64,000 nt of DNA, taken from contig NZ_JAZIFY010000002.1 of NCBI RefSeq assembly GCF_036634195.1, forward strand, positions 62,001-126,000. The letters run 5' to 3'. Under the pieces are notes generated by a model. The model saw only the letters and a list, made by a program, of their open reading frames with translations. It did not search any database and had not been told where the DNA came from. A program made the position numbers and the translations under genes. Below, in pieces: positions 1 to 64,000 of the stretch. The DNA is from Streptomyces sp. P9-A4 (GTDB lineage: Bacteria > Actinomycetota > Actinomycetes > Streptomycetales > Streptomycetaceae). Positions within the stretch are counted from its first letter, which is position 1. Every line of letters starts with the position of its first letter.

Positions 1-55
1 CCACGTCGACCACCGGGACGGCCGCTTCTGGTCCGCTTCCAGCTGCGGCATCTGA
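1..55 (+). CDS. 3' end of a protein-coding gene (partial)
   Basis: One frame stays open from the left edge for 17 codons and ends with TGA at 53-55. The tail reads HVDHRDGRFWSASSCGI. It is too short to recognise a family. It is followed by a strong hairpin at 190-225, which supports a real gene end on this strand. Confidence 0.4.
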   Translation, partial: HVDHRDGRFWSASSCGI

Positions 56-380
56 CGCGTACTCACCCGCCCCTCGTACGCCCCTCGTACGCCCCTGAAT
101 CTCCCCTGATTCGTCCCTGCCTCATCCCTGGCTCATCCCTGGGCCGGTCCCCGACCATCCCTGATCCCGCGTCTCCCGCCGCGCCTCCGCCCACCCCTCC
201 CCCGCCTGGCGGGGGAGGGGGTGGGCCCGCGTCACGAGGGGAGTCCGCCGTCTTCTCCGGCACCCGGGCGGGCGTTGTCAGTGGCTCTGGATAGTGTCCC
301 GGCATACCGCAGTTCAGGGGCGTCGTCCCCATGGTTCGAGCTGCGCGGATTCTGACCGGACAGGCGGAGGGGCACGGCTC
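56..380. other. Intergenic region with short C-rich repeats and a hairpin
   Basis: No convincing gene is seen. Positions 66-150 hold short imperfect repeats of the type CCCCTCGTACG and CCCTGGCTCAT. A near-perfect inverted repeat follows at 190-225. The last bases carry the ribosome binding site GGAGGGG (366-372) of the next gene. Confidence 0.6.
190..225 (+). terminator. Strong G+C hairpin, probable terminator
   Basis: The left arm CCCACCCCTCCCCCGCC pairs with GGCGGGGGAGGGGGTGGG, with one extra base and almost no loop. There is no U-tract, which is common for Streptomyces terminators. It probably ends the upstream partial gene. Confidence 0.6.
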
Positions 381-1238
381 ATGGCGTGGCTTGCAGCGGG
401 TGAGGGATACGAGATCACCCTTGATGACGGACGGGTGGTCGCCCGGCGTTCCGGGGGGCGGCAGTTGAAGAGCCTCCCGAAGGCCTTGCGCGACCATCCG
501 GAGACCGACCGGCTGCGGCAGCTCGGCGAATGGCTGGACCGGCACGCGGCCGCGTGCGTGGCGCAGGTCGACACCTGGATGGTGTCCTCGCTGCCGGTGC
601 CGACCGAGCTGATCGCCCGGGTGTGGCCGGACGAGGCGTGGCAGTCCGCCCTCCGTGACATGGCCGTGGTCGGCGACGACCCGGACGAGGTCGGCTTCCT
701 CCGCGACGTCACCGCGGACGGTGAGCTGAAGACGGTGGACCTCGACGGCGAGACCGTACGGCTCTCCCCGCGCACGGTGACCCTCCCCCATCCCGTGCGT
801 CTGCCCGACCTGGACGACGTCCGGGACTTCGCGGCCGAACTGGGCATCACCCAGCGGGTGGAGCAGATCCACCGCGCCACCTGGGCGAGGCCCACCGCCG
901 GGCACGCGGAGACGGCGACGGAGGTACGGGACTACGCGGGAGGGAAGTTCGCCTCGCGCTTCGGGCTCGCGGCGCGGGCCACCGGGCTCGGCTACCGCGT
1001 GTCCGGCGGCTACGCCACGTGCAAGGTGCGCGACGGGGGCCGCGGCACGGAGGCGTCCGTCTGGATCGGCGAACCGTACTGGGAAGGGGAGTCGGAGACC
1101 GGCGCCCTGAGCTGGCACGACGAGGAAGGCCGCGCGGTGCGGCTGAGCGAGGTCGGGCCGGTGGCCTGGTCCGAGGGGATGCGCATGGCCGCGGCGCTGT
1201 ACGCCGGCCGCACGATCGAAGAGGGTGAGAACGCGTGA
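381..1238 (+). CDS. DUF4132 domain-containing protein
   Basis: A 285-residue protein. It resembles the DUF4132 domain of the E. coli YehI/MolR family: a SLPKALRDHPE segment near residue 35, a long helical stretch, then a region reading DEVGFLRDVTADGELKTVD and an HPVRLPDLDDVRDFAAELG segment. The biochemical function of the domain is not known. The ATG at 381 was chosen because GGAGGGG lies 8 bp upstream; an in-frame start further upstream lacks a binding site. The stop overlaps the GTG of the next gene by 4 bp (GTGA), so the two are translationally coupled. No signal peptide or membrane segment is seen. Confidence 0.75.
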   Translation: MAWLAAGEGYEITLDDGRVVARRSGGRQLKSLPKALRDHPETDRLRQLGEWLDRHAAACVAQVDTWMVSSLPVPTELIARVWPDEAWQSALRDMAVVGDDPDEVGFLRDVTADGELKTVDLDGETVRLSPRTVTLPHPVRLPDLDDVRDFAAELGITQRVEQIHRATWARPTAGHAETATEVRDYAGGKFASRFGLAARATGLGYRVSGGYATCKVRDGGRGTEASVWIGEPYWEGESETGALSWHDEEGRAVRLSEVGPVAWSEGMRMAAALYAGRTIEEGENA

Positions 1239-4200
1239 CCGGCACGACCGTTTCCGTCAACACGGAGCTGCTGAAGGCCGGAGCCGTGCTCCCGGCCGAC
1301 ACCGAAGGGGCGGGCGAGGCGGCTGTCGAGCTGACCGCGCGGACCTACCGCCACGCGGTGCTCGGGGAGGAGCGGGTCGTCGTCCGGCTCGCCGCCGCCG
1401 AACTCGGCCCCGCCGAGGACCTCGCCACGGGTTTCCTCGGACTCGAACCGCACGGGAACCCGGTCGTGGTGGGCCTCGGCCAGCGCCAGGAACTGGGCTT
1501 CCCGGAGTGGGTACTCGTCCACCACCCGGCGGACGGACACCACGCGCTGGCGGTCGTGCCGGAGCTGGACCGGCTGGCCCGGCAGGCGAAGACCAAGCCG
1601 AAGGCCGCCCTCGACGCCTGCCACGAGCTGGCCGGACGCCTCGCCTCCGCCGTCCCGCACTTCCTGCCCGTCTTCTACGAGCAGAGCGCCCGGGTCTTCC
1701 TCGGCGTCGAGAACACGACGTACGCGGGCCAGTTGTTCGGGCGCGCCCGCACCAGCGAGGCGCAGCACGGTCTGTCGGTCGACGAGGACCGGCTCGACGC
1801 CGTGTTCCTCGAGTTCGCCCTGGCCGGCGCGCTGCCGGTGAAGGTCCTCACGAGCTACGGCAAGGAGCTGTCCGCCCGGCTGTCGCCCGCCGAGGCCTAC
1901 GCGCGCTTCCGGCGGCTGTGCGTGCGCCGGACCGCCGGCGGACTCGCACCGTCCGCCCAGGCCGCCGTGGAGCTGCGGCGGCTGGCCCGCGCCGCGGGTC
2001 TGTCCGCGAGCGAGGAGGAGCAGGAGTACCTCGGCGAACTCCTCCCCCTGCCGGCGACGCTGCGGGCGGCTGCCGGCTGGTGGAAGGCGCACCGCGCCGC
2101 GCTGGTCGCGCTCGCCCACCGCGTCCCGTCGGTGCGGGGCACGCTGCTGTCGATGACGCCGCCGGGGGGTGAGACCGAACTCAGCGACCTGTGGCTGGAC
2201 ATCCTGGTGGAGTCCGGGGCCGACGCGGGTCTCACCGACGCGGGCGTGCCGCAGGAGGAGAGCTGCGCCGACGGTGCGGCCGGCTGGCTGGAGCGCTTCC
2301 ACAACGCCCGGCACCAGGGCTGGGGCACCCGTCCGACTCCGGCGGTCCTGCTGGAACTGGTGACCCGGGCGGCCGGGCGGCTGCGGGCCGATCTGGCGGC
2401 CCGGCCCGAGGGCGGGGACGCCCTGCGGATGGGCGTCGAGGACGTGAACCTGCTGGATCTGCTGCTCGCGCTGGAGATCCCGGTCGCCGACCCGGCGGCG
2501 CCCGGCCGCAACCGGAGCCACGAGGCCCTGGGCCTGGCGGACTGGGCGCGCGGCGAGCACCGCCGGGACCTGGTCGCCCTCGCCGCCGACCCCCGTTTCC
2601 GTCCCGCGTTCCGCGCCGGCGCGAACAAATTCAACGACGCGAGCACCGGGGCGTACGTGCTGCGGCGGCTCGCCGAGACGGACGGTGGCCGCCCGATGCT
2701 CGCCGAGTGGGTGCGCGAGGTCGCCCGCGATTCGGCGGCGGCCGGACTGCCGGGACTTCCGGGCGCGATCGCGCGCCTGACGTGGCTGCCCGTCGAGGCC
2801 CTCGCGCTCGCGCCGCAGGAGGTCGCGGCGGCGGCCGCCGCCGATCTCGGCGAGACGTTCGCGCGCACCCTGCGCGGCGGTCTGTGGGAGGAGCTGCACT
2901 GGCCGGCGTGGGAGGAGGCGCTCGCGGAGCTGGCTCCCGGGCGCGACCGCAGCGACAGGTTCGACGGTCTGACGGTCGTCGAGGCCTGGCCGTACCTGAT
3001 CGTGGCCAATGCCGTGCAGGTACGGGTCATCGACGCCGACTCCACCGTGCTCACGCACGATCTGCGCGTACCTTCGGGGCAGTCCCACCGGTTCGGGTTC
3101 CACTACGTGGACGGCGCCCTGCTGGTGTTCTGGCGCTCCTACGGGCGGAGCGAGGAGCCGCAGGGCTACTGGCACACCGCGCCCGACAGGGTGTTCCCCC
3201 TGGACGGCGGCGCCGACTACTGGTCCATGCGTTCCTCTCACGTCAGTCTGCCGCTGCCCGGCGGTGGCCGCACCACCGGCGGCGGAGTGCTGCACCGCGG
3301 CGACACGAAGGTGCCCCCGGAGCGACCGCTGGTGTCCGACGGCACGGCGTACTGGGTGTGGCAGGCGGAGGACCGGCACGGCGAGAGCGGTTGGGTCGAG
3401 TACGACCCGGTGCGGGGCGGGTACGGCCGGCGGTCGCAGCCCGGGTTCCTCGCCGACGCGCTGGGTGCCCACGGTACGGGGGCCGAACTGGTCGCCCACG
3501 TGTCGTGGCTGCGCCCGGCACCGGCGGTCGGGGGATCGGCGCTCGGCACGTCGAAGGACGGGCTGATGGGCTGGCGCGTCGTACGGCTGCCCCGCAACGG
3601 CTGGCAGGCCGAGGACACCGCCGGGCGGCGCGTCGTGCTGCCCGAGGGCTCCGACATGCCGCTCGCGGCGCTCACGTTCCCCGGCGACGACCGGCCGAGG
3701 GCCGTGAGCCAGCAGTGGCGGGTGCTGTCGCTCAGCGACCCGGAGGGCGTGGTCACGGCGAAGACCGACGGCACCCTCAACCAGTTGTACGGGACGGCCG
3801 CCGCACCGCTGCCGCCCCTGTCCCACCTGTACGCGCTGCGCACACGGGACGCGGCGGGATCGGCCGTGCTGCGCGGGGCGGACGCCGGGACGGCCGGCAC
3901 CCTCCTGAAGGCGGCTGCCGCCGCGGAGCGCGCGGCGGACCTGCCGGAGCTCGTGAGCAGCGCTCTGCCGGAGATCTCCGCGCCCGAACTGATCGCGGGT
4001 GTGGTGAAGGTGCTGCACTTCGCCGTCCAGCAGCAGAAGGCCCTCGACTCCGTGGCCGAGCGGCTCGACCCGGCGGCCGAGCCTGAGGAGGTCCGCCGGG
4101 AAGGCCCGGCCGACCGTCTGCTCGGCACGGCGCTGAGCGGCCTCGCCGACTCCGGGTACTACCATCGGGGCTCCGACGCGGACCTCGCCCACCGCTTCCT

Positions 4201-6157
4201 GGAGGAGCTGGCCTCGGTACGGGCCGATGCCACCACCGTGGCCCGACCGGGCCGGACGCACTTCGACCTGCCGTCCCTGCCGTACTCGGGGCTGACCTTC
4301 ACCTCCCTCCTCGACGAGCCGGCGGCGATCGCGTACCGCGCCTTCGCCCCCGGCAGTGCGGACGAACACCGGGCCGCGCTGCTCGACGTCCTCGGTCGGA
4401 TCGACGCGCTGGGACTGGCCTCCACGGCGGGCTCGGCCGCGCACTGGCGAAGGGTGACGGTCCACCTCGGCTCGTCGCACCTGCACAACCCGGACGGCCG
4501 GGAGCACGGGATGTGGCACCGCTGCGTCCTGCCGCTCGGCGGCGGGTCGGTGCTCGGGGTCACCGAGCGCAACCAGAGCGTGCCCGACGGGCGGGAGTTC
4601 GGGGCGCTGCTGTACGACCCCGCCGGCCGATTCGAGGTGCCCGGCCCCTACTCCCTGCGCGCTGCCGCGCCGGTCGGTGACCGCGCGCGTGACGCCGAGT
4701 GGCTGACCGCCTTCCTGCGGGAGGCGTCGTCCCGTGCGGCGGTCCCCTTCCTGCCGGAGGCGGCGGAGGAGTTCGGGCGGCTCACCGGGGCGTCCGGGGC
4801 GCTGGCCCGGCTCGTGCTCGTGGGCATGCCCGACGTGGACAGCTGGGAGGACAACTTCCTTCCGGCGGACCTGCGCAAGACCCTCGGCCTGAAGGTGGCT
4901 GAGGCGCGGCAGGCGCGCGACGAACTGCGGACGCTCTCCGTCGAGGTGCGCCGGGCCGTGGTCGCGGCGCTGCTTCCCGAGGACCCGGCGCGGCTGTGGA
5001 GCGTGGGGCCCGACGTGGCGGCGGCGGCAGCCGTGTGGAACGCGCGCGTGGGACGTCGTGCGCAGGTCCCCGACTGGCTCGCCGCGGAGGCCTCGCGCGG
5101 TGCGCGCGTCGGCTGGCCCGTGCACCGGGCCCTCCCGGCACTGATCGACCCCGCGACGGCGCCGGAGCTGAGCGTCGACGTCGCGTGGCACATCGCGGGC
5201 GACCGTCCGGCGACCGTGGCCCCGGCCGAGGATCCGTTCACCTCGTCGGTGCTCACGGGCTCGATGGGCCTCGCGGCCTGGATGGCTCACCGGCTGCCCG
5301 CCGGCGATCCCCTGCGAGCGGCGCTCCCCAGTGCGCTCACCGCCGTTCGGCAGCGGCTCGCCTCACCCGACCTGCTGGTGGCCGTGGGCCACTACACGAG
5401 CCTCCCGGCGTTCCGCAAGGTGGCGGGCGCGCCGACCGAGAAGGCACCGGGTCACGAGCGGTACGGCGCCGTGCTGATGGCCACGCAGGACGACCAGCCC
5501 CAGCCGGCGCTGCGGACCGCCCTGCTCGACTCCACCGGGTCCGACCCGTACCTGGTGGCGCTGCGGGACCCGGACCAGGAGGAGACCGCGGTGGAGGTGG
5601 CGCTGCGGCGCGCGCACGATCCGGTGTTCGCGCGGCTGCTGGCCGATCCGGGCGCGCCCGCGGCCGGCGAGACGGGCCCGGACGGCACCTGGTGGCCGCA
5701 GGATCCGTCCCGCTCGGTGCCCGCGCTCGTGGCGGAGGTCGCCGAGGCCCACGGTCTGGGGGCGGACGCGGCCGTGCTGTACCTGATGCTGCTGGCCATG
5801 CCCGACCCGACCGACCGCAACACGGCACGGTGGACGGGGTGGAAGCCGGCCCGTCTCAAGACGGCGCGCGCCGAACTGGAGGCCGGAGACCTGGTCGTCT
5901 CGGCCGTACGGGCCCGGGCCGGCCGCTCCCTGTTCCTGCCCGGCGCGTGGGCCGAACAGTCGGCGCCGGTGCTGCCCGTGGAGCAGTGGAAGCTGTCGAT
6001 GTACGGGCCGGTGGCGGGCAGTCGCCCGGTGCTGGGTGCCCTGGTGCCGGTCGAACCCGTCGCGGAGCTGTTCGCCCGCGCGTGGCAGCGGATCCTGGAC
6101 GGGGACGTTCCGCGGTTCGAGGAGCTGAAGGTGCGGCGGACCAGACGGCGTCGCTGA
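1235..6157 (+). CDS. Very large conserved protein of the DUF4132/MoxR/VWA/SWIM locus
   Basis: A 1640-residue soluble protein starting at GTG, coupled by a 4-bp overlap to the DUF4132 gene. I recognise no catalytic motif. The N-terminal 600 residues are rich in helical, Leu/Ala-rich segments. A central part (about residues 580-760) reads like beta-strand repeats (VQVRVIDAD, LLVFWRSYGRS, YWVWQAEDRHGE) and could be a propeller or sandwich. The C-terminal third is helical again. No signal peptide or transmembrane segment is apparent. Proteins of this position are often annotated only as DNA-binding or hypothetical. A scaffold or target-recognition role with the MoxR/VWA pair is inference. Confidence 0.75.
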   Translation: MTGTTVSVNTELLKAGAVLPADTEGAGEAAVELTARTYRHAVLGEERVVVRLAAAELGPAEDLATGFLGLEPHGNPVVVGLGQRQELGFPEWVLVHHPADGHHALAVVPELDRLARQAKTKPKAALDACHELAGRLASAVPHFLPVFYEQSARVFLGVENTTYAGQLFGRARTSEAQHGLSVDEDRLDAVFLEFALAGALPVKVLTSYGKELSARLSPAEAYARFRRLCVRRTAGGLAPSAQAAVELRRLARAAGLSASEEEQEYLGELLPLPATLRAAAGWWKAHRAALVALAHRVPSVRGTLLSMTPPGGETELSDLWLDILVESGADAGLTDAGVPQEESCADGAAGWLERFHNARHQGWGTRPTPAVLLELVTRAAGRLRADLAARPEGGDALRMGVEDVNLLDLLLALEIPVADPAAPGRNRSHEALGLADWARGEHRRDLVALAADPRFRPAFRAGANKFNDASTGAYVLRRLAETDGGRPMLAEWVREVARDSAAAGLPGLPGAIARLTWLPVEALALAPQEVAAAAAADLGETFARTLRGGLWEELHWPAWEEALAELAPGRDRSDRFDGLTVVEAWPYLIVANAVQVRVIDADSTVLTHDLRVPSGQSHRFGFHYVDGALLVFWRSYGRSEEPQGYWHTAPDRVFPLDGGADYWSMRSSHVSLPLPGGGRTTGGGVLHRGDTKVPPERPLVSDGTAYWVWQAEDRHGESGWVEYDPVRGGYGRRSQPGFLADALGAHGTGAELVAHVSWLRPAPAVGGSALGTSKDGLMGWRVVRLPRNGWQAEDTAGRRVVLPEGSDMPLAALTFPGDDRPRAVSQQWRVLSLSDPEGVVTAKTDGTLNQLYGTAAAPLPPLSHLYALRTRDAAGSAVLRGADAGTAGTLLKAAAAAERAADLPELVSSALPEISAPELIAGVVKVLHFAVQQQKALDSVAERLDPAAEPEEVRREGPADRLLGTALSGLADSGYYHRGSDADLAHRFLEELASVRADATTVARPGRTHFDLPSLPYSGLTFTSLLDEPAAIAYRAFAPGSADEHRAALLDVLGRIDALGLASTAGSAAHWRRVTVHLGSSHLHNPDGREHGMWHRCVLPLGGGSVLGVTERNQSVPDGREFGALLYDPAGRFEVPGPYSLRAAAPVGDRARDAEWLTAFLREASSRAAVPFLPEAAEEFGRLTGASGALARLVLVGMPDVDSWEDNFLPADLRKTLGLKVAEARQARDELRTLSVEVRRAVVAALLPEDPARLWSVGPDVAAAAAVWNARVGRRAQVPDWLAAEASRGARVGWPVHRALPALIDPATAPELSVDVAWHIAGDRPATVAPAEDPFTSSVLTGSMGLAAWMAHRLPAGDPLRAALPSALTAVRQRLASPDLLVAVGHYTSLPAFRKVAGAPTEKAPGHERYGAVLMATQDDQPQPALRTALLDSTGSDPYLVALRDPDQEETAVEVALRRAHDPVFARLLADPGAPAAGETGPDGTWWPQDPSRSVPALVAEVAEAHGLGADAAVLYLMLLAMPDPTDRNTARWTGWKPARLKTARAELEAGDLVVSAVRARAGRSLFLPGAWAEQSAPVLPVEQWKLSMYGPVAGSRPVLGALVPVEPVAELFARAWQRILDGDVPRFEELKVRRTRRRR

Positions 6158-6170
6158 GGGGGCCGTGGGC

Positions 6171-6204
6171 CCGGGACCGGCGGGTCGTCGCCCGCCGGTC
6201 CCGG
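6171..6204 (+). terminator. Perfect 14-bp hairpin after the large gene
   Basis: CCGGGACCGGCGGG and CCCGCCGGTCCCGG are perfectly complementary with a 6-base loop, 14 bp after the stop codon. Likely terminator of the two-gene unit. Confidence 0.65.
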
Positions 6205-6257
6205 TGAGGTGGCCGTTCCGTGAGACTTCGGGCACGGGCCACCTGGTGCGGCGGTGC

Positions 6258-6286
6258 GGGTTCGCGCGGTCGTACCGCGCGGACCC
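6258..6286. repeat. Second hairpin, one wobble pair
   Basis: GGGTTCGCGCGG pairs with CCGCGCGGACCC across a 5-base loop; the only imperfection is a G-U pair. It lies between two perfect hairpins in the same intergenic region. Confidence 0.55.
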
Positions 6287-6291
6287 GGCAT

Positions 6292-6325
6292 CGGCGCGGC
6301 ACTCCGCTCTCGGAGTGCCGCGCCG
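6292..6325. terminator. Third hairpin, perfect 15 bp
   Basis: CGGCGCGGCACTCCG and CGGAGTGCCGCGCCG are fully complementary around a CTCT loop. Together with the two preceding hairpins it separates transcription of the large gene from the moxR gene. Positions 6326-6500 hold only the leader and binding site of that gene. Confidence 0.55.
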
Positions 6326-6500
6326 GGCCGCCCGCCTCCGTTCCATTCGCTTCGCCTCTCCCTACCCCTCCGCACGCCCCCGGTCCGTGGCTGTACGACG
6401 GCCCGTGACCGAGGTGAGTTCGCACCCGCACCGGTTCTCGTGCTCGTATCCGCACGCGTAGCTGTATCTCTTTCGTCTCGCACACCCGGAGGACTTCCGT

Positions 6501-7655
6501 ATGACCGTCACCGAACAGGCCGTGCCGGCCCGGCAGGTTCAGCCGGCCGAGGAGCGCCATGCCGCCGAGCTCGCCTTCCTCGCCGCTCAGGACCCGGGCC
6601 CGCGCCCGCCCGGCTGGGCGCTCACCCCGCGCGCCGTCGTCACCTTCGTGTGCGGCAGCGACGGCGTGGAGCTCGCTCTGCCCGGGCGTCGGGCCGGACT
6701 GCCGTCGAAGCTGGCGATCGCGCCGAAGTTCGTCGGTGAGCGCGCCCTGGTGGAGCGCTGCGTCGTCACCCTCGCCGGGGAGCGCGGACTGCTGCTCACC
6801 GGCGAACCCGGTACCGCCAAGTCGATGCTGTCGGAGCTGCTCGCGGCCGCCGTCAGCGGGACGAGTGCCCTGACCGTTCAGGGCACGGCGGGCACCACGG
6901 AGGACGCTTTCCGCTACGGCTGGAACTACGCCCTCCTGCTCGCGCAGGGTCCGACCCCGCAGGCCCTGGTCGACTCCCCCGTGCTCGCCGCCATGCGTAC
7001 CGGGCGCGTGGTGCGCGTGGAGGAGATCACCCGCTGCCTGCCCGAGGTGCAGGACGCCCTCGTGTCCATCCTGTCCGACCGCCGGATCACCGTGCCCGAA
7101 CTGACCGCCACCGAGGACGCGGTGGTCGGCGCCGCACCCGGCTTCACCGTCATCGCCACCGCCAACCTGCGCGACCGCGGGGTCTCCGAGATGTCCGCCG
7201 CGCTGAAGCGCCGGTTCAACTTCGAGACGGTGGGCCCGATCGCGGACGCCGACGCCGAGGCCGTCCTGATCCGGCGTCAGGCGGTCGCGGCGGTCCAGCG
7301 GGCGGGCGCGTCCTTCGGGGTCGACGACGCCGTCCTCGACGCCCTCGTCACCGTCTTCCGGGACCTCCGTTCCGGTCGGTCCACCGAAGGCTGGGACGTC
7401 GAACGGCCCGGCACGGTGATGTCCACCGCCGAGGCCGTGCAGGTGGCGGCGTCGTTGGGCGTCGCGGCCGCTTACCTCCCGGGCGGTGATGTCCTCGACC
7501 TGCTGCCGGGCCACCTGCTGGGTGTCGTACGGAAGGACGATCCGGCCGACCACGCCCGGCTCCTGGGGTACTGGGACGGCCCGGTCCGGCGCCGGGCCGA
7601 GGGCGGCTCGGCGATGTGGCGTCGGCTCTGGGACCTGCGCGGGAGCCTGCGTTGA
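6501..7655 (+). CDS. MoxR-type AAA+ ATPase
   Basis: A 384-residue ATPase, similar in position and type to E. coli YehL. The Walker A is GEPGTAKS near residue 97. The Walker B region reads VVRVEEITRCLPEVQDALV, followed by the hydrophobic insert typical of MoxR proteins, and sensor 1 is FTVIATANLRD. MoxR ATPases act as chaperones that remodel protein or metal-cofactor complexes together with a VWA-domain partner, which here is the next gene. The ATG at 6501 has GGAGG 9 bp upstream. The gene overlaps the following one by 4 bp (TTGA), so the pair is coupled. It starts a new transcription unit after three hairpins. Confidence 0.88.
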   Translation: MTVTEQAVPARQVQPAEERHAAELAFLAAQDPGPRPPGWALTPRAVVTFVCGSDGVELALPGRRAGLPSKLAIAPKFVGERALVERCVVTLAGERGLLLTGEPGTAKSMLSELLAAAVSGTSALTVQGTAGTTEDAFRYGWNYALLLAQGPTPQALVDSPVLAAMRTGRVVRVEEITRCLPEVQDALVSILSDRRITVPELTATEDAVVGAAPGFTVIATANLRDRGVSEMSAALKRRFNFETVGPIADADAEAVLIRRQAVAAVQRAGASFGVDDAVLDALVTVFRDLRSGRSTEGWDVERPGTVMSTAEAVQVAASLGVAAAYLPGGDVLDLLPGHLLGVVRKDDPADHARLLGYWDGPVRRRAEGGSAMWRRLWDLRGSLR

Positions 7656-10600
7656 CGACCGTCGATCCGCGGGCGGCCGTGGACGCGCTGGCCGCGTCGC
7701 GCGAGCCGTACCTGCTCGGAGTGCGCCACCACAGTCCGGCGCTGGCCGCCGTGGTGCCCGCCCTGCTGGACGAGGCGGGCGCCGAGGTCGTCTGCGTGGA
7801 ACTCCCGGCCGACTTCCAACCGTGGCTGGAGCATCTGGCGGACCCGGAGACCGTCGCCCCGGTCGCCCTGGCCGGGGCGGGCGAGGGCGGAGGCCTGGCG
7901 TTCTACCCGTTCGCCGACTTCTCCCCGGAGCTGGCGGCGGTGCGGTGGGCGCGGGAGCGCGGGGCGGAGGTCGTGTGCTGCGACCTGCCGTTGGGCGATC
8001 CGGGCTGGTCACGGGAGACCGTGCCGGCTACGGGTCCTTCGGGTTCCGGCGAGGACGGGGACTCCGTGGATGTCGCGGGCTCTGTGGATGTCACAGATTC
8101 CGACGATGTCGCGGGGTCTGCGGATGTCGCGGGTTCCGACGATGCGGCCGGCACCGGGGCGGGTGGGGATGCCGAGGAGAGTGCGCGTCGCGAAGGGCCG
8201 GGCACGGACGGGCGGGAGGGACGCCGTTCCTTCGCCGCCGCGCTCGCCGCCGCCGGCACGGGCCGGGACGGTGAGGACATGTGGGACCGGGCCGTGGAGG
8301 TCCTCGCTCCCGGCTGCCCCGCCGAGGCCGTGCGCCGCGCGGCCCTGGGCGTGGGCTGGGCCCTGCGTGCCGACGCCGACGTGCCCGCGACCGATCTGGC
8401 CCGCGAGGCCCGGATGCGGCAGGTCGTCGCGGCGGCCTCGGTGGGAGGGCGCCGGGTCGCCGCCGTGATCGGCGCGTTCCACGCCCCCGCGCTGATGGCC
8501 CACCCGGAGCCGGACGCGGATACGGATACGCGTACGGAGCCGACTGCCAGCACGGCTACGGAACTGACCACGGACGCGGGCAGCGACACCGGCAATGGCA
8601 CGGACATCGGCACCGGCACCGGCACCGGCACCGCCTCGGACGGGGTGAACGTCCGGCGTCCGGGGGCGGCCGACGCCGGACGCCCCGGCGGCCCGCCTGA
8701 CCGGAGCGGGTCGGGGGGAACGAGCGCACTCGCGCCCCGTGGCGCGAGCAGCGCCGCGGTGACCTCCTTCGTCCCCTACTCGTTCGATCTGCTCGACTCC
8801 CGGTCCGGCTACCCCGCCGGTATCCGTGACCCGCTCTGGCAGCAGGCCGTACTCGCCGCCGCCGGTGACGCGGACCGTATCCGTGAGGCGGCCGCCGTCG
8901 CGGTGACGGGCGTCTGCCGGGAGATGCGGCGCGCCGGCCACACCGCCGGTACCGGTGAGGCCGCCGAGACCCTGCGGCTCGCCTGCGACCTGGCCACGCT
9001 GCGCGGGCTGCCCGCCCCCGGGCGCGGCGAACTGCTGGAGGCGGTCACCACCGTCCTCGGCCAGGGTGAGCCCCTCGGCCGTGGCCGGGCGCTGGCCCGG
9101 GCCCTGGAGGCCGTGTTCGTCGGCACCGCGCGGGGGCGGATCACCCCGCGCGCGCCCCGTTCCGGTCTGGGCCCCTCGGTCGAGGACGAACTCGCCCGGC
9201 TACGGCTGCCCGGCGCGGGCGAGCGGGAGCCGCGCGAGGTCCGCCTCGATCCACTCCGGTCGCCGCTCGACAGCCGGCGTGAGGTCCTGCTGCAACGTCT
9301 GCTGGTCATCGGTGCCTCGTACGGCGAACCCCTCACGGTGGCCGCCACCGGCGACGGCACCGCGCTCGGCACCAAGTGGCGTCTGCGGTGGACGCCCTCC
9401 GTGTCGGCGCGCCTCGATCTCGCCGGAGTCCGCGGGGTGACCGCGGCGCAGGCCGCCGCCGGCGCGCTGGGCGAGACCGCGCGTCGTGAGGCGGCCGACG
9501 GTGGACCGACCCCCGCGCAGACCCTGACCGGGCTCACCGCCGCCGTCCGCTGCGACCTGCCCGACCTGGTCGACGCACGGCTGCGCGAGGCCGGCGCCGT
9601 ACTGCCCGACACTGCCGAGCTGCCCGAACTTCTCGAAGCACTGGACCTCCTGGAGGGCATACGGCGCGGACACCACCCCGGCACCACCCAGGACGCCCGC
9701 GCCATGGCCGAGGCGCTCACGGGCGAACTCCTCGACGCCGCCGTACGGTCCCTGCCGGGTCTGGCCGGAAGCGAAAGCGCCACGGACGCGCGGGCGCTGG
9801 TGGCGCTGGCGGACCGGACGGCCGCCCGGCACCTGGGCCTCCGGCTCGACCGGGCCCTGGCCGAACTCACCTCGGGGGCCGGGCCGTTGATGCAGGGCGC
9901 CGCCCTCGCCGTACGGGTCATGCTCGACCTGGATCCGGCCGCCGGGCTGGGCGCGCGCGTGGCCGACTGGCTCGACGGTGCGACCGCGCCCGCCGCCCGG
10001 CGTGCGCTCACCAAGCGCCTCGCGGGACTGCTGATGGCCGCCGGACCGCTACTCCAGGCGTCTCCGGACGCGCTGACCCCGCTGCTCGACGGGGTCGAGG
10101 CCCTGGTCGACCAGGAGTTCCTGGACCGGCTCCCGGCCCTGCGGGGCGGGTTCGACGCTCTGACGCCCGCCGCGCGGGACCGGCTGCTGACGACCGTGAC
10201 CGAGCGGCTCGGCGACCGGCTCGACCTCTCGCTCGACGCGCCACCCGAGTTGCTCGCCCTCTGGGCCGCCGCCGACGCGGCGGGACTCGCCGCGCTGAAG
10301 AGGCTGGCCCTGGCCGTGCCGGACGCGTCCGGGGGTCCACGTCTCGCGACGGATGCCCGCGACGCGGCGGTCACCGGGGCGAGGACGGGGTCGTCGTCGG
10401 GGTCGTTGTCGGGGTCGTCCCAGCGGTCGGTGCCGAAGGGGGAGTCTGAGCAGGCCGAGCAGGACCGAGGCCAGGGGCCTGAGCGGCTGCTCGGGCATGC
10501 CGATCGGTGGCGGCTCCTCCTCGGCCGCCACAAGGAACGGCTCTCGGCGGACGCACGCCGATACGCCCATGCGCTGGACGAGCTGTACGGCGGCGGGCGG

Positions 10601-11605
10601 GGCGAGGGCACCGACGACGTCGACGGCGGGTCGGGTCAGGGCGGAGGGCAGGACGCCTCCTTCCCCACCGCCCGGGAGTGGTCGCAGGAGCTGGAGGCCC
10701 TCTTCGGAGCCGACGTACGGGAAGAGGTCCTCGCCGAGGCGGCGGACGCGGGACGCTCCGACGTCCTCACCCAGCTGGACCCGGCGGCGGTACGCCCGTC
10801 CGTCGAGCTGCTGAGTTCCGTCCTCTCCCTGGCCGGCGGGATGCCCGAGGCGCAACTCGCCCGGCTGCGCCCGCTGGTGAAGCGGCTCGTCGACGAACTC
10901 GCACGGGAACTGGCCACCCGGCTGCGCCCGGCGCTCTCCGGTCTGGCCACGCCGCGCCCGACGCGGCGCCCCGGCGGTCGGCTCGACCTCGCCCGTACCC
11001 TGCGCGCCAACCTCGCCCACACGCGGCGTACGGACGACGGCCGCGTCGTGGTCGTACCGGAGCGTCCGGTCTTCAGCACACGGGCGAGCAAGGAGGCGGA
11101 CTGGCGGCTGGTCCTGGTCGTCGACGTCTCCGGGTCGATGGAGGCGTCGGTGATCTGGTCGGCGCTGACCGCCGCGGTGCTGGGCGGCGTTCCGACGCTG
11201 TCGACGCACTTCCTGGCCTTCTCCACCCAGGTGGTGGACCTCACCGACCGGGTCGACGACCCGCTGTCACTCCTGTTGGAGGTCCGGGTCGGCGGCGGGA
11301 CGCACATCGCGGCGGGGCTCGCGCACGCCCGCTCTCTGATCACCGTGCCGAGCCGCACCCTCGTCGTCGTGGTCAGCGACTTCGAGGAGGGCGCGCCGCT
11401 GTCTGGGCTGCTGGGCGAGGTGCGCGCGCTCGCCTCCTCCGGTGCGCATCTGTTGGGCTGCGCGGCGCTCGACGACGCCGGCACGCCTCGCTACTCGGTC
11501 CCCGTGGCACGCCAACTCGTCGCCGCCGGTATGCCGGTGGCCGCCCTCAGTCCGCTCGCCCTCGCCCGCTGGGTGGGCGACCGCCTCCGTGGAGAAGCCC
11601 GTTGA
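7652..11605 (+). CDS. DUF5682 / VWA-domain fusion protein
   Basis: A 1317-residue protein starting at TTG inside the stop of the moxR gene. The N-terminus carries the DUF5682 signature VRHHSPA (residues about 22-28) and VAAVIGAFHAPAL near residue 270. The C-terminal 220 residues form a von Willebrand A domain with a MIDAS motif DVSGS and the segments GGGTHIA and VVVVSDFEEG. In E. coli the corresponding YehM and YehP are separate, so this is a fusion. Three low-complexity inserts interrupt it: Ser/Asp/Val/Gly-rich near residues 130-175, Thr/Asp/Gly-rich near 285-330, and Ser/Gly-rich near 910-935. They are encoded by short DNA repeats and are probably disordered linkers. The VWA part likely binds the MoxR partner. 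Confidence 0.85.
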   Translation: MTTVDPRAAVDALAASREPYLLGVRHHSPALAAVVPALLDEAGAEVVCVELPADFQPWLEHLADPETVAPVALAGAGEGGGLAFYPFADFSPELAAVRWARERGAEVVCCDLPLGDPGWSRETVPATGPSGSGEDGDSVDVAGSVDVTDSDDVAGSADVAGSDDAAGTGAGGDAEESARREGPGTDGREGRRSFAAALAAAGTGRDGEDMWDRAVEVLAPGCPAEAVRRAALGVGWALRADADVPATDLAREARMRQVVAAASVGGRRVAAVIGAFHAPALMAHPEPDADTDTRTEPTASTATELTTDAGSDTGNGTDIGTGTGTGTASDGVNVRRPGAADAGRPGGPPDRSGSGGTSALAPRGASSAAVTSFVPYSFDLLDSRSGYPAGIRDPLWQQAVLAAAGDADRIREAAAVAVTGVCREMRRAGHTAGTGEAAETLRLACDLATLRGLPAPGRGELLEAVTTVLGQGEPLGRGRALARALEAVFVGTARGRITPRAPRSGLGPSVEDELARLRLPGAGEREPREVRLDPLRSPLDSRREVLLQRLLVIGASYGEPLTVAATGDGTALGTKWRLRWTPSVSARLDLAGVRGVTAAQAAAGALGETARREAADGGPTPAQTLTGLTAAVRCDLPDLVDARLREAGAVLPDTAELPELLEALDLLEGIRRGHHPGTTQDARAMAEALTGELLDAAVRSLPGLAGSESATDARALVALADRTAARHLGLRLDRALAELTSGAGPLMQGAALAVRVMLDLDPAAGLGARVADWLDGATAPAARRALTKRLAGLLMAAGPLLQASPDALTPLLDGVEALVDQEFLDRLPALRGGFDALTPAARDRLLTTVTERLGDRLDLSLDAPPELLALWAAADAAGLAALKRLALAVPDASGGPRLATDARDAAVTGARTGSSSGSLSGSSQRSVPKGESEQAEQDRGQGPERLLGHADRWRLLLGRHKERLSADARRYAHALDELYGGGRGEGTDDVDGGSGQGGGQDASFPTAREWSQELEALFGADVREEVLAEAADAGRSDVLTQLDPAAVRPSVELLSSVLSLAGGMPEAQLARLRPLVKRLVDELARELATRLRPALSGLATPRPTRRPGGRLDLARTLRANLAHTRRTDDGRVVVVPERPVFSTRASKEADWRLVLVVDVSGSMEASVIWSALTAAVLGGVPTLSTHFLAFSTQVVDLTDRVDDPLSLLLEVRVGGGTHIAAGLAHARSLITVPSRTLVVVVSDFEEGAPLSGLLGEVRALASSGAHLLGCAALDDAGTPRYSVPVARQLVAAGMPVAALSPLALARWVGDRLRGEAR
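8058..8155 (+). repeat. Degenerate tandem repeats inside the DUF5682/VWA gene
   Basis: Variants of GTGGATGTCGCGGGCTCT recur about five times and encode Asp/Val/Ala/Gly/Ser-rich units. A second small array of GGCACC hexamers lies at about 8608-8630. Both stay in frame. Confidence 0.55.
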
Positions 11606-13536
11606 GCACCGATGCCCTGCCTCCCGTCGCCCCCGAGGTCCTCGCCGAGGCCGTCGAACAGCTCAGCGCGAGGCTGCGCAAGAAACTCGACGCCGCGATC
11701 GAGAGCTGCACGGCGAACATCGCCGCGGCGGCCGACGGATCCGTGGACGTGCCCTTCGGTGAGGACGCTGTCGTCAGTCTGCGCCCCGGCCCGTCCGGAG
11801 CGATCGTCGACGCCGGGCAGGCGGTCTGTACGTGTCTGCTGGCCCCGCGCTGCCTGCACCGGGCGGCCGTCCTGGGAGCGGCGCCGATCGCGGAGATGGG
11901 GGCGCCGGGCGAGCTGGGGGCTTCGGACGAGCTGAACGGTTCGAGCGGGACGGACCGGTCGGACGGGTCGAGCGGGTCGAGCGGGACGGACGGCTCGGAG
12001 GGCGCCGGGGGCCGTCGGCTGGAGTCGGGCGGCGATTCGTCGGCTCGGGGCGGCTGTGCGGGCGGCGACGTCCTCGCCGTCGGTGCCGAAGCGCCGCACG
12101 AGCCGGCCCCCGCGCTCACCACCGCTCAGGTCCGGGCCGCGACCGCGTTGTGGCAGGCGGCGGCCGAGGCACTGGCCGCAGGTGTCACCGCTGGCGGGGC
12201 CGTGGTCCAGGCCGAGTTGCTGCGCGCCGCCCACACCGCGCGGCTGGCAGGGCTGCCCCGGGCCGAGGCCGCCGCTCTGCGCGTCGTACGGGGGTTGCGG
12301 GCCGCGCGGGAGAGCAGTCAGGGCCAGCGGCTCGGGGACCTCACGGGCGCCTTCCGTGAGCTCCTCTCCGAGGCCGCTCTGCTCGCCTCGGGATCGGCCG
12401 GTGCCGGTGCGACCGGCTCCGTGCGCCGTGCGTACGGGGAGGGCGGCAGCCTGCGGGTGTACGGCCTGTGCCGGGAGCCGGTGCTGTCCGCCACCGGGTA
12501 CGGGGGTGTCGCGACCCATCTGGTGGACCCTGCCGGTGCCTGCTACACGGTGTCCGACGTACGTCCGGGAGGCCTGGCCCGCGCCAAGGGGGCGGGGACC
12601 GCGTCCGTGGCGCTCGGTGGGGCCGTCCTCGACCACGGCGGGCTGGCGCGCGGTGGGCTGCGGATCGTCGGCGCCACCGTGTCCCCGGACGGGCGGCTCG
12701 GGGCGGGCCGGGGCGTGAGCGCGACGCCGGTGCGCGGGGTGGAGTGGTCCGAGGAGCCCGTCGCCGCGCTGTTCGCGCGACCGGTGCACGAGGCGATGGC
12801 CGCCGCGCTCGACGCCGGTTCCTCCGAGGGCGACGGGACCGCGGCGCCTCTGCTGGGCTGTGATGTCGTGGTAGTCGGCGCGGCCGGGGAGTATCTGGTG
12901 GCCCGCGTGGCCGATGACGGTCCGCTGCTGCGGCTGCGCCCCGCGCACCCTCATCCGGGGCTGCCGCACGCCGCGAACCTGCGCAGGCTCGCGCAGTGTC
13001 CGGGGCTCGCGTTGCGGGTGCTCGGCCGCCCGGACCTGGAGCGGGCCGCGACGCTCCGGCCGCTGGCCGTCGGCCCGGTGCCGGGGGCCTCGCACACACT
13101 GCGACTGCCGGAGGAGTGGCTCGGTCGGGCCGATCTGGGATACGACCGCCTTCAGGGCGGCCACTTCCCGGCCGAGGGGACCGGAGCCGAGCCGACGGGG
13201 CCGGTGACCGCAGGGCCGGATCCGCTGGCGGACGCGCCGTTGTGGCGGGTGCGGCGCCTTCTGGAGACGGGGGTCGCGGGCGGGAGACGCGCCGTGGCCG
13301 AGGCCGGTCGCGGTGCGGAGACGGCCGCCTTCGTCGTACCGCTGCGCAGGGCGGGACTCGGCGGGGCGGCGCAGCTGGCGGAGGCCGTGATGGCGGAGGC
13401 GGACCGTCGCCCCCGCGACGCCTTCGGCCGGCTCACCGACGCCTCGGCCGAAGGATACGCCCGGGCGTGGCTGGCCTCGGCGGTCCATCTCGCGGCGGCG
13501 GAAAGGTCGCTGGTGGCGGCTTCGTGGTCCCGATGA
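11602..13536 (+). CDS. SWIM zinc-finger domain protein
   Basis: A 644-residue protein with TTG start overlapping the upstream stop by 4 bp (TTGA). A SWIM-type zinc motif, CTCLLAPRCLH (CxC, then CxH), lies near residue 75, matching YehQ-type proteins. SWIM domains bind zinc and mediate DNA or protein contacts. Next comes a Ser/Gly/Asp-rich repeat region (about residues 110-165, repeated SSG and GTD units). The rest is a globular, mostly alpha-helical to mixed region with no motif I recognise. It is the last gene of the moxR unit, and its function beside MoxR/VWA is unknown. Confidence 0.82.
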   Translation: MSTDALPPVAPEVLAEAVEQLSARLRKKLDAAIESCTANIAAAADGSVDVPFGEDAVVSLRPGPSGAIVDAGQAVCTCLLAPRCLHRAAVLGAAPIAEMGAPGELGASDELNGSSGTDRSDGSSGSSGTDGSEGAGGRRLESGGDSSARGGCAGGDVLAVGAEAPHEPAPALTTAQVRAATALWQAAAEALAAGVTAGGAVVQAELLRAAHTARLAGLPRAEAAALRVVRGLRAARESSQGQRLGDLTGAFRELLSEAALLASGSAGAGATGSVRRAYGEGGSLRVYGLCREPVLSATGYGGVATHLVDPAGACYTVSDVRPGGLARAKGAGTASVALGGAVLDHGGLARGGLRIVGATVSPDGRLGAGRGVSATPVRGVEWSEEPVAALFARPVHEAMAAALDAGSSEGDGTAAPLLGCDVVVVGAAGEYLVARVADDGPLLRLRPAHPHPGLPHAANLRRLAQCPGLALRVLGRPDLERAATLRPLAVGPVPGASHTLRLPEEWLGRADLGYDRLQGGHFPAEGTGAEPTGPVTAGPDPLADAPLWRVRRLLETGVAGGRRAVAEAGRGAETAAFVVPLRRAGLGGAAQLAEAVMAEADRRPRDAFGRLTDASAEGYARAWLASAVHLAAAERSLVAASWSR

Positions 13537-13694
13537 GTGGGGAGGCGCGCGCTGCCACTGCTGGCGCGTCCTGTGCGGGACAGTGCGCCCATCGGGCCCG
13601 CCGCAGGGCGGCGCCGCGCCTCCGGGCGATGATTTTCCGCCACCTCGGAAGTCCTACGGGCAGACGCTGCGGGCCACGAGGACAGGAAGAGGTC

Positions 13695-14327
13695 ATGACG
13701 GAGGACGTGTGGACACTGGTGCACGCCGAGCGGGCGGCCCTGATCGGGGACCTCGTACACCTCGATGACGAACAGTGGCGGCAGCCGTCGCTCTGTGACG
13801 GCTGGACCGTGCACGACGTGCTCGCCCATCTGATCGACACCGCCCGGACGACGCGCCTCGGGTTCGTGATCGCTCTCGCCCGTGCGCGGCTCGACTTCGA
13901 CCGCCAGAACACGATCGGCGTGGAGCGTGAGCGCGGGGACACGCCGCAGGAGACCTTGGAGCGGTTCCGCCGGGTGGCGTCGCGCAGGTCGACGCCTCCG
14001 GCGCCCCTCGACAGCCGGCTCGTCGAGGAGGTCGTGCACGGCGAGGACATTCGCCGGCCGCTGGGGCTGAGTCGTTCCTACCCGACGGAGGTCGTCATCA
14101 GGTCGCTGCGGCTGCAGGCGCGGACGCCGGCGGCGTTCGGCGGAGCGAAGGAGTTGGTGGCCCGTGCCCGGCTCACGGCGACGGACGCCGACCTGTCGGT
14201 CGGCGCCGGGCCCGACGTGCGGGGGCCAGTTCTCTCCCTGCTTCTGGCCGTCTCGGGACGCGGGGTGGCCCTGGAGGATCTGGAGGGGCCCGGCGTCAGC
14301 ACACTGGCGGCGGGCCGACCTTCGTAA
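13695..14327 (+). CDS. Maleylpyruvate isomerase-family (mycothiol-dependent, DinB-like) protein
   Basis: A 210-residue protein. The N-terminal DinB-like four-helix part contains CDGWTVHDVLAHLID, including the conserved His of the metal site. The segment VVHGEDIRRPLG matches the second conserved His region of this family. Members are mycothiol-dependent isomerases or transferases, or detoxification proteins of unknown substrate. The ATG at 13695 has GGAAGAGG just upstream. It stands alone between the SWIM gene and a hairpin at 14393-14413. The substrate cannot be deduced. Confidence 0.8.
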   Translation: MTEDVWTLVHAERAALIGDLVHLDDEQWRQPSLCDGWTVHDVLAHLIDTARTTRLGFVIALARARLDFDRQNTIGVERERGDTPQETLERFRRVASRRSTPPAPLDSRLVEEVVHGEDIRRPLGLSRSYPTEVVIRSLRLQARTPAAFGGAKELVARARLTATDADLSVGAGPDVRGPVLSLLLAVSGRGVALEDLEGPGVSTLAAGRPS

Positions 14328-14392
14328 CGGGGAAGTCGCCGTACGCCCCCGGACCCGGACGCGGGCCCGGATCCGGACGGCGGAATGATCAA

Positions 14393-14413
14393 GCCGAGGA
14401 AGAGTTCCTCGGC
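14393..14413 (+). terminator. Perfect 9-bp hairpin
   Basis: GCCGAGGAA and TTCCTCGGC flank a GAG loop, 66 bp after the preceding stop codon. Likely terminator for the isomerase-family gene. Confidence 0.6.
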
Positions 14414-14497
14414 GGCAGGGAAGGGGGCTGCGGTGGTGCTGCGGCGGCCATCGGCGCCCCTGGTCGGCGTATCCGCGAGTGAGGGAGGGGAACCGTC

Positions 14498-15307
14498 ATG
14501 AGTGTGCGCCTCTATCTGGACAGCGCCCTGGAGCCCCGTACACCGGACGGGTCGGCGGGTGAACGGGCCGGTTCCTTCGACGGGGCGATGGAGCTGGAGG
14601 CCAAGAACTGGCCTCCGCTGCTGTGGTGGGCGATGTTCGGCCCCGGCGACCTCATGGAGGCGAGGATCGCCGACACCGAGGACGCCGGTACCGAGGAGCA
14701 CGCGGAGTTGCTGAGCGAGTGGGGCGATGCCACGTACCCCTACCTGGTGGTCGACCAGCGGACGGCGCTGTCGCGGCTGCACGCCCGGCGACAGGGACTC
14801 GTCGGTCGGCTCGGCGAGCGGTACTCGCCCCTCTACGACGAGTTCGCCGGGCTCATCGAGGCCCGGTTCGGCCCCTACGTTCTGCTGCGCACCGAGGCCT
14901 TGGCCGACGGCGGTGACGGCGGCATCCGCCTGCTGTTCGAGGAGACCCTGTCCGAAATGGAGCGCCTCGACGCCGATCCCACCACGACGGCCGGACGGCG
15001 CGTGGACGGACTGATCTCGGATTTTCAGCGGTGGCAGCACATGGATCCGGTCTGGCTCCTGGCAGGCGCGGGCGACGGATGGCCGAGCGCCGCGCTGCGG
15101 GAGCACTTCGCCGCCAACTCGGGCAGGCGGTCGTCCAGCGGGGGTTCCGGGCGGTCGACCGCTGTGGGGTGGTTGTGGGGCGTCCTCTTCGTGGTCTGCG
15201 CCATCGGTGCGTACTGGCTCACCGAGCATGTCTGGCCCGTCGTCACGGTTGGTGCGGTCCTGGCCGTGGTGGTGGTCGCGCGGTTTGTCCGGCAGCGGCA
15301 GGGCTGA
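14498..15307 (+). CDS. Hypothetical protein with C-terminal membrane anchor
   Basis: A 269-residue protein of no family I can name. Residues 1-215 are soluble and acidic, with a segment rich in Trp (NWPPLLWWAMFG) near residue 40. A Ser/Gly linker follows, then two closely spaced hydrophobic segments near residues 222-240 and 242-262, the last ending with Arg-rich RFVRQRQG. This suggests a cytoplasmic domain tethered by a helical hairpin. The strong ribosome binding site GAGGGAGGGG lies 7 bp before the ATG. It appears monocistronic. Confidence 0.7.
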   Translation: MSVRLYLDSALEPRTPDGSAGERAGSFDGAMELEAKNWPPLLWWAMFGPGDLMEARIADTEDAGTEEHAELLSEWGDATYPYLVVDQRTALSRLHARRQGLVGRLGERYSPLYDEFAGLIEARFGPYVLLRTEALADGGDGGIRLLFEETLSEMERLDADPTTTAGRRVDGLISDFQRWQHMDPVWLLAGAGDGWPSAALREHFAANSGRRSSSGGSGRSTAVGWLWGVLFVVCAIGAYWLTEHVWPVVTVGAVLAVVVVARFVRQRQG

Positions 15308-15478
15308 GCGGGCAGACCCGCTCAGCAGGTCAGTGCTCAGTGCATCGGCCACCCGCCACCCGCCACGATTCGGCCACCTCGCACCCCATGAGGCAACCCC
15401 CGAAGCCCCGTTGCCCTCTCTCGGACGGGGCTCTGTTCGTTCCCGGGCACCCGGCACCCCGTACCCGGGCCCCGGGCC

Positions 15479-15519
15479 AACGGCGGCGGCTGCGGCTGCG
15501 GCTGCGGCTGCGGCTGCCC
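15479..15519 (+). repeat. GGCTGC hexanucleotide tract
   Basis: About six near-perfect copies of GCGGCT/GGCTGC in the intergenic region upstream of the secreted hydrolase. Copy number is expected to vary between strains. Confidence 0.6.
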
Positions 15520-15580
15520 CATCGGCGCCGGAGGCGCCCCCTGCCTCCATGAGATCGATCGAATCGCGAGGAAGACCACT

Positions 15581-18406
15581 TTGATACGTGTCATACGTGG
15601 CATGACCGCCACGACCGCCTCCTTACTCGCCCTTGCCCTCGTGTCACCCGGGTCCGCTCACGCCCTGCCCGCCCCCGGCGGGTCGTCCGTCGCCCCGTCC
15701 GTGGGCCGGTACGGGGAGTCCGAGCTTCCCGAGGGCTGGCAGGTCGTCGGTGGCGGTACGGGTCGGCAGTTGGTCTGGACGGCGTCCGAGCCCGTGCCCA
15801 TGGGCGATGCCCGGGTCGAGTTCCACGCGGGTGACCGGCTGCTCGGCATACCCGTGGCCCAGCGGGACGGCCGGTCCTTCCGGTTGCCGCTGGGGGACTT
15901 CCGGCTCACCGAGGGGACGCGGTTGCGGGTGACGGCCGGTGGGCGTCGGCTGGACGCGACCGGACCCGCCCGTTCCGCAGGCGCCCGGCCGCCCGCTCCC
16001 GCCGCGCCGCCGGAGGCGCCGCTTCCCGCGAACCGGGTGGATCCCGGGACACCGGGCCGCTACCGCACCGTCAGCGGCTCCTACGATCTACCGTCCGTGC
16101 GGCTTCCCGGGTTCCCCGAGCCCGTCGAGATGCGCGCCACGGTGGTGGGACCGGCCGACGCACCGGGCAAGCGGCCGGTGGCCCTCTTCCTGCACGGCCG
16201 CCACGACACCTGCTACGCCCCTGGAACCGAGGAGATGAACGGTTCCTGGCCCTGCGCGGACGGAACCCGGCCGATACCGAGCCACGAGGGGTACCTGCGC
16301 GCCCAGCGGCTCCTGGCCTCGCAGGGGTACGTGACGCTGTCCGTCTCCGCGAACGGCATCAACGGCCAGGACTACCGGGCCGAGGACGGCGGCGCCCAGG
16401 CCCGCTCCTCGCTCGTACGGCTGCATCTGGCCCGTTGGGCGGCCTGGTCCGCGAACAGGTCGGCCGCTCCGGCCGCCGTACGCCGCACTTCCCCCGCCGA
16501 CCTGTCGCGGGTGCTGCTCGTCGGCCACTCCCGGGGCGGCGAGGGAGTCAACCGGGCCGCCCTCGACAGCCTCAACCCGGCGCCCGCCGACCAGGACGGC
16601 TACCGGGGTCCCGTCCGGTGGAAGATCCGCGGCACCGTCCTGATCGGCCCCACGATCTTCGGCAACAACCCGGCCCCCGACGTGCCCTCGCTGACCGTCC
16701 TGCCCGGCTGTGACGGCGACGTGTCCGACCTCCAGGGCCAGAACTTCGTCGACGGGACCCGGGGCGTCAGCCGGGGTGCGGCTCTGCACAGCGCCGTCTA
16801 CGTGGTCGGCGCCAACCACAACTTCTTCAACAGCGAGTGGACCCCCGGCCAGGCCGAGGCGCCGGCCTACGACGACTTCTCCTCCGAGGACGGCGCCGAC
16901 CCGGTCTGCTCGCCGGGGGCGCGGACCCGTCTGACGGCCACACAGCAGCAGGCCGCCGGCGCCACCTATGTCGCGGCGGCGGCCCGGCTGTTCGTCGGCG
17001 GTGACGACCGGGTCCGTCCGCTCCTCGACGGCACGGGCCGCCGCGCGCCCTCCGCCGGCCCGGCCCGCGTCCTCGCCCATGCCGTCGGCGCGAACCGTAC
17101 GCCGGCCTTCCTGCCGGGTCCCTCGGTGACCGTGTCCGGCGGCGGCAGGCTCTGCGCCCAGGTCGACCCCGACGCCGCCCGCGCCTGCCTGTCCCCGGAG
17201 GCGGGTGGTCTTTCGCCGCACTTCGCGTATTGGGAGGCCAATCCCGAACCGGGCCGTGACGCCGTCGCGATGGCGTGGTCGAGGCCTGGTGCGCCCGTGA
17301 GGGTGCGCTCCACCCGGCCCGTCTCCCTGGCGGGTGCCGAGTCCCTGGCCCTGCGGCTGATCGTCCCGCCCAACAGTGCGGGCACCGAACTGGACGTGAG
17401 CGTCACTGACGGCTCGGGGCGCCGCGCGCACCTGGGCCGTACCCGGATCGACGGACTGCCCGGCAGCGAGCGGACCGCCTCCTCCTGGGCACGCGAGGTG
17501 CGGGTGCCGCTGTCGGCCGCGGTGCGCTCCCGTCTCGATCTGAAGCGCGTCACGACGCTGGAGCTGACCCCGCGTGGTGGCGCCGGTCGCGCCTGGCTGA
17601 TGGACGCGTGGGGCTGGCGCCCCGGCACCCCCGCCGTGCGCCCCGCCGCCCTCGCGCGTGTCGACATCGGCCGTCTCAGGGTCGCGGAGGGCGACTCCGG
17701 CGTCCGCACCTACCGGGTGCCGGTGCGGGTCTCGGGCCAAGGCAGCGGTCAGATCCGTCTGTTCGTCCCCCGGCCCGACACGGGCGAGTTCACATCCCGT
17801 GTCGTGACGGTGCGTCCCGGACGCCACGACATCGACGTGCCGGTCGAGGTGCGCGGCAACACCCGTTACGGCTACGACGTCACACACGACGCGTTCGTCA
17901 AGGCCGTGCGCGGGACGGTGGTCGGCGCGCACCGGGGCGGGGTGACCGCGCTGAACGACGACGCCGTACCGGCGGTGAGCCTCACTCCCGTCGCGGACGA
18001 CGTGCCCGAGGGCTCCGCCCTCACCTGGCGCGTGACGCTCTCCGAGCCCGCCGATGTCGACATCTCCGGCGGCATCACCTTCCTCCCGCCGGCCGCCGGT
18101 ACGGGACCGTCTCCGGGGCAAGCGCCGGAACTGTCCACGGCGGACGTCGACCGGGCGTGGCTGCTGGACCACCTCGGCGAGGTTCCGGAGCCGGCCGTCC
18201 CGCTCTCGCGCATCGAGAACGGCGGCCTGTACCTCGGCGTCGACATCCCCGCGGGCGCCACGAGCGCGGAGGTGACCGTGCCGACGGTCGAGGACGGCGT
18301 CAGCGAGCCGGTGGAGTCGATGCGGGGGCAGCTCACCACGTACGACGGGGCTTGGGAGCCCGTGCCGGGCCCGGAGTTCACAGGACGGGTGCGGGACGAG
18401 CCATGA
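15581..18406 (+). CDS. Secreted alpha/beta-hydrolase-fold protein with C-terminal beta domain
   Basis: A 941-residue exported protein. The signal peptide covers residues 1-29 (RVIRG, then a Leu/Ala/Val core, ending SAHALPAP). The hydrolase domain spans about residues 185-480, with LFLHGRHDTC (oxyanion region), GHSRGGEG (nucleophile Ser elbow), and later DGDVSDLQG and GANHNFF that could supply the Asp and His. The C-terminal 250 residues look like a beta-sandwich resembling Calx-beta modules (VAEGDSGVRTYRVPV; DDVPEGSALTWRV). TTG at 15581 is preferred because GAGGAAG lies 6 bp upstream; an ATG at 15602 has no binding site. It is probably an extracellular esterase or lipase of unknown substrate. 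Confidence 0.75.
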   Translation: MIRVIRGMTATTASLLALALVSPGSAHALPAPGGSSVAPSVGRYGESELPEGWQVVGGGTGRQLVWTASEPVPMGDARVEFHAGDRLLGIPVAQRDGRSFRLPLGDFRLTEGTRLRVTAGGRRLDATGPARSAGARPPAPAAPPEAPLPANRVDPGTPGRYRTVSGSYDLPSVRLPGFPEPVEMRATVVGPADAPGKRPVALFLHGRHDTCYAPGTEEMNGSWPCADGTRPIPSHEGYLRAQRLLASQGYVTLSVSANGINGQDYRAEDGGAQARSSLVRLHLARWAAWSANRSAAPAAVRRTSPADLSRVLLVGHSRGGEGVNRAALDSLNPAPADQDGYRGPVRWKIRGTVLIGPTIFGNNPAPDVPSLTVLPGCDGDVSDLQGQNFVDGTRGVSRGAALHSAVYVVGANHNFFNSEWTPGQAEAPAYDDFSSEDGADPVCSPGARTRLTATQQQAAGATYVAAAARLFVGGDDRVRPLLDGTGRRAPSAGPARVLAHAVGANRTPAFLPGPSVTVSGGGRLCAQVDPDAARACLSPEAGGLSPHFAYWEANPEPGRDAVAMAWSRPGAPVRVRSTRPVSLAGAESLALRLIVPPNSAGTELDVSVTDGSGRRAHLGRTRIDGLPGSERTASSWAREVRVPLSAAVRSRLDLKRVTTLELTPRGGAGRAWLMDAWGWRPGTPAVRPAALARVDIGRLRVAEGDSGVRTYRVPVRVSGQGSGQIRLFVPRPDTGEFTSRVVTVRPGRHDIDVPVEVRGNTRYGYDVTHDAFVKAVRGTVVGAHRGGVTALNDDAVPAVSLTPVADDVPEGSALTWRVTLSEPADVDISGGITFLPPAAGTGPSPGQAPELSTADVDRAWLLDHLGEVPEPAVPLSRIENGGLYLGVDIPAGATSAEVTVPTVEDGVSEPVESMRGQLTTYDGAWEPVPGPEFTGRVRDEP

Positions 18407-18430
18407 CGTGCGCGGGTCGGGAGGGACGAC

Positions 18431-18532
18431 TGTCTCGCGTGCGCCCCGTCGGGACTTACGCCTGTCGGGACTTACGCCTGTCTCGCGTGCGCCCGTCGGG
18501 ACGTACGCCCGTCGTCACGTACCCGTAGTGCC
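18431..18532 (+). repeat. Direct repeats downstream of the hydrolase gene
   Basis: The block TGTCTCGCGTGCGCCC followed by CGTCGGGAC and TACGCC occurs twice (starting at 18431 and 18478), with a third shorter copy of GTCGGGACTTACGCC between them. No reading frame runs through it. Confidence 0.55.
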
Positions 18533-18595
18533 GTACGGCGTGCCTGAGGCACGCGCGGGCGCCTGCGCGCCCTGACGTACGCGCCGCGACCTGCC

Positions 18596-18644
18596 ACGGA
18601 GGCGGGCAGCGGGCCCCGGGAAAGGGTCCGTTGCCCGCCTCCGT
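18596..18644 (+). terminator. 21-bp stem hairpin
   Basis: ACGGAGGCGGGCAGCGGGCCC pairs with GGGTCCGTTGCCCGCCTCCGT with only two G-U positions. It lies about 190 bp after the hydrolase stop and before the next gene. The rest of 18407-18882 shows no gene. Confidence 0.65.
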
Positions 18645-18882
18645 CGCTTCCCGACGCGCCTGCGGCGCGATTCACGCACAGGCATACGACCGCTCCCCCT
18701 GGGGTGTGATCCGGAGCGTACCCGCGCCACTCGGCGTACCGCTCGCGCGTTGTGGTTGCCGTGACGCCTCTTGCAGTGACGGTTCTGCAAGCTGGGCCTG
18801 CGGCTTTCCCGCCGCACGGCGAGGCCTCCGAGGTGGCGTCCTCAAGGGAAGCGATGGCACCGAGGTCGTGAGGTACCCCCAT

Positions 18883-21195
18883 GTGTGGACACGCGCCGAA
18901 GGCTTCGACGACGGGCCCGGCAGCCCGTCGGGCCTGGAGGCGGGCGGCCTGCTGGGCCGCTCCGGGGAACTCGCGGAACTGCGTGCCGCCCTGGCCGGAC
19001 ACCGGCAGGTGACCGTGACGGGGGCGGCCGGGGTCGGCAAGAGCCGACTCGCCGTGGCCGTCGCGGCACCCTTCGCCGACGGTCCCTGGCAGGACATGGT
19101 CCGGGTGCGGTGGCACGACGGCGTGCCCGTCGGACCGGGCGCCCTGGCCGCGCGGGTGGCCCGGGCGCTCACCGCCGCCGCGGGAGCGCCGCCGGGCACG
19201 AAGCCCGGGCACGTCACCGCCGCCGCGTACGCCGCGGCCTCGCACGGACTCCTGCTGGTCCTGGACGATGTCGACCCCGTGCACGCCGAGTGCGCGGGCC
19301 TGGTGCAGCGCCTGCTCATGGCCGCGCCCACGCTGCGAGTCCTCGTGACCGCGCGCCGCGCGCTCGGACTCGGCGACGAACGGGTGGTGCGGGTGGCGCC
19401 GTTGGCCGTCAATGCGCCTTCGGGTTCGCCGGATCACGCACCCGCCGTCGAGCTCTTCCTCGCCCGCGCGCACGGCTGCCCGCCGGTGGCGGAGGGAGAC
19501 ATGCCGGACGTGCGGCGGGTGTGCAGACTCCTGGAAGGGGTTCCGCTGGCGATCGAGCTGGCGGCCGGCCGGCTGGGCGACCGTACGGTACGACAACTCG
19601 CCGACCGCCTGGAGACGGACCAGTGCTGGCTGGCCGGTCCGGGTCCGGCCCTCCGGCGCCACCGGTCCCTGCGGGCCTCCATCGGCGCGGTGCACGCGCT
19701 GTGCGATCCGGCGGTACGCAAGGTCTGGCACCGCGCGAGTGTCTTCGCCGGGTCGTTCACCGAGGAGGCGGCGGTTCGTCTGTGCGCGGGCGGCGAAGTC
19801 GAGCCGCAGCACGTGCCGTCCTGCCTGGCGCTGCTCAGCGCGACGGGGGTGCTCCAGGTGATCGGCGAGCCGGGTGCGGTACGCCGTCCGCGCTATCGCA
19901 TGGCGCGTGCGGCGCGCGACTTCGGGGCCGAACGGCTTCGCGGGGCAGGGGAGTCGCAGCATGCGCTCGCCCGGCACGCGATCCACTTCCGGGGGGTCGC
20001 GGCGGTCGCCGAGACACTGTGGCACATGGGGCTCCAGCGCCAGGCGGTGCGGATCGTCCTCGACGAGCACGACGAGCTGATGGCCTTGGCCGAGGGGGCG
20101 CTCGCGGGCGCCGCCCACGCGCACGACATGCCTCGCGCCGAACACGCGGCCGGTGCCGGGCACTCCGACGGCGCCGGGGGCGCGGCCACCGCCGTAGACA
20201 CGGCGGATGCGGACGCCGCGCACCCAGCCGATGCCGGGCACACGACCGCCCCCGACACGACGGCCGATCCCGAGAACACGACCGACCCCGCCCCGACGGC
20301 CGATCCCGAGAACACGACCGGCTCCGCCCCGACGGGCGATGTCGAGCACGCAGCGGGCTTCGACCGTTCAACCGGTTTCGAGCACACGGCCGATGCCGAT
20401 CGCACGGTCGAGGCCTGCCACGCCGCCTGCGCCGAGCGTGTCGAGGCGGCGGTGGAAGCCGTCCTGCACCTGTGGTTCTGGTGGGCGGTGCACGATCGCG
20501 GCTCGGAGGGTGGCCGTCTCCTGCTCGGTCTGCTCCCCCACCTCCCCGCCGGCAGTCCTCTGACGGCGCGTGGGCGATGGCTGGCGGCCTGGCTGGTCGC
20601 GGCGCAGGACCCCCGGACGGCACATCGGCTGCTTGACCTCGCATGGCCGGCCGCCGTCATGGCCGGGGACGACGCCCTCGTGGGCCGTATCGCCCACGTC
20701 CACGGAGCGCTCGCCTGGCAGCGGCGCGACCGGGAGGCGGCCTCCCGCTCCTACCGCCTGGCCGCCGACACCACTCCGGAAGGGGCTTACGGCGGCCCGT
20801 CGCCCGCCGTCAGCCTGGCGGCCCTGTCAGTCGTACAGGCAGATCATGATCCCGAGGCCGCCGCGCGCACGGCGGACCTCGCGCTGGCCCGGCCGAGCGG
20901 CGCCGACGACCTGTGGGCCGCCGCCCTCGCCCAGTACGCCCGCGCCTTCGCCGACCACCGCGCGGGCCGCACGGGCCGCGCGTGGCACCGCATCCGGCGG
21001 ACGCTGGCGCGCCTGGCCGACGAACCCGGTGCCGCGCCACAGGCCGTCACGGCGCTCCGTCAGTTGCTCGACCACATCGAAAGCGCCCGGGACGGCTCCC
21101 ACAACCCGTCGGATCGGCACCGGCCGTTCGTCCCGACCCCACGCACCGGGGCATGGCCGGCACACACCGCCGAGGACGGCGCCGGCCGCCTTTGA
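18883..21195 (+). CDS. AfsR/LuxR-type NTPase regulator-like protein lacking a visible DNA-binding domain
   Basis: About 770 residues. An NB-ARC/STAND-like ATPase occupies the N-terminal half: Walker A GAAGVGKS near residue 47, Walker B LLLVLDDVD near 127, the LVTARR motif and LEGVPLAIELAAGRL. The C-terminal part has TPR-like helical repeats. Unlike AfsR or large LuxR proteins, neither a winged-helix nor a LuxR helix-turn-helix is seen at either end. An insert of about 95 residues rich in Ala, Thr, Asp and Pro (TADPENTT twice) interrupts it and is encoded by 36-bp tandem DNA repeats. The start is uncertain: GTG 18883 has GTGAGG 9 bp upstream, and GTG 18868 is also possible. The gene ends before a hairpin at 21252-21282. 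Confidence 0.75.
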   Translation: MWTRAEGFDDGPGSPSGLEAGGLLGRSGELAELRAALAGHRQVTVTGAAGVGKSRLAVAVAAPFADGPWQDMVRVRWHDGVPVGPGALAARVARALTAAAGAPPGTKPGHVTAAAYAAASHGLLLVLDDVDPVHAECAGLVQRLLMAAPTLRVLVTARRALGLGDERVVRVAPLAVNAPSGSPDHAPAVELFLARAHGCPPVAEGDMPDVRRVCRLLEGVPLAIELAAGRLGDRTVRQLADRLETDQCWLAGPGPALRRHRSLRASIGAVHALCDPAVRKVWHRASVFAGSFTEEAAVRLCAGGEVEPQHVPSCLALLSATGVLQVIGEPGAVRRPRYRMARAARDFGAERLRGAGESQHALARHAIHFRGVAAVAETLWHMGLQRQAVRIVLDEHDELMALAEGALAGAAHAHDMPRAEHAAGAGHSDGAGGAATAVDTADADAAHPADAGHTTAPDTTADPENTTDPAPTADPENTTGSAPTGDVEHAAGFDRSTGFEHTADADRTVEACHAACAERVEAAVEAVLHLWFWWAVHDRGSEGGRLLLGLLPHLPAGSPLTARGRWLAAWLVAAQDPRTAHRLLDLAWPAAVMAGDDALVGRIAHVHGALAWQRRDREAASRSYRLAADTTPEGAYGGPSPAVSLAALSVVQADHDPEAAARTADLALARPSGADDLWAAALAQYARAFADHRAGRTGRAWHRIRRTLARLADEPGAAPQAVTALRQLLDHIESARDGSHNPSDRHRPFVPTPRTGAWPAHTAEDGAGRL
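20258..20320 (+). repeat. 36-bp tandem repeat within the ATPase gene
   Basis: An identical 27-base block occurs at 20258-20284 and 20294-20320, a 36-base period that preserves the frame and duplicates the peptide TADPENTT. The flanks continue as degenerate Asp/Thr/Ala repeats. Confidence 0.7.
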
Positions 21196-21251
21196 CCCGC
21201 CGCTCGCAAGCCCGCCTGAACGGACGGCAGGACGGCGAGGTGGCACGGCGA

Positions 21252-21282
21252 CGCCCCGCCCGGGTTCCACGCCGGCGGGGCG
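21252..21282 (+). terminator. Inverted repeat after the ATPase gene
   Basis: CGCCCCGCC and GGCGGGGCG, 9 bp perfect, 13-base loop, 57 bp after the stop codon. Likely terminator that isolates the ectoine promoter region. Confidence 0.5.
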
Positions 21283-21486
21283 CCGGTCCCGAGCAGCAAC
21301 GAGCAGCCAGCACGCGTGACTAAGGACCCCTCCACGGTAGGTCCAGGGTCTGACAATCCCGCTCCCCCGACCGGTGTCCGCGTGGTCGGAGCAGCCGCCC
21401 CCGAACCCGTACACCTGACCCCGTACGGGCGTCCCAAACCCGAAATGCGGGACTGTCTCACATCAGATGGGGAGGCGAGCAGTCCA

Positions 21487-21515
21487 TCGACAATGCGTTA
21501 TCCAGCCGTTATAAA
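21487..21515 (+). promoter_or_regulatory. Probable sigma-70-type promoter of the ectoine operon
   Basis: TCGACA (21487-21492) and TATAAA (21510-21515) are separated by exactly 17 bases; each box matches the HrdB/sigma-70 consensus at five of six positions. Transcription would start near 21522, giving a leader of about 147 nt before ectA. The surrounding 21480-21540 is markedly A+T-richer than the rest of the window. Confidence 0.6.
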
Positions 21516-21668
21516 CACAAGATATTCGCTGGTTTGGGGTGGTTTTCCTTGCCTTCGGGGGTGCATTGGCGCCGGTGAGCGTCGTCGTGCATCTATCACG
21601 CGCGCTCTTGGGCACACAACCCCTCCGCCCCAGGAAGTTCCCCTCTTCGCTCGGTAGCTTCGGCGCAC

Positions 21669-22277
21669 ATGACCACCGCCCATGTGACCTCCCCGATCAC
21701 CGGCCCCGGCCACTCCGCCGGATCCGAACGCGACCCCCGACGCGACCCCCGACGCGGCCCCGAGGCCAGGCCCGATCTCGGCGTCGGCCTCGGACGGGCC
21801 CGTGTGAGCGACGGTTCCGGGCTGTGGCGGATCGCCCGTGACTCGGGGGAACTGGACGTCAACTCGCCCTACAGCTACCTGCTGTGGTGCCGGGACTTCG
21901 CCGACACGACCGCCGTCGCCCGCGACGCCGAGGGGCGGCCGGTCGGCTTCGTCACCGGGTATCTGCGCCCCGACGCCCCCCGCACGCTCTTCGTGTGGCA
22001 GGTCGCCGTCGATGGTTCGCACCGCGGAACCGGGGTAGCCGGAGCACTGCTCGACTCCCTGGCCGCCCGCGTCGCGGCCGAGCACGGGCTCGACCGGATG
22101 GAGGCGACCGTCACCCCGGGCAACGCGCCCTCCGACCGGATGTTCCGCTCGTACGCGCGCCGCCACGGCGCGACCGTGACCCAGGAGGTCCTGTTCCCGT
22201 CCACGGCCTTCCCCGGCCCCGACGGCACCGGACACGAGCCCGAAGTCCTCTACCGCATCGGGCCCCTGACGTACTGA
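21669..22277 (+). CDS. ectA: L-2,4-diaminobutyrate acetyltransferase
   Basis: A 202-residue GNAT acetyltransferase. EctA acetylates the gamma-amino group of L-2,4-diaminobutyrate with acetyl-CoA, the second step of ectoine synthesis. Seen here are the EctA segment NSPYSYLLWCRDF near residue 60, FVWQVAV, and the acetyl-CoA-binding loop HRGTGVAGAL. The N-terminal 30 residues are Pro/Arg/Asp-rich and poorly conserved, so the true start may be downstream; the ATG at 21669 has only a weak binding site. It is the first gene of ectABCD, 58 bp before ectB. Confidence 0.95.
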   Translation: MTTAHVTSPITGPGHSAGSERDPRRDPRRGPEARPDLGVGLGRARVSDGSGLWRIARDSGELDVNSPYSYLLWCRDFADTTAVARDAEGRPVGFVTGYLRPDAPRTLFVWQVAVDGSHRGTGVAGALLDSLAARVAAEHGLDRMEATVTPGNAPSDRMFRSYARRHGATVTQEVLFPSTAFPGPDGTGHEPEVLYRIGPLTY

Positions 22278-22335
22278 CCCCCGGCACGGCCCCCCGACCA
22301 GCATTCACCCGCACCCGCACCGATCCTGGAGAGAC

Positions 22336-23643
22336 GTGACCGCCCTCACCGACATCATCGCCGCCCCTTCCGTCTTCGAGACCGTCGAATCCGAGGTCCG
22401 CAGCTACTGCCGCGCCTGGCCCGTCGTCTTCGAGCGCGCGAGCGGGAGCCGGCTCTACGACGAGGACGGGCGTCCCTTCCTCGACTTCTTCGCCGGCGCG
22501 GGCTCCCTCAACTACGGCCACAACAACCCCGTCCTGAAGCGCGCGCTCCTCGACTACCTCGCGCGTGACGGCGTCACCCACGGCCTGGACATGTCGACGA
22601 CCGCCAAACGGGACTTCCTCGAAGCGTTCCGTACGACGGTCCTGGAGCCGCGCTCCCTGCCCTACAAGGTCATGTTCCCCGGCCCCACCGGCACCAACGC
22701 CGTCGAGGCCGCCCTCAAACTCGCCCGCAAGGTCACCGGGCGCGAGACCGTCGTCTCGTTCACCAACGCCTTCCACGGCATGTCCCTCGGCTCACTCGCC
22801 GTCACCGGCAACGCCGCCAAGCGCGCCGGCGCGGGCGTCCCGCTCAACCACGCCACCCAGATGCCGTTCGACCACTACCTCGGTGGGCGGATGCCGGACT
22901 TCCTCTGGTTCGAGCGGCTCCTCGGCGACCCCGGCTCCGGTCTCGACCACCCCGCCGCCGTCATCGTCGAGACCGTCCAGGGAGAGGGCGGCGTCAACGT
23001 CGCCCGCGTGGAGTGGCTGCGGCAGCTCGCCGACCTGTGCCGCCGTTGGGACATGCTCCTCATCGTGGACGACGTCCAGATGGGCTGCGGCCGCACGGGC
23101 GACTTCTTCTCCTTCGAGGAGGCGGGCATCGTGCCCGACATCGTCACCCTGTCGAAGTCCATCAGCGGCTACGGGCTCCCCATGGCCCTGTGCCTGTTCC
23201 GCCCCGAGCTGGACGTCTGGCAGCCGGGCGAGCACAACGGCACGTTCCGCGGCAACAACCCCGCCTTCGTGACCGCGACCAAGGCCCTGGAGACGTTCTG
23301 GGCCGACGGCACCCTGCGCGAGCGCACCCTGACCCGCGCCGGACGCGTCGAGCACGCGCTCCTCGACCTGTGCGGCGAGGACGGCCGCACGGCGCTCCGG
23401 ACCCGGGGCCGCGGTCTGGTCTGGGGCCTGGAGTTCGGCGACGGCGAGCGGGCCGAGGCCGTGTGCCGGCGCGCCTTCGAGCTGGGTCTGCTCCTGGAGA
23501 CGTCCGGGCCGCACGGCGAGGTGGTCAAGCTGCTGCCGCCGCTGACGGTGACGGACGACGAACTCGACGAGGGCCTCGGCATCCTGGCCCGCTCCGTCCG
23601 GCACACGGCCGACCTCCGCACGTCAGACCGCCGCGCCGCCTGA
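22336..23643 (+). CDS. ectB: Diaminobutyrate--2-oxoglutarate transaminase
   Basis: A 435-residue class-III PLP aminotransferase. EctB makes L-2,4-diaminobutyrate from aspartate semialdehyde and glutamate, the first committed step to ectoine. The PLP-phosphate region ([16 protein letters not shown]), the aspartate loop ([15 protein letters not shown]) and the Schiff-base lysine ([12 protein letters not shown]) are all present, and the length is normal. GTG start with GGAGAG 4-5 bp upstream. Between ectA and ectC in the usual order. Confidence 0.97.
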
Positions 23644-23765
23644 CCCCGGCACCCGACACCCCACGTCGCGCCCGGCTCCACATCGCCGACCCCGAGCGCG
23701 CCGCAACGCGTCAGGCCCCGGCGTCCGTTCCCCCCACCCCACCCCCGACAGAAAGGCGATCCCTC

Positions 23766-24173
23766 GTGATCGTGCGTTCCTTCGACGAACTCGACGGCAC
23801 TGAAAGGCATGTGAAGGCCGCCTCCGGCACCTGGGAGAGCAAGCGCATCGTCCTGGCCCGTGAACGGGTCGGGTTCTCCCTGCACGAGACCGTGCTGTAC
23901 GCGGGCACCCGTACCTCCATGTGGTACGCGAACCACGTCGAGGCCGTCGTCTGCACCGCCGGTGAGGCCGAGCTCACGGACCTCGAGACGGGCCGTACGT
24001 ACACGATCGTGCCCGGAACGATGTACCTGCTCGACGGGCACGAGCGGCACACCCTCGACGTCAAGCGGGACTTCCGCTGCCTCTGCGTCTTCAACCCGCC
24101 GGTCACCGGCCGTGAGGACCACGACGAGAACGGCGTCTACCCGCTGCTCACCGAGCCCGAGCCCACTGCCTGA
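23766..24173 (+). CDS. ectC: Ectoine synthase
   Basis: A 135-residue cupin enzyme that cyclises N-gamma-acetyl-diaminobutyrate to ectoine. The N-terminus [16 protein letters not shown], the central [17 protein letters not shown] segment ([13 protein letters not shown]) and the C-terminal GMYL-type cupin strand ([13 protein letters not shown]) are characteristic. The GTG at 23766 follows GAAAGGCG and gives the usual EctC length; there is a 122-bp gap from ectB. Identity is clear. Confidence 0.97.
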
Positions 24174-24262
24174 GCCCACCCGCCCGAACCCCGGCACCCC
24201 CGCACCCTCGCACCCTCGCACCCGACGACCCCCCGCACGAGACAAGGAAGGCACCGCCTCTC

Positions 24263-25162
24263 ATGACCTCCGCCCCCGCCCGTCCCGTCGACCTCTACCC
24301 GACCCGTGGCACCGAGGAGCAGCTGATCGGCCGCAAGGACCCCGTCGTGTGGTCCGCGCCCGGCACCGCCGGGCCCTTCTGGGCGCGGGAGCTCGAGGAG
24401 TACGAGCGCGACGGGTTCGTCACCGTCGACGAGCTCGTCACCCCGGAGGAGGTGGAGGTGCTCCGTGACGAGCTCGACCGGCTCGTCACGGACCCGGCGG
24501 TCCGGCAGGACGAGCGCGCCGTCGTCGAGCCCGACTCGCGGGAGATCCGGTCCGTGTTCGAGGTGCACCGGATCAGCGAGGTGTTCGCCCGGCTCGCGGC
24601 CGACCCGCGCGTCGTCGGGCGCGCCCGTCAGATCCTCGGTTCCGATGTGTACGTCCACCAGTCGCGGGTCAACGTCAAGCCGGGCTTCGGCGCCAGCGGC
24701 TTCTACTGGCACTCCGACTTCGAGACCTGGCACGCGGAGGACGGTCTGCCGCGGATGCGGACGGTCTCCGTGTCGATCGCCCTCACCCCGAACCACAGCA
24801 CCAACGGCAGCCTGATGATCATGCCGGGTTCGCACCGGACGTTCCTGGGCTGCGCCGGCGAGACGCCGCGCGACAACTACAAGAAGTCGCTCCGTATGCA
24901 GGACGCGGGGACGCCGTCCCACGAGGCCCTCACCACGTTCGCCGACGCCTGCGGCATCCGCCAGTTCACCGGCCCCGCGGGCTCGGCGACCTGGTTCGAC
25001 TGCAACGCCCTGCACGGTTCGGGCGACAACATCACCCCGTACCCGCGCAGCAACGTGTTCCTCGTGTTCAACAGCGTCGAGAACCAGCCGGAACTGCCCT
25101 TCGCGGCGCCGGTGCGGCGGCCGTCGTTCATCGCCGCGCGGGACATCGCTCCCGTCGGATGA
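24263..25162 (+). CDS. ectD: Ectoine hydroxylase
   Basis: A 299-residue Fe(II)/2-oxoglutarate dioxygenase of the phytanoyl-CoA dioxygenase family. EctD converts ectoine to 5-hydroxyectoine. The metal-binding HxD is in YWHSDFETWH near residue 150, and the distal His is in ALHGSGDN near 252. ATG with AAGGAAGG upstream. Its presence means the strain should make hydroxyectoine as well as ectoine. It is followed after 42 bp by an Ehu-type transporter. Confidence 0.96.
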   Translation: MTSAPARPVDLYPTRGTEEQLIGRKDPVVWSAPGTAGPFWARELEEYERDGFVTVDELVTPEEVEVLRDELDRLVTDPAVRQDERAVVEPDSREIRSVFEVHRISEVFARLAADPRVVGRARQILGSDVYVHQSRVNVKPGFGASGFYWHSDFETWHAEDGLPRMRTVSVSIALTPNHSTNGSLMIMPGSHRTFLGCAGETPRDNYKKSLRMQDAGTPSHEALTTFADACGIRQFTGPAGSATWFDCNALHGSGDNITPYPRSNVFLVFNSVENQPELPFAAPVRRPSFIAARDIAPVG

Positions 25163-25204
25163 CCCTCGCCGCCCATGGTCCGCACGACAAGGAAGGGGAC
25201 GTCC

Positions 25205-26140
25205 ATGTCCCGTCAGGATGACGGCCGGGGCCGCTCGCCCCTCGACCGCCGCGGATTCCTCACCAGATCGGCGCTGCTCGGTGCTGCCGCCCTCACCCCG
25301 GCGTTCGTGACGGCCTGCAGCCGCACCGAGGCGGGCACCGGGGCACCGAAGGGCGACGCGGACCTGCTGGCGAAGCTGCGGAAGCAGGGCTTCGTGCGGG
25401 TGGGGTTCGCCGGTGAGGCGCCGTACGGGTTCCAGGACGGCGGCGAGCTCGCCGGCGAGGCCCCGACGCTCCACCGGGAGATCTTCACGGCGCTGGGCGT
25501 CCGCGAACTGCGCCCGACGCTCACCGAGTTCGGCACGCTCATCCCTGGTCTGCTGGCGGACCGGTTCGACGTCGTGAGCGCGGGCATGGCCATCACGCCC
25601 GAGAGGTGCGCGAAAGTCCTGTTCTCCGAGCCGGAGTTCATCTCGCCGACGGCGCTGATGGTCCGCGAGGGGAACCCGAAGGGGCTGAGCGACTTCGCGT
25701 CCTGTGTGGCGCGGGGCGCCACCGTGGGGGTGCTCACAGCGGCCGTGGAGGCCTCGTACGCCAAGGCGGCCGGCGTGCCGGACGGCTCGGTGAAGACGCT
25801 GGCCAAGCAGCAGGACGGTCTCGACGCGCTGCTCGCCGGCCGGATCGACGCCTTCGCGCTGACCGGCATCTCGCTGCGCTGGCTGGCCCGTACGAACCGG
25901 GGTGCGGCGGTGCAGGTGGGCGCGCCGTTCGTGCCCGTGGTGGACGGGGTCGAGCAGTTCAGCGCGGGTGGCGCGGTGTTCCGGCAGGGGGCGACCGGGC
26001 TGCGGGACGCCTTCGACCGGGAGCTGGCGAGGATAACCGGCGACCCGGCCCGGTACGTACGGCTCGTCGGCCGCTACGGGTTCACCGAGCGCGAGGTCCC
26101 GCCCCGCTCCCTGCGGACGGCCGATCTCTGTGCGGCCTGA
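25205..26140 (+). CDS. ehuB: Ectoine/hydroxyectoine ABC transporter substrate-binding lipoprotein
   Basis: A 311-residue family-3 solute-binding protein. The N-terminus has a Tat-like twin-arginine signal (DRRGFLTRS) and a lipobox-like FVTAC, so it is likely a lipoprotein. Mature domains start with VRVGFAGEAPYGF, typical of amino-acid/ectoine binders, and contain AGMAITPERC. EhuB delivers ectoines to the EhuCD permease. ATG 25205 has GGAAGGGG 8 bp upstream. The name rests on similarity plus its position directly after ectD; a polar amino acid binder is the alternative. Confidence 0.82.
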   Translation: MSRQDDGRGRSPLDRRGFLTRSALLGAAALTPAFVTACSRTEAGTGAPKGDADLLAKLRKQGFVRVGFAGEAPYGFQDGGELAGEAPTLHREIFTALGVRELRPTLTEFGTLIPGLLADRFDVVSAGMAITPERCAKVLFSEPEFISPTALMVREGNPKGLSDFASCVARGATVGVLTAAVEASYAKAAGVPDGSVKTLAKQQDGLDALLAGRIDAFALTGISLRWLARTNRGAAVQVGAPFVPVVDGVEQFSAGGAVFRQGATGLRDAFDRELARITGDPARYVRLVGRYGFTEREVPPRSLRTADLCAA

Positions 26141-26150
26141 GCAGGTGACA

Positions 26151-26210
26151 GAAACCCTCATGTCGCACGGGCAGTGGGCCGAAACCCTCGTGTCGCACGG
26201 GCCGTCGGCC
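26151..26210 (+). repeat. 30-bp imperfect tandem duplication at the ehuC start
   Basis: Two units starting GAAACCCTC, each continuing (A/G)TGTCGCACGGGC, lie side by side. Each carries an in-frame ATG or GTG, so the duplication also duplicates a possible start codon. Confidence 0.65.
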
Positions 26211-26960
26211 GGAGCCCTCTCGCTTCCCGAGCAGGTGGCCGGGACTCCTCTGCCCCCTGCGCGGGCGTCCGGCGCCACCGAGGCCGCTCCCGGGTTCCTC
26301 GCCGAGCTGGGGAGCGCCCTGCCCCGGCTCGGGGAGGGCCTGCTCGTCACGGTGGAGGCGACGGTCCTCGGGGCCGCGCTCGCCCTCGTCCTGTCCTACG
26401 CGCTGGGGCTCGCGGCCGGTTCCTCGCGCGGGCTCGTACGCGGCGGGGCGCGGGTGGTCGTCGAGTTCTTCCGGGGCACCTCGCTGTACGTGCAGCTGTT
26501 CTGGCTGTTCTTCGCGCTGCCCATGCTCGGCTTCCGGCTGGAACCGCTCGCGTGCGGTGTCCTCGCGCTCGGGCTCAACTTCGGGGCGTACGGGGCGGAG
26601 GTGGTGCGGGGCGCGGTCGCTGCGGTGCCGGCCTCGCAGAGCGAGGCGGCGGTCGCGCTCGGCATGCGGCCGGGGCTGCGGCTGAGGCGGGTGGTGCTGC
26701 CGCAGGCACAGGCGCTGATGATCGCGCCGTTCAAGAACCTGCTGGTCCAGCTGCTGAAGGCGACCCCCTTGCTGTCGCTCGTCACCGTGCCCGATCTGAC
26801 CTTCGAGATCGACCAGTTGCGGTCCGCGACCGGTGACACGGCCGCCGCCTATCTGCTGCTCCTCGCGGTCTACGGCGCCGTGGCCGCCGTACTGAGTCTG
26901 CTGATGAACGCCCTGGAGCGGTCCGCGAAGGCCCGCCTCGGGCAGGGAGGTGGTGCGTGA
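26160..26960 (+). CDS. ehuC: Ectoine/hydroxyectoine ABC transporter permease
   Basis: About 266 residues, a HisM/GlnP-type permease with five hydrophobic segments. Conserved pieces are FFRGTSLYVQLFW, and the EAA loop EAAVALGMRPGLRLRRVVLPQA. The ATG at 26160 is favoured by AGGTGA 11 bp upstream; an in-frame GTG at 26130 would overlap ehuB. The first 20 residues are encoded by an imperfect 30-bp direct repeat. Coupled to ehuD. Confidence 0.82.
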   Translation: MSHGQWAETLVSHGPSAGALSLPEQVAGTPLPPARASGATEAAPGFLAELGSALPRLGEGLLVTVEATVLGAALALVLSYALGLAAGSSRGLVRGGARVVVEFFRGTSLYVQLFWLFFALPMLGFRLEPLACGVLALGLNFGAYGAEVVRGAVAAVPASQSEAAVALGMRPGLRLRRVVLPQAQALMIAPFKNLLVQLLKATPLLSLVTVPDLTFEIDQLRSATGDTAAAYLLLLAVYGAVAAVLSLLMNALERSAKARLGQGGGA

Positions 26961-27595
26961 TGTGGGACGGTGACGCGGCCCTGACCGCGCTGCCCGTCGT
27001 GCTCAAGGGCTTCGGGGTGACCCTGGCCGCGACCGTCCTCGGTTTCGTCGTCGCGGCCGTCCTCGGCCTGGTCCTGGCCGTCGTGGGGCGTGCGGCGCCC
27101 CGGTGGGTGGCCGCGCCGGTCGGCGGTGCGGCGGCGTTCGTCCGCTCGACGCCGCTGCTCGTGCAGCTGTTCGCGGCCTGGGTGCTGATCCCCGCCCTCG
27201 ACCCGCTGGCGCTCGGCGTGCTCGTCCTGGGCGTGCACTACGCCACGTACCTCTCCGAGGTGTACCGCACGGGCATCGACGCCGTACCGAAGGGGCAGTG
27301 GGAGGCGTGCACGGCGCTCTCGCTGCCGCGTCACCGGACGTGGCGGGCGGTGGTGCTGCCGCAGGCGGTGCGGAACGTCCTGCCGCCGCTCGGGAACTAC
27401 GCCGTCTCCCTCTTCAAGGAGACGCCGCTGCTGTCGGTGATCACCGTGCACGAGATGGTCCACGAGGCGAACACCTTCGGCAGCACGCACTTCGCCTATC
27501 TGGAGAGTTTCACCCTGGCCGCCGCGGTGTTCCTGCTCGCGAGCTGGCCCACGTCCCTGCTCGTACGACGACTGGAGGCACGCCTTGCCCACTGA
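26960..27595 (+). CDS. ehuD: Ectoine/hydroxyectoine ABC transporter permease
   Basis: A 211-residue second permease subunit of the HisM/GlnP family. It has the FVRSTPLLVQLFAAW segment and an EAA loop, QWEACTALSLPRHRTWRAVVLPQA. ATG 26960 has AGGGAGG 8 bp upstream; the GTG at 26957, overlapping the ehuC stop by 4 bp, is equally possible. It overlaps ehuA by 11 bp. Confidence 0.82.
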   Translation: MWDGDAALTALPVVLKGFGVTLAATVLGFVVAAVLGLVLAVVGRAAPRWVAAPVGGAAAFVRSTPLLVQLFAAWVLIPALDPLALGVLVLGVHYATYLSEVYRTGIDAVPKGQWEACTALSLPRHRTWRAVVLPQAVRNVLPPLGNYAVSLFKETPLLSVITVHEMVHEANTFGSTHFAYLESFTLAAAVFLLASWPTSLLVRRLEARLAH

Positions 27596-28421
27596 GCGGC
27601 TCTCGAAGACCCCGGGGCCACGGCCGGACCCGCCCGCCGTGGACGCGGTCCCGGACGCGGTCCGCTTCGAACGGGTCACCAAGCGGTACGGGGACCACAC
27701 CGTGCTCGACGGCCTCGACCTGTCCGTGGGGCGCGGCGAACGCGTGACGCTGATCGGGCCGAGCGGCTCGGGCAAGACCACCATCCTGCGGCTGCTCATG
27801 ACGCTGGAGCGGGTCACCGAGGGCGTCATCCACGTCGACGGGCTCCCCTACTCCCACACGCCCTCGGGTTCCGACGGCGGCAAGCCGGTGCCGACGAGCG
27901 AGCGGGAGCTCGCGACGCGGCGGCGCCGGGTCGGCATGGTCTTCCAGCAGTTCAACCTGTTCCCCCACATGAACGTGCTGGAGAACGTCGTCGAGGCGCC
28001 CGTCCACGTGCTCGGCGAGAGCCGGGAGGCGGCGGAGGCACACGCCCGCGACCTGCTCGGGCTGGTCGGCCTCGACGACAAGATCGACGCCCGGCCCACC
28101 CGGCTCTCCGGCGGGCAGCAGCAGCGGGTGGCCATCGCCCGCGCGCTCGCGATGCGGCCGGAGATCCTGCTGCTCGACGAGGTGACGTCCGCGCTCGACC
28201 CGGAGCTGGTGGCGGAGGTCCTGGACGTGCTGCGGGGCATCGCGCGCGACACCGAGATCACACTGCTCTGCGTCACGCACGAGATGGGCTTCGCCCGTGA
28301 TGTGTCGGACCGCATCCTGATGTTCGACCAGGGCCGGATCATCGAGTCGGGAGCGGCGGCCCGACTGCTCGACGCACCGGAACACGAACGGACGAGGTCG
28401 TTCCTGCGCTCGGTGAGGTGA
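27585..28421 (+). CDS. ehuA: Ectoine/hydroxyectoine ABC transporter ATP-binding protein
   Basis: A 278-residue ABC ATPase with complete motifs: Walker A GPSGSGKTT, Q-loop VFQQFNLFPHMNV, signature LSGGQQQRVAIARAL, Walker B ILLLDEVTSALDPE, and the switch His in CVTHEMGF. It powers import through EhuCD. TTG start, with GGAGG 6 bp upstream, inside the end of ehuD. Last gene of the ect-ehu run. Confidence 0.85.
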   Translation: MPTERLSKTPGPRPDPPAVDAVPDAVRFERVTKRYGDHTVLDGLDLSVGRGERVTLIGPSGSGKTTILRLLMTLERVTEGVIHVDGLPYSHTPSGSDGGKPVPTSERELATRRRRVGMVFQQFNLFPHMNVLENVVEAPVHVLGESREAAEAHARDLLGLVGLDDKIDARPTRLSGGQQQRVAIARALAMRPEILLLDEVTSALDPELVAEVLDVLRGIARDTEITLLCVTHEMGFARDVSDRILMFDQGRIIESGAAARLLDAPEHERTRSFLRSVR

Positions 28422-28500
28422 GATCTCGTACGGGAAGACGGTTCGTGCGGTCCGGGTCCGTCTCGTACAGGGTGCCGGATCGTACGAGATCACGGTCGCG

Positions 28501-28627
28501 CGGGGTGGCGGCCCGCACGAGGGGCGGGCCCGAACGGCGTGGCGGCTCGTACGAAGGGCGGGACCGTACGGCGTGGCGGCCCGTACGAAGGGCGGGACCG
28601 TACGGCGTGGCCGCCTGTACGAGGTGA
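28501..28627 (+). repeat. 34-bp tandem repeat array, about 3.7 copies
   Basis: Units start at 28501, 28535, 28569 and 28603 (partial). Each reads like CGGCGTGGCGGC, then TCGTACGA, then AGGGCGGGAC and CGTA. Copies 2 and 3 differ at one base; copies 1 and 4 are more diverged. The repeats contain CGTACG palindromes. No gene covers 28422-28945. Confidence 0.75.
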
Positions 28628-28802
28628 CGGCTCCCGCGGGTGACGGCGAGCGGCCGACGGGGATCCCGGTCGCCCCGAGTCCGGCGTACGCGCTCCCCAG
28701 GTAGAGTCGGCGGTCGGCGAGGCCGGTGGACCGGCTGCGCGCCGTTGCTGTGGCCGGGCCGACGACGCTCCTGGTGAAGACCCGACCCCGCTGGAGAGAA
28801 GC

Positions 28803-28847
28803 GTGCGCGACCCCGTGGCCTCCGGCGCCGCCGTCTGCCCTCCGTGA
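28803..28847 (+). other. Possible 14-codon leader ORF upstream of sulP
   Basis: GGAGAGAAGC precedes a GTG that opens the short frame VRDPVASGAAVCPP, ending in TGA. The spacing is good but the peptide has no repeated diagnostic codons. It may be chance. Confidence 0.25.
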
Positions 28848-28945
28848 GGGCCTGCCCTCGGCCGTGAGCCCGGGCCGTGCTCACTCCCGCACGGCTCCTC
28901 GTCCCCCGCGTTTCCTTCCCGCACCTCCCGGCCTGCCGTACGGGG

Positions 28946-30499
28946 GTGTGCCCGAGCACGACAGGTTCCCTCTCCTTGCCCTCCCTCGCTTCCCGCCCGG
29001 CCGTCGCGCCGCGCACCAGCTCGCGCCTGCGTCGTCTCGGGCCGGACTGGCTGTCCGATCCGAAGGTCTGGCGTACCGAGGTGCTGGCCGGTCTGGTCGT
29101 CGCCCTCGCGTTGATTCCCGAGGCGATCTCGTTCTCGATCATCGCCGGTGTCGACCCGGCACTCGGTCTCTTCGCCTCCTTCACCATGGCGGTGACGATC
29201 TCCGTCGTCGGTGGCCGACGGGCGATGATCTCCGCCGCGACCGGCGCCGTCGCCCTCGTCATCGCGCCGCTGAACCGTGAGCACGGGCTCGGGTACCTGA
29301 TCGCCGCCGTCATCCTCGCGGGCGTCTTCCAGATCGTGCTGGGGCTGCTCGGGGTCGCGAAGCTGGTGCGGTTCGTGCCCCGCTCGGTGATGGTCGGGTT
29401 CGTGAACTCGCTCGCGATCCTGGTCTTCATGACCCAGCTGCACGAGCTGACGGACGTGCCCTGGGCCGTCTACCCGCTGCTCGCCGCCGGCCTGGCGCTG
29501 ATGGTGTTCCTGCCGAAGGTCACCACGCTGGTGCCCGCGCCGCTCGTCTCCATCGTGGCCCTCACCTCGCTGACCGTAGCCGCCGGGATCGCGGTGCCGA
29601 CCGTGGGCGACAAGGGCGCCCTGCCGACCTCCCTGCCGGTGCCCGGTCTGCCGGACGTCCCCTTCACCACGGACACGCTGACGACGATCGCGCCGTACGC
29701 CTTCGCGATGGCCCTGGTCGGGCTGATGGAGTCGCTGATGACCGCCAAGCTGGTGGACGACATCACCGACACGCCGTCCGACAAGAAGCGCGAGTCCGTC
29801 GGCCAGGGCATCGCCAACATCGTCACCGGCTTCTTCGGCGGCATCGGCGGCTGCGCCATGATCGGCCAGACGATGATCAACGTGAAGGTCTCCGGCGCCC
29901 GAACGAGGCTCTCGACCTTCCTCGCCGGCGCGTTCCTGATGGTGCTGTGCCTCGCGTTCGGCCCGGTCGTCTCCGACATCCCGATGGCCGTCCTGGTCGC
30001 CGTCATGATCATGGTGTCGTTCGCGACGTTCGACTGGCACTCGATCGCCCCGAAGACGCTCCGCCGGATGCCCACCGGTGAGATCGTCGTCATGGTCCTC
30101 ACGGTCGTGGCCGTGCTCGCCACCCACAACCTCGCCGTCGGCGTCGTCCTCGGCTGCCTGACGGCCGTGGTGATCTTCGCCCGGCGCGTCGCCCACCAGG
30201 CCGAGCTGACCGCCGTCCCCGATCCCACCGGCACGACCGTGGTCTACCGGATCAGCGGCGAACTGTTCTTCGCCTCGGCGGGCGAGCTGGTCGGCCGTTT
30301 CGACTACGCCACCGACGCCGGCAGGATCGTCATCGACCTGTCCGGCGCGCACGTCTGGGACGCCTCGTCCGTCGCCGCCCTCGACATCGTCGAGAGCAAG
30401 TACGCGCAGCGCGGGAAGACCGTCGAGATCGTCGGCCTCAACGACCCCAGCGCCCGGCTCCACGGCAGACTGAGCGGCGAACTCGCGGTCGGCCACTGA
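28946..30499 (+). CDS. SulP family inorganic anion transporter
   Basis: About 517 residues with roughly 10-12 hydrophobic segments. The SulP hallmark starts after the cytoplasmic N-terminus: LIPEAISFSIIAGVDPALGLF. Also present are LVGLMESLMTAKLVDD and a C-terminal STAS domain of about 100 residues (VVYRISGELFFAS; VIDLSGAHVWDASSVAALD). It imports sulfate or another anion, possibly bicarbonate. The start is uncertain: GTG at 28946, GTG at 28877 and TTG at 28976 are in frame and none has a good ribosome binding site. Confidence 0.88.
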   Translation: MCPSTTGSLSLPSLASRPAVAPRTSSRLRRLGPDWLSDPKVWRTEVLAGLVVALALIPEAISFSIIAGVDPALGLFASFTMAVTISVVGGRRAMISAATGAVALVIAPLNREHGLGYLIAAVILAGVFQIVLGLLGVAKLVRFVPRSVMVGFVNSLAILVFMTQLHELTDVPWAVYPLLAAGLALMVFLPKVTTLVPAPLVSIVALTSLTVAAGIAVPTVGDKGALPTSLPVPGLPDVPFTTDTLTTIAPYAFAMALVGLMESLMTAKLVDDITDTPSDKKRESVGQGIANIVTGFFGGIGGCAMIGQTMINVKVSGARTRLSTFLAGAFLMVLCLAFGPVVSDIPMAVLVAVMIMVSFATFDWHSIAPKTLRRMPTGEIVVMVLTVVAVLATHNLAVGVVLGCLTAVVIFARRVAHQAELTAVPDPTGTTVVYRISGELFFASAGELVGRFDYATDAGRIVIDLSGAHVWDASSVAALDIVESKYAQRGKTVEIVGLNDPSARLHGRLSGELAVGH

Positions 30500-30531
30500 C
30501 CGTCACTCCGCGCGTCGAAGGTGAACGGCTG

Positions 30532-30612
30532 CGGGCGTGACCGGTGGCCGGGTCGCGCGCCGCCCCTCGCGGGGCGGCGGTCGGCGGCCCGGCCGGTCGC
30601 CGGTCACGCCCG
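30532..30612 (+). terminator. Large composite hairpin after sulP
   Basis: An outer perfect stem CGGGCGTGACCGG with CCGGTCACGCCCG encloses a second hairpin, GCCGCCCC-TCGC-GGGGCGGC (30559-30578). It starts 33 bp after the sulP stop. Confidence 0.65.
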
Positions 30613-31068
30613 GTGGGTCAGATCCTCGTCGACAGCGGGACCGTGATCTGCTTCAGCCAGCTGCCGGCCGCGAAGTCGCCGGGGGTACGGAGGGGAGCGG
30701 ATCCGCCGTCAGAAGCGGGTGAAGCCCGAGGGCGGGGCCTCGTGCGGGGCGCCGGGCAGGAAGTCGAGCGCGCCTCGTGCTGCGCTCCCTCGACGGGTCC
30801 GGGTGCCGGAGGACACGATGGCGGTCGCGGGCTCCGGCTCCGAGCACGCCCGCAACAGCCGCCCGGCCAACTCGGCGCTTGAGCTGAATCCGGTCGACAG
30901 CTCGGCGGCCCTGCTGGACATCCTCCAGTGCCTCATCGCCGGGACCCCCGCCACGGCGCCCCGCCTCACCGAGGCGCGCTTCCGGCCGAGGGCGTCCACA
31001 CGAAGGTGACGTGACGGGTCTCGGCCGGGGACCCGGCGCCTCCGGCTCCCCCCTGCTCACGCCCCCGC
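30613..31068. other. Gene-free, possibly degenerate coding DNA
   Basis: No gene with a start, binding site and family could be found. On the minus strand, protein-like stretches appear in different frames (VTFVWTPSAG near 31000; GDFAAGSWLKQITVPL near 30650) interrupted by stops. This would fit a decayed gene, but no family is recognised. No response regulator gene is seen here. Confidence 0.35.
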
Positions 31069-32280
31069 TCAGACCTCCGGTGACGGATGGAGCGGGATCG
31101 CGGCCGACAGTACGGTGCCCTCCCCCGGGGCGGATTCGACGGTGAGTTCGCCGCCGAGCTGCCGGACGCGGGTCCGGATGGCGGGGAGGCCGTGGCCGCG
31201 GGACGGGGACGGCTCGCCCTGGTCCGGGGCGGCCGGGTCGAAGCCGTGGCCGTCGTCGGAGACGTCCAGGACGACCTGGTCGTCGAGGTAGGTCAGGGCG
31301 AGGGCGGCGGTGGTGGCGCCGGAGTGTTCGCGGACGTTGGCGAGGGCGCCCTGCGCGATGCGCAGCAGGGCGGACTGGACGCGGTCGGGCAGCGGCGCGG
31401 TCGGGGTGCCGTCGATGTGGCAGTGGACGGTGAGCCGGTCGCCGTTCTCGCGTGCGGCGAGGGTCCGCAGGGCGTCGTCGAGGCCGCCGCCGTCGGCGAG
31501 GTCGGCGGGGGCGAGGTCGTGGACGAAGCGGCGGGCCTCGGTGAGGTTGTGCTCCGCGATGGCGGTGGCGGTCAGCACATGGGTACGGGCCGTCGAGGGG
31601 TTCGCGTCCCAGACCCGGTCGGCGGCCTGGAGCAGCATCTGCTGGCTGGACAGGCCCTGGGCGAGGCTGTCGTGGATCTCCATCGAGAGGCGCTGGCGCT
31701 CGGCGAGGGTGCCCTCGCGGCGTTCGGTGGCGGCGAGTTCGCGCCGGGTGCGGATCAGGTCGTCGATCAGTTCGCGCTGGCGGCGGGCCTGGCGGTCCAT
31801 CTGGACGAAGACGGCGATGGCGATGGCCGCGATGGCGGGAGGGGCGAGGAGGACGTCGATGTCGACCCGTCCCGCGAGCCGCAGGTGGGCGATGACGGAG
31901 GTGGCGGTGACCAGGGCGATGAGGGCGATCGCGGCCGGCATCGGCAGGGTGCGCAGTCCGATGAGGAAGAGCGGGACGGCGCACCAGCCGAAGCTGGGCG
32001 CCAGGATCACCAGGGCGAGCCAGACGGCCACGATCGCCCCGAGCCAGACGTATCGGCGCCGGGTCGGTCCCGGTCCCAGGAGCGGTTCGAGTACGTAGAG
32101 GAGGGCCAGGGCCGCCGCGAGGGAGACCACCCAGGGGGCGAGGTTCTCGCCCGTGTGGCGGACCAGGAAGCGGGTGAGGGCGGCGCCCAGGAGCAGGAGG
32201 AACGCCACGTACAGCAAGGCGCGGAGCCGGACGTCGCCCGGTGCCGTGGTGTCCTCGGGGTAGCCGCCACCGGTCCTCAC
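31069..32280 (-). CDS. Sensor histidine kinase (HisKA_3 / NarL-UhpB type), orphan
   Basis: A 403-residue membrane kinase. About five or six hydrophobic segments in residues 15-150 form the sensor. The phospho-accepting His lies in RLSMEIHDSLAQGLSSQQML. The ATPase domain shows RIAQGALANVREHSGA (N box), DVSDDGHGFD and GHGLPAIRTRVRQLGG. GTG at 32280 is preferred, with AAGGCAGGG just upstream. This kinase class normally sits beside a LuxR-type response regulator gene; none is found on either side. It is divergent from the small polyprenyl operon, with an inverted repeat in between. Confidence 0.85.
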   Translation of the reverse strand: MRTGGGYPEDTTAPGDVRLRALLYVAFLLLLGAALTRFLVRHTGENLAPWVVSLAAALALLYVLEPLLGPGPTRRRYVWLGAIVAVWLALVILAPSFGWCAVPLFLIGLRTLPMPAAIALIALVTATSVIAHLRLAGRVDIDVLLAPPAIAAIAIAVFVQMDRQARRQRELIDDLIRTRRELAATERREGTLAERQRLSMEIHDSLAQGLSSQQMLLQAADRVWDANPSTARTHVLTATAIAEHNLTEARRFVHDLAPADLADGGGLDDALRTLAARENGDRLTVHCHIDGTPTAPLPDRVQSALLRIAQGALANVREHSGATTAALALTYLDDQVVLDVSDDGHGFDPAAPDQGEPSPSRGHGLPAIRTRVRQLGGELTVESAPGEGTVLSAAIPLHPSPEV

Positions 32281-32300
32281 GATGCCCTGCCTTCTAAGCT

Positions 32301-32329
32301 CATGGGGTGAATGCACCAAACATCCCATG
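32301..32329. promoter_or_regulatory. Inverted repeat between divergent genes, candidate operator
   Basis: CATGGG (32301-32306) and CCCATG (32324-32329) are 17 bases apart in the only A+T-richer stretch between the kinase and the polyprenyl synthase operon. A binding site is inference. Confidence 0.3.
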
Positions 32330-32521
32330 AGGCGTGGCCGACGGCGGTGCAGGGGTGGCCCCGTGCCCTCGCCGTCGGCGGGGCCGTCCCGCCCGTCAGC
32401 GGTCGAGCGAGGTGATCACTCGTTCGTGAGTTTCCGCGTGGTGCGGGCCCGCGCGCCGCCACACTGCCCACGGCGGCGCGTGACCTGCGCCGTTCCGAAG
32501 CACTGTGGGTGGGGAGACGGA

Positions 32522-32800
32522 ATGACGCGGGATGGGGGGCGGCGCGAGGGGCCCGGCGAGCAGGCGGTGCTGCTCGTGGCGGGACTGGCGGACGTGGCGG
32601 TGAGCACGCTCGGTTCGGCCCTGGGGCTGGTACGGGGTCTGGCGCGCCGCTCGGACACGGCGGAGCTGGTGGCGGACGCCGAGCAGGACCTGATGGCGCG
32701 CGGCCGGCTCGTACGGGACCGCTACGCGGCCGTCCCTCCGGCCCACCTGGAGGTCCTCGCCCGGCACGTGCTGGCCACGCGGGTGCGCGATGGCGACTGA
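32522..32800 (+). CDS. Small hypothetical protein of the polyprenyl synthase operon
   Basis: A 92-residue protein. Residues 14-40 form an amphipathic or hydrophobic helix (AVLLVAGLADVAVSTLGSALGLV) followed by Arg/Asp-rich helices. No family is recognised. ATG 32522 has GGGGAGACGG just upstream. It overlaps the polyprenyl synthase gene by 11 bp, so it is probably co-translated and may be a membrane adaptor. That role is inference. Confidence 0.6.
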   Translation: MTRDGGRREGPGEQAVLLVAGLADVAVSTLGSALGLVRGLARRSDTAELVADAEQDLMARGRLVRDRYAAVPPAHLEVLARHVLATRVRDGD

Positions 32801-33845
32801 GCAGTGGGAGCCGGCCGCGTTCAAGGCGCGGGTCGACGAGGTGCTGCACCGGTTCGTCGCCGACGAGGCCGACCTGCTCGCGGCCGTCGATCCGGCACTG
32901 GGGCCGGTGGCCGAGCAGGTGGAGGCGGCGGTCGCGGTCGGCAAGCGGCTGCGGGCGGCGTTCTGCTACTGGGGCTGGCGCGCCGCGCGGCAGCCCGACA
33001 GCGAGGCCCTGCTGCGGGCGGCTGCCTCCATGGAGCTGGTGCACGCGGCGGCGGTCGTACACGACGACCTCATCGACGACAGCCCGTTGCGCCATGGGAG
33101 GCCCACGGCGCACATGGCCCTCGGCGCCGCCGTGGGCCACCATCCCCGGGCGCCCGAGGCGGCCCGGTCGCTCGCGATGCTCGTCGGCGACCTGCTGATG
33201 TCGCTGGCCGGGCAGTTGTTCGCGACCAGCGGTCTGCCGGCCGCCTACCTCGGCCGGGCGCGCCCCCTGTGGGCGGCGCTGGCCCGCGAGCTGATCGCCG
33301 GTGAGTGCCTGGAGATCCTCCACACCGGTGCCGTCCCTGACACGGCGGCCTCGCTGAAGGTCATCCGCTACAAGACCGCCAAGTACACCGTCGAACAGCC
33401 GCTGCTGATCGGCGGCGTCCTGGCCGGGGCGGGCGGGCGGCTGCGCGAGGGGTTCAGCGCGTACGGGCTTCCGCTGGGCGAGGCCTTCCAGCTGAGGGAC
33501 GATCTGCTGGGCCTGTTCGGTGACCCGCGCCACACCGGGAAGGCCAACGCCGACGACGTACGCGGTCACCGCCCGACGGCCCTCCTCGCCGAGACCTGGC
33601 GCGTCGCGGGAGCCGACGAGCGCGCGCGGTTGCGTGCCCTGCTGGGCCGGCCCGATCCGGACGAGGACGGTCTGGAGGCCGTACGGGAGGTGATGCGCCG
33701 CCTCGGGACGCCCGACCGGGTCGAGGGCATGATCACCGCCCGGGTCGAGGAGGCGCTCGGCGCCCTCCACGAGCTGGACGTGCCCGCGCCGGCCGCCTCG
33801 GCGCTGACCGGGCTGGCCCATTCGGCGGCGGTCCGCCTGTCCTGA
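32790..33845 (+). CDS. Polyprenyl diphosphate synthase family protein
   Basis: A 351-residue trans-isoprenyl diphosphate synthase. The first aspartate-rich motif is HDDLIDDS near residue 92; the second is QLRDDLLGLFGD near 232; KRLRAAF precedes them. Such enzymes condense IPP units onto allylic diphosphates. Chain length cannot be read with confidence. It is followed after 117 bp by an MpaB/Lcp-type oxygenase, which suggests the prenyl product is the oxygenase substrate or its precursor. Confidence 0.88.
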   Translation: MATEQWEPAAFKARVDEVLHRFVADEADLLAAVDPALGPVAEQVEAAVAVGKRLRAAFCYWGWRAARQPDSEALLRAAASMELVHAAAVVHDDLIDDSPLRHGRPTAHMALGAAVGHHPRAPEAARSLAMLVGDLLMSLAGQLFATSGLPAAYLGRARPLWAALARELIAGECLEILHTGAVPDTAASLKVIRYKTAKYTVEQPLLIGGVLAGAGGRLREGFSAYGLPLGEAFQLRDDLLGLFGDPRHTGKANADDVRGHRPTALLAETWRVAGADERARLRALLGRPDPDEDGLEAVREVMRRLGTPDRVEGMITARVEEALGALHELDVPAPAASALTGLAHSAAVRLS

Positions 33846-33962
33846 CCACGTGACCCGGGCGCCTCGCGGGGACGGCCGGTGCCGCCCGCCGCCACGGCTC
33901 CTCCCCCTTCACCCGCGCCCCACCCCGTCCGTACCCCTCGCCCCCGTTCAAGGAGTCCTGTC

Positions 33963-35126
33963 ATGTCCCCCACCGAGGCGTCGATGAACGCCCTGCGGCA
34001 GAGCGGCGACGAGCTCGCCGACGCCACCGTCGCCGCGCTCTTCGAGCGCGGCGAGTCGGGCACCTTCAACACCCTGATGCGCTTCGTCTCCACCGCCGGC
34101 GCTCCGCTGCCGGACGGGCTGCCCGAGGTCGCGAAGGAGTACCTGCGGGCCACCGAAGCCCCACCGTCCTGGGTGGACTGGGACGAGATGGAGAAGGCGC
34201 GGCTGTTCTTCATCGACAACAACGTGCACATCTCGACCGCCCTGTCCTTCGCGTCGATGCCCGCCTGCTACCTCGTCCCGCACGTGGCGAAGCTGCTGTC
34301 GACGACACACGGACTGAACTACCCGTCCAACAGGATGGCGGCGACCGGCCAGTTCACCGTCCAGCTGATGCGGCCCGACGCCTTCGAGGCGGGCAGCCGC
34401 TTCATCCCCGCCGCGCAGAAGGTCCGTCTGCTCCACGCCTCCATCCGTCACCACCTGGTCCGCGAGAACCGCTGGGACGTGGAAGCGGCGGGGGTGCCGA
34501 TCTGCCAGGAGGACATGATCGGCGGGCAGATGTTCTTCTCGATGCTCGTACTGGACAGCCTGCACCGGCTCGGCATCCACATGTCCGAGGAGGGGGCGGC
34601 CGCCTACTACTACGCGTGGCGGGTGGTCGGGGCCATGCTCGGCGTCGACCAGGAGGCCGTGCCGAAGACCCTCGACGAGGCGCGGGACTTCCTCGACCGC
34701 TACATGGTGCGGCACATGGGGCCGTCCCCGGAGGGCGCCCATCTGACCCGGCAGCTGATCGACCTCTACGAGGACATCGTGCCCGGCACCCTGTTCGACC
34801 CGGTGGTCCCCGCCCTGGTCCGCTACCTCGTCGGGGACACCTGCGCCGACTGGCTGGAGGTCGCCGCCACGCCCTGGGACACCGTCGTGAAGGCGGTGCC
34901 GCACCTCCTGGGCGTCCTGGAGACCATCGAGGACCGTTCCCCGCTGGGCGGCTGGGCCCTGGACCGGCTCGGCCATCTCACCACCCTCTTCGAACTGTCC
35001 TCGCTCACGCGCGGGCGGGTCATGCACTACGCCGTCCCCGAGAACCTCAGGGAGGAGTACGGCATCGCGGGCGCGGCGCCCCGCACCCGGCGCTGGACCC
35101 CACCGGCGGCGACGGTCTCCCCCTGA
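33963..35126 (+). CDS. MpaB/Lcp-family (DUF2236) heme oxygenase
   Basis: A 387-residue protein of the DUF2236 family, which includes the fungal prenyl-chain cleaving MpaB and the latex-clearing protein Lcp. The heme-binding region resembles KVRLLHASIRHHLV near residue 160, followed by a segment QEDMIGGQMFFSMLVLDSLHRLG. The family uses O2 to cleave or oxidise isoprenoid chains. ATG 33963 has AAGGAG 8 bp upstream. No signal peptide is seen. Pairing with the upstream polyprenyl synthase supports an isoprenoid substrate. Confidence 0.8.
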   Translation: MSPTEASMNALRQSGDELADATVAALFERGESGTFNTLMRFVSTAGAPLPDGLPEVAKEYLRATEAPPSWVDWDEMEKARLFFIDNNVHISTALSFASMPACYLVPHVAKLLSTTHGLNYPSNRMAATGQFTVQLMRPDAFEAGSRFIPAAQKVRLLHASIRHHLVRENRWDVEAAGVPICQEDMIGGQMFFSMLVLDSLHRLGIHMSEEGAAAYYYAWRVVGAMLGVDQEAVPKTLDEARDFLDRYMVRHMGPSPEGAHLTRQLIDLYEDIVPGTLFDPVVPALVRYLVGDTCADWLEVAATPWDTVVKAVPHLLGVLETIEDRSPLGGWALDRLGHLTTLFELSSLTRGRVMHYAVPENLREEYGIAGAAPRTRRWTPPAATVSP

Positions 35127-35200
35127 CCGCTCGCCGGCCGCGGGTGACACCCACGTCGACGGCCCTGGATACCGCTGCGAGGGCAGCAGACGCGATCAGC

Positions 35201-35336
35201 ATGGCCGTCGGCGAGCGGGTCGAGGAGCCCACGGAGCTGGAGCACCTCCTGACCGCCCGCTGGGGCCTGCACAACTCGTACTTGGGCCGGTCGCTCTACC
35301 TTCCGAACACCCACCCCCGCCGGCCACACTGCGCGG
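35201..35336 (+). pseudogene. Remnant of a DUF2071 (YqjF-like) gene
   Basis: One frame starting at the ATG at 35201 encodes ELEHLLTARWGLHNSYLGR and LYLPNTHPRRP, which resembles the central signature of DUF2071 proteins (LTARWGLH, then NxHxPWP). The upstream and downstream parts of the family are missing, and the frame runs antisense into the end of the amidohydrolase gene. Probably a deletion remnant. Confidence 0.45.
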
Positions 35337-35342
35337 CGCCGG

Positions 35343-36200
35343 CTACGTCTCCAGTCGGTACGTCTCCACGGCCGTGCCCCCGAACACCGCCCGGCGTTCC
35401 GTGCCGCTCAGCGCGTCCGTGAGTTCCCCGGCGGTCGCGAGCGTCCGGCCGTAGGACGCCGCCAGGGTGCACACCGGCCAGTCCGAGCCGAACATGAGCC
35501 GGTGCGGGCCGAAGGCGTCGAGGAGGGTGTCGGTGTACGGGCGCAGGTCCGGCACCATCCACGTCCGCGGGTCGGCCTCGGTGAGCAGGCCCGACAGTTT
35601 GCACACGGTGTTCGGCAGATCGGCGAAGGCGCGCAGCCGGGCCGCCCAGGGTTCGAGCCCGCCGCTCGCGATCGGCGGCTTCGCCGCGTGGTCGAGCACG
35701 AAGGTCAGTCCGGGCAGCTCCGACACCGCCGCGGTCGCGGCCGGCAGTTGGTGCGGGAGGATCACGAGGTCGTACGCGAGACCGGCGGCGGCCACCGCCC
35801 TCAGGCCGCGCAGGACGTCGGGGCGCAGCAGCCACTCCGCGTCGGGTTCCGACTGGACCTGGTGGCGGATGCCCACCAGGTGCCGGCCGCCGGGCCGTTC
35901 CCGTAGCGCGGCCAGGGTGTCGGTGACGCCGGGGGCCGTGAGGTCCGTCCAGCCCACCACCCCGGCGACGAGGTCGCTGTCGCGGGCCACGAGCAGCATC
36001 TCCGGGGTCTCGTCGGCCACGGTCACCGTCTGTACGAGCACGGTGGCCGTCACCCCCGAGGCATCGGCCTCCGCCTTCAGATCGCTCTCCGCGAAGGTGC
36101 GGCGCAGCGGGGCGAGCGAGGGACCGGTGATCCAGTCCTGGTCGCGTACGGAGAGGTCCCAGAGGTGGTGGTGGGCGTCGACGAGCAGGGGGGCGTTCAC
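35343..36200 (-). CDS. Amidohydrolase family lactonase (probable L-fuconolactonase)
   Basis: A 285-residue TIM-barrel metal hydrolase of the COG3618 type. It has DAHHHLW at the N-terminus, GIRHQVQSEPD, the FVLDHAAKPP strand and a C-terminal FGSDWPVC. Family members hydrolyse sugar lactones such as L-fucono-1,5-lactone to the acid. GTG at 36200 overlaps the mutarotase stop by 4 bp. It is the last gene of the catabolic operon, which fits the lactone-opening step after fucose dehydrogenation. Confidence 0.83.
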   Translation of the reverse strand: MNAPLLVDAHHHLWDLSVRDQDWITGPSLAPLRRTFAESDLKAEADASGVTATVLVQTVTVADETPEMLLVARDSDLVAGVVGWTDLTAPGVTDTLAALRERPGGRHLVGIRHQVQSEPDAEWLLRPDVLRGLRAVAAAGLAYDLVILPHQLPAATAAVSELPGLTFVLDHAAKPPIASGGLEPWAARLRAFADLPNTVCKLSGLLTEADPRTWMVPDLRPYTDTLLDAFGPHRLMFGSDWPVCTLAASYGRTLATAGELTDALSGTERRAVFGGTAVETYRLET

Positions 36201-36508
36201 AGCTGCCACACCACCGGCAGCCCGGCCCCCGCGCCTTCCTCGGAGTAGTCGTGCACGACGTCGAGCAGTTCGGCCATGCGCGTCTGCCAGGCGATGTTGA
36301 CGGGCAGCTTCTCCAGTTCGGCGAGGAGCCGGGCGTAGTCCTCGCAGTCGATCAGGTGGAAGAGGTCCGTGCCGCTGCGCCAGATCGTCCAGGAGGTACA
36401 GCCGGCGGCGCGGATCGCCACGGTCAGCTCGGCGGGTACGTCGCGGTGCGCCTCCTCGTAGGCGGCTACGCGGTCCTCCCGTACGCGGGTGTGCAGGGCG
36501 ATCCTCAT
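36197..36508 (-). CDS. L-rhamnose/L-fucose mutarotase (RhaM family)
   Basis: A 103-residue dimeric alpha-beta barrel protein. It has MRIALHTRVREDRVAAYEEAHRDVP with the family's His and Tyr region, and the C-terminal half WRSGTDLFHLIDCEDY. It interconverts alpha and beta anomers of the deoxy sugar so that the dehydrogenase receives the right form. It overlaps both neighbours by 4 bp. The operon context points to L-fucose rather than L-rhamnose. Confidence 0.87.
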   Translation of the reverse strand: MRIALHTRVREDRVAAYEEAHRDVPAELTVAIRAAGCTSWTIWRSGTDLFHLIDCEDYARLLAELEKLPVNIAWQTRMAELLDVVHDYSEEGAGAGLPVVWQL

Positions 36509-37293
36509 GTGCGGGCTCCAGGGGTGTCGGGCGTCTCGGGGGTCTCAGGCGTCTCGGAGGTCTCCGGAGTCTCAGGCCGCGCTGGGGTCCCAGAGGTGAC
36601 CAGGACGATGTCGAGGATCCGGGGCCCGTGCACGCCTTCGACGCGGCGCAGCTCGATGTCGCTGGTGGCCGAGGGGCCGGAGACGAGGGTCAGGGGCCGT
36701 CGGGGGTCCAGGCGCGCGAGGGCTTCCGGCACGTCGGGGACGATCTGCTCGGGGTGGACCACGCAGAGGTGGTGGTCGGGGACCAGGGTCAGCGCCCTGC
36801 GGCCCTGGCCGGGGCCGGCGTCCAGGACGACGGTGCCGGTCTCCGCGATGGCGACGGCCACCGTGGTCAGCGTGCTGTCGACGGCGTCGAGCTGTCGCAC
36901 GGTCAGGGGCGGGGCGTCCCGGACGAGGTCCGCGTCGGTACGGGTCAGGAATTCCGGCGGGAAGCCGTCGGGGACGACGACACGCCGTACGCCCCGGCGT
37001 TCGAGGAGGGCGGCCACGGTCCGCGCCACCTCCTCCGGGGCGCAGCGCACGACGGTGGCGCGGTAGTCGCCGACGCGTTCGGCGAACAGGGTGACGATGT
37101 CGTCCGGCGGCGTGGTCCGGAGGTACGCGCGCGGGACGGGGACGTCCGCGGGTGTCTCGTCGGCGGGGACGTCGCCGAGGGCGGCCCGGATACGTCCGAG
37201 TACGGCCGCGCGGCCGGTGTCCGTCCGGTCGTGGCGGTCGTCCTCGGCGGGGCTGGTCCCGGGGCGGGGTCGGTCCGTCCGTTCGTCGGTCAT
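36505..37293 (-). CDS. lutC: Lactate utilization protein C
   Basis: A 262-residue DUF162/LUD-domain protein, the third subunit of the LutABC L-lactate-oxidising complex. The LUD segment runs from VVRCAPEEVARTVAALLERRG to LVSGPSATSDIELRRVEGVHGP. The first 40 residues are charged, and the C-terminus carries a short ET/PETP repeat (PETPETSETPETPETPDTPG), which is unusual for LutC. ATG 37293 overlaps lutB by 4 bp. Confidence 0.9.
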   Translation of the reverse strand: MTDERTDRPRPGTSPAEDDRHDRTDTGRAAVLGRIRAALGDVPADETPADVPVPRAYLRTTPPDDIVTLFAERVGDYRATVVRCAPEEVARTVAALLERRGVRRVVVPDGFPPEFLTRTDADLVRDAPPLTVRQLDAVDSTLTTVAVAIAETGTVVLDAGPGQGRRALTLVPDHHLCVVHPEQIVPDVPEALARLDPRRPLTLVSGPSATSDIELRRVEGVHGPRILDIVLVTSGTPARPETPETSETPETPETPDTPGART

Positions 37294-38771
37294 CGGCGCT
37301 CCCTGTTCTCTCGCCACCAGGTGCGGAAGGTCTCTCGTGCGGGCGGTGGGGTGTCCCTCGTCGCCGACCAGCGGCGCAGGGGGCCGGGCAGGCGTCGGAT
37401 GCGTCCGCCGCGGGTCGTCAGCCGCCCGCCTGCGGCGGCGGCGCGCTGGGCGATGCCGAGGAGCGTGGGCGAGTCGAGGACCGCCGACGCGGCGGCCATG
37501 GCCAGGGCCTCCGGCGTGGGCAGGGCGCGGCGGTCCCGATCCGCCTCGACGACCCGGGCCCGCAGGTGGACGAGTACCTCCGGGATGTCGATCTTCACCG
37601 GGCAGGCGTCGTAGCAGGCGCCGCAGAGGGTGGAGGCGAACGGCAGGGACGGGGCCTTGTCGACGCCCACGAGCTGCGGGGTGAGCACCGCGCCGATGGG
37701 CCCGGGGTACACGGAGCCGTAGGCGTGCCCGCCGGTGCGCTCGTACACGGGGCAGACGTTGAGGCAGGCCGAGCAGCGGATGCAGGCGAGGGTCTGCCGG
37801 CCGACGGTGTCCTTGAGGACGTCGGTGCGGCCGTTGTCGAGGAGGACGAGATGGAAGTCCTGGGGACCGTCGCCCGGGGTCACACCCGTCCACAGCGAGG
37901 TGTACGGGTTCATCCGCTCGCCCGTCGAGCTGCGGGGCAGCAGCTGCAGGAAGACCTCCAGGTCGGCGAAGCGCGGGACGACCTTCTCGATGCCCATGAC
38001 CGTGATGAGGGTCCTGGGCAGGGTCAGGCACATGCGGCCGTTGCCCTCGGACTCGACGACGGCGACCGTGCCGGTGTCGGCGGCGGCGAAGTTCGCCCCG
38101 GAGATCGCCACTTCTGCCGTGAGGAACTTCTCCCTCAGATGGAGTCTGGCCGCCTCGGCGAGCGCCTTGGGGTCGTCGTCGAGGTCCTGCGGCGCGGCTC
38201 TGCCCCAGTCCCCCATGCGCGCGGCGAAGACGTCCCTGATCTCGGCGCGGTTGCGGTGGATCGCGGGGACGAGGATGTGCGACGGCCGGTCCTCGCCGAG
38301 CTGCACGATGAGTTCGGCGAGGTCGGTCTCGTACGCCGTGATCCCGGCGGCTCCGAGCGCCTCGTTGAGGCCGATCTCCTGGGTGGCCATCGACTTGACC
38401 TTGACGACCTCGCGGGCGCCGGTGGCGGTCACCAGGCGGGCGACGATGCGGTTGGCCTCGGCGGCGTCGCCGGCCCAGTGGACGGTGCCGCCCGCCTCGG
38501 TGACGCTGCGTTCCAGTTGTTCGAGGTAGTGGTCGAGATGGCGTGCGGTGCGGCGTTTGATCGCGGCGCCGGCCTCGCGCAGCTCCTCCCAGTGCGGTAC
38601 TTCACCGGTCGCGTCGAGCCTTTTCGCGCGGATGGTCGTCGTGGCGTGCCGGAGGTTGTGGCGGAGCTGAGTGTCCGCGAGGGCGGTGCGGGCCGCCTCC
38701 GGGAAGGCGGGGGTGCCGAGCCAGACCCGGCCGTCGTTCGCGTCCAGGCCGCCGCCGCTTCCCCGGCTCAC
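37290..38771 (-). CDS. lutB: Lactate utilization iron-sulfur protein B
   Basis: A 493-residue protein with an N-terminal LUD domain and two ferredoxin-type [4Fe-4S] motifs: CIRCSACLNVCP near residue 325 and CGACYDACP near 377. LutB is the electron-transfer subunit of the LutABC complex, which oxidises L-lactate to pyruvate. GTG start with GGGGAG upstream; a 55-bp gap from lutA. The length and domain order are normal. Confidence 0.94.
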   Translation of the reverse strand: MSRGSGGGLDANDGRVWLGTPAFPEAARTALADTQLRHNLRHATTTIRAKRLDATGEVPHWEELREAGAAIKRRTARHLDHYLEQLERSVTEAGGTVHWAGDAAEANRIVARLVTATGAREVVKVKSMATQEIGLNEALGAAGITAYETDLAELIVQLGEDRPSHILVPAIHRNRAEIRDVFAARMGDWGRAAPQDLDDDPKALAEAARLHLREKFLTAEVAISGANFAAADTGTVAVVESEGNGRMCLTLPRTLITVMGIEKVVPRFADLEVFLQLLPRSSTGERMNPYTSLWTGVTPGDGPQDFHLVLLDNGRTDVLKDTVGRQTLACIRCSACLNVCPVYERTGGHAYGSVYPGPIGAVLTPQLVGVDKAPSLPFASTLCGACYDACPVKIDIPEVLVHLRARVVEADRDRRALPTPEALAMAAASAVLDSPTLLGIAQRAAAAGGRLTTRGGRIRRLPGPLRRWSATRDTPPPARETFRTWWRENRERR

Positions 38772-38826
38772 CGCGCTCCCCTGTCCCGTTTCGCCGTGCT
38801 CGTCCGGTTCACGGCGCTCTTCCGGT

Positions 38827-39564
38827 TCACGGCGCTCCCTCGGTCGTTGCCAGGATCTCCGCCAGGTGCATGATGCGTACCCCGCTGTTCAGCCGGTCGA
38901 GGCCGCCGCCGATGTGCATCAGGCACGAGTTGTCGGCGGCGCACAGCACTTCGGCCCCGGTGCCCAGGACCCGGCTCATCTTGTCGGCCAGCATGGTGGT
39001 GGAGGTGTCGGCGTTCTTGAGGGCGAACGTTCCGCCGAAACCGCAGCAGGAGTCCGCCCCGGGCAGTTCGACCAGCTCGATGCCCTTGACCGCGCGCAGC
39101 AGACGCAGCGGCCGGTCCTCCAGTTGTACTCCGCGCAGCGAATGACAGGTGGGGTGGTAGGTGACGCGGTGCGGGAACGCGGCGCCCACGTCGGTCACGC
39201 CGAGCACGTCGACGAGGAACTCCGTCAGTTCGTGGACCGCGGGGACGACGGCGGCCACCGCGTCCCGCAGGGCCGCGCCGCCGAGCTGCGCGGCGATCAC
39301 GGGGTGGTTGTGCCGGATCATCGCCGCGCAGGAGGCGGAGGGCGTCACGATCGCGTCGTAGCCGGCGAAGACGCGGGCGAAGCGCTCCACCAGGGGAAGG
39401 GATTCGGGGCGGTAGCCCGTGTTGAAGTGCATCTGCGCGCAGCAGGTCTGTTCCTGGGGGAACTCGACGGTGTGGCCGAGCCGTTCGAGGAGGGTCACCA
39501 CCGCTCTGCCGGTGCCGGGGAACAGGGTGTCGTTGACGCAGGTCACGAAGAGCGCGATCCTCAT
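38827..39564 (-). CDS. lutA: Lactate utilization protein A (Fe-S oxidoreductase)
   Basis: A 245-residue protein with two CCG domains: the first around EQTCCAQMHFNTGY, the second around DSCCGFGGTFALKN. This is the LutA/GlcF-type cysteine-rich heterodisulfide-reductase fold binding Fe-S. ATG 39564 overlaps the aldo/keto reductase stop by 4 bp. As part of LutABC it processes the L-lactate expected from the last step of fucose breakdown encoded around it. Confidence 0.93.
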   Translation of the reverse strand: MRIALFVTCVNDTLFPGTGRAVVTLLERLGHTVEFPQEQTCCAQMHFNTGYRPESLPLVERFARVFAGYDAIVTPSASCAAMIRHNHPVIAAQLGGAALRDAVAAVVPAVHELTEFLVDVLGVTDVGAAFPHRVTYHPTCHSLRGVQLEDRPLRLLRAVKGIELVELPGADSCCGFGGTFALKNADTSTTMLADKMSRVLGTGAEVLCAADNSCLMHIGGGLDRLNSGVRIMHLAEILATTEGAP

Positions 39565-40616
39565 CGGCGCCTCACCCCCGCCCCCGGGAGGGGGGCTTCG
39601 GAGGGCAGGTGGCCCTCGCCGCGCAGCTCGTCCCAGAGCGCCGCGGGGATGTCCAGGGCCAGCAGGTCGACGGCGTCGGTGACCTCCGCGTCGCTGCGGA
39701 GCCCGAGGAGGACGCCCGCCACGGCGGGGTGGCCGAGCGGGAAGCGGGCCGCCACCGCCCTCAGGGGCACGCCGTGGCGGTCGCAGATCTCCCGCATCCG
39801 GACGGCTCGCCGCAGCGTGTCGGCCGGGGCCGTGGCGTAGTCGTACGTCGCACCTGGGCGGGGGTCCGCGAGCAGGCCCGAGTTGAAGACCCCGCCGGCG
39901 ACGATCGACACGCCCCGGCGGCGGGCCTCCGGGAGGAGTTCGGCCAGGCCGCTCTGGTCGAGCAGGGTGTAGCGCCCGGCGAGCAGGACGACGTCGATGT
40001 CCGTCTCGGTGACGAACCGGGTGGGCACCGCGGTCTGGTTCATGCCGACGCCGACGGCCCGTACGGTCCCTTCGGACCGCAGGCGTTCCAGGGCGGGGCA
40101 GGCCTCGCGCAGGGCCTGTTCGGCGTGGTCGTCGGGGTCGTGCAGGTAGACGGTGTCGACGCGGTCGAGTCCGAGCCGTTCGAGGCTCTCTTCGAGACCG
40201 CGGCGGACGCCGTCCGCGCTGAAGTCCCACACCCTGCGGTACGCGGCGGGCACCGCGAAGCCGTGGGCGAGGTCGTCGCCGGTGGCGTCGGGGGCGGGCA
40301 CGAGGAGGCGGCCGACCTTCGTCGAGACGGTGTACGAGTCCCGGGGCCGGTCCCTGAGGAAGGCGCCGAGGCGGCGCTCGGACAGGCCGAGGCCGTAGTG
40401 GGGTGCCGTGTCGAACGAGCGGACGCCCCGGTCCCAGGCGGCCTCCAGGGCGCGGGTCGCGTCCTCGTCGGTGACGTGCCGGTAGAGGTTGCCCAGGCCG
40501 GCCGCCCCGAAGGCCAGACGGGTCGTCCAGGCGGTGGACCGGCCCAGGGGGACGCGAACGGGTCGGGTCGGGTCGGCGGGACCGACGGGTTCGGTGTCCT
40601 GCTCCCGGGTGCTCAT
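39561..40616 (-). CDS. Aldo/keto reductase, probable L-fucose 1-dehydrogenase
   Basis: A 351-residue aldo/keto reductase of the D-threo-aldose/L-fucose dehydrogenase group. FGAAGLGNLYRHV at the N-terminus and DTAPHYGLGLSERRLG with the catalytic Tyr are characteristic, as are STKVGRLL with the catalytic Lys and a YLHDPDDH strand. It would oxidise L-fucose with NAD(P) to L-fucono-lactone, the first step. ATG 40616 overlaps the SDR gene by 4 bp. The substrate is inferred from family features and operon context. Confidence 0.86.
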   Translation of the reverse strand: MSTREQDTEPVGPADPTRPVRVPLGRSTAWTTRLAFGAAGLGNLYRHVTDEDATRALEAAWDRGVRSFDTAPHYGLGLSERRLGAFLRDRPRDSYTVSTKVGRLLVPAPDATGDDLAHGFAVPAAYRRVWDFSADGVRRGLEESLERLGLDRVDTVYLHDPDDHAEQALREACPALERLRSEGTVRAVGVGMNQTAVPTRFVTETDIDVVLLAGRYTLLDQSGLAELLPEARRRGVSIVAGGVFNSGLLADPRPGATYDYATAPADTLRRAVRMREICDRHGVPLRAVAARFPLGHPAVAGVLLGLRSDAEVTDAVDLLALDIPAALWDELRGEGHLPSEAPLPGAGVRRR

Positions 40617-41377
40617 GTGGTGGCCTGCCGCAGCCGGAGTCCCGCCATGCCGCCGTCGACGGCGAGGGCGGTGCCCGTCACCGAGCCGGCGGCCGGGGAG
40701 GCGAGGTAGACGACGGCTGCCGCGACCTCGTCCGCGCTGACGAGACGGCCGGTGGGCTGGCGGGCGCTGAGCGCCGCGCGCTCGGCCGCCGGGTCCTCGG
40801 CCGCGTCCAGGAGGCGGGCGACCCAGGGGGTGTCCACCGTGCCGGGGTTGACGCAGTTGACCCGGATGCCCTCCCGGACGTGGTCGGCGGCCATGGCGAG
40901 CGTCAGCGAGAGCACCGCGCCCTTGCTCGCCGAGTACAGGGCCCGCTGGGGGAGGCCCGCGGTGGCCGCGATGGAGCAGATGTTGACGACGGCGGCGTGC
41001 TCGGAGCGGCGTAGATGGGGCAGTGCGGCGCGGGTCGTCCGGACGACACCGAGGACGTTCACGTCGAGGACACCGTGCCACTGGTCGTCGGGGTTGTCCT
41101 CGACGGTCCCGGCCGCGCCGATGCCCGCGTTGTTGACGAGGATGTCGATGCCGCCGAGGGTGGCGGCGGCCGATTCGACCGCCGTACGCACGGAGGTGTC
41201 GTCGGCCACGTCGGCGCGGACGGCGGTGAGCGTGTCGGGGGCGGCGTCCGGGTTCAGATCGAGGACGGCGACGGCGACGCCCTGGGCGTCCAGCAGGCGG
41301 GCGACGGCGAGTCCGATGCCGGAGGCGCCGCCGGTGACGACGGCCCGCAGGCCGGCGAGCGGGGATGCGGTGGTCAT
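40613..41377 (-). CDS. SDR dehydrogenase, probable 2-keto-3-deoxy-L-fuconate dehydrogenase
   Basis: A 254-residue short-chain dehydrogenase: TGGASGIG cofactor loop, NNAG, catalytic Ser in ICSIAAT and YSASK. The Asp in VLDLN after beta-2 favours NAD. In the oxidative L-fucose pathway an SDR oxidises 2-keto-3-deoxy-L-fuconate to the 2,4-diketo acid; L-fucose dehydrogenase is the alternative. It sits between the dehydratase and the aldo/keto reductase with 4-bp overlaps on both sides. Confidence 0.85.
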
Positions 41378-42798
41378 GCCGTCACCTCCACGGCGTCCGC
41401 AGCCACGGCGCCCACGACGGCGGCTCCTTCGGCCGCCGAGTCGTCGGCTCTCGTGTCGTCGGCCGTGCCTTCGGCCTGGTGTGCGAGGTCGGCGGCCCAG
41501 AAGTCGCCGTCGGGGAAGGCGAACGTGGCGATCGACTCGGCCCGCATGTCCGCCGAGAACCCCGGGGCCAGGGGTGCCGTGTAGCTACCCTCGCGTACGA
41601 CGGCCGGGTGGGCGAAGTGCTCGTGGAGGTGGTCGACGAACTCGATGACCCGGTCCTCGGTGGTCCGGCTGAGCGCCACATAGTCGAACATCGCCAGGTG
41701 CTGGACGAGTTCGCAGAGTCCGACGCCTCCGGCGTGCGGGCAGACGGGCACGTCGAACTTCGCGGCGAGGAGCAGTATCGCGAGGTTCTCGTTCACCCCG
41801 CCGACCCGGGCCGCGTCCAGCTGGACGATGTCGACGGCGTCCGCCTGGAGGAGTTGTTTGAACACGATGCGGTTCTGTACGTGCTCCCCCGTGGCCACCT
41901 TGACGGGGGCGACCGCGGCCCGTACGCGCGCGTGCCCCAGGATGTCGTCGGGGCTGGTGGGCTCCTCGACCCAGTAGGGGTCGAACTCGGCGAGCGCCCG
42001 GGTCCAGTCGATCGCCTCGGCCACGTTCCACCGCTGGTTGGCGTCGACGGCGAGGCGTACGTCCGGGCCGACGGCCGCCCGCGCGGCACGGCAGCGGCGT
42101 ACGTCGTCGGCGAGGTCCGCCCCCACCTTCAGCTTGATCTGGGTGAAGCCGGCGGCGACGGCCTCCTTGGCCAGCCGGGTCAGCTTCTCGTCCGAGTAGC
42201 CGAGCCAACCCGGCGAGGTCGTGTACGCGGGGTACCCCTGGGCGCGCAGCGTCCGCTCGCGCTCGGCGCGGCCCTCCTTGCCGCGCCGCAGCAGGTCGAG
42301 CGCCTCCTCGGGGGTGAGCGCGTCGGTGATGTACCGGAAGTCCACCTGCGAGACGAGCCATTCGGGTTCGGCGTCGGCCAGGAGCTGCCACAGCGGCTTG
42401 CGCTGCCGCTTGGCGGCCAGGTCCCACACGGCGTTCACCACGGCGCCTACGGCCATGTGCATGACGCCCTTCTCGGGTCCGAGCCAGCGGAGCTGGCTGT
42501 CGCCGATCAGCGCGCGGCTGACAAGGCCCGGGTCGGCGCAAAGCTCCTCCACGGAGCGGCCGATGATGTGCGGGCGCAGTGCTTCGATCGCGGCGACCTG
42601 GACATCGTTGCCACGTCCGATGGTGAAGGTGAAGCCGTGCCCCTGGGGGCCGTCGGGCTCGTCCGTGCGCAGCACGAGGTAGGCCGCGGAGTAGTCGGGG
42701 TCCGGGTTCATCGCGTCGGACCCGTCGAGTTGGCGGGAGGTCGGGAAGCGGATGTCGTAGGTGTCCATCGCGATGACCCGCGTGATGTCAGTGGACAA
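41374..42798 (-). CDS. L-fuconate dehydratase
   Basis: A 474-residue enolase-superfamily enzyme. The N-terminal [34 protein letters not shown] and YSAAYLVL are the signature of the L-fuconate dehydratase/ENOSF1 group. Catalytic and metal residues are visible: KLKVG, DANQRW, EEPTSP, ATGEH and PHAGGVGL. It dehydrates L-fuconate to 2-keto-3-deoxy-L-fuconate. TTG start with AAAGGAA 5 bp upstream. The last 40 residues (Ala/Asp/Glu-rich) look like an extra tail. It is the first gene of the operon, with a candidate operator at 42947-42957. Confidence 0.93.
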
Positions 42799-42946
42799 CG
42801 GGGTTCCTTTCACACCTGGGCTGCGCGCCCGGCGTTCGGCTTCGTCTGCACGAGCTACGCGGGGCGGCCCCAACCATCAGCACAGATCGGGTGATTGGCC
42901 TGTCGAGCGAGAACGATACGGCGCCCGCGAGAGGTCAGGCAAGTAG

Positions 42947-42957
42947 ACATCGGATGT
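42947..42957. promoter_or_regulatory. Operator candidate, ACATCGGATGT (fuconate dehydratase operon)
   Basis: A perfect 11-base palindrome, 149 bp before the dehydratase start. On the minus strand a promoter-like TTGCCT and TATCGT pair (18-base spacer) lies just downstream of it. The same palindrome recurs at four other promoters in the window. Confidence 0.6.
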
Positions 42958-42999
42958 TTCTTTCGCTCTCCGGGTGTCGTCGACACCGGGAACGACAAA

Positions 43000-43029
43000 G
43001 GGCGTTCGCCCCCCGAGGAGCGAACGCCC
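43000..43029 (-). terminator. Terminator of the GntR regulator gene
   Basis: GGGCGTTCGC and GCGAACGCCC form a perfect 10-bp stem with a 10-base loop. On the minus strand the stem is followed by TTTGTCG. It starts 26 bp after the regulator stop codon and precedes the fuconate dehydratase promoter. Confidence 0.7.
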
Positions 43030-43054
43030 GGTCTCCGGCCGTGTGCGACCGGCC

Positions 43055-43726
43055 TCACAGCACGCTGTCGAGCCACCTCACCACATTGGAGATGTGGATC
43101 GTCGCCCACGCCTCCGCCGTGCGCGCGTCGCGCGCGGCGAGGGCGTCCAGGATCGCCCGGTGCTCCGAGATCGTCCTGGCCACGGCCGTCTCCTCGGTGA
43201 TGCCGCGCCACAGCCGGGCCCGTACGGTCGCCCCGGAGATGCTGTCGAGCAGCGAGCACAGCAACGGGATCCCGGAGGCCGCCGCGATGCGCCGGTGGAA
43301 CTCCAGGTCGCCGGCGACGAGTTCGTCCAGGCTCGGCGAGTCCCCGAGCCCGTCGAGCAGTTCACCCAGCTCCCGGATCTCGTCCTCGGGTATGCGGTCC
43401 GCCGCCAGGGCCGTCGCCGCCGGCTCCAGGATGCCCCGTACCTTCAGGGCCTGGAGCGCCTGGTCGTCCTGGTGGAAGTCCAGGACGAACGAGACCGCTT
43501 CGAGCAGCAGGGGCGGTTCCAGGCTGGAGACGTACGTGCCGTCCCCCTGCCGTACGTCCAGGATGTTCAGCAGGGAGAGCGCCTTCACCGCCTCCCGCAG
43601 GGAGTTGCGGGAGAGGCCCAGTCCGGCGGCGAGGTCGGCTTCCTTGGGAAGCCGGTCCCCCGGGCGCAGCGCACCGGAGACGATCATCTCCTTGATCTTC
43701 CCGATCGCCTCGTCGGTCACTGCCAA
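43055..43726 (-). CDS. GntR/FadR-family transcriptional regulator (FCD domain)
   Basis: A 223-residue regulator. The winged helix covers residues 5-70 (LRPGDRLPKEADLAAGLGLSRNSLREAVKALSLLNILDVRQGDGTYV). The FCD ligand-binding domain follows, with metal-type residues in ELLDGLGDSPSL, DLEFHRRIAAASGI and EHRAILDALAARD. The ATG at 43726 lies 25 bp from a copy of the palindrome ACATCGGATGT, implying autoregulation. Because the same palindrome precedes the fuconate, sugar-import, dehydrogenase and FAH transcription units, it is the best candidate regulator of the whole region. The ligand is probably a pathway acid such as 2-keto-3-deoxy-fuconate (inference). Confidence 0.9.
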   Translation of the reverse strand: MAVTDEAIGKIKEMIVSGALRPGDRLPKEADLAAGLGLSRNSLREAVKALSLLNILDVRQGDGTYVSSLEPPLLLEAVSFVLDFHQDDQALQALKVRGILEPAATALAADRIPEDEIRELGELLDGLGDSPSLDELVAGDLEFHRRIAAASGIPLLCSLLDSISGATVRARLWRGITEETAVARTISEHRAILDALAARDARTAEAWATIHISNVVRWLDSVL

Positions 43727-43751
43727 GGCATCCTCCTGTGCGCGGCAAAAT

Positions 43752-43762
43752 ACATCGGATGT
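43752..43762. promoter_or_regulatory. Operator candidate, ACATCGGATGT (GntR promoter)
   Basis: Perfect palindrome in the context AATACATCGGATGTGTC, between the sugar isomerase gene end and the GntR start. Its position suggests autoregulation. Confidence 0.65.
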
Positions 43763-43779
43763 GTCTGTCGGCCGCCACC

Positions 43780-44673
43780 CTACTCCAGGGCGGATCGGAG
43801 CCGACCGGAACCGGCGGCACCGGCCCCCCTGCGTACGGGGGCGGGTGCCGCCGTACGCCGTAGCGTCGCCGCCTCGCGTCCCAGGACGGCGGGATCGTCG
43901 TCCGGCACGAACTCCAGGAGCGCTTCCCTCGGCCGTGGCCGGCCGGCGAGCAGGCCGAAGGCCCGCGTCCAGAGCTCGTCACGGGCGTCCAGGGGCAGCC
44001 GGTGGTTGTCCGGCCACCAGGAGAAGACGTGGACGGCGCTGACGCGTTCGGCCAGCGCGGCGAGTCCCGCGAGCGCCTCGTCGTCGGGGGCGTTCAGGGG
44101 CGGCTGCCAGTAGGTGGTGATGTTGTCCACCGACGCGGCACGGGGGTCGCGCGGTTCCTCCAGTTCCTCCAGGAGCCGGAGCGTGGAGGACACCGAGTCG
44201 GTCAGTGTCCTGATGTGGAACTCCAGGGCGAGTTCCAGGCCCTGGTCCCGCGCGATCAGCGCCGCCGCCCGCAGGCCCTCGGTGATGCGGGCGCGCTCGC
44301 CCTCCGTCACCTCGGCCGATCCGGCCTCCCCCGCCCAGACCCGGACGCGCGGCGCTCCGAGCGTCACCGCCGCGCGGGCGACCTCCGCGAACCCGGGGAG
44401 TTCGTCCGGGAGTCCGTGGAAGTACGAGCCGTAGGAGCAGCACGTCATGCCGTGGCGTTCGGTGGCTTCGCGGACGGCGCCGAGGGCCTCGGGGTCTCCC
44501 GGTGGCGCGTGGACGTCCGCTCCCCACTCGATCACCGCGAGACCCGCGTCCGCGGCACGACGGACGACCTCCAGGGCGGGCAGCCGCCGGAAGGTGACGG
44601 AGCAGAGGCCGAGCGGGGGCGCGGGAACGGCGGCCGGCCCGCACGAGAGGTGGCGCGGTGGGTCCTCGGGCAC
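43780..44673 (-). CDS. Sugar phosphate isomerase/epimerase family TIM-barrel protein
   Basis: A 297-residue xylose-isomerase-like TIM barrel: GLCSVTFRRLPALEVVRRAADAGLAVIEWGADVHAP at the N-terminus, then YGSYFHG, LEFHIRTLTDS with a metal-ligand-type Glu and His, and VHVFSWWPDNH. The family includes epimerases and isomerases of sugars and sugar acids; the substrate is unknown. GTG 44673 has GGAAGG 7 bp upstream. It lies downstream of the PL6 lyase gene in the same direction. Confidence 0.75.
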   Translation of the reverse strand: MPEDPPRHLSCGPAAVPAPPLGLCSVTFRRLPALEVVRRAADAGLAVIEWGADVHAPPGDPEALGAVREATERHGMTCCSYGSYFHGLPDELPGFAEVARAAVTLGAPRVRVWAGEAGSAEVTEGERARITEGLRAAALIARDQGLELALEFHIRTLTDSVSSTLRLLEELEEPRDPRAASVDNITTYWQPPLNAPDDEALAGLAALAERVSAVHVFSWWPDNHRLPLDARDELWTRAFGLLAGRPRPREALLEFVPDDDPAVLGREAATLRRTAAPAPVRRGAGAAGSGRLRSALE

Positions 44674-44777
44674 GTGCGGGCCTTCCGGTCGAAGGGGCGG
44701 GCGGGTCGGGCGGGAAAGGCGGAGGGAAGAGGCGGCCGGTACGCGCGCGTACCGGCCGCCCTGCGGCACTGGTCCGG

Positions 44778-46235
44778 TCAGGGTGCGTGCGGGCCCACGT
44801 CCGCCGGTGTCAGCGGCCGGTTCTTCGCGGGCACGGTCGCGTACTCGTCGGCGCCGACGTCGCGACGGCCGCCGCGCGGGTCGCCGTCGATGTCGTGGGT
44901 GACGGGTGCCGGGTACAGGGTGGCCGCCCCGATCGCCCGGCTCGTACGGGAGAGGCGGTGGACGCCGTCGGGACCCGCGACGAGCCGGGGGTCGGCCCGC
45001 AGGAAGCCTCCGGCGGGGATGTTCCCGTCGCCCGCGGCCCCGAACAGGATGTTGCCCTGCCAGGTGAAGCGGACCGTGTTCGCCATCTCGACCAGGTTTC
45101 CGCTCCCGCCGACGAAAAGGTTGTCGGCGACCGTGACGTCACGGGGTTCGTGCGGGCGGTGGCTCTCGCCCGAGAGCCCGCCCGCGTTGTCCAGGAGCGT
45201 GTTGTGGGCGATGAGGATCCGGTCGGGCGCGTCGTTGCCCCGGCGGTCCGCGGCCGATTCGCCGGGGACGTGGTCGCGCTCCGAACCGCTGCCGATCACC
45301 ATGGCGCGCCCGGAGAGGCCGGCGAGGTAGTTGTTGACGATGACGTGGTCGTTTCCGTAGATCCGCAGTCCCTCCTCGCCACCGATCAGGTAGTTGCTGT
45401 CGACGAGGGTGCCGTTGCCGTGGCGCAGGACGATCCCGCCGAGGCTGTCGCGGATGGTGTTGTGCCGGATGACGTTGTCGGAGCTCTTCACGGAGATCGC
45501 CTCGGGATCGCCGTTCGCCCGCTCGAACAGGTTGTACTCGACGACCGCGTGCGCGCTGGAGAGGGCGCGGGGGCTGACGCCGAGGCGGATCGGTTCGCCG
45601 CCGTTGGAGCCGGCGAAGGTGTGGTCGGAGAAGTGGTTGCGGTGGATGTGGACGCGCTGGGCCATGCCCTCGCTGCCGTCGCCCTCGATGCCGAGGTAGA
45701 TGCCGAGCGTGCTCTTGCCGTGGAAGTGGTTGCGGTCCACGACGGTGTCGTCGGCGCGCACCATGACCCAGTGCAGGCCCTCGATGTCGGCGAGCTGGAG
45801 GTCGTTGCGGGTCAGCCTGATGTGCGAGCAGCTCGGCGGGAGGTCCAGGGTGGTGCTCTGGCGGAAGGAGAAGCCACTCAGGGTGATGTGGCTGGAGTCG
45901 TCGAGGACGAAGCTCCGCTCCCCGCGCAGCACGACGCCGCCCCGGGACGCGGCGACGATCGTGATCGGCGCGCCCCTGGAGCCGTGCCGGCCACGGACGG
46001 TCAGGGGCCGGTCCGCGGGGACGGTGTAGTCACCGTCCGCGACGACGATCCGGGTTGCCGGACCGGCGGCGTCGATCGCCTTCTGGAGTGCGTCGAGGGA
46101 GCGGACCTCGACGGCACGGCCCCGGTGGTGGGCGTGTGTGGCCGACGTGGCGCTCGCGTACGCGGGCCCGGCGAGGGGCAGGGCGGCCGCGGCCGCCCCC
46201 ACCGCGGTGCCGGTGAGGAACGTGCGTCGTTGCAT
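44778..46235 (-). CDS. Secreted polysaccharide lyase family 6 (chondroitinase B / alginate lyase type)
   Basis: A 485-residue right-handed beta-helix enzyme. The Tat-like signal peptide is MQRRTFLTGTAVGAAAAALPL with cleavage near AYASA. The catalytic region KSSDNVIRHNTIRDS and IVLRHGNGTLVDSNYL matches PL6, with the Lys as base and the Arg of LRHGN. Substrates in the family are dermatan sulfate and alginate, cleaved by beta-elimination at uronates. The neighbouring GH29 fucosidase and the uronate/glucarate genes suggest a fucosylated uronic acid glycan. It would act outside the cell. Confidence 0.88.
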   Translation of the reverse strand: MQRRTFLTGTAVGAAAAALPLAGPAYASATSATHAHHRGRAVEVRSLDALQKAIDAAGPATRIVVADGDYTVPADRPLTVRGRHGSRGAPITIVAASRGGVVLRGERSFVLDDSSHITLSGFSFRQSTTLDLPPSCSHIRLTRNDLQLADIEGLHWVMVRADDTVVDRNHFHGKSTLGIYLGIEGDGSEGMAQRVHIHRNHFSDHTFAGSNGGEPIRLGVSPRALSSAHAVVEYNLFERANGDPEAISVKSSDNVIRHNTIRDSLGGIVLRHGNGTLVDSNYLIGGEEGLRIYGNDHVIVNNYLAGLSGRAMVIGSGSERDHVPGESAADRRGNDAPDRILIAHNTLLDNAGGLSGESHRPHEPRDVTVADNLFVGGSGNLVEMANTVRFTWQGNILFGAAGDGNIPAGGFLRADPRLVAGPDGVHRLSRTSRAIGAATLYPAPVTHDIDGDPRGGRRDVGADEYATVPAKNRPLTPADVGPHAP

Positions 46236-46319
46236 GGTGCCTCCGTGATCGGTCGGAAGGGGTTCCCGGGCGGGATCGGTGCCGGGACGGGGTGGAGCTG
46301 GACGGGCGGGCCGTTCTCC

Positions 46320-46385
46320 GACGGATCCGTCACGTAGTGCCCTGCGACGGGTCCGTCACGACGTGCCTTACGACGGGTCCGTCAG
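46320..46385. repeat. 26-bp tandem repeat at the fucosidase 3' end
   Basis: Units start at 46320, 46346 and 46372 (partial), each beginning GACGGRTCCGTCA, itself a near palindrome. The third copy lies inside the coding end of the fucosidase gene and encodes its last residues. Confidence 0.6.
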
Positions 46386-47750
46386 GAAGAGTTCGATGAC
46401 GGGTACCGGGGTGTCGGGCCGCCGTACGGGGAGCTGGAGGGTGAGGGTGCCGGCCGGCTGCCCGCCCATCTGGGTGTTCATCGCGGGGCGGTCCGGGGCC
46501 GGCGGGAGCCGCACGATCTCGGAGGCGTCGTTCAGGAGCTGGGCGTGGCGCACCCGGCCTTCGAGTCCGGGCAGGTGCAGATGGCGCAGCGGCCAGGCGA
46601 AGAGGTGGACGTAGAGGCGGTCGCCGCGCTGCGTGTACCGGCAGTCGGCGGGCGGAGTGAACGCGGAGGGGCCGCAGCCGCGGACGGACCGTTCGTGCAG
46701 GTCCGTCCAGCGCCCGATCTCCTCAAGGGCGGCGGTATCGCGGGGGTCGAGGTCGCCGCGGCCGGTGGGGCCGACGTTCAGGAGGAGGTTGCCGCCCTTG
46801 GAGACGCCGTCGACGAGCATCCGGACGAGGAGGTCGGGGCTCTTGTGGTCGAGGTTGTCGCGGTCGTAGCCCCAGCTGCCGTTGAGCGTCTGGCAGGCCT
46901 CCCAGAGCACCGGCCGGCCGTCGGCGGTCATCGGCTCGGACGGCTGGTACTGCTCGGGGGTGACGAAGTCCCCGGGGAGGCCGGCGCGGTCGTTGACGAG
47001 GATGTGCGGCTGGAGTTCGCGGACCATGGCCAGGAGGCGGGTGGCGTCCCAGTCGTCGGGGCCCTTGCCGCCCCACCATTCGGGGCGGCCCGCGTAGGAG
47101 AAGTCGAAGAAGAGGTAGTCGATCCGCCCGTACTCCGTGAGGAGCTCGCGGACCTGGCCGTGCAGATAGCGCTGGTACTCGCGGATGTCGCGGTCCGCCG
47201 CCGCGGCCTTGAACTCCTCGTCGTCGCGCTGCGGGTGCGTGCCGTCGACGGGGAAGGAGGGGTGGTGCCAGTCGATCAGGGAGTGGTAGAAGCCGACCTT
47301 GAGTCCTTCGGCCCTGCACGCCTCGACGAACGGCCCGACCAGGTCGCGGCCGTGCGGGGTCTTCGTCACCTTGTACTCGGTGAGGGCGCTGTCCCAGAGG
47401 CAGAAGCCGTCGTGGTGCTTGGTGGTCAGCACGACGTACCGCATGCCGGCGGCCTTGGCCGCCCTGGCCCAGCGGACCGGGTCGTAGCGGTCGGGCTCGA
47501 AGTGGTCGAAGTACACCTGGTACTGCTCGTCCGTCAGCCTCTCCCGGTTCTTCACCCACTCGTGGCGGGCGGCGAGGGAGTACAGGCCCCAGTGGACGAA
47601 CATGCCGAAGCGGTCGTGGGTGAACCAGGTCGTGTCCGGCGCGGCGCCCGCTTCGGAGGCGGAGGTGGCCGCGGGCGCGCCGGGGACTGCGGCTGCGCCA
47701 TCGGCGGTCGAGGGAGCGGTCGACGCGTCGTCGGCGCTGGTGGTGGTCAT
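46368..47750 (-). CDS. Alpha-L-fucosidase (GH29)
   Basis: A 460-residue glycoside hydrolase family 29 enzyme. The catalytic barrel begins with WFTHDRFGMFVHWGLYSLAARHEWVKNRE; other conserved parts are YVVLTTKHHDGFCLWDS, GFYHSLIDWHHP and YLFFDFSYAG, which probably holds the nucleophile Asp. It removes terminal L-fucose. There is no signal peptide: the N-terminal 37 residues are Ala/Thr/Ser/Pro-rich but not hydrophobic. So it probably acts in the cytoplasm on imported oligosaccharides. ATG with CAGGAGCG upstream; 79 bp after the glucarate dehydratase gene. Confidence 0.94.
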   Translation of the reverse strand: MTTTSADDASTAPSTADGAAAVPGAPAATSASEAGAAPDTTWFTHDRFGMFVHWGLYSLAARHEWVKNRERLTDEQYQVYFDHFEPDRYDPVRWARAAKAAGMRYVVLTTKHHDGFCLWDSALTEYKVTKTPHGRDLVGPFVEACRAEGLKVGFYHSLIDWHHPSFPVDGTHPQRDDEEFKAAAADRDIREYQRYLHGQVRELLTEYGRIDYLFFDFSYAGRPEWWGGKGPDDWDATRLLAMVRELQPHILVNDRAGLPGDFVTPEQYQPSEPMTADGRPVLWEACQTLNGSWGYDRDNLDHKSPDLLVRMLVDGVSKGGNLLLNVGPTGRGDLDPRDTAALEEIGRWTDLHERSVRGCGPSAFTPPADCRYTQRGDRLYVHLFAWPLRHLHLPGLEGRVRHAQLLNDASEIVRLPPAPDRPAMNTQMGGQPAGTLTLQLPVRRPDTPVPVIELFLTDPS

Positions 47751-47829
47751 CGGGCATCGCTCCTGTGCGGTCGGAGGCGGTCGGGGCGCAGACGTCAGCG
47801 GGTTCCCGGAGACGGGCGGGGCGGCGGGC

Positions 47830-49098
47830 TCAGCGGGGTTCGTGGACGTCCTCGCGCAGCCGTACGGAGGGCGCCACGCGCGCGAGGTACCCGGTGTCGT
47901 CGCGGCGGGTCAGTCCGCAGGCCAGGTACTGATCGTGCAGCCGGGCGAGCGCTTCGCGGTCGAGTTCCACGCCGAGGCCGGGGGTGCGCGGGACGGTGAT
48001 CGCGCCGTCGACGAACTGCCAGGGCACGGTGACGACGTCGTCCTCGGGCCGCTTCCACGGCCAGTGGGTGTCGAGGTCGTGGCCGATGGCGGGGGTCGCG
48101 GCGGCCAGGTGGACCATCGCGGCCAGGCTGATGCCCAGGTGGGAGTTGGAGTGCATGGACATCTCGATGCCGAAGTTCCGGCAGCAGGTGGCCAGGTGCT
48201 GCGAGGCCTTGAGTCCGCCCCAGAAGTGGTGGTCGCCGAGCAGTACACCGACCGCGCCGACCGGGACGGCCCGGGTCAGCTGCTCCCAGGTGACCACGCA
48301 CATGTTGGTGGCGAGCGGCATCGGGGCGACGCGGGCGAGGTCGGCCATCGCGGGGATGCCCGCGACCGGGTCCTCCAGGTACTCCAGTACGCCCGACAGC
48401 TCCTCGGCGACCCCGACGGCGGTCTCCGGGTCCCAGCTCGCGTTGGGGTCGAGCCGCAGCGGGTGGTCCGGGAACGCCTCGCGGAGCGCCCGGATCGCGG
48501 CGACCTCCTCGTCCGGGGGGAGCACACCGCCCTTGAGCTTGAAGGAGCGGAAGCCGAACCGGTCCGCCATGAGACGGGCCTGTGCGACCAGCCCCTGGGC
48601 GTCCAGGGCCGGCCCCCAGGCGTCGGGTGACTGCCCGGGGTGTGCGGCCCACTTCGCGAACAGGTAGCCGCAGAAGTCGATCCGGTCGCGGGTCGCCCCG
48701 CCGAGCAGGTCGGAGACGGGCCTGCCCAGGTGCTTGCCCTGGAGGTCGTGGCAGGCGACCTCGAACGGTGAGGTGACGCTCGCGACGGTCTTCTCGGCGC
48801 CGCCTTCGCCGATGAGGCCGTGGGCATCGCGTGCGACCCGGCCGCCGACGACCGCGCCGACCCGCCGGGACAGTTCGTTGAGGTCGAAGGGGTCGAGGCC
48901 GGTCAGTTCGTCGGCGGCGGCGCGCAGCAGTTCGAGGTGGGCGGCGTCGCCGTAGCTCTCACCGAGCCCGTACGCGCCGGTGTCGGTCCGCACCTCGATC
49001 ACGGCGCGGAGTGCGTACGGCTCGTGGACTCCGACGGCGTTGAGGAGCGGCGGGTCGGCGAAGGCGACGGGGGTGATGACGACGGTGGTGATCTTCAC
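47830..49098 (-). CDS. gudD: Glucarate dehydratase (enolase superfamily)
   Basis: A 422-residue mandelate-racemase-type enzyme. It has GLGESYGD, KLKGGVLPPDEE with the catalytic Lys, RLDPNASWDPET (metal Asp and Asn), EDPVAGI, DHHFWGG and HSNSHLGISL with the catalytic His. Glucarate dehydratase converts D-glucarate (or idarate) to 5-keto-4-deoxyglucarate. GTG 49098 overlaps the next upstream gene by 4 bp, and that gene encodes the enzyme for the following step. Confidence 0.9.
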   Translation of the reverse strand: MKITTVVITPVAFADPPLLNAVGVHEPYALRAVIEVRTDTGAYGLGESYGDAAHLELLRAAADELTGLDPFDLNELSRRVGAVVGGRVARDAHGLIGEGGAEKTVASVTSPFEVACHDLQGKHLGRPVSDLLGGATRDRIDFCGYLFAKWAAHPGQSPDAWGPALDAQGLVAQARLMADRFGFRSFKLKGGVLPPDEEVAAIRALREAFPDHPLRLDPNASWDPETAVGVAEELSGVLEYLEDPVAGIPAMADLARVAPMPLATNMCVVTWEQLTRAVPVGAVGVLLGDHHFWGGLKASQHLATCCRNFGIEMSMHSNSHLGISLAAMVHLAAATPAIGHDLDTHWPWKRPEDDVVTVPWQFVDGAITVPRTPGLGVELDREALARLHDQYLACGLTRRDDTGYLARVAPSVRLREDVHEPR

Positions 49099-50066
49099 GA
49101 GGCCACCGCCACGGACTCGTCCAGGGCAGCGGCGGAGGCGGCGGGGCCCTGTGCCTCGGCCAGTGCGCGGCGTCCCTCGTGGAGCAGCTCCCGCAGTCGT
49201 TCGACGTCGTCCGGGGCAGCGTCCACCAGGGGCGCCCTGACGTGTCCGACGTCGAGCGAGCGGAGTCGGGCTCCGGCCTTGACGAGGGCGACGGCGTAGC
49301 CGGGGACCTTGTCGCGGAGTTCGGTCAGCGGCAGGTAGAAGCGGGCGAGGAGGCGTTCGGTCGTGGCGGTGTCGCCGGCCGTCAGGGCCGTGTGGAAGGC
49401 GCGGGCGATGTCGGGGGCGAAGCACAGGACGGCGGAGGAGTAGTCGCGGACGCCGATGGCCCGGCAGGCCGCGGCGCTCACCTCGGCGGTGGGGAGGCCG
49501 TTGAGGAAGGCGAAGGACTCGGCGCGCGGGTGGCCGCTGGTGCGTACCGCAGTGACCATGCGGGCCAGCATGTCGAGGTCGCCGTTGCCGTCCTTGATCC
49601 CGGCGATCCCGGGGACGGAGAGGAGGCGGAGGGCGGTGGACACGCCGATCCCGGCCAGTCCCCGGCGGTAGACGACGACGGGCAGCCGGCCGGCGCGGGC
49701 CACGGACTCCGCGTAGGCGAGGTAGCCGTCCTCGGTGCCGCCGACGAGGTACGGCGGGAGCAGCAGGATCCCCTCGGCGCCGGCGTCCGCGGCGGCGGTG
49801 GCCGCCGCCCTGGCGTTGCCGAGGCCGCCCCCGGCGCCGGCGTACACGGGTACGCGCCCGGCGACGACCTCGACGGCGCGTCGTACGACCTGGGTGTACT
49901 CGGGTCCGCTGAGCGAGGAGTACTCCCCCGTGCCGCAGGCGACGAAGAGCGCCGCCGGTCCGTGGGCGAGCTGGTCCTCTAGGTGGTCGGCGAGCACGGT
50001 CGTGTCGACCTCGTCGGCCGGGGTGAACGGCGTGAGCGGGAAGGACATCAGGCCGGACGGGATCAC
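49095..50066 (-). CDS. kdgD: 5-dehydro-4-deoxyglucarate dehydratase (DapA superfamily)
   Basis: A 323-residue member of the dihydrodipicolinate synthase superfamily. GLMSFPLTPF, the ACGTGEYSSLSGPEY segment, the Tyr in VVVYRRG and the Schiff-base Lys in GIAGIKDGNGD are as in 5-dehydro-4-deoxyglucarate dehydratases. It converts the GudD product to 2-oxoglutarate semialdehyde plus CO2. GTG 50066 with AAAGGA upstream. It is coupled to gudD. The next enzyme, a semialdehyde dehydrogenase, is not in the window. Confidence 0.88.
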   Translation of the reverse strand: MIPSGLMSFPLTPFTPADEVDTTVLADHLEDQLAHGPAALFVACGTGEYSSLSGPEYTQVVRRAVEVVAGRVPVYAGAGGGLGNARAAATAAADAGAEGILLLPPYLVGGTEDGYLAYAESVARAGRLPVVVYRRGLAGIGVSTALRLLSVPGIAGIKDGNGDLDMLARMVTAVRTSGHPRAESFAFLNGLPTAEVSAAACRAIGVRDYSSAVLCFAPDIARAFHTALTAGDTATTERLLARFYLPLTELRDKVPGYAVALVKAGARLRSLDVGHVRAPLVDAAPDDVERLRELLHEGRRALAEAQGPAASAAALDESVAVAS

Positions 50067-50116
50067 GGGAGGTGGTCCTTTCGTGAGTTCGGCGGTACGG
50101 GGGGGGGAAAGCCGGG

Positions 50117-50983
50117 TCAGCCCTTGAGGGCGCCGCTGGACAGGCCGTGGACGAAGGATCGCTGGAAGAAGAGGAAGACGATCACGGACGGCAGCAGGGC
50201 GAGGAGGGACGCGGCCATGACGACGCCGGGGGTGACGAGGGGGTCGACCCTGAGGGTGCGCAGGGCCAGCGGCAGCGTGTAGGAGGACGAGTCGGTGGCC
50301 ACGAGGAGGGGCAGCAGGTACTGGTCCCAGATCATGGTGAAGCCGAAGACGCCGATGACGCCGAGCGCGGGCTTGCACATCGGGAGGATGATCTGCGCGA
50401 AGATCCGCAGGTCTCCGGCGCCGTCGATGCGCGCCGCCTCCTCCAGTTCCTTGGGCACCTCCTTCATGAACTCGGTCATGACGAGGATGGAGAACGCCCA
50501 GGCGCCGACGGGGACGATCATGCCGGCCAGGGTGCCGATCAGGTTGAAGTGGACGACCGGCAGGTCGGCGAGGATGACGGACAGCGGGATGGCCAGGATC
50601 TCTTCCGGCAGCATCAGCGTCGCCAGGATCGCGACGAACACCAGGCTCATCCCCCGGAACCGCTTCCGGGCGAGCGCGTAGCCCGCGAGGACGGAGACGG
50701 CCACCTGGAGCAGCAGCCCGAACCCGACGACGAAGAACGAGTTGAGCAGGTACTTCAGGACTCCCTGGTCGAACGCGACCGTGAAGTTGTCCACGGTGGG
50801 GTCGGAGGGGATGACGCTGAGCTGGGTCGGGTCCTTGACGTGGTTGAACGCGCTGACCAGGAGGGCCAGGAGCGGGCCCGCGAACAGCAGCAGGACCATG
50901 AGGTAGGTGACGGCCTTGAGGACGCGGCCACCGGCGCTCCGGCTCTCGGTGAGACCCAGCGCGGTCTCGGTCGGCGCGCTCAT
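50117..50983 (-). CDS. Carbohydrate ABC transporter permease (MalG type)
   Basis: A 288-residue CUT1-family permease with six hydrophobic segments. The EAA loop reads ELEEAARIDGAGDLRIFAQIILPMCKPALG. It overlaps the partner permease gene by 4 bp (ATGA). Both pair with the lipoprotein upstream. No ATPase gene is nearby; CUT1 importers of Streptomyces often share the MsiK ATPase encoded elsewhere. Confidence 0.92.
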   Translation of the reverse strand: MSAPTETALGLTESRSAGGRVLKAVTYLMVLLLFAGPLLALLVSAFNHVKDPTQLSVIPSDPTVDNFTVAFDQGVLKYLLNSFFVVGFGLLLQVAVSVLAGYALARKRFRGMSLVFVAILATLMLPEEILAIPLSVILADLPVVHFNLIGTLAGMIVPVGAWAFSILVMTEFMKEVPKELEEAARIDGAGDLRIFAQIILPMCKPALGVIGVFGFTMIWDQYLLPLLVATDSSSYTLPLALRTLRVDPLVTPGVVMAASLLALLPSVIVFLFFQRSFVHGLSSGALKG

Positions 50984-51981
50984 TCGTTACCCCTCCGTCG
51001 GAACAGGTGGACGCCGACCGTCAGGAGCAGCGTCGCCAGGAACAGCAGTACCGCTCCGGCGGCGCCGACGCCGAGCCGGTTCTGTTCGAGGCCCAGCTTG
51101 TAGATGACGGTCATGACGACCTCGGTCGAGCCGTCGGGGCCGCCGTTGGTGAGCAGGAAGACCTCGGTGAAGACCCGCAGGCCGCGGATGGCCGCCAGGA
51201 TGAAGAGGATCGTGAGGACGGCCCGCAGTCCGGGGACGGTCACGTGGCGGATGCGCTGGAACCTGGACGCGCCGTCGACCTTGGCCGCCTCGTACAGGCC
51301 GCGGTCGACGCCGGCGAGACCCGCGAGGAAGATCATCATGTCGTAGGGCGCGCCGCGCCAGATGCCGGTGATCATGATGGAGACCATCGAGCTGTCGGGG
51401 TCGTTGATGAATCCCGACGGGCCGAACCCCACGAGGCCGAGGATGGAGTTGAGCATGCCGTCCTGGGTGGGGTGGTACATGATCCGCCAGAGTTCGGCGA
51501 CGACCGCGATCGGCACGACGACCGGCAGGAACGCCGCCGAGCGTACGAAGCCGAGCTTGCGGCCCTGTCCCTCCATGAGCAGGGCGAGGGTGAGGCCGAG
51601 CAGCATCGACCCGAGGGTCTGGCCGACCGCGAGGACGACGGTGTGCCAGGCTGCCTCACGGAAGCCGTCGGAGGTCAGGACGGTGGCGTAGTTCTCGCCG
51701 CCGACCCACCGGTTGCCCAGATAGGGCCGGACGTCCTGGAAGGACATGGCCAGCGCGCTGGCCATGGGGATGAACTTGAAGTACAGGAAGAGGATCAGGG
51801 CCGGGGCCAGGAACAGCCACGGCGTCCACCACCGGCCGCCGCGGCGGCTGCGCACCCGTCGGGAGACGGGCCGTCCGCCGGGGGGCGCGGTCGTGGACCC
51901 CGCCTCCGGCAGGCCGTCCGCCCGGGCGGTGGAGCCGGCCGCCGCGGGGGCGGCCGACTTCACCTGGTCGACGCTCGTCAT
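50980..51981 (-). CDS. Carbohydrate ABC transporter permease (MalF type)
   Basis: A 333-residue CUT1-family permease. A Ser/Ala/Pro-rich cytoplasmic N-terminus of about 50 residues precedes six hydrophobic segments, and the EAA loop is LYEAAKVDGASRFQRIRHVTVPGLR. ATG 51981 overlaps the binding-protein stop by 4 bp. Substrate unknown; the context suggests an oligosaccharide with fucose or uronate. Confidence 0.92.
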   Translation of the reverse strand: MTSVDQVKSAAPAAAGSTARADGLPEAGSTTAPPGGRPVSRRVRSRRGGRWWTPWLFLAPALILFLYFKFIPMASALAMSFQDVRPYLGNRWVGGENYATVLTSDGFREAAWHTVVLAVGQTLGSMLLGLTLALLMEGQGRKLGFVRSAAFLPVVVPIAVVAELWRIMYHPTQDGMLNSILGLVGFGPSGFINDPDSSMVSIMITGIWRGAPYDMMIFLAGLAGVDRGLYEAAKVDGASRFQRIRHVTVPGLRAVLTILFILAAIRGLRVFTEVFLLTNGGPDGSTEVVMTVIYKLGLEQNRLGVGAAGAVLLFLATLLLTVGVHLFRRRGNE

Positions 51982-53303
51982 CCGGCGATTCCCTGCTCCT
52001 GGAGGATGTCGGCGAGCTTCTTGTCGAGTTCGCGCAGCTTGGCGCCGGCGTCGAGGGAGCAGTCGGCCATCAGGGCGTTGACGGTCTCGGCGGTGACCTG
52101 TCGTACGGGGGTCCAGTTGGGGATGGACGGGGCGTAGCGCCCGGAGGCGCGGTAGACCTCGGCGTACGTCTTCCAGCGCGGGTCGGGACGGACCTCGGTG
52201 ACGTCCACCGTCTTGTTCACGGGGAGCTGGACGGTGGAGCCGTCCTCGCCCTGCATGCCGAGCTTCTGGCCATCGGCGGAGATGGCGTAGCCGGCGAAGG
52301 CGTCCTGTCCTGCCATGTTCTCGGAGCCGGCCATCAGGTAGACGGAGCCGCCCTCCGCGAGCACGGTGGCGTCCTTGGGGCCCTTGGGCATGGGGACGAC
52401 CTCGTACTTGTCCTTGCCGAGCGACTTGTCGAAGCGGGGCATCAGATAGGGGCCGACGACGAACATGCCGGTCCTGCCCGCCTCGAACGTCTCGTTCGTC
52501 GGCGGGGTGTCCATGGTGACGGCGCCGGGCTGGATGGCCTTGCTGTCGCAGCCGAGGGCCCGGAACCAGCGCACCGCCTCCATGGACTCCTTGCTGGTCA
52601 TGGACGGCTTGTACTTCCCCTGGCCGGCCTCGGTGATGAAGTCGCCGCCGGCGGCCCAGAGGAAGTTGGAGAAGTACCAGGAGGCGTAGCCGCGCTTGGT
52701 GGAGAGCGGGGCGGCGAGTCCGTACGTGTCCTGCTTGCCGTTGCCGTCGGGGTCCCGGGTGGTGAAGGCCTCGGCCATCGCGGCGAGGTCGTCCCAGCTC
52801 TGCGGGGCTCCGAGCTTCAGCTTCTCGCGCCAGTCCTTGCGGATGAGGAGGGCGCCGGCCTGGGCGGAGTACGGGATGCCGAACTGCTTCCCGTCGACGC
52901 TCTTGCCGGAGTTGAGGCCCTGCTCGACGAGGTCCCCGCTGCTCTTGATCTTGCTGAGGTCGATCTCCCTGAGCAGCCCCTGACTGTGCATGGAGCCGAG
53001 CTGGGTGACGTCGTTCATGACGATGTCGGGCAGGTTCCGCTGGGCGGCCCGCTGCTGGAGCTTCGTCTCGAAGTCGTCGAAGATCGCCGTGACCTTCACC
53101 TTGTGGCCGGTGGCCTTCTCGAATCCGGCGACCAGCCGCAGCGTGGCCTTCTCGCCGGCGCCGCCGGGGGTGGTCCTGGTCCACAGCTCCAGTTCCGCCT
53201 TGGCGTCCTGCTTGGCGTCCGTACCGGCAGGGCCGGACGTACAGCTCGTGAGGGCCAACGCCGAGGCGAGAATACCCGCGCCGATCCATCGCGTTCTCTG
53301 CAT
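51978..53303 (-). CDS. Extracellular sugar-binding lipoprotein (ABC transporter)
   Basis: A 441-residue family-1 solute-binding protein. The signal peptide MQRTRWIGAGILASALALTSC ends in a lipobox (LTSC). ELELWTRTTPGG and GFEKATGHKVKV are typical for CUT1 sugar binders. It is first in the transport operon (binding protein, MalF, MalG, kdgD, gudD, then fucosidase). A LacI-like operator (53338-53351) and two copies of the TCCGATG half-palindrome lie upstream. Confidence 0.92.
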   Translation of the reverse strand: MQRTRWIGAGILASALALTSCTSGPAGTDAKQDAKAELELWTRTTPGGAGEKATLRLVAGFEKATGHKVKVTAIFDDFETKLQQRAAQRNLPDIVMNDVTQLGSMHSQGLLREIDLSKIKSSGDLVEQGLNSGKSVDGKQFGIPYSAQAGALLIRKDWREKLKLGAPQSWDDLAAMAEAFTTRDPDGNGKQDTYGLAAPLSTKRGYASWYFSNFLWAAGGDFITEAGQGKYKPSMTSKESMEAVRWFRALGCDSKAIQPGAVTMDTPPTNETFEAGRTGMFVVGPYLMPRFDKSLGKDKYEVVPMPKGPKDATVLAEGGSVYLMAGSENMAGQDAFAGYAISADGQKLGMQGEDGSTVQLPVNKTVDVTEVRPDPRWKTYAEVYRASGRYAPSIPNWTPVRQVTAETVNALMADCSLDAGAKLRELDKKLADILQEQGIAG

Positions 53304-53337
53304 CACCACTCCTGTTCGCCGCCCTCGGCAGCTGGCC

Positions 53338-53351
53338 TGTAAGCGCTTGCC
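53338..53351. promoter_or_regulatory. LacI-family-like operator, TGTAAGCGCTTGCC
   Basis: A palindrome centred on AAGCGCTT, 35 bp upstream of the binding-protein start. LacI-type regulators of sugar operons in actinomycetes bind such sites. No LacI gene is in the window. Confidence 0.4.
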
Positions 53352-53563
53352 GGGGACGCTAACGCGCGGCCGATCGGGGGTCAATAGTCCGATGACTGAA
53401 AAGAGTTGGGGGTGGGATATTCATGTTGCGCCGGAAGCGCACCGAAGGCCCTTCGGAGTGCCCATCACCCGCTTGAGCAGTCAGGGAGCGGGGGTTGAGG
53501 GCGAGGTGCCGTACGACGGTGACGGGACGACGGTCGGGCGACCGCCGGCCAAGCTTCCGTCAA

Positions 53564-53576
53564 AGATCCGATGTAT
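53564..53576. promoter_or_regulatory. Operator candidate, AGATCCGATGTAT (upstream of the sugar importer)
   Basis: Nine or more positions match ATACATCCGATGTAT. It lies 261 bp upstream of the binding-protein gene and downstream of the dehydrogenase gene. A weaker core, TCCGATGA, is at 53388-53395. The remainder of 53304-53714 holds no gene. Confidence 0.45.
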
Positions 53577-53714
53577 GTCCGGGGCAGAGGCTCCCGGGCC
53601 TCGATATTCAAGCCAGCACAGGCGCGAGGGCCCGGCTGACGGGTCTCCGCGCCCGGGGCGCGGCTCTCACTGCGGGGCCCTGTTCGCGGCTCTCCGGGCC
53701 CGGCGCGCGGCTTC

Positions 53715-54725
53715 CTACGCCCTGGTCGCGGCCCTGGTCGGTTCCACGGCGTGGCGCAGGGGCTCGCCGTTCACCAGTCGGCGCAGTTCGTCACGGACGA
53801 GTTCGCCGAGACGGGCCCGCTCCCCGCCCATGGCGCCTGCGAGATGGGGGGTGAGGACGACGTTCGGCAGGGTGAACAGTGCCGAACCGGGGTCGGGCGG
53901 CTCGGGCCAGGTGACGTCGAGCACGGCGGTGAGGTCGGAGCGGTCCCAGAGGACCCCGATCACCTCCGGCTCGTTCAGGACGGCGCCGCGGGCCGTGTTG
54001 ATCAGGGTGGCACCCTCGGGGAGGAGGGACACCAGCCGTCTGCCGACGAGGCCTTCGGTCTCGGGGAGCAGCGGGGCGTGCACGCTCACGACGTCACACG
54101 TCGAGAACAGTTCCTCGACGCCGGTGAGCCGGACGCCCAGCCCGCCGGCGAGGGCCGGGTCGATCACGGGGTCGCAGGCCAGCACCTCGACGTCGAAGTG
54201 CCGCAGGTGCTCCGCGACGAGCCGGCCGATCTCGCCCAGACCGAGCAGGCCGACCCGGGAGCCGTATCCGCCGGCCACCCGGGGGTCGTGCGGGAACTTC
54301 CCGCGGGCGGCCACCTCGCGGGCCTGCCGGTGGACCTGTTTGAGGCCGAGCAGGATCTGGGCGAGGCTGAATTCGGCGACCGGGACGGCGTTGGCCGCCG
54401 CCGCGGTGACGATCGGGACGCCCCTGGCCCAGAACTCCGGTGTGGTCAGATGGCGCACCGAACCGGCGGCCACCATGACCGCCCTCAAGCGTGGCGCGTG
54501 GGCGAGGAGTTCCGCGTCGAGGACCGGCGCTCCCCAGCCGGTGAGCAGCACGTCGACCTCCTCCAGGACGCTCGGATCGCGCCGGAGGGCTTCGCGGGTG
54601 AGGGCGGGGGTCCGGAGGTTCACCAGGCGCCCGATGTCCTGGAGGACCGGCGCCGGGTAGACATCGGCCCTGCGCCCTTCTTCCATGACCAGTTGGGCGT
54701 TGAGCATCCTCGTCGTGTCTGCCAT
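53715..54725 (-). CDS. D-2-hydroxyacid dehydrogenase family protein
   Basis: A 336-residue NAD-dependent 2-hydroxyacid dehydrogenase. The Rossmann motif is GLLGLGEIGRLVAEHL near residue 157; the catalytic Arg is in NTARGAVLNE and the His in LTPHLAGAMGGE. Family members reduce 2-keto acids or oxidise D-2-hydroxyacids. ATG 54725 has GGAGG 8 bp upstream. It is divergent from the FAH hydrolase gene, with two palindromes between them, so it belongs to the same regulon; its substrate in the pathway is unknown. Confidence 0.85.
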   Translation of the reverse strand: MADTTRMLNAQLVMEEGRRADVYPAPVLQDIGRLVNLRTPALTREALRRDPSVLEEVDVLLTGWGAPVLDAELLAHAPRLRAVMVAAGSVRHLTTPEFWARGVPIVTAAAANAVPVAEFSLAQILLGLKQVHRQAREVAARGKFPHDPRVAGGYGSRVGLLGLGEIGRLVAEHLRHFDVEVLACDPVIDPALAGGLGVRLTGVEELFSTCDVVSVHAPLLPETEGLVGRRLVSLLPEGATLINTARGAVLNEPEVIGVLWDRSDLTAVLDVTWPEPPDPGSALFTLPNVVLTPHLAGAMGGERARLGELVRDELRRLVNGEPLRHAVEPTRAATRA

Positions 54726-54854
54726 CGGCTCGGCCTCCTGGGGCGTGGCGGTCTGGGCGCCGGCCGGCCGCTCCCCCGGGGTCGGGGCGCCGTGAGGCGC
54801 GTCGGCGCGGTACGGGAGCGGGTGCCGGGAGCGGCCGTCGGCGCGCCACACGAT

Positions 54855-54865
54855 ACATCGGATGA
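54855..54865. promoter_or_regulatory. Operator candidate, ACATCGGATGA (dehydrogenase promoter)
   Basis: Context GATACATCGGATGACAC, 130 bp upstream of the hydroxyacid dehydrogenase gene. It has one mismatch to the perfect palindrome. Confidence 0.55.
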
Positions 54866-54950
54866 CACCTCGGGGCGATGGGTGGATCGCTCCCCCGCCA
54901 GTAACTACCTCTGGACAAAACGCCAGTTGATTGGTTGCATTCCCGGGTCG

Positions 54951-54966
54951 ATACATCCGATGTATA
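54951..54966. promoter_or_regulatory. Operator candidate, ATACATCCGATGTATA (FAH hydrolase promoter)
   Basis: The longest copy, palindromic over 15 bases, 18 bp upstream of the FAH gene. TACATC can serve as a -10 box with TTGATT 19 bases upstream, so a bound repressor would block RNA polymerase. Confidence 0.65.
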
Positions 54967-54984
54967 ACGTGAAGGGTGGCTGGC

Positions 54985-55866
54985 ATGCGCGTGCTGAGAG
55001 TCGGAGAGGCGGGGGCCGAGCGCCCCGCGGTCCTCGGTGGGTCGGGTGAACTCCTCGACGCGTCCGGCGTCCTCGACGACATCGACCACCGCTCCCTCGC
55101 CGACGGCGCCCTCGACCGCCTCGCGGGCGCGGTGGCCGCCGGGGAGCTGCCCGTACTGGACTCCGGAATGCCGCCCGCTCCCGGCGCCGCGACCGGCGTA
55201 CGGATCGGGGCGCCGGTGGCACGCCCCGGAAAGGTGGTGTGCATAGGCCTCAACTACCGTGACCACGCCGAGGAGACGGGCGCCGCGATCCCGGCCGAGC
55301 CGGTCGTGTTCATGAAGGACCCCTGGACGGTCTCGGGGCCGTACGACGACGTGCTGGTCCCCCGCGACAGCGTCAAGACCGACTACGAGGTCGAGCTCGC
55401 CGTGGTGATCGGCAGGACCGCGCGCTACCTGGAGAGCGACGAGGACGCCCTCGCGTGCGTCGCCGGGTACGCCGTCTCCCATGACGTCTCCGAGCGCGCC
55501 TTCCAGCTGGAGCGCGGCGGCCAGTGGGACAAGGGCAAGAGCTGCGAGACCTTCAACCCGCTCGGTCCGTGGCTCGTCACCCCCGACGAGATCCCCGACC
55601 CGGGCAAGCTCGCCCTCCGGCTGTCGGTGAACGGCGTCGAGCGCCAGAACGGCACGACGGCGGACATGGTGTTCCCGGTCGCCGAGATCATCCGCTACCT
55701 GAGCCGGTTCATGGTGCTGTACCCCGGCGACGTCATCAACACCGGGACCCCGGCCGGTGTCGCCCTCGGCCGTCCGGAGCCGCGCCCGTACCTCCGCCAC
55801 GGGGATGTCGTCGAGTGCGGGATCGACGGGCTCGGCATCATGCGCCACACCTTCCGACAGGCCTGA
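54985..55866 (+). CDS. FAH-family hydrolase, probable 2,4-diketo-3-deoxy-L-fuconate hydrolase
   Basis: A 293-residue fumarylacetoacetate hydrolase family protein: GLNYRDHAEETG, the metal site in DYEVELAVVIG, FMKDPWTVSGP, NTGTPAGVALG. FAH-family enzymes cleave C-C bonds of diketo acids; in the oxidative L-fucose and L-rhamnose pathways one cleaves the 2,4-diketo-3-deoxy acid to pyruvate and L-lactate. That would complete the pathway and feed LutABC. ATG 54985 has GAAGGG 8 bp upstream; GTG 54976 is an alternative. The operator-like palindrome directly upstream links it to the GntR regulator. Confidence 0.87.
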   Translation: MRVLRVGEAGAERPAVLGGSGELLDASGVLDDIDHRSLADGALDRLAGAVAAGELPVLDSGMPPAPGAATGVRIGAPVARPGKVVCIGLNYRDHAEETGAAIPAEPVVFMKDPWTVSGPYDDVLVPRDSVKTDYEVELAVVIGRTARYLESDEDALACVAGYAVSHDVSERAFQLERGGQWDKGKSCETFNPLGPWLVTPDEIPDPGKLALRLSVNGVERQNGTTADMVFPVAEIIRYLSRFMVLYPGDVINTGTPAGVALGRPEPRPYLRHGDVVECGIDGLGIMRHTFRQA

Positions 55867-55878
55867 GAGGACGCCCAC

Positions 55879-56493
55879 GTGCAGTTCACCCCGTCCGACC
55901 GGCTGCTCTTCGTCGGAGACTCCGTCACCGACACCGGGCGCGACCGCGAGGACCCCTCGTCCCTCGGCGCCGGCTATGTACGGCTGGTCTCCGAGGCGCT
56001 TCCCCCCTCGGTGACGGTCCTCAACCGGGGGGTCAACGGGAACCGCGTCCGGGACCTGGAGGCGCGCTGGTCCACCGATGTCCTCGCGCTCGGTCCGACG
56101 GTGGTCACCGTGCTGATCGGCATCAACGACACCTGGCGCCGCTACGACCGGGGCCTTCCCAGTCCGTTGCCGGAGTTCGAGGCCGCCCTCGGCCGGGTTC
56201 TGGCCCTCGCCGAGGAGAAGTGCGCCGCGCGGCTCTTCGTGATGACGCCGTTCCTGCTCCCGGCCACCCCCGAGCAGGAGACCTGGTTCGAGGACCTCGG
56301 TCCTCGGACGGACGCCGTCCTGCGGGCCGCCGCCGCCCGGGGCGCGACGGTGGTACGCACGGACCTGGCGCTGCACCGCGCCGCCGAGGAGCACGGGGCG
56401 GCGGCCCTCGCCCCGGACGGCGTCCACCCGACCCCGCTCGGCCACCGCGTGGTGGCGAAGGCCTGGCTGACGGCGGCGGGGGCGGGGGTGTGA
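55879..56493 (+). CDS. SGNH/GDSL-type esterase
   Basis: A 204-residue SGNH hydrolase: block I LFVGDSVTDTG with the nucleophile Ser, block III LIGINDTW, and block V APDGVHPTPLGH with catalytic Asp and His. There is no signal peptide, so it is cytoplasmic. It follows the FAH gene by 12 bp on the same strand and is probably co-transcribed. It may deacetylate or de-esterify imported oligosaccharides; this is inference. GTG start with GAGAGGA upstream. Confidence 0.85.
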   Translation: MQFTPSDRLLFVGDSVTDTGRDREDPSSLGAGYVRLVSEALPPSVTVLNRGVNGNRVRDLEARWSTDVLALGPTVVTVLIGINDTWRRYDRGLPSPLPEFEAALGRVLALAEEKCAARLFVMTPFLLPATPEQETWFEDLGPRTDAVLRAAAARGATVVRTDLALHRAAEEHGAAALAPDGVHPTPLGHRVVAKAWLTAAGAGV

Positions 56494-56514
56494 CGACCGG
56501 TCGGGGCGGAGGGA

Positions 56515-56868
56515 TCAGGGGCAGCTGATGCGGATGCCGCCCGGGGCGGTGGTGCGGGTGTCCGTGCCCATGCCTCCGCCGGCGGTGCCGTTGCCCGCGA
56601 CGCCGTCGGTGGCGATGAGCCGGTCGTTGCCGTAGGAGCCGGTCAGAAGGTCGTGGCCCGGGCCTCCGTCGAGGGTGTCGTCGCCGTAGCCGCCGTCCTC
56701 GTCGTCGTTCCCGTATCCGCCGTGGACGGTGTCGTTGCCGTAGCTCGCGCGGATGATGTCGTTACCGCCGAGGCCGCAGATCACGTCGTTGCCTAAGCCG
56801 CCGTTCAGGGTGTCCGCGCCGCTCGTGCCGATGATCGTGCAGCCGCGTGCGTTGTTCACGGAAGTCGT
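56515..56868 (-). CDS. RTX-type calcium-binding repeat protein, N-terminus unclear
   Basis: The reading frame encodes several Gly/Asp-rich nonapeptide repeats (GGLGNDVICG, GGNDIIRA, GYGNDTVHGG, GDDTLDGGPGHD), the hemolysin-type Ca-binding fold of exported proteins. The repeats start soon after a GTG in TSVNNARGCTIIGTSG. The frame stays open upstream to an ATG at 57015, but that extension (Arg/His-rich) is not a signal peptide. Either the signal peptide is lost or frameshifted, or the gene is a fragment. It is convergent with the esterase gene. Confidence 0.55.
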   Translation of the reverse strand, partial: TTSVNNARGCTIIGTSGADTLNGGLGNDVICGLGGNDIIRASYGNDTVHGGYGNDDEDGGYGDDTLDGGPGHDLLTGSYGNDRLIATDGVAGNGTAGGGMGTDTRTTAPGGIRISCP

Positions 56869-57208
56869 CGCGGTGGCGGCGGGCCCCTCTGGGGCCGGTC
56901 CGACGGTCTCAGCTCTACGTGGGTCATGGCGTTGCGTGGGGATACGGGGGGGGCAGCGCACAGCTTCCTGGTGGCGGGCGACCCGTTCCCGTCGGCCGTC
57001 CCGGACCAGGCTCACCGGACCCCGGGAACCACCCCCGCGAGGGAGCGCGCGGGGCGCGGTCCGACAGCCCGCTCTTCATACGGTGGGAGTCCCCCGAGAC
57101 CGGTGTCCCGGGCGGCTGACCGGCCGGGACACCGCGTACCCTCACATCGCGGGAGTGGCGTGCGGGACCGGGGTTCCGGGCGCGGGCAGGGCGAGCGGGG
57201 AACGGAAG

Positions 57209-57826
57209 ATGACTCAGGCACACGGGCGGGCGACGGACTCCGAAGGAGACGGACGGGACCGGGCGGCCACCGTACGCGTGTTCATCGCCCTCGCCCCGCC
57301 CGACGTGGCGAAGGACGAGCTCGCGCGCGAGCTGGGGCCGGCGTACGAGACGTACCCGCGCATGCGATGGAACCGGATCGAGGACTGGCACATCACGCTG
57401 GCGTTCCTCGGCGAGCTTCCGGCCGCGACCGTTCCGTCCCTGCGGCCACCGCTCGCGGAGCTCGCCGCCTCGCACCGGCCGGTCGAGCTGGCGCTGCGGG
57501 GCGGCGGGCACTTCGACGAACGGGTGCTGTGGAGCGGGATCGACGGGGACCTGGAGGGACTGCACCGGCTGGCCACCGATGTCCGCACGGTGGTCAGGGA
57601 GTGCGGTGTCGCCTTCGAGGACCGGCCGCTGCGGCCCCATCTGACCCTGGCGCGGGCACGGCGGGACGATTTGTCCAGCGTGGTGACGGTGGCCGCCGGA
57701 CTGGCCGGGTTCACGGGGCACGGCTGGCGGGCGGAGCGGCTGCATCTGGTGGGCAGCGACTTCGGACGCGGTCCGGGACCGATCCGGTACCGCGACATCG
57801 AGGCCTGGAGCTTCGACGGGCGTTGA
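57209..57826 (+). CDS. thpR: RNA 2',3'-cyclic phosphodiesterase (ThpR/LigT family)
   Basis: A 205-residue 2H phosphoesterase with both catalytic tetrapeptides: HITL in WHITLAFLGEL near residue 64 and HLTL in RPHLTLARAR near 148. The family hydrolyses 2',3'-cyclic phosphates on RNA ends to 2'-phosphates. ATG 57209 has ACGGAAG just upstream. The first 25 residues are hydrophilic and extra to the family. It is monocistronic. Confidence 0.88.
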   Translation: MTQAHGRATDSEGDGRDRAATVRVFIALAPPDVAKDELARELGPAYETYPRMRWNRIEDWHITLAFLGELPAATVPSLRPPLAELAASHRPVELALRGGGHFDERVLWSGIDGDLEGLHRLATDVRTVVRECGVAFEDRPLRPHLTLARARRDDLSSVVTVAAGLAGFTGHGWRAERLHLVGSDFGRGPGPIRYRDIEAWSFDGR

Positions 57827-57947
57827 GACCCGCTCGGGGCGGCGGTGGGGCTGTCGGTGCGCCGCCATGCCATGCGGTCCTGCGAAACCGGACGGGGGGC
57901 CGTGTGCGTGGTTGCCTGTGCAGTGATCGCTCTGGAAGGGAAACTCC

Positions 57948-58880
57948 TTGTCCACCTCGTCCAGCACAGGTTTCGGCTCGTCCCGTCGTGCCGCTCTCGC
58001 TCTCGGAGCCGGCGCGGCCCTGACCCTGGCTCTGCCTCTCGGCGGCTCCGCGTACGCCTCCACCCCCGGGAGCGAAGACATCGGCGCCCGGCTGCGGGAG
58101 CTCGAAGCGCGGCACTCCGCGCGCCTCGGGGTCTACGCCCATGACGTACGCGCGGGGCGCACGATCACGTACCGCGCCGGAGAGCGGTTCCCGATGTGCT
58201 CGCTCTTCAAGACGCTCGCCGTCGCGGCGGTGCTGCGCGACCTCGACCACGACGGTACGTTCCTGGCGCGGCGCATCCGGTACACCGAGGCCTACGTCCG
58301 GCGGTCGGGCTGGTCCCCGGTGACCGGGAAGTCCGAGAACCTCGCCCACGGCATGACGGTCTCCGCGCTCTGCGACGCCACCCTCAGATTCAGCGACAAC
58401 ACCGCCGCCAACCTCCTGCTGCGCGAGCTGGGCGGTCCGACGGCCGTCACACGGTTCGCGCGGTCGGTCGGGGACCGCACGACGCGCCTCGACCGCTGGG
58501 AGCCCGAGCTGAACTCGGCGGAGCCGTCGCGGGAGACCGACACGACCACCCCCCGGGCCATCGGCCGGACCTACGGGCGCCTCGTCCTCGGCGGCGCGCT
58601 CGCGCCCCGGGACCGGGAGCGGCTCACCGGCTGGATGCTCGGCAACACGACGAGCGTCGAGCGGTTCCGCAAGGGGCTCCCCGCCGACTGGGCGCTCGCC
58701 GACAAGACCGGCGGCGGACGGTACGGCACCAACAACGACGCGGGCGTCACCTGGCCGCCGGACGGCGGGCCGATCGTGCTGGCGGTGATGACCACCCGGG
58801 ACGCGGAGGACGCGCCTCCCGTCGACGCGCTGGTCGCCGAGGCGGCCTCGGCGGTGGCGGCGGAGCTGCGGTCCCGGTAG
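57948..58880 (+). CDS. Class A beta-lactamase
   Basis: A 310-residue secreted serine beta-lactamase. A Tat-type signal is seen (SSRRAALALGAGAALTLALPL, then SAYAS). All class A motifs are present: SLFK (Ser70-Lys73), SDN (130 loop), EPELNSAEP (Glu166 and Asn170 omega loop) and KTGGG (Lys234). It hydrolyses penicillins or cephalosporins in the extracellular space. TTG start with GGAAGGG 9 bp upstream. No regulator of the AmpR or BlaI type is adjacent. Confidence 0.93.
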   Translation: MSTSSSTGFGSSRRAALALGAGAALTLALPLGGSAYASTPGSEDIGARLRELEARHSARLGVYAHDVRAGRTITYRAGERFPMCSLFKTLAVAAVLRDLDHDGTFLARRIRYTEAYVRRSGWSPVTGKSENLAHGMTVSALCDATLRFSDNTAANLLLRELGGPTAVTRFARSVGDRTTRLDRWEPELNSAEPSRETDTTTPRAIGRTYGRLVLGGALAPRDRERLTGWMLGNTTSVERFRKGLPADWALADKTGGGRYGTNNDAGVTWPPDGGPIVLAVMTTRDAEDAPPVDALVAEAASAVAAELRSR

Positions 58881-58906
58881 CCCGGAAAGAGGCCGCGATA
58901 AATGGG

Positions 58907-58935
58907 TTGAGCGTCGTCCCGGGCTTTCCTAGGCT
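58907..58935 (+). promoter_or_regulatory. Near-consensus sigma-70 promoter
   Basis: TTGAGC (58907-58912) and TAGGCT (58930-58935) are separated by exactly 17 bases. Transcription would start near 58942, 8 bases before a full Shine-Dalgarno sequence. Confidence 0.65.
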
Positions 58936-58969
58936 GTGGTCACACGCTGAAAGGAGGTGATCCGAGAAC

Positions 58970-59008
58970 ATGGTTTCTTTTCGGATTCGTGAGGTGACTG
59001 CGGGCTAA
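58970..59008 (+). CDS. 12-residue leader peptide ORF with perfect ribosome binding site
   Basis: ATG at 58970 opens the frame MVSFRIREVTAG, ending TAA. Upstream, AAAGGAGGTGATCC (58950-58963) is fully complementary to the 3' end of 16S rRNA, the strongest ribosome binding site in the window. The stop codon is followed immediately by the left arm of a hairpin. Promoter, binding site, short ORF and alternative hairpins form the layout of a leader-peptide attenuator. No plus-strand gene follows. Confidence 0.6.
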   Translation: MVSFRIREVTAG

Positions 59009-59052
59009 CGGCCTGCCGTCGCACTCTGTGCACCTCGGCAGGCCGCCTGCCG
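59009..59052 (+). promoter_or_regulatory. Mutually exclusive hairpins after the leader ORF (attenuator-like)
   Basis: Arm A CGGCCTGCCG (59009-59018) pairs perfectly with arm B CGGCAGGCCG (59036-59045). Arm B also starts CGGCAGG, which pairs with arm C CCTGCCG (59046-59052) across three bases. A:B and B:C cannot coexist. A ribosome at the leader stop codon would cover arm A and favour B:C. Confidence 0.55.
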
Positions 59053-59069
59053 AAAACCACGCAGTCACC

Positions 59070-59143
59070 CGACCCGTGGGCCGCCGGTACTCCGGCCGGC
59101 TCCCGTCCGAACTCGAGCGGACGGGACCAAGGCCCACGGGTCG
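59070..59143 (+). ncRNA. Predicted three-way-junction RNA structure
   Basis: An outer 13-bp perfect stem (CGACCCGTGGGCC, 59070-59082, with GGCCCACGGGTCG, 59131-59143) encloses two hairpins: GCCGG-TACT-CCGGC (59083-59096), and TCCCGTCCG (59101-59109) with CGGACGGGA (59118-59126). It lies on the same predicted transcript as the leader ORF. It could be a terminator, a stable RNA end or a regulatory element. Confidence 0.5.
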
Positions 59144-59279
59144 TCTGCGTTCCCGGACCGACCGGCTCCGGCCCCGGCCCGGCGGCGAGGCCGAAGATCT
59201 CGCGGACGGTCGTGCCGTACGTGATCAGGTCCATGGTCCCGATCGACGCCCGGGCGGCCGGCGAAGGAGAGCTACCCGC

Positions 59280-59325
59280 ATGCGCGTCGCGCCCCGGTCT
59301 CGGGCACCGGGGCGCCGACGCGCAT
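59280..59325 (-). terminator. Terminator hairpin of the FAD monooxygenase gene
   Basis: An 18-base arm (starting ATGCGCGTCG) pairs with the 19-base arm ending CGACGCGCAT with one bulged base and a 9-base loop. It lies 13 bp beyond the monooxygenase stop on the minus strand. Also usable in the plus direction for the leader transcript. Confidence 0.65.
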
Positions 59326-59337
59326 CCGGAGCCCCTG

Positions 59338-60471
59338 CTAGTAGGGCTTCGCCAGGACGTGCGCGGCGCCCGGGATGCCGATCTCCAGGAGGGCGTTCTC
59401 GTCCGCCGTGGTCGACGCACCCATCTCCTGCTTGAGGATCGCGCGCGACATCGCCTGCACCCACATCGCCCGGGGGCGGCGCCGGGCCTCCCAGGCCTCC
59501 AGCGCGGCCGGCACGGAGTCCGCCTCGTCGAGGGACAGGGCCAGCACGAGGGCGTCCTCGACGGCCATCGCCGCACCCTGGGCCAGGTGCGGGGTGGAGG
59601 CGTGGGCGGCGTCGCCCGCGAGGACCACCCGGCCCACGTGCCAGGGCTCCTCGACGGTCACCTGGGAGATGCGGGAGTAGACGACGGCCGAGGGGTCGGT
59701 GACGGCGGCGAGCGCCTCGGCGACGGGGCCGGAGAACATGGCGAGCCGCTTCGCGAGCTCCTCGTGCGCGTGCTCCGGGTCCGGACGGAAGTCCTCGGCC
59801 TCGGCGAACACGGCTCCCAGGTACATGAGTTCGTCCGTGATCGGGGTGAGCAGGGCCTTGGCCTCCTGGCCGGCCGTGCCCATCACGACGCCCTGGACGT
59901 CGGCATGGCGCGGCATGGTGACCCGCCAGTTGGCGAATCCGGTGTACTCGGGCGCGTACCGGTCCCCGTAGAGGCGGGTGCGCAGGGGGGAGCCGATGCC
60001 GTCGAAGCCGACGACGAGGTCCCAGCGGCCGGTGGAGCCGTCGGAGAGCCTCACGTCGACGCCGGTGCCGTCGTCGTCGAGCTCGGTGATCGTCGCGGCG
60101 AACCGGACCGTGGCGCCGGCGGCGACGGCGGCGTCGCCGAGGACCTTGGCGAGAGCGGGGCGCGGTATGCCGTTGCTCGCCGGGACGTCCTCCATGCGCG
60201 GCTGCGGAATGCGGGCGAGAGTGTTGCCGGCCGGGTCGGCGATCGTCAGGGCCTCCCACTCGAAGCCCGCTTCGAGGCAGGCGTCGAGGACGCCGATCTC
60301 ACGCATGACGTGAAGGGCGTTGGACGGCTGGATGATGCCGACGCCGAGCGCGTCGAGTTCGTCGCGGAGTTCGACGACCTCCACGGTGTGGCCGCGCCGG
60401 GCGAGGGCGGTGGCGAGCGCGAGGCCGCCGATGCCTCCGCCGTGGATCAGGACGCGCAGGTGTGATGCCAT
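59338..60471 (-). CDS. FAD-dependent monooxygenase (PHBH/UbiH-like)
   Basis: A 377-residue flavoprotein hydroxylase. The FAD-binding GxGxxG region reads HGGGIGGLALATALARRG at the N-terminus; the DG motif is LVVGFDGIGSPLR and the GD motif is VVLAGDAAHASTPHLAQGAAMAVEDA. The substrate, probably an aromatic compound, is not evident. It starts 136 bp downstream of the conservon GTPase gene on the same strand and may be read through from it. No signal peptide. Confidence 0.88.
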   Translation of the reverse strand: MASHLRVLIHGGGIGGLALATALARRGHTVEVVELRDELDALGVGIIQPSNALHVMREIGVLDACLEAGFEWEALTIADPAGNTLARIPQPRMEDVPASNGIPRPALAKVLGDAAVAAGATVRFAATITELDDDGTGVDVRLSDGSTGRWDLVVGFDGIGSPLRTRLYGDRYAPEYTGFANWRVTMPRHADVQGVVMGTAGQEAKALLTPITDELMYLGAVFAEAEDFRPDPEHAHEELAKRLAMFSGPVAEALAAVTDPSAVVYSRISQVTVEEPWHVGRVVLAGDAAHASTPHLAQGAAMAVEDALVLALSLDEADSVPAALEAWEARRRPRAMWVQAMSRAILKQEMGASTTADENALLEIGIPGAAHVLAKPY

Positions 60472-60607
60472 CTCGGATGTCTCCAGAACGTGACGGTGAA
60501 GGGGAGGGGTGGTCGCGGAGGTGGAGGTCCGCGGGGCGGGGGCCTTGTCTCGGGGGGCCTGGCCGCGAGGAGGGGGCGGTCGCGGGGTGGGCCCGGGCCC
60601 GGGTCGG

Positions 60608-61174
60608 TCAGACCGGCGCCGGGAGCCTCATCAGGTGGTCGACCAGGGCCAGGAGCACGTCCTTGTCGAAGGAGCGCTGCCGGACGTCGCCGATGAGCAG
60701 CGGAACGTGCGGATCGAGGTCGAGCGCGGTCCTGATCTCCTCGACCGTACGGGTGTTGTGGCCGTCGAAGCAGTTGATGGCGACGACGAAGGGGATCGCC
60801 CGGCTCTCGAAGAAGTCGATGGACGCGAAGCTGGTGTCGAGGCGCCTGGTGTCGGCGATGACCACGCCGCCGAGAGCGCCGTTGACCAGGTCGTTCCACA
60901 TGAACCAGAAGCGTTCCTGGCCGGGCGTGCCGAAGAGGTACACGACGAGTTCGTCGCTGACCGTGATGCGCCCGAAGTCCAGGGCGACGGTCGTCGTCTC
61001 CTTGGCTCCGATACCGGCCAGGTCGTCCACGCCGACGCTGGCGGTGGTGAGGTACTCCTCGGTGCGCAGCGGTGCGACCTCGCTGACCGCGCCGACGAGG
61101 GTGGTCTTGCCGACGCCGAATCCGCCGGCGACGAGGATCTTGACGGCGGCAGGGGCCGCCTGAGTGCTGATCAT
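60608..61174 (-). CDS. cvnD: Conservon GTP-binding protein (CvnD type)
   Basis: A 188-residue small GTPase of the actinobacterial conservon family, resembling MglA/Ras-like proteins. The P-loop is GGFGVGKTT near residue 18; GTPGQERF is the switch II region; INCFDG occupies the specificity position, departing from the classical NKxD. It works with CvnA, B and C as a membrane-associated signalling complex. ATG 61174 follows the DUF742 gene by 6 bp. Confidence 0.93.
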   Translation of the reverse strand: MISTQAAPAAVKILVAGGFGVGKTTLVGAVSEVAPLRTEEYLTTASVGVDDLAGIGAKETTTVALDFGRITVSDELVVYLFGTPGQERFWFMWNDLVNGALGGVVIADTRRLDTSFASIDFFESRAIPFVVAINCFDGHNTRTVEEIRTALDLDPHVPLLIGDVRQRSFDKDVLLALVDHLMRLPAPV

Positions 61175-61180
61175 GGGATT

Positions 61181-61606
61181 TCAGAGTCTCCGGAGTCCGT
61201 CACGGACGGCGGCCAGCAGGCCGCCGTCGGCGCCCCCCGCCGCCCGCGCCACGACAAGTGGCGCCCGAGCGGACAGCAGGCGCTGGCCGACGAGGTCGGC
61301 CAGCAGGATCTTGGTCACCGACACGGGGAGGTCGAGACCCGCAGCGACCTCCGCGACCGCGGCCGGCCGGCGGCAGAGTTCGAGGATCAGCCGGTGTTCC
61401 GGCTGGAGGCGCCCCGGACGCAGCGGCCGGCCGCGCTCGTCGAGGGGCTGCTCCACCGTCGTGAGGACCGTGATGAGGGTGAAGTCGTCCCGCTCGGGGG
61501 CGGTACGGCCGCGGGTGATGGTGTACGGGCGCACCATCGTGCCCGAGGCGTCCTCCTCGGACTCTTCGGTGTACTCGGTGGACCCGTACTCCCAGCCGGT
61601 GTTCAC
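61181..61606 (-). CDS. cvnC: Conservon DUF742 protein (CvnC type)
   Basis: A 141-residue DUF742 protein. It has the family start VRPYTITRGRT, LITVLTTVE and the winged-helix-like EHRLILELCRRPAAVAEVAAGLDLPVSVTKILLADL. GTG 61606 overlaps the roadblock gene stop by 4 bp. DUF742 proteins are thought to bridge the roadblock protein and the GTPase. Confidence 0.92.
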   Translation of the reverse strand: MNTGWEYGSTEYTEESEEDASGTMVRPYTITRGRTAPERDDFTLITVLTTVEQPLDERGRPLRPGRLQPEHRLILELCRRPAAVAEVAAGLDLPVSVTKILLADLVGQRLLSARAPLVVARAAGGADGGLLAAVRDGLRRL

Positions 61607-62040
61607 ACGCCCTGCCCGACCCCGGTGCCGAAGGCGTCGAACTCGGAGCGCACGGGGGTGGCGAGCTTCTGGCCGACCTGCTGGACCAGGTTGTGCATGG
61701 CGAGCGACATGACCTCGGCGTCCACCTCCTGCGAGGCGACGACGGCCAGGTGGGTGCCCTGCCCGGCCGAGATGATGAAGAGCCAGAGGTCGGCCAGCTC
61801 CACGATCACCTGGTGGACCACGCCGCCGTGGAAGAGCTGTCCGACACCACGGGCGAGGCTCTGCTGACCGGTGCAGATCGCGGCGAGGCGCTCGGCGTCG
61901 GCGCGGTCGATGGTCCGCGAGTGGCTGACGACCAGGCCGTCGTCGGAGAGCAGTACGGCGTTGCGGGTCTCGGCCACGGAGTCCACCAGGCCGTCGAGCA
62001 GCCAGTCCAGGTCCTGGTGGGTGGCGGTTGTGCGAGTCAT
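61603..62040 (-). CDS. cvnB: Conservon roadblock/LC7 protein (CvnB type)
   Basis: A 145-residue roadblock/LC7-domain protein: LDWLLDGLVDSVAETRNAVLLSDDGLVVSHS, then AERLAAICTGQQSLARG and a hydrophobic strand LWLFIISAGQG. Roadblock proteins regulate small GTPases, here CvnD. ATG 62040 overlaps the kinase gene by 4 bp. Confidence 0.93.
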   Translation of the reverse strand: MTRTTATHQDLDWLLDGLVDSVAETRNAVLLSDDGLVVSHSRTIDRADAERLAAICTGQQSLARGVGQLFHGGVVHQVIVELADLWLFIISAGQGTHLAVVASQEVDAEVMSLAMHNLVQQVGQKLATPVRSEFDAFGTGVGQGV

Positions 62041-64000
62041 GACCGTTCTTCTTCTCTCGTGGTGCGGGTGGGTGCGGGGGGCTCGGGCGCGGATCCGGGT
62101 GCGGGGAGCTGTCCGGTGTCCTGGTCCGTGTGCGTACGGGTGGCGCGCGACCGGCGCTGGAAGGCTCCGATCGTGGCGCTCGCGCGGCGCGGGACGGGCC
62201 TGAGCAGGGGGTCGTCCTGCCAGTTGAGGGGCGGTGCCGGGGTGGCCGCGGGGGCGGGAGTGGGAGCGATGCGGAGCTCGTCCACCAGGCTGGCCTGGCG
62301 CACCCGGCGCGGAAGCGGCGCGTCCGCGACCGGCGGATGCTGCTCGGGCGACCCGTAGGGGTGGTTCCCGGCGTACGAGGGGGGCGTGGGCGGCGCGTAC
62401 GCCGGGACGCCCTGCGGGAGGGCGTGCGGACCGGGCTGCGCACCGAACGGCTGCCCGGCCTGCGCCGGGGCCTGCGGGACGGCGTGCGGCGAGGGCGCGG
62501 CGTGGCGTGGCGCGGTCCGCGCCGGCGGGAAGGGCTGCGGCGCGGAGTGGTGCTCCGGCGACGGGTGGGGCAGGGCCTGCGACAGGGGCTGGGGCGCGGG
62601 CTGCGCCTGGACCTCGTCCTGGGCCTGCTGGTGGGGCCTGTTCAGAGCAGTCACATCGGCCAGCGCTCGTCCCTGTACTCGGGTGGGCAGGGCGTCGTCC
62701 CGCGTGTCCGCGGACTGCGTGGGCAGCAGCGGCGTGATCACGGGAGCGGGTTCGGAAGGGGACATGGGCATGGGCTCGGGCGCCGGCTGTCCGGGAAGCG
62801 GGGTGACGACCGCCCGGGGAGCGGGGCCCGGCACGGAGGCGTCATCGGGGACGGCCACCGGGCCGATGCCGGCCGCGTGGCCGCTCTCGGCTCCGGGTCC
62901 GGTGACCACGTACTCCTGGGGTACGAGCACGACGACCCGCGTGCCTCCGTACGCCGAGACACGGAACTCGACCCGCAGCCCGTACTGGTTCGCGAGCCGC
63001 GCGACGACGTGCAGTCCGAGCCGGATGTCGTCGCTGTGGGCGAGCAGGTCCATCCGGGCCGGCCGGACCATCAGCTCGTTGGCCTCGGCCAGCTGCTCCG
63101 CGTCCATGCCCAGGCCGCGGTCCTCGACCTCGATGGCCAGTCCGTGGCTGACCTGGGCGACCCTGATCTCGACGGGGCTGGGCGGGCGGGAGAAGACGAG
63201 CGCGTTCTCGGCGAGTTCGGCGAGGACGTGCGCGACGGGTCCGACGGCTCGCGCCGCGAGCCAGGGGCTGCCGTCGAGGTCCACCACGACGCGGCGGTAG
63301 TCCTGCACCTCGCCCTGGGCGGAGCGCAGCACGTCGAGCAGCGGGACCGGCTTGCGCCAGCGCCGGTGCGGGGCGCCGCCCGCGAGGATCACGAGGTTCT
63401 CCTCGTAGCGGCGCAGGCGCGCGGTCAGGTGGTCGAGGTCGAAGAGGCCGTCGAGGATCTCGGGGTCCTCGTGCCGGCGCTCCAGCTCGTCCAGCTTCTT
63501 GAGCTGCTGGCCGATGAGCTGCTGGGTGCGGCGGGCGATGCGCTGGAGGAGCCGTTCGAAGCCGCGGTGCTGGTCGGCCTGCCGGACGGCGGCCTCGATG
63601 GCGCTGGTGCGGGCGAGGTTGAACGCCTCTCCCAGGCGGGTCAGTTCGTCGGAGGCGCGGTCGCCCACGTCCTGCCGGACGGCCTGCGCCTCGGCCTCGA
63701 CGTCGATGCGCTCGCCCTGGCCGAGTCGTTCGACGACCTCGGGCAGCGCCTTCTCCAGGGCCTCGGCCTGCTCCTGGAGCCGGCCGATGCGCAGCCGCAG
63801 GGTGCGGGTGAGGCGCCAGGTCGTCCAGATGACCGCGATGACGGCGAGCAGGCCGATGATCGTGGTGAGCGCCATCCGGGTGAGCAGCGAGAGGACGCTG
63901 CCCTTGCCCTCCTCGACGACGAGGGCGGTGCGGTGCTGGAGGAGCTTCTCGATCTCGGGCGTCAGGGAGTCCATGGCGCCGCGCCAGCGCTGCTCGCCCG
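62037..64000 (-). CDS. cvnA: Conservon sensor histidine kinase-like protein (CvnA type), 5' end beyond window
   Basis: The C-terminal 650 or so residues of a large kinase-like protein; the frame remains open through the right edge, so the start is outside. Visible are the end of an extracellular sensing domain, a transmembrane helix (MALTTIIGLLAVIAVIWTTW), a HAMP-like coiled coil, and an ATPase domain (AHVLAELAENALVFSRPP, EVEDRGLGM, RLGLHVVARLANQYG). The 280-residue C-terminal tail is Pro/Gln/Ala-rich and disordered. No canonical phospho-accepting His is obvious, as in other CvnA proteins. It begins the cvnABCD operon. Confidence 0.93.
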   Translation of the reverse strand, partial: GEQRWRGAMDSLTPEIEKLLQHRTALVVEEGKGSVLSLLTRMALTTIIGLLAVIAVIWTTWRLTRTLRLRIGRLQEQAEALEKALPEVVERLGQGERIDVEAEAQAVRQDVGDRASDELTRLGEAFNLARTSAIEAAVRQADQHRGFERLLQRIARRTQQLIGQQLKKLDELERRHEDPEILDGLFDLDHLTARLRRYEENLVILAGGAPHRRWRKPVPLLDVLRSAQGEVQDYRRVVVDLDGSPWLAARAVGPVAHVLAELAENALVFSRPPSPVEIRVAQVSHGLAIEVEDRGLGMDAEQLAEANELMVRPARMDLLAHSDDIRLGLHVVARLANQYGLRVEFRVSAYGGTRVVVLVPQEYVVTGPGAESGHAAGIGPVAVPDDASVPGPAPRAVVTPLPGQPAPEPMPMSPSEPAPVITPLLPTQSADTRDDALPTRVQGRALADVTALNRPHQQAQDEVQAQPAPQPLSQALPHPSPEHHSAPQPFPPARTAPRHAAPSPHAVPQAPAQAGQPFGAQPGPHALPQGVPAYAPPTPPSYAGNHPYGSPEQHPPVADAPLPRRVRQASLVDELRIAPTPAPAATPAPPLNWQDDPLLRPVPRRASATIGAFQRRSRATRTHTDQDTGQLPAPGSAPEPPAPTRTTREEERS

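Follow-up and report, generated by a model that had tools for sequence, protein, structure and literature searches.

The GntR-type protein encoded at positions 43055–43726 (minus strand) of the Streptomyces sp. P9-A4 DNA analysed here—a stretch of 64,000 nucleotides, 'the window' in what follows—is very likely the dedicated regulator of an L-fucose/fucoside cluster. Judged from sequence, it would be an autoregulating FCD-type dimer that binds the palindrome AKACATCSGATGTMT at five promoters and acts, most likely, as a repressor released by a sugar-acid intermediate. A dimer of this FadR-subfamily protein would sit on the five sites, that of its own gene, gntR, among them; L-fuconate or 2-keto-3-deoxy-L-fuconate, bound in the metal-bearing pocket of the FCD domain, might then release it, and the genes for the dehydrogenase, lactonase, dehydratase, hydrolase, lactate oxidation and fucosidase would come on together. 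The palindrome is very probably the binding site of the cluster's own regulator, and an autoregulating FCD-type GntR regulon is strongly supported by the comparisons below. Such a regulon would put names to the regulator, operator and genes of L-fucose use in Streptomyces, and would offer Streptomyces genetics a candidate switch that responds to fucose or fuconate. Among the listed matches in open-access text we found no Streptomyces L-fucose regulator, operator or regulon, though the motif may have been predicted earlier in supplements to PMC4494728 or PMC5507952 or in RegPrecise.

Predicted operators and the genes they precede

The original prediction was of five copies of ACATCSGATGT, each intergenic and in front of a different transcription unit, and this is borne out. 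Three copies are exact (42947–42957, 43752–43762 and 54953–54963), two have one mismatch (53564–53574, AGATCCGATGT, and 54855–54865, ACATCGGATGA), and all five are intergenic by the gene starts assigned in this analysis. The proposed 11-bp operator is refined here, by extension from relatives, to one of 15 bp, AKACATCSGATGTMT. Operator 1 (AGACATCGGATGTTT, 42945–42959) lies upstream of the fucD operon, its centre 154 nt from the fucD start; operator 2 (ATACATCGGATGTGT, 43750–43764) lies upstream of gntR, 31 nt from the start; operator 3 (the degenerate AAAGATCCGATGTAT, 53562–53576, 13/15) in front of the importer operon, whose binding-protein gene starts 266 nt away; operator 4 (ATACATCGGATGACA, 54853–54867, 13/15) upstream of a hydroxyacid dehydrogenase gene, 134 nt from the start; and operator 5 (the perfect ATACATCCGATGTAT, 54951–54965, 15/15) upstream of a FAH-family gene, 27 nt from the start. 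The motif stands above chance genome-wide: all three exact 11-mers of the 7.54-Mb genome fall within this 12-kb stretch. With up to one mismatch the 11-mer occurs at 20 places in the genome, and with up to two the 15-mer occurs at seven; five in each case are these sites.

By its L-fuconate dehydratase, which matches 1yey, the cluster would be of the non-phosphorylated L-fucose type. The gene concerned, fucD (41374–42798, minus strand, like all but one of the genes described here), has a phmmer E-value of 1.1e-203 to 1yey, and is the single match in the genome at E ≤ 1e-100. For the other steps—dehydrogenase, lactonase, KDF dehydrogenase and diketo-acid hydrolase—there are candidates of the right families. 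An SDR dehydrogenase gene (40613–41377, Pfam adh_short_C2) overlaps the end of fucD and might, from its position, specify 2-keto-3-deoxyfuconate 4-dehydrogenase; its best solved relative is annotated only as 'probable oxidoreductase' (4dqx). An aldo/keto reductase (39561–40541, PF00248, all NCBIfam matches below cut-off), found in seven of eight close clusters and absent from L049, is possibly the L-fucose dehydrogenase. Next come LutA-like (38830–39579; cysteine-rich CCG protein, PF02754 on an overlapping ORF, NCBIfam below cut-off), LutB-like (37290–38771; L-lactate oxidation iron-sulfur protein, TIGR00273, 457 bits against a cut-off of 444.8) and LutC-like (36505–37300, start approximate; LUD domain, PF02589) genes, a RhaM-family sugar mutarotase (36197–36508, PF05336), and an amidohydrolase (35343–36209, PF04909) that is probably the L-fuconolactonase, its only NCBIfam match being to L-fucono-1,5-lactonase at 215 bits, below the cut-off of 400. 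Further along are a D-2-hydroxyacid dehydrogenase family gene (53715–54725, PF02826) and, on the plus strand, the FAH-family hydrolase (54985–55866), probably 2,4-diketo-3-deoxyfuconate hydrolase, which resembles L-2,4-diketo-3-deoxyrhamnonate hydrolase (PDB 8gsr, E 2.5e-72) and scores 318 bits against NF053535, below the cut-off of 500. A xylose-isomerase-like TIM barrel gene (43780–44769, PF01261) occurs, among the eight close clusters, only here and in L050. The Xanthomonas campestris L-fuconate dehydratase (1yey, 2hxt, 2hne; PMC5507952) is a close relative of fucD, a likeness of the enzyme only.

The importer operon begins with a sugar-binding protein gene (51978–53303; SBP_bac_1, SBP_bac_8) that is present in all eight close clusters, at 88–93% identity in the seven others. 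It continues with two ABC permease genes (50117–51948; PF00528, NCBIfam), KdgD-like (DHDPS family) and glucarate-dehydratase-like enolase-superfamily genes (47830–50060; Pfam)—the former 358 bits against NF002958 over a cut-off of 278, the latter below every NCBIfam cut-off listed—and a GH29 alpha-L-fucosidase (46368–47750, with no second PF01120 match in the genome), followed by a PL6-like polysaccharide lyase related to alginate lyases and chondroitinase B, with a TAT signal (44778–46235). Control had been predicted to extend over the whole 35–56 kb region. This is supported at gntR and fucD, whose sites are conserved (78/80 and 29/34 loci; see below), and is weakest at the importer/glucarate operon, because there a degenerate site lies 266 nt from the start, much farther off than a conserved LacI-type box, TGTAAGCGCTTGCC (53338–53351). 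It is possible, if doubtful, that control by the GntR protein is confined to gntR, fucD and the hydroxyacid dehydrogenase and FAH genes, and that the importer/fucosidase operon answers to a LacI-type regulator, instead. In 8/8 clusters the AAGCGCTT core stands at the position of the box, near the start of the importer operon, and TGTAAGCGCTTACA with up to two mismatches occurs at three places in the genome, the box being one of them, against two for the control. Operator 3 is itself conserved, however, with 11 of 15 columns invariant in eight clusters against 1/30 and 3/30 in its flanks, and fucose clusters of other strains carry near-identical sites beside the first gene of GH20–GH29, GH29 or GH20 units, which argues for GntR control of the importer operon as well.

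It is unlikely that the same protein, at the same sites, acts mainly as an activator, or as a dual regulator, with activation at fucD and repression at gntR and FAH. A promoter read by eye before fucD, TTGCCT-N18-TATCGT (a promoter scan found no promoter-like site there), would place operator 1 just upstream of the −35 element, a position also used by activators, and lies in a stretch with 24/30 invariant columns; the authors of PMC6608401 suggest that Streptomyces HypR activates one gene and represses others. Repression is favoured, instead, by the short distances of operators 2 and 5 from their gene starts, and by those at fucD elsewhere: in 13/34 other loci the centre of the site is only 27–44 nt from the start.

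Conservation among relatives

The site is conserved in orthologous promoters, as had been expected of a true operator. Setting the threshold at 13/15 or better, and taking as named loci the best 80 of the gntR orthologue loci listed, we find it upstream of gntR itself in 78 of the 80, and upstream of fucD in 29 of the 34 loci that hold that gene; among 100 permuted palindromes, none was found in more than 1/34 fucD upstreams. All five positions are conserved, too, in close clusters, where sites were anchored by hand (n = 7, 8, 8, 8 and 6 for operators 1 to 5, the fucD row being without L049 and the FAH row without L046 and L049). Invariant columns number 15/15 at operators 1 and 2, 13/15 at operator 4 and 14/15 at operator 5, and conservation of the flanks is low at most of the five sites. 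L049, which has no fucD, has a 12/15 site at the corresponding place.

The notion that every gntR orthologue belongs to a fucose cluster was ruled out, since fucD is present in only 34/80 named loci and absent from the locus DNA examined in the other 46. Many of the gntR loci without fucD are flanked by glycerol-operon-like genes on one side and a PAC2 gene on the other (one representative per cluster scanned).

Across the genus, the 15-mer with up to one mismatch occurs at least once in 35/36 genomes with a gntR orthologue and in 5/25 without, and twice or more, that is, beyond autoregulation, in 25/36 and 0/25, respectively. These tables were compiled by hand, with G016 (60% identity, a partial match) counted as having the orthologue and G046 (a 52% relative) as lacking it, and the statistics ignore kinship among the genomes. 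The 15-mer was chosen because the exact 11-mer separates the genomes only weakly (30/36 and 12/25). The autoregulatory part of the association is circular, because promoters of the same orthologue group were among those from which the 15-mer was derived. In four genomes the site precedes fucD or its operon while gntR lies elsewhere; two of these (G008 and G068) have no other gntR match, and two (G069 and G071) have one.

It is very unlikely, given this association, that some other transcription factor binds the palindrome. The single 15-mers in 5/25 genomes without an orthologue would fit such a factor, as would the lack, in the operator, of the FadR-subfamily boxes TKGT-N3-ACMA (PMC4494728), but the site tracks the gntR orthologue and precedes gntR itself almost throughout the best-listed loci, and the absence of those boxes coincides with changes at three positions of the protein that contact bases. 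Chance, or shared ancestry without function, is most improbable: the 11-mer at up to two mismatches occurs in the window at close to the chance rate (13 times against 6.95 expected, 13 reached in 5/100 shuffles), and was dropped as uninformative, and the sequences compared are related, but the permuted controls, the low conservation of most flanks and the genome-wide counts argue against both.

The proposed regulator and a paralogue with another putative operator

The GntR protein is 223 aa in length, with an N-terminal GntR winged HTH (PF00392, 61.5 bits, cut-off 27) and a C-terminal all-helical FCD domain (PF07729, 88.9 bits, cut-off 24.3). D140, H144, H189 and H211, present in 36/36 aligned proteins, form a predicted metal site; one Asp and three His make up the metal-binding motif of FCD structures. 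Filing the protein under a named NCBIfam regulator was rejected: among the 25 of 26 matches shown, of which NanR and LldR are the best, all are far below cut-off. A terminator-like hairpin (43000–43029, minus strand) separates gntR from the fucD operon.

Operators of the form TKGT-N2/3-ACMA, and Arg at HTH position 28, are typical of the FadR subfamily without defining it. The predicted operator here, ACAT-CSG-ATGT, unexpectedly lacks the GT-N3-AC boxes of the family and differs from the usual kind, and position 28 is Ala in the window protein and Ala or Ser in 22/22 orthologues examined, rather than the usual Arg. As described by Suvorova et al. 2015 (PMC4494728), members of the subfamily such as DgoR, LldR and PdhR resemble the window protein in combining a GntR HTH with FCD, in recognizing palindromes with one central base and in governing catabolism of oxidised substrates, and differ in that their operators have T-K-G-T where ours has A-C-A-T, and in that HTH 28 is usually a G-contacting Arg. 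The same paper lists exceptions to the common operator, and reports that Asn39 goes with a preference for A/T at positions 9/11 of the site; these positions are C/G here, despite Asn39, so that the new operator does not follow simply from the residue changes.

Two systems come closest in other respects. Streptomyces coelicolor HypR (PMC6608401) is also a FadR-subfamily GntR, a repressor and autorepressor with a metal-binding FCD, but serves the hydroxyproline pathway and has the motif CTNTGC(A/C)ATGTCAC. FucR of Halomonas and other saline-lake mat bacteria (PMC5507952) has likewise been predicted as a regulator, from organisms of other phyla, and has sites at genes of the oxidative L-fucose pathway; the likeness is one of pathway.

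Sister genomes of the genus encode a 'type B' paralogue, 42–48% identical, that in seven clusters is at most about 4 kb away from fucD. The idea of one operator shared by both regulators was rejected; the upstreams of this paralogue carry the canonical TGGTCSGACCA (TAGTGGTCSGACCACTA-like), which has the central TCSGA in common with ACATCSGATGT. The paralogue's site occurs in 7/7 of its own gntR upstreams but in only 1/7 fucD upstreams (L219, where the intergenic region is shared). We rather favour the view that two fucD-linked FCD-type GntR paralogues have split into orthogonal operators that track HTH positions 28, 39 and 58, with ACATCSGATGT a new class of FadR-subfamily operator without GT/AC boxes; in a genome that has both, the two might act in parallel without crosstalk. 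The pair is a candidate natural specificity swap, and might provide natural material on how FadR-type regulators change their DNA specificity. The paralogue 17-mer at two mismatches did not discriminate among 100 genomes (matches in 31, 0–2 each), its backward control giving more matches in nearly all (0–21 each); several of the 17-mer matches are the gntR promoters themselves.

At contact positions 28, 39 and 58 the paralogue has R-S-H and the orthologue A/S-N-Q. In a hand-picked set of 22, 5 and 8 proteins, as distinct from all matches, the ACATC site lies upstream of the protein's own gene in 17/22 A/S-N-Q orthologues and is absent, despite the same contact residues, from the other 5/22 (L019, L023, L033, L044 and L215, of other genera of the order); Arg occupies HTH 28 in 8/8 R-S-H paralogues, and the TGGTC site lies upstream of the gene in 8/8.

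Proposed operator sites and their conservation

The five palindromes of the original prediction stand where it placed them, three as exact copies of the 11-mer ACATCSGATGT and two with one mismatch. They lie, as putative operators 1–5, upstream of fucD (41374..42798, minus strand), gntR (43055..43726, minus strand), an importer operon, a hydroxyacid dehydrogenase gene and an FAH gene. The exact 11-mer occurs three times in the genome (7.54 Mb, two contigs), each time among these five sites; with up to one mismatch there are 20 places, 5 of them in the window. At two mismatches the 11-mer is uninformative in the window: 13 are found against 6.95 expected, and 5 of 100 shuffles reach 13.

The operator was refined on the promoters of gntR relatives. 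A genome scan gave 533, and the best 80 were taken as named loci; their GntR proteins are 68–96% identical, and 74 are titled Streptomyces. In the 200 nt preceding gntR (some 140 nt at locus L104), the core is exact in 57 of these 80 and has one mismatch in 16; six of the 7 with neither have ATACGTCGGAGGTCT in common. As a control, the 29 alternative orderings of the arm letters gave no exact match in the 80 upstreams; one of them, CACAT, matches 10 of the 80 at one mismatch. Alignment of 73 sites widens the operator to a 15-mer, A[GT]ACATC[CG]GATGT[AC]T; position −7 is A in 71 of them and position +7 is T in all 73. The five operators differ from it by 0, 1, 1, 2 and 2 mismatches. Only seven places in the genome come within two mismatches: these five, and two in contig 1. 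The motif is thus above chance genome-wide, as predicted, with 3/3 exact 11-mers and 5/7 near-matches to the 15-mer falling at these sites.

The expected conservation in orthologous promoters was borne out as well. Sites matching at least 13 of 15 positions occur upstream of gntR at 78 of the best 80 loci and, among the 34 of these that bear fucD, within 350 nt upstream of fucD at 29. At 12/15 the latter count rises to 33, locus L051 having none, while the maximum for 100 random palindrome permutations is 1/34. Near-syntenic clusters—the window, two further relatives and five named loci—show invariant columns at 15/15 positions for the fucD site (7 clusters; left and right flanks 24 and 2 of 30), 15/15 for gntR (8 clusters; 7 and 1), 11/15 for the importer (8 clusters; 1 and 3), 13/15 for the hydroxyacid dehydrogenase (8 clusters; 6 and 1) and 14/15 for FAH (6 clusters; 18 and 4). 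At the fucD and FAH sites one flank, lying where the core promoter would be, is also conserved.

The site and its proposed regulator

Across the genus, one or more 15-mers with no more than one mismatch are present in 35 of the 36 genomes that have a gntR orthologue (mean 2.5), versus 5 of the 25 that lack it (mean 0.2; Fisher P 1.6e-10, uncorrected for relatedness). Two or more sites occur in 25/36 versus 0/25, an excess beyond what autoregulation alone explains. The exact 11-mer separates the two groups less well (30/36 versus 12/25). Genomes G008 and G068 have a site before the fucD operon or fucD though gntR, the orthologue being their only match, lies on another contig; the same holds for G069 and G071, but these contain further gntR relatives.

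Near-identical operators also occur in fucose clusters that carry the other fucD-linked regulator, type B. Sites like ATTCATCGGATGTCT adjoin the mechanical start of a GH20 gene at L202:14359, L204:10309 and L210:15713, followed by a GH29 gene in L202 (Pfam) and a weak GH29 match in L204 (tblastn); at L205:15279 the site adjoins the start of a GH29 gene.

At many Streptomyces loci (L052–L125), the orthologue sits between glycerol-operon-like genes and a PAC2 gene. FGGY-kinase, MIP-channel and DAO-type genes occur in 57–61, and PAC2 in 60, of the best 80 of 533 loci. Because fucD is absent from the DNA examined at 46 of the 80, the regulator at these loci may work in trans or have other target genes.

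In seven sister clusters, fucD and the type B paralogue, which is 42–48% identical, lie no more than about 4 kb apart. Perfect TGGTC-N-GACCA lies upstream of the paralogue in all seven, and upstream of fucD in only one; it conforms to TKGT-N3-ACMA, the subfamily's canonical operator in PMC4494728. The base-contacting HTH positions named there, 28, 39 and 58 (window residues 30, 41 and 60), are A/S, N and Q in 22/22 orthologues examined, and R, S and H in 8/8 paralogues. ACATC sites (at least 12/15) precede 17 of the 22 orthologue genes, TGGTC sites (at least 13/15) all 8 paralogue genes. Judged from sequence, the pair is a candidate natural swap of DNA specificity. A simple reading from residue to operator has two points counted against it: PMC4494728 links Asn 39 with A/T at positions 9/11 of the site, where the window operator has C/G, and the recognition-helix Arg 38 is retained though its G is gone from the operator. 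The orthologues of five loci (L019, L023, L033, L044 and L215) share these contact residues, yet their genes are not preceded by an operator. The five intermediate proteins examined (47–52% identical) are mixed, with D/E/Q at 28, N/S at 39 and Q/R at 58. A 13/15 ACATC-like site precedes gntR in two of the five and is missing there in the other three, although two of these three (L207 and L212) have 13–14/15 sites upstream of a FAH–fucD pair.

Among the matches listed in the open-access literature, titles and abstract starts included no paper on this operator or on a Streptomyces fucose GntR. In a gene table of PMC12402327 for a Streptomyces, a GntR gene and an L-fuconate dehydratase gene are four places apart, and the passage accompanying it says nothing of regulation.

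Probable mode of control and the pathway

Operators 2 and 5 are so close to gene starts, 31 and 27 nt, that their placement favours repression. By eye, the GATGTAT of operators 2, 4 and 5 merges into TATNNN-like −10 hexamers; a promoter scan of 42780–43800, which covers operators 1 and 2 only, found no promoter-like site. A terminator-like hairpin closes gntR ahead of the fucD operon, so the promoter served by operator 1 is probably a distinct one. GntR control of the importer operon is the least certain, because operator 3, a degenerate copy, stands 266 nt from the operon start, and a LacI-type box, TGTAAGCGCTTGCC (53338–53351), lies just upstream of that start. The core of this box, AAGCGCTT, keeps its position in 8/8 close clusters and so points to a possible second regulator.

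FCD-type regulators generally respond to carboxylic acids, and all 36 aligned GntR proteins have the four metal-site residues; on these grounds we lean, by a little, towards L-fuconate or 2-keto-3-deoxy-L-fuconate as the most likely effector.

The fucD product is, by its similarity to 1yey (E 1.1e-203), clearly an L-fuconate dehydratase. Around it are genes for an SDR, an aldo/keto reductase, Lut-type lactate oxidation, a RhaM-type mutarotase and an amidohydrolase whose sole NCBIfam match, L-fuconolactonase, scores under the cut-off. The nearest relative of the FAH product (plus strand) is L-2,4-diketo-3-deoxyrhamnonate hydrolase (8gsr). The non-phosphorylated fucose route runs from L-fuconate through 2-keto-3-deoxyfuconate and a diketo acid to pyruvate and lactate, and this gene set would convert fucosides along it, with the SDR, reductase and lactonase in presumed roles. 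The importer operon includes KdgD-like and glucarate-dehydratase-like genes, a TIM-barrel protein, the genome's only GH29 match and a PL6-like lyase (44778–46235) related to alginate lyases and chondroitinase B. That a lyase with a TAT signal lies beside a fucosidase and the fuconate pathway hints that the real substrate is a fucose- and uronate-bearing polysaccharide.
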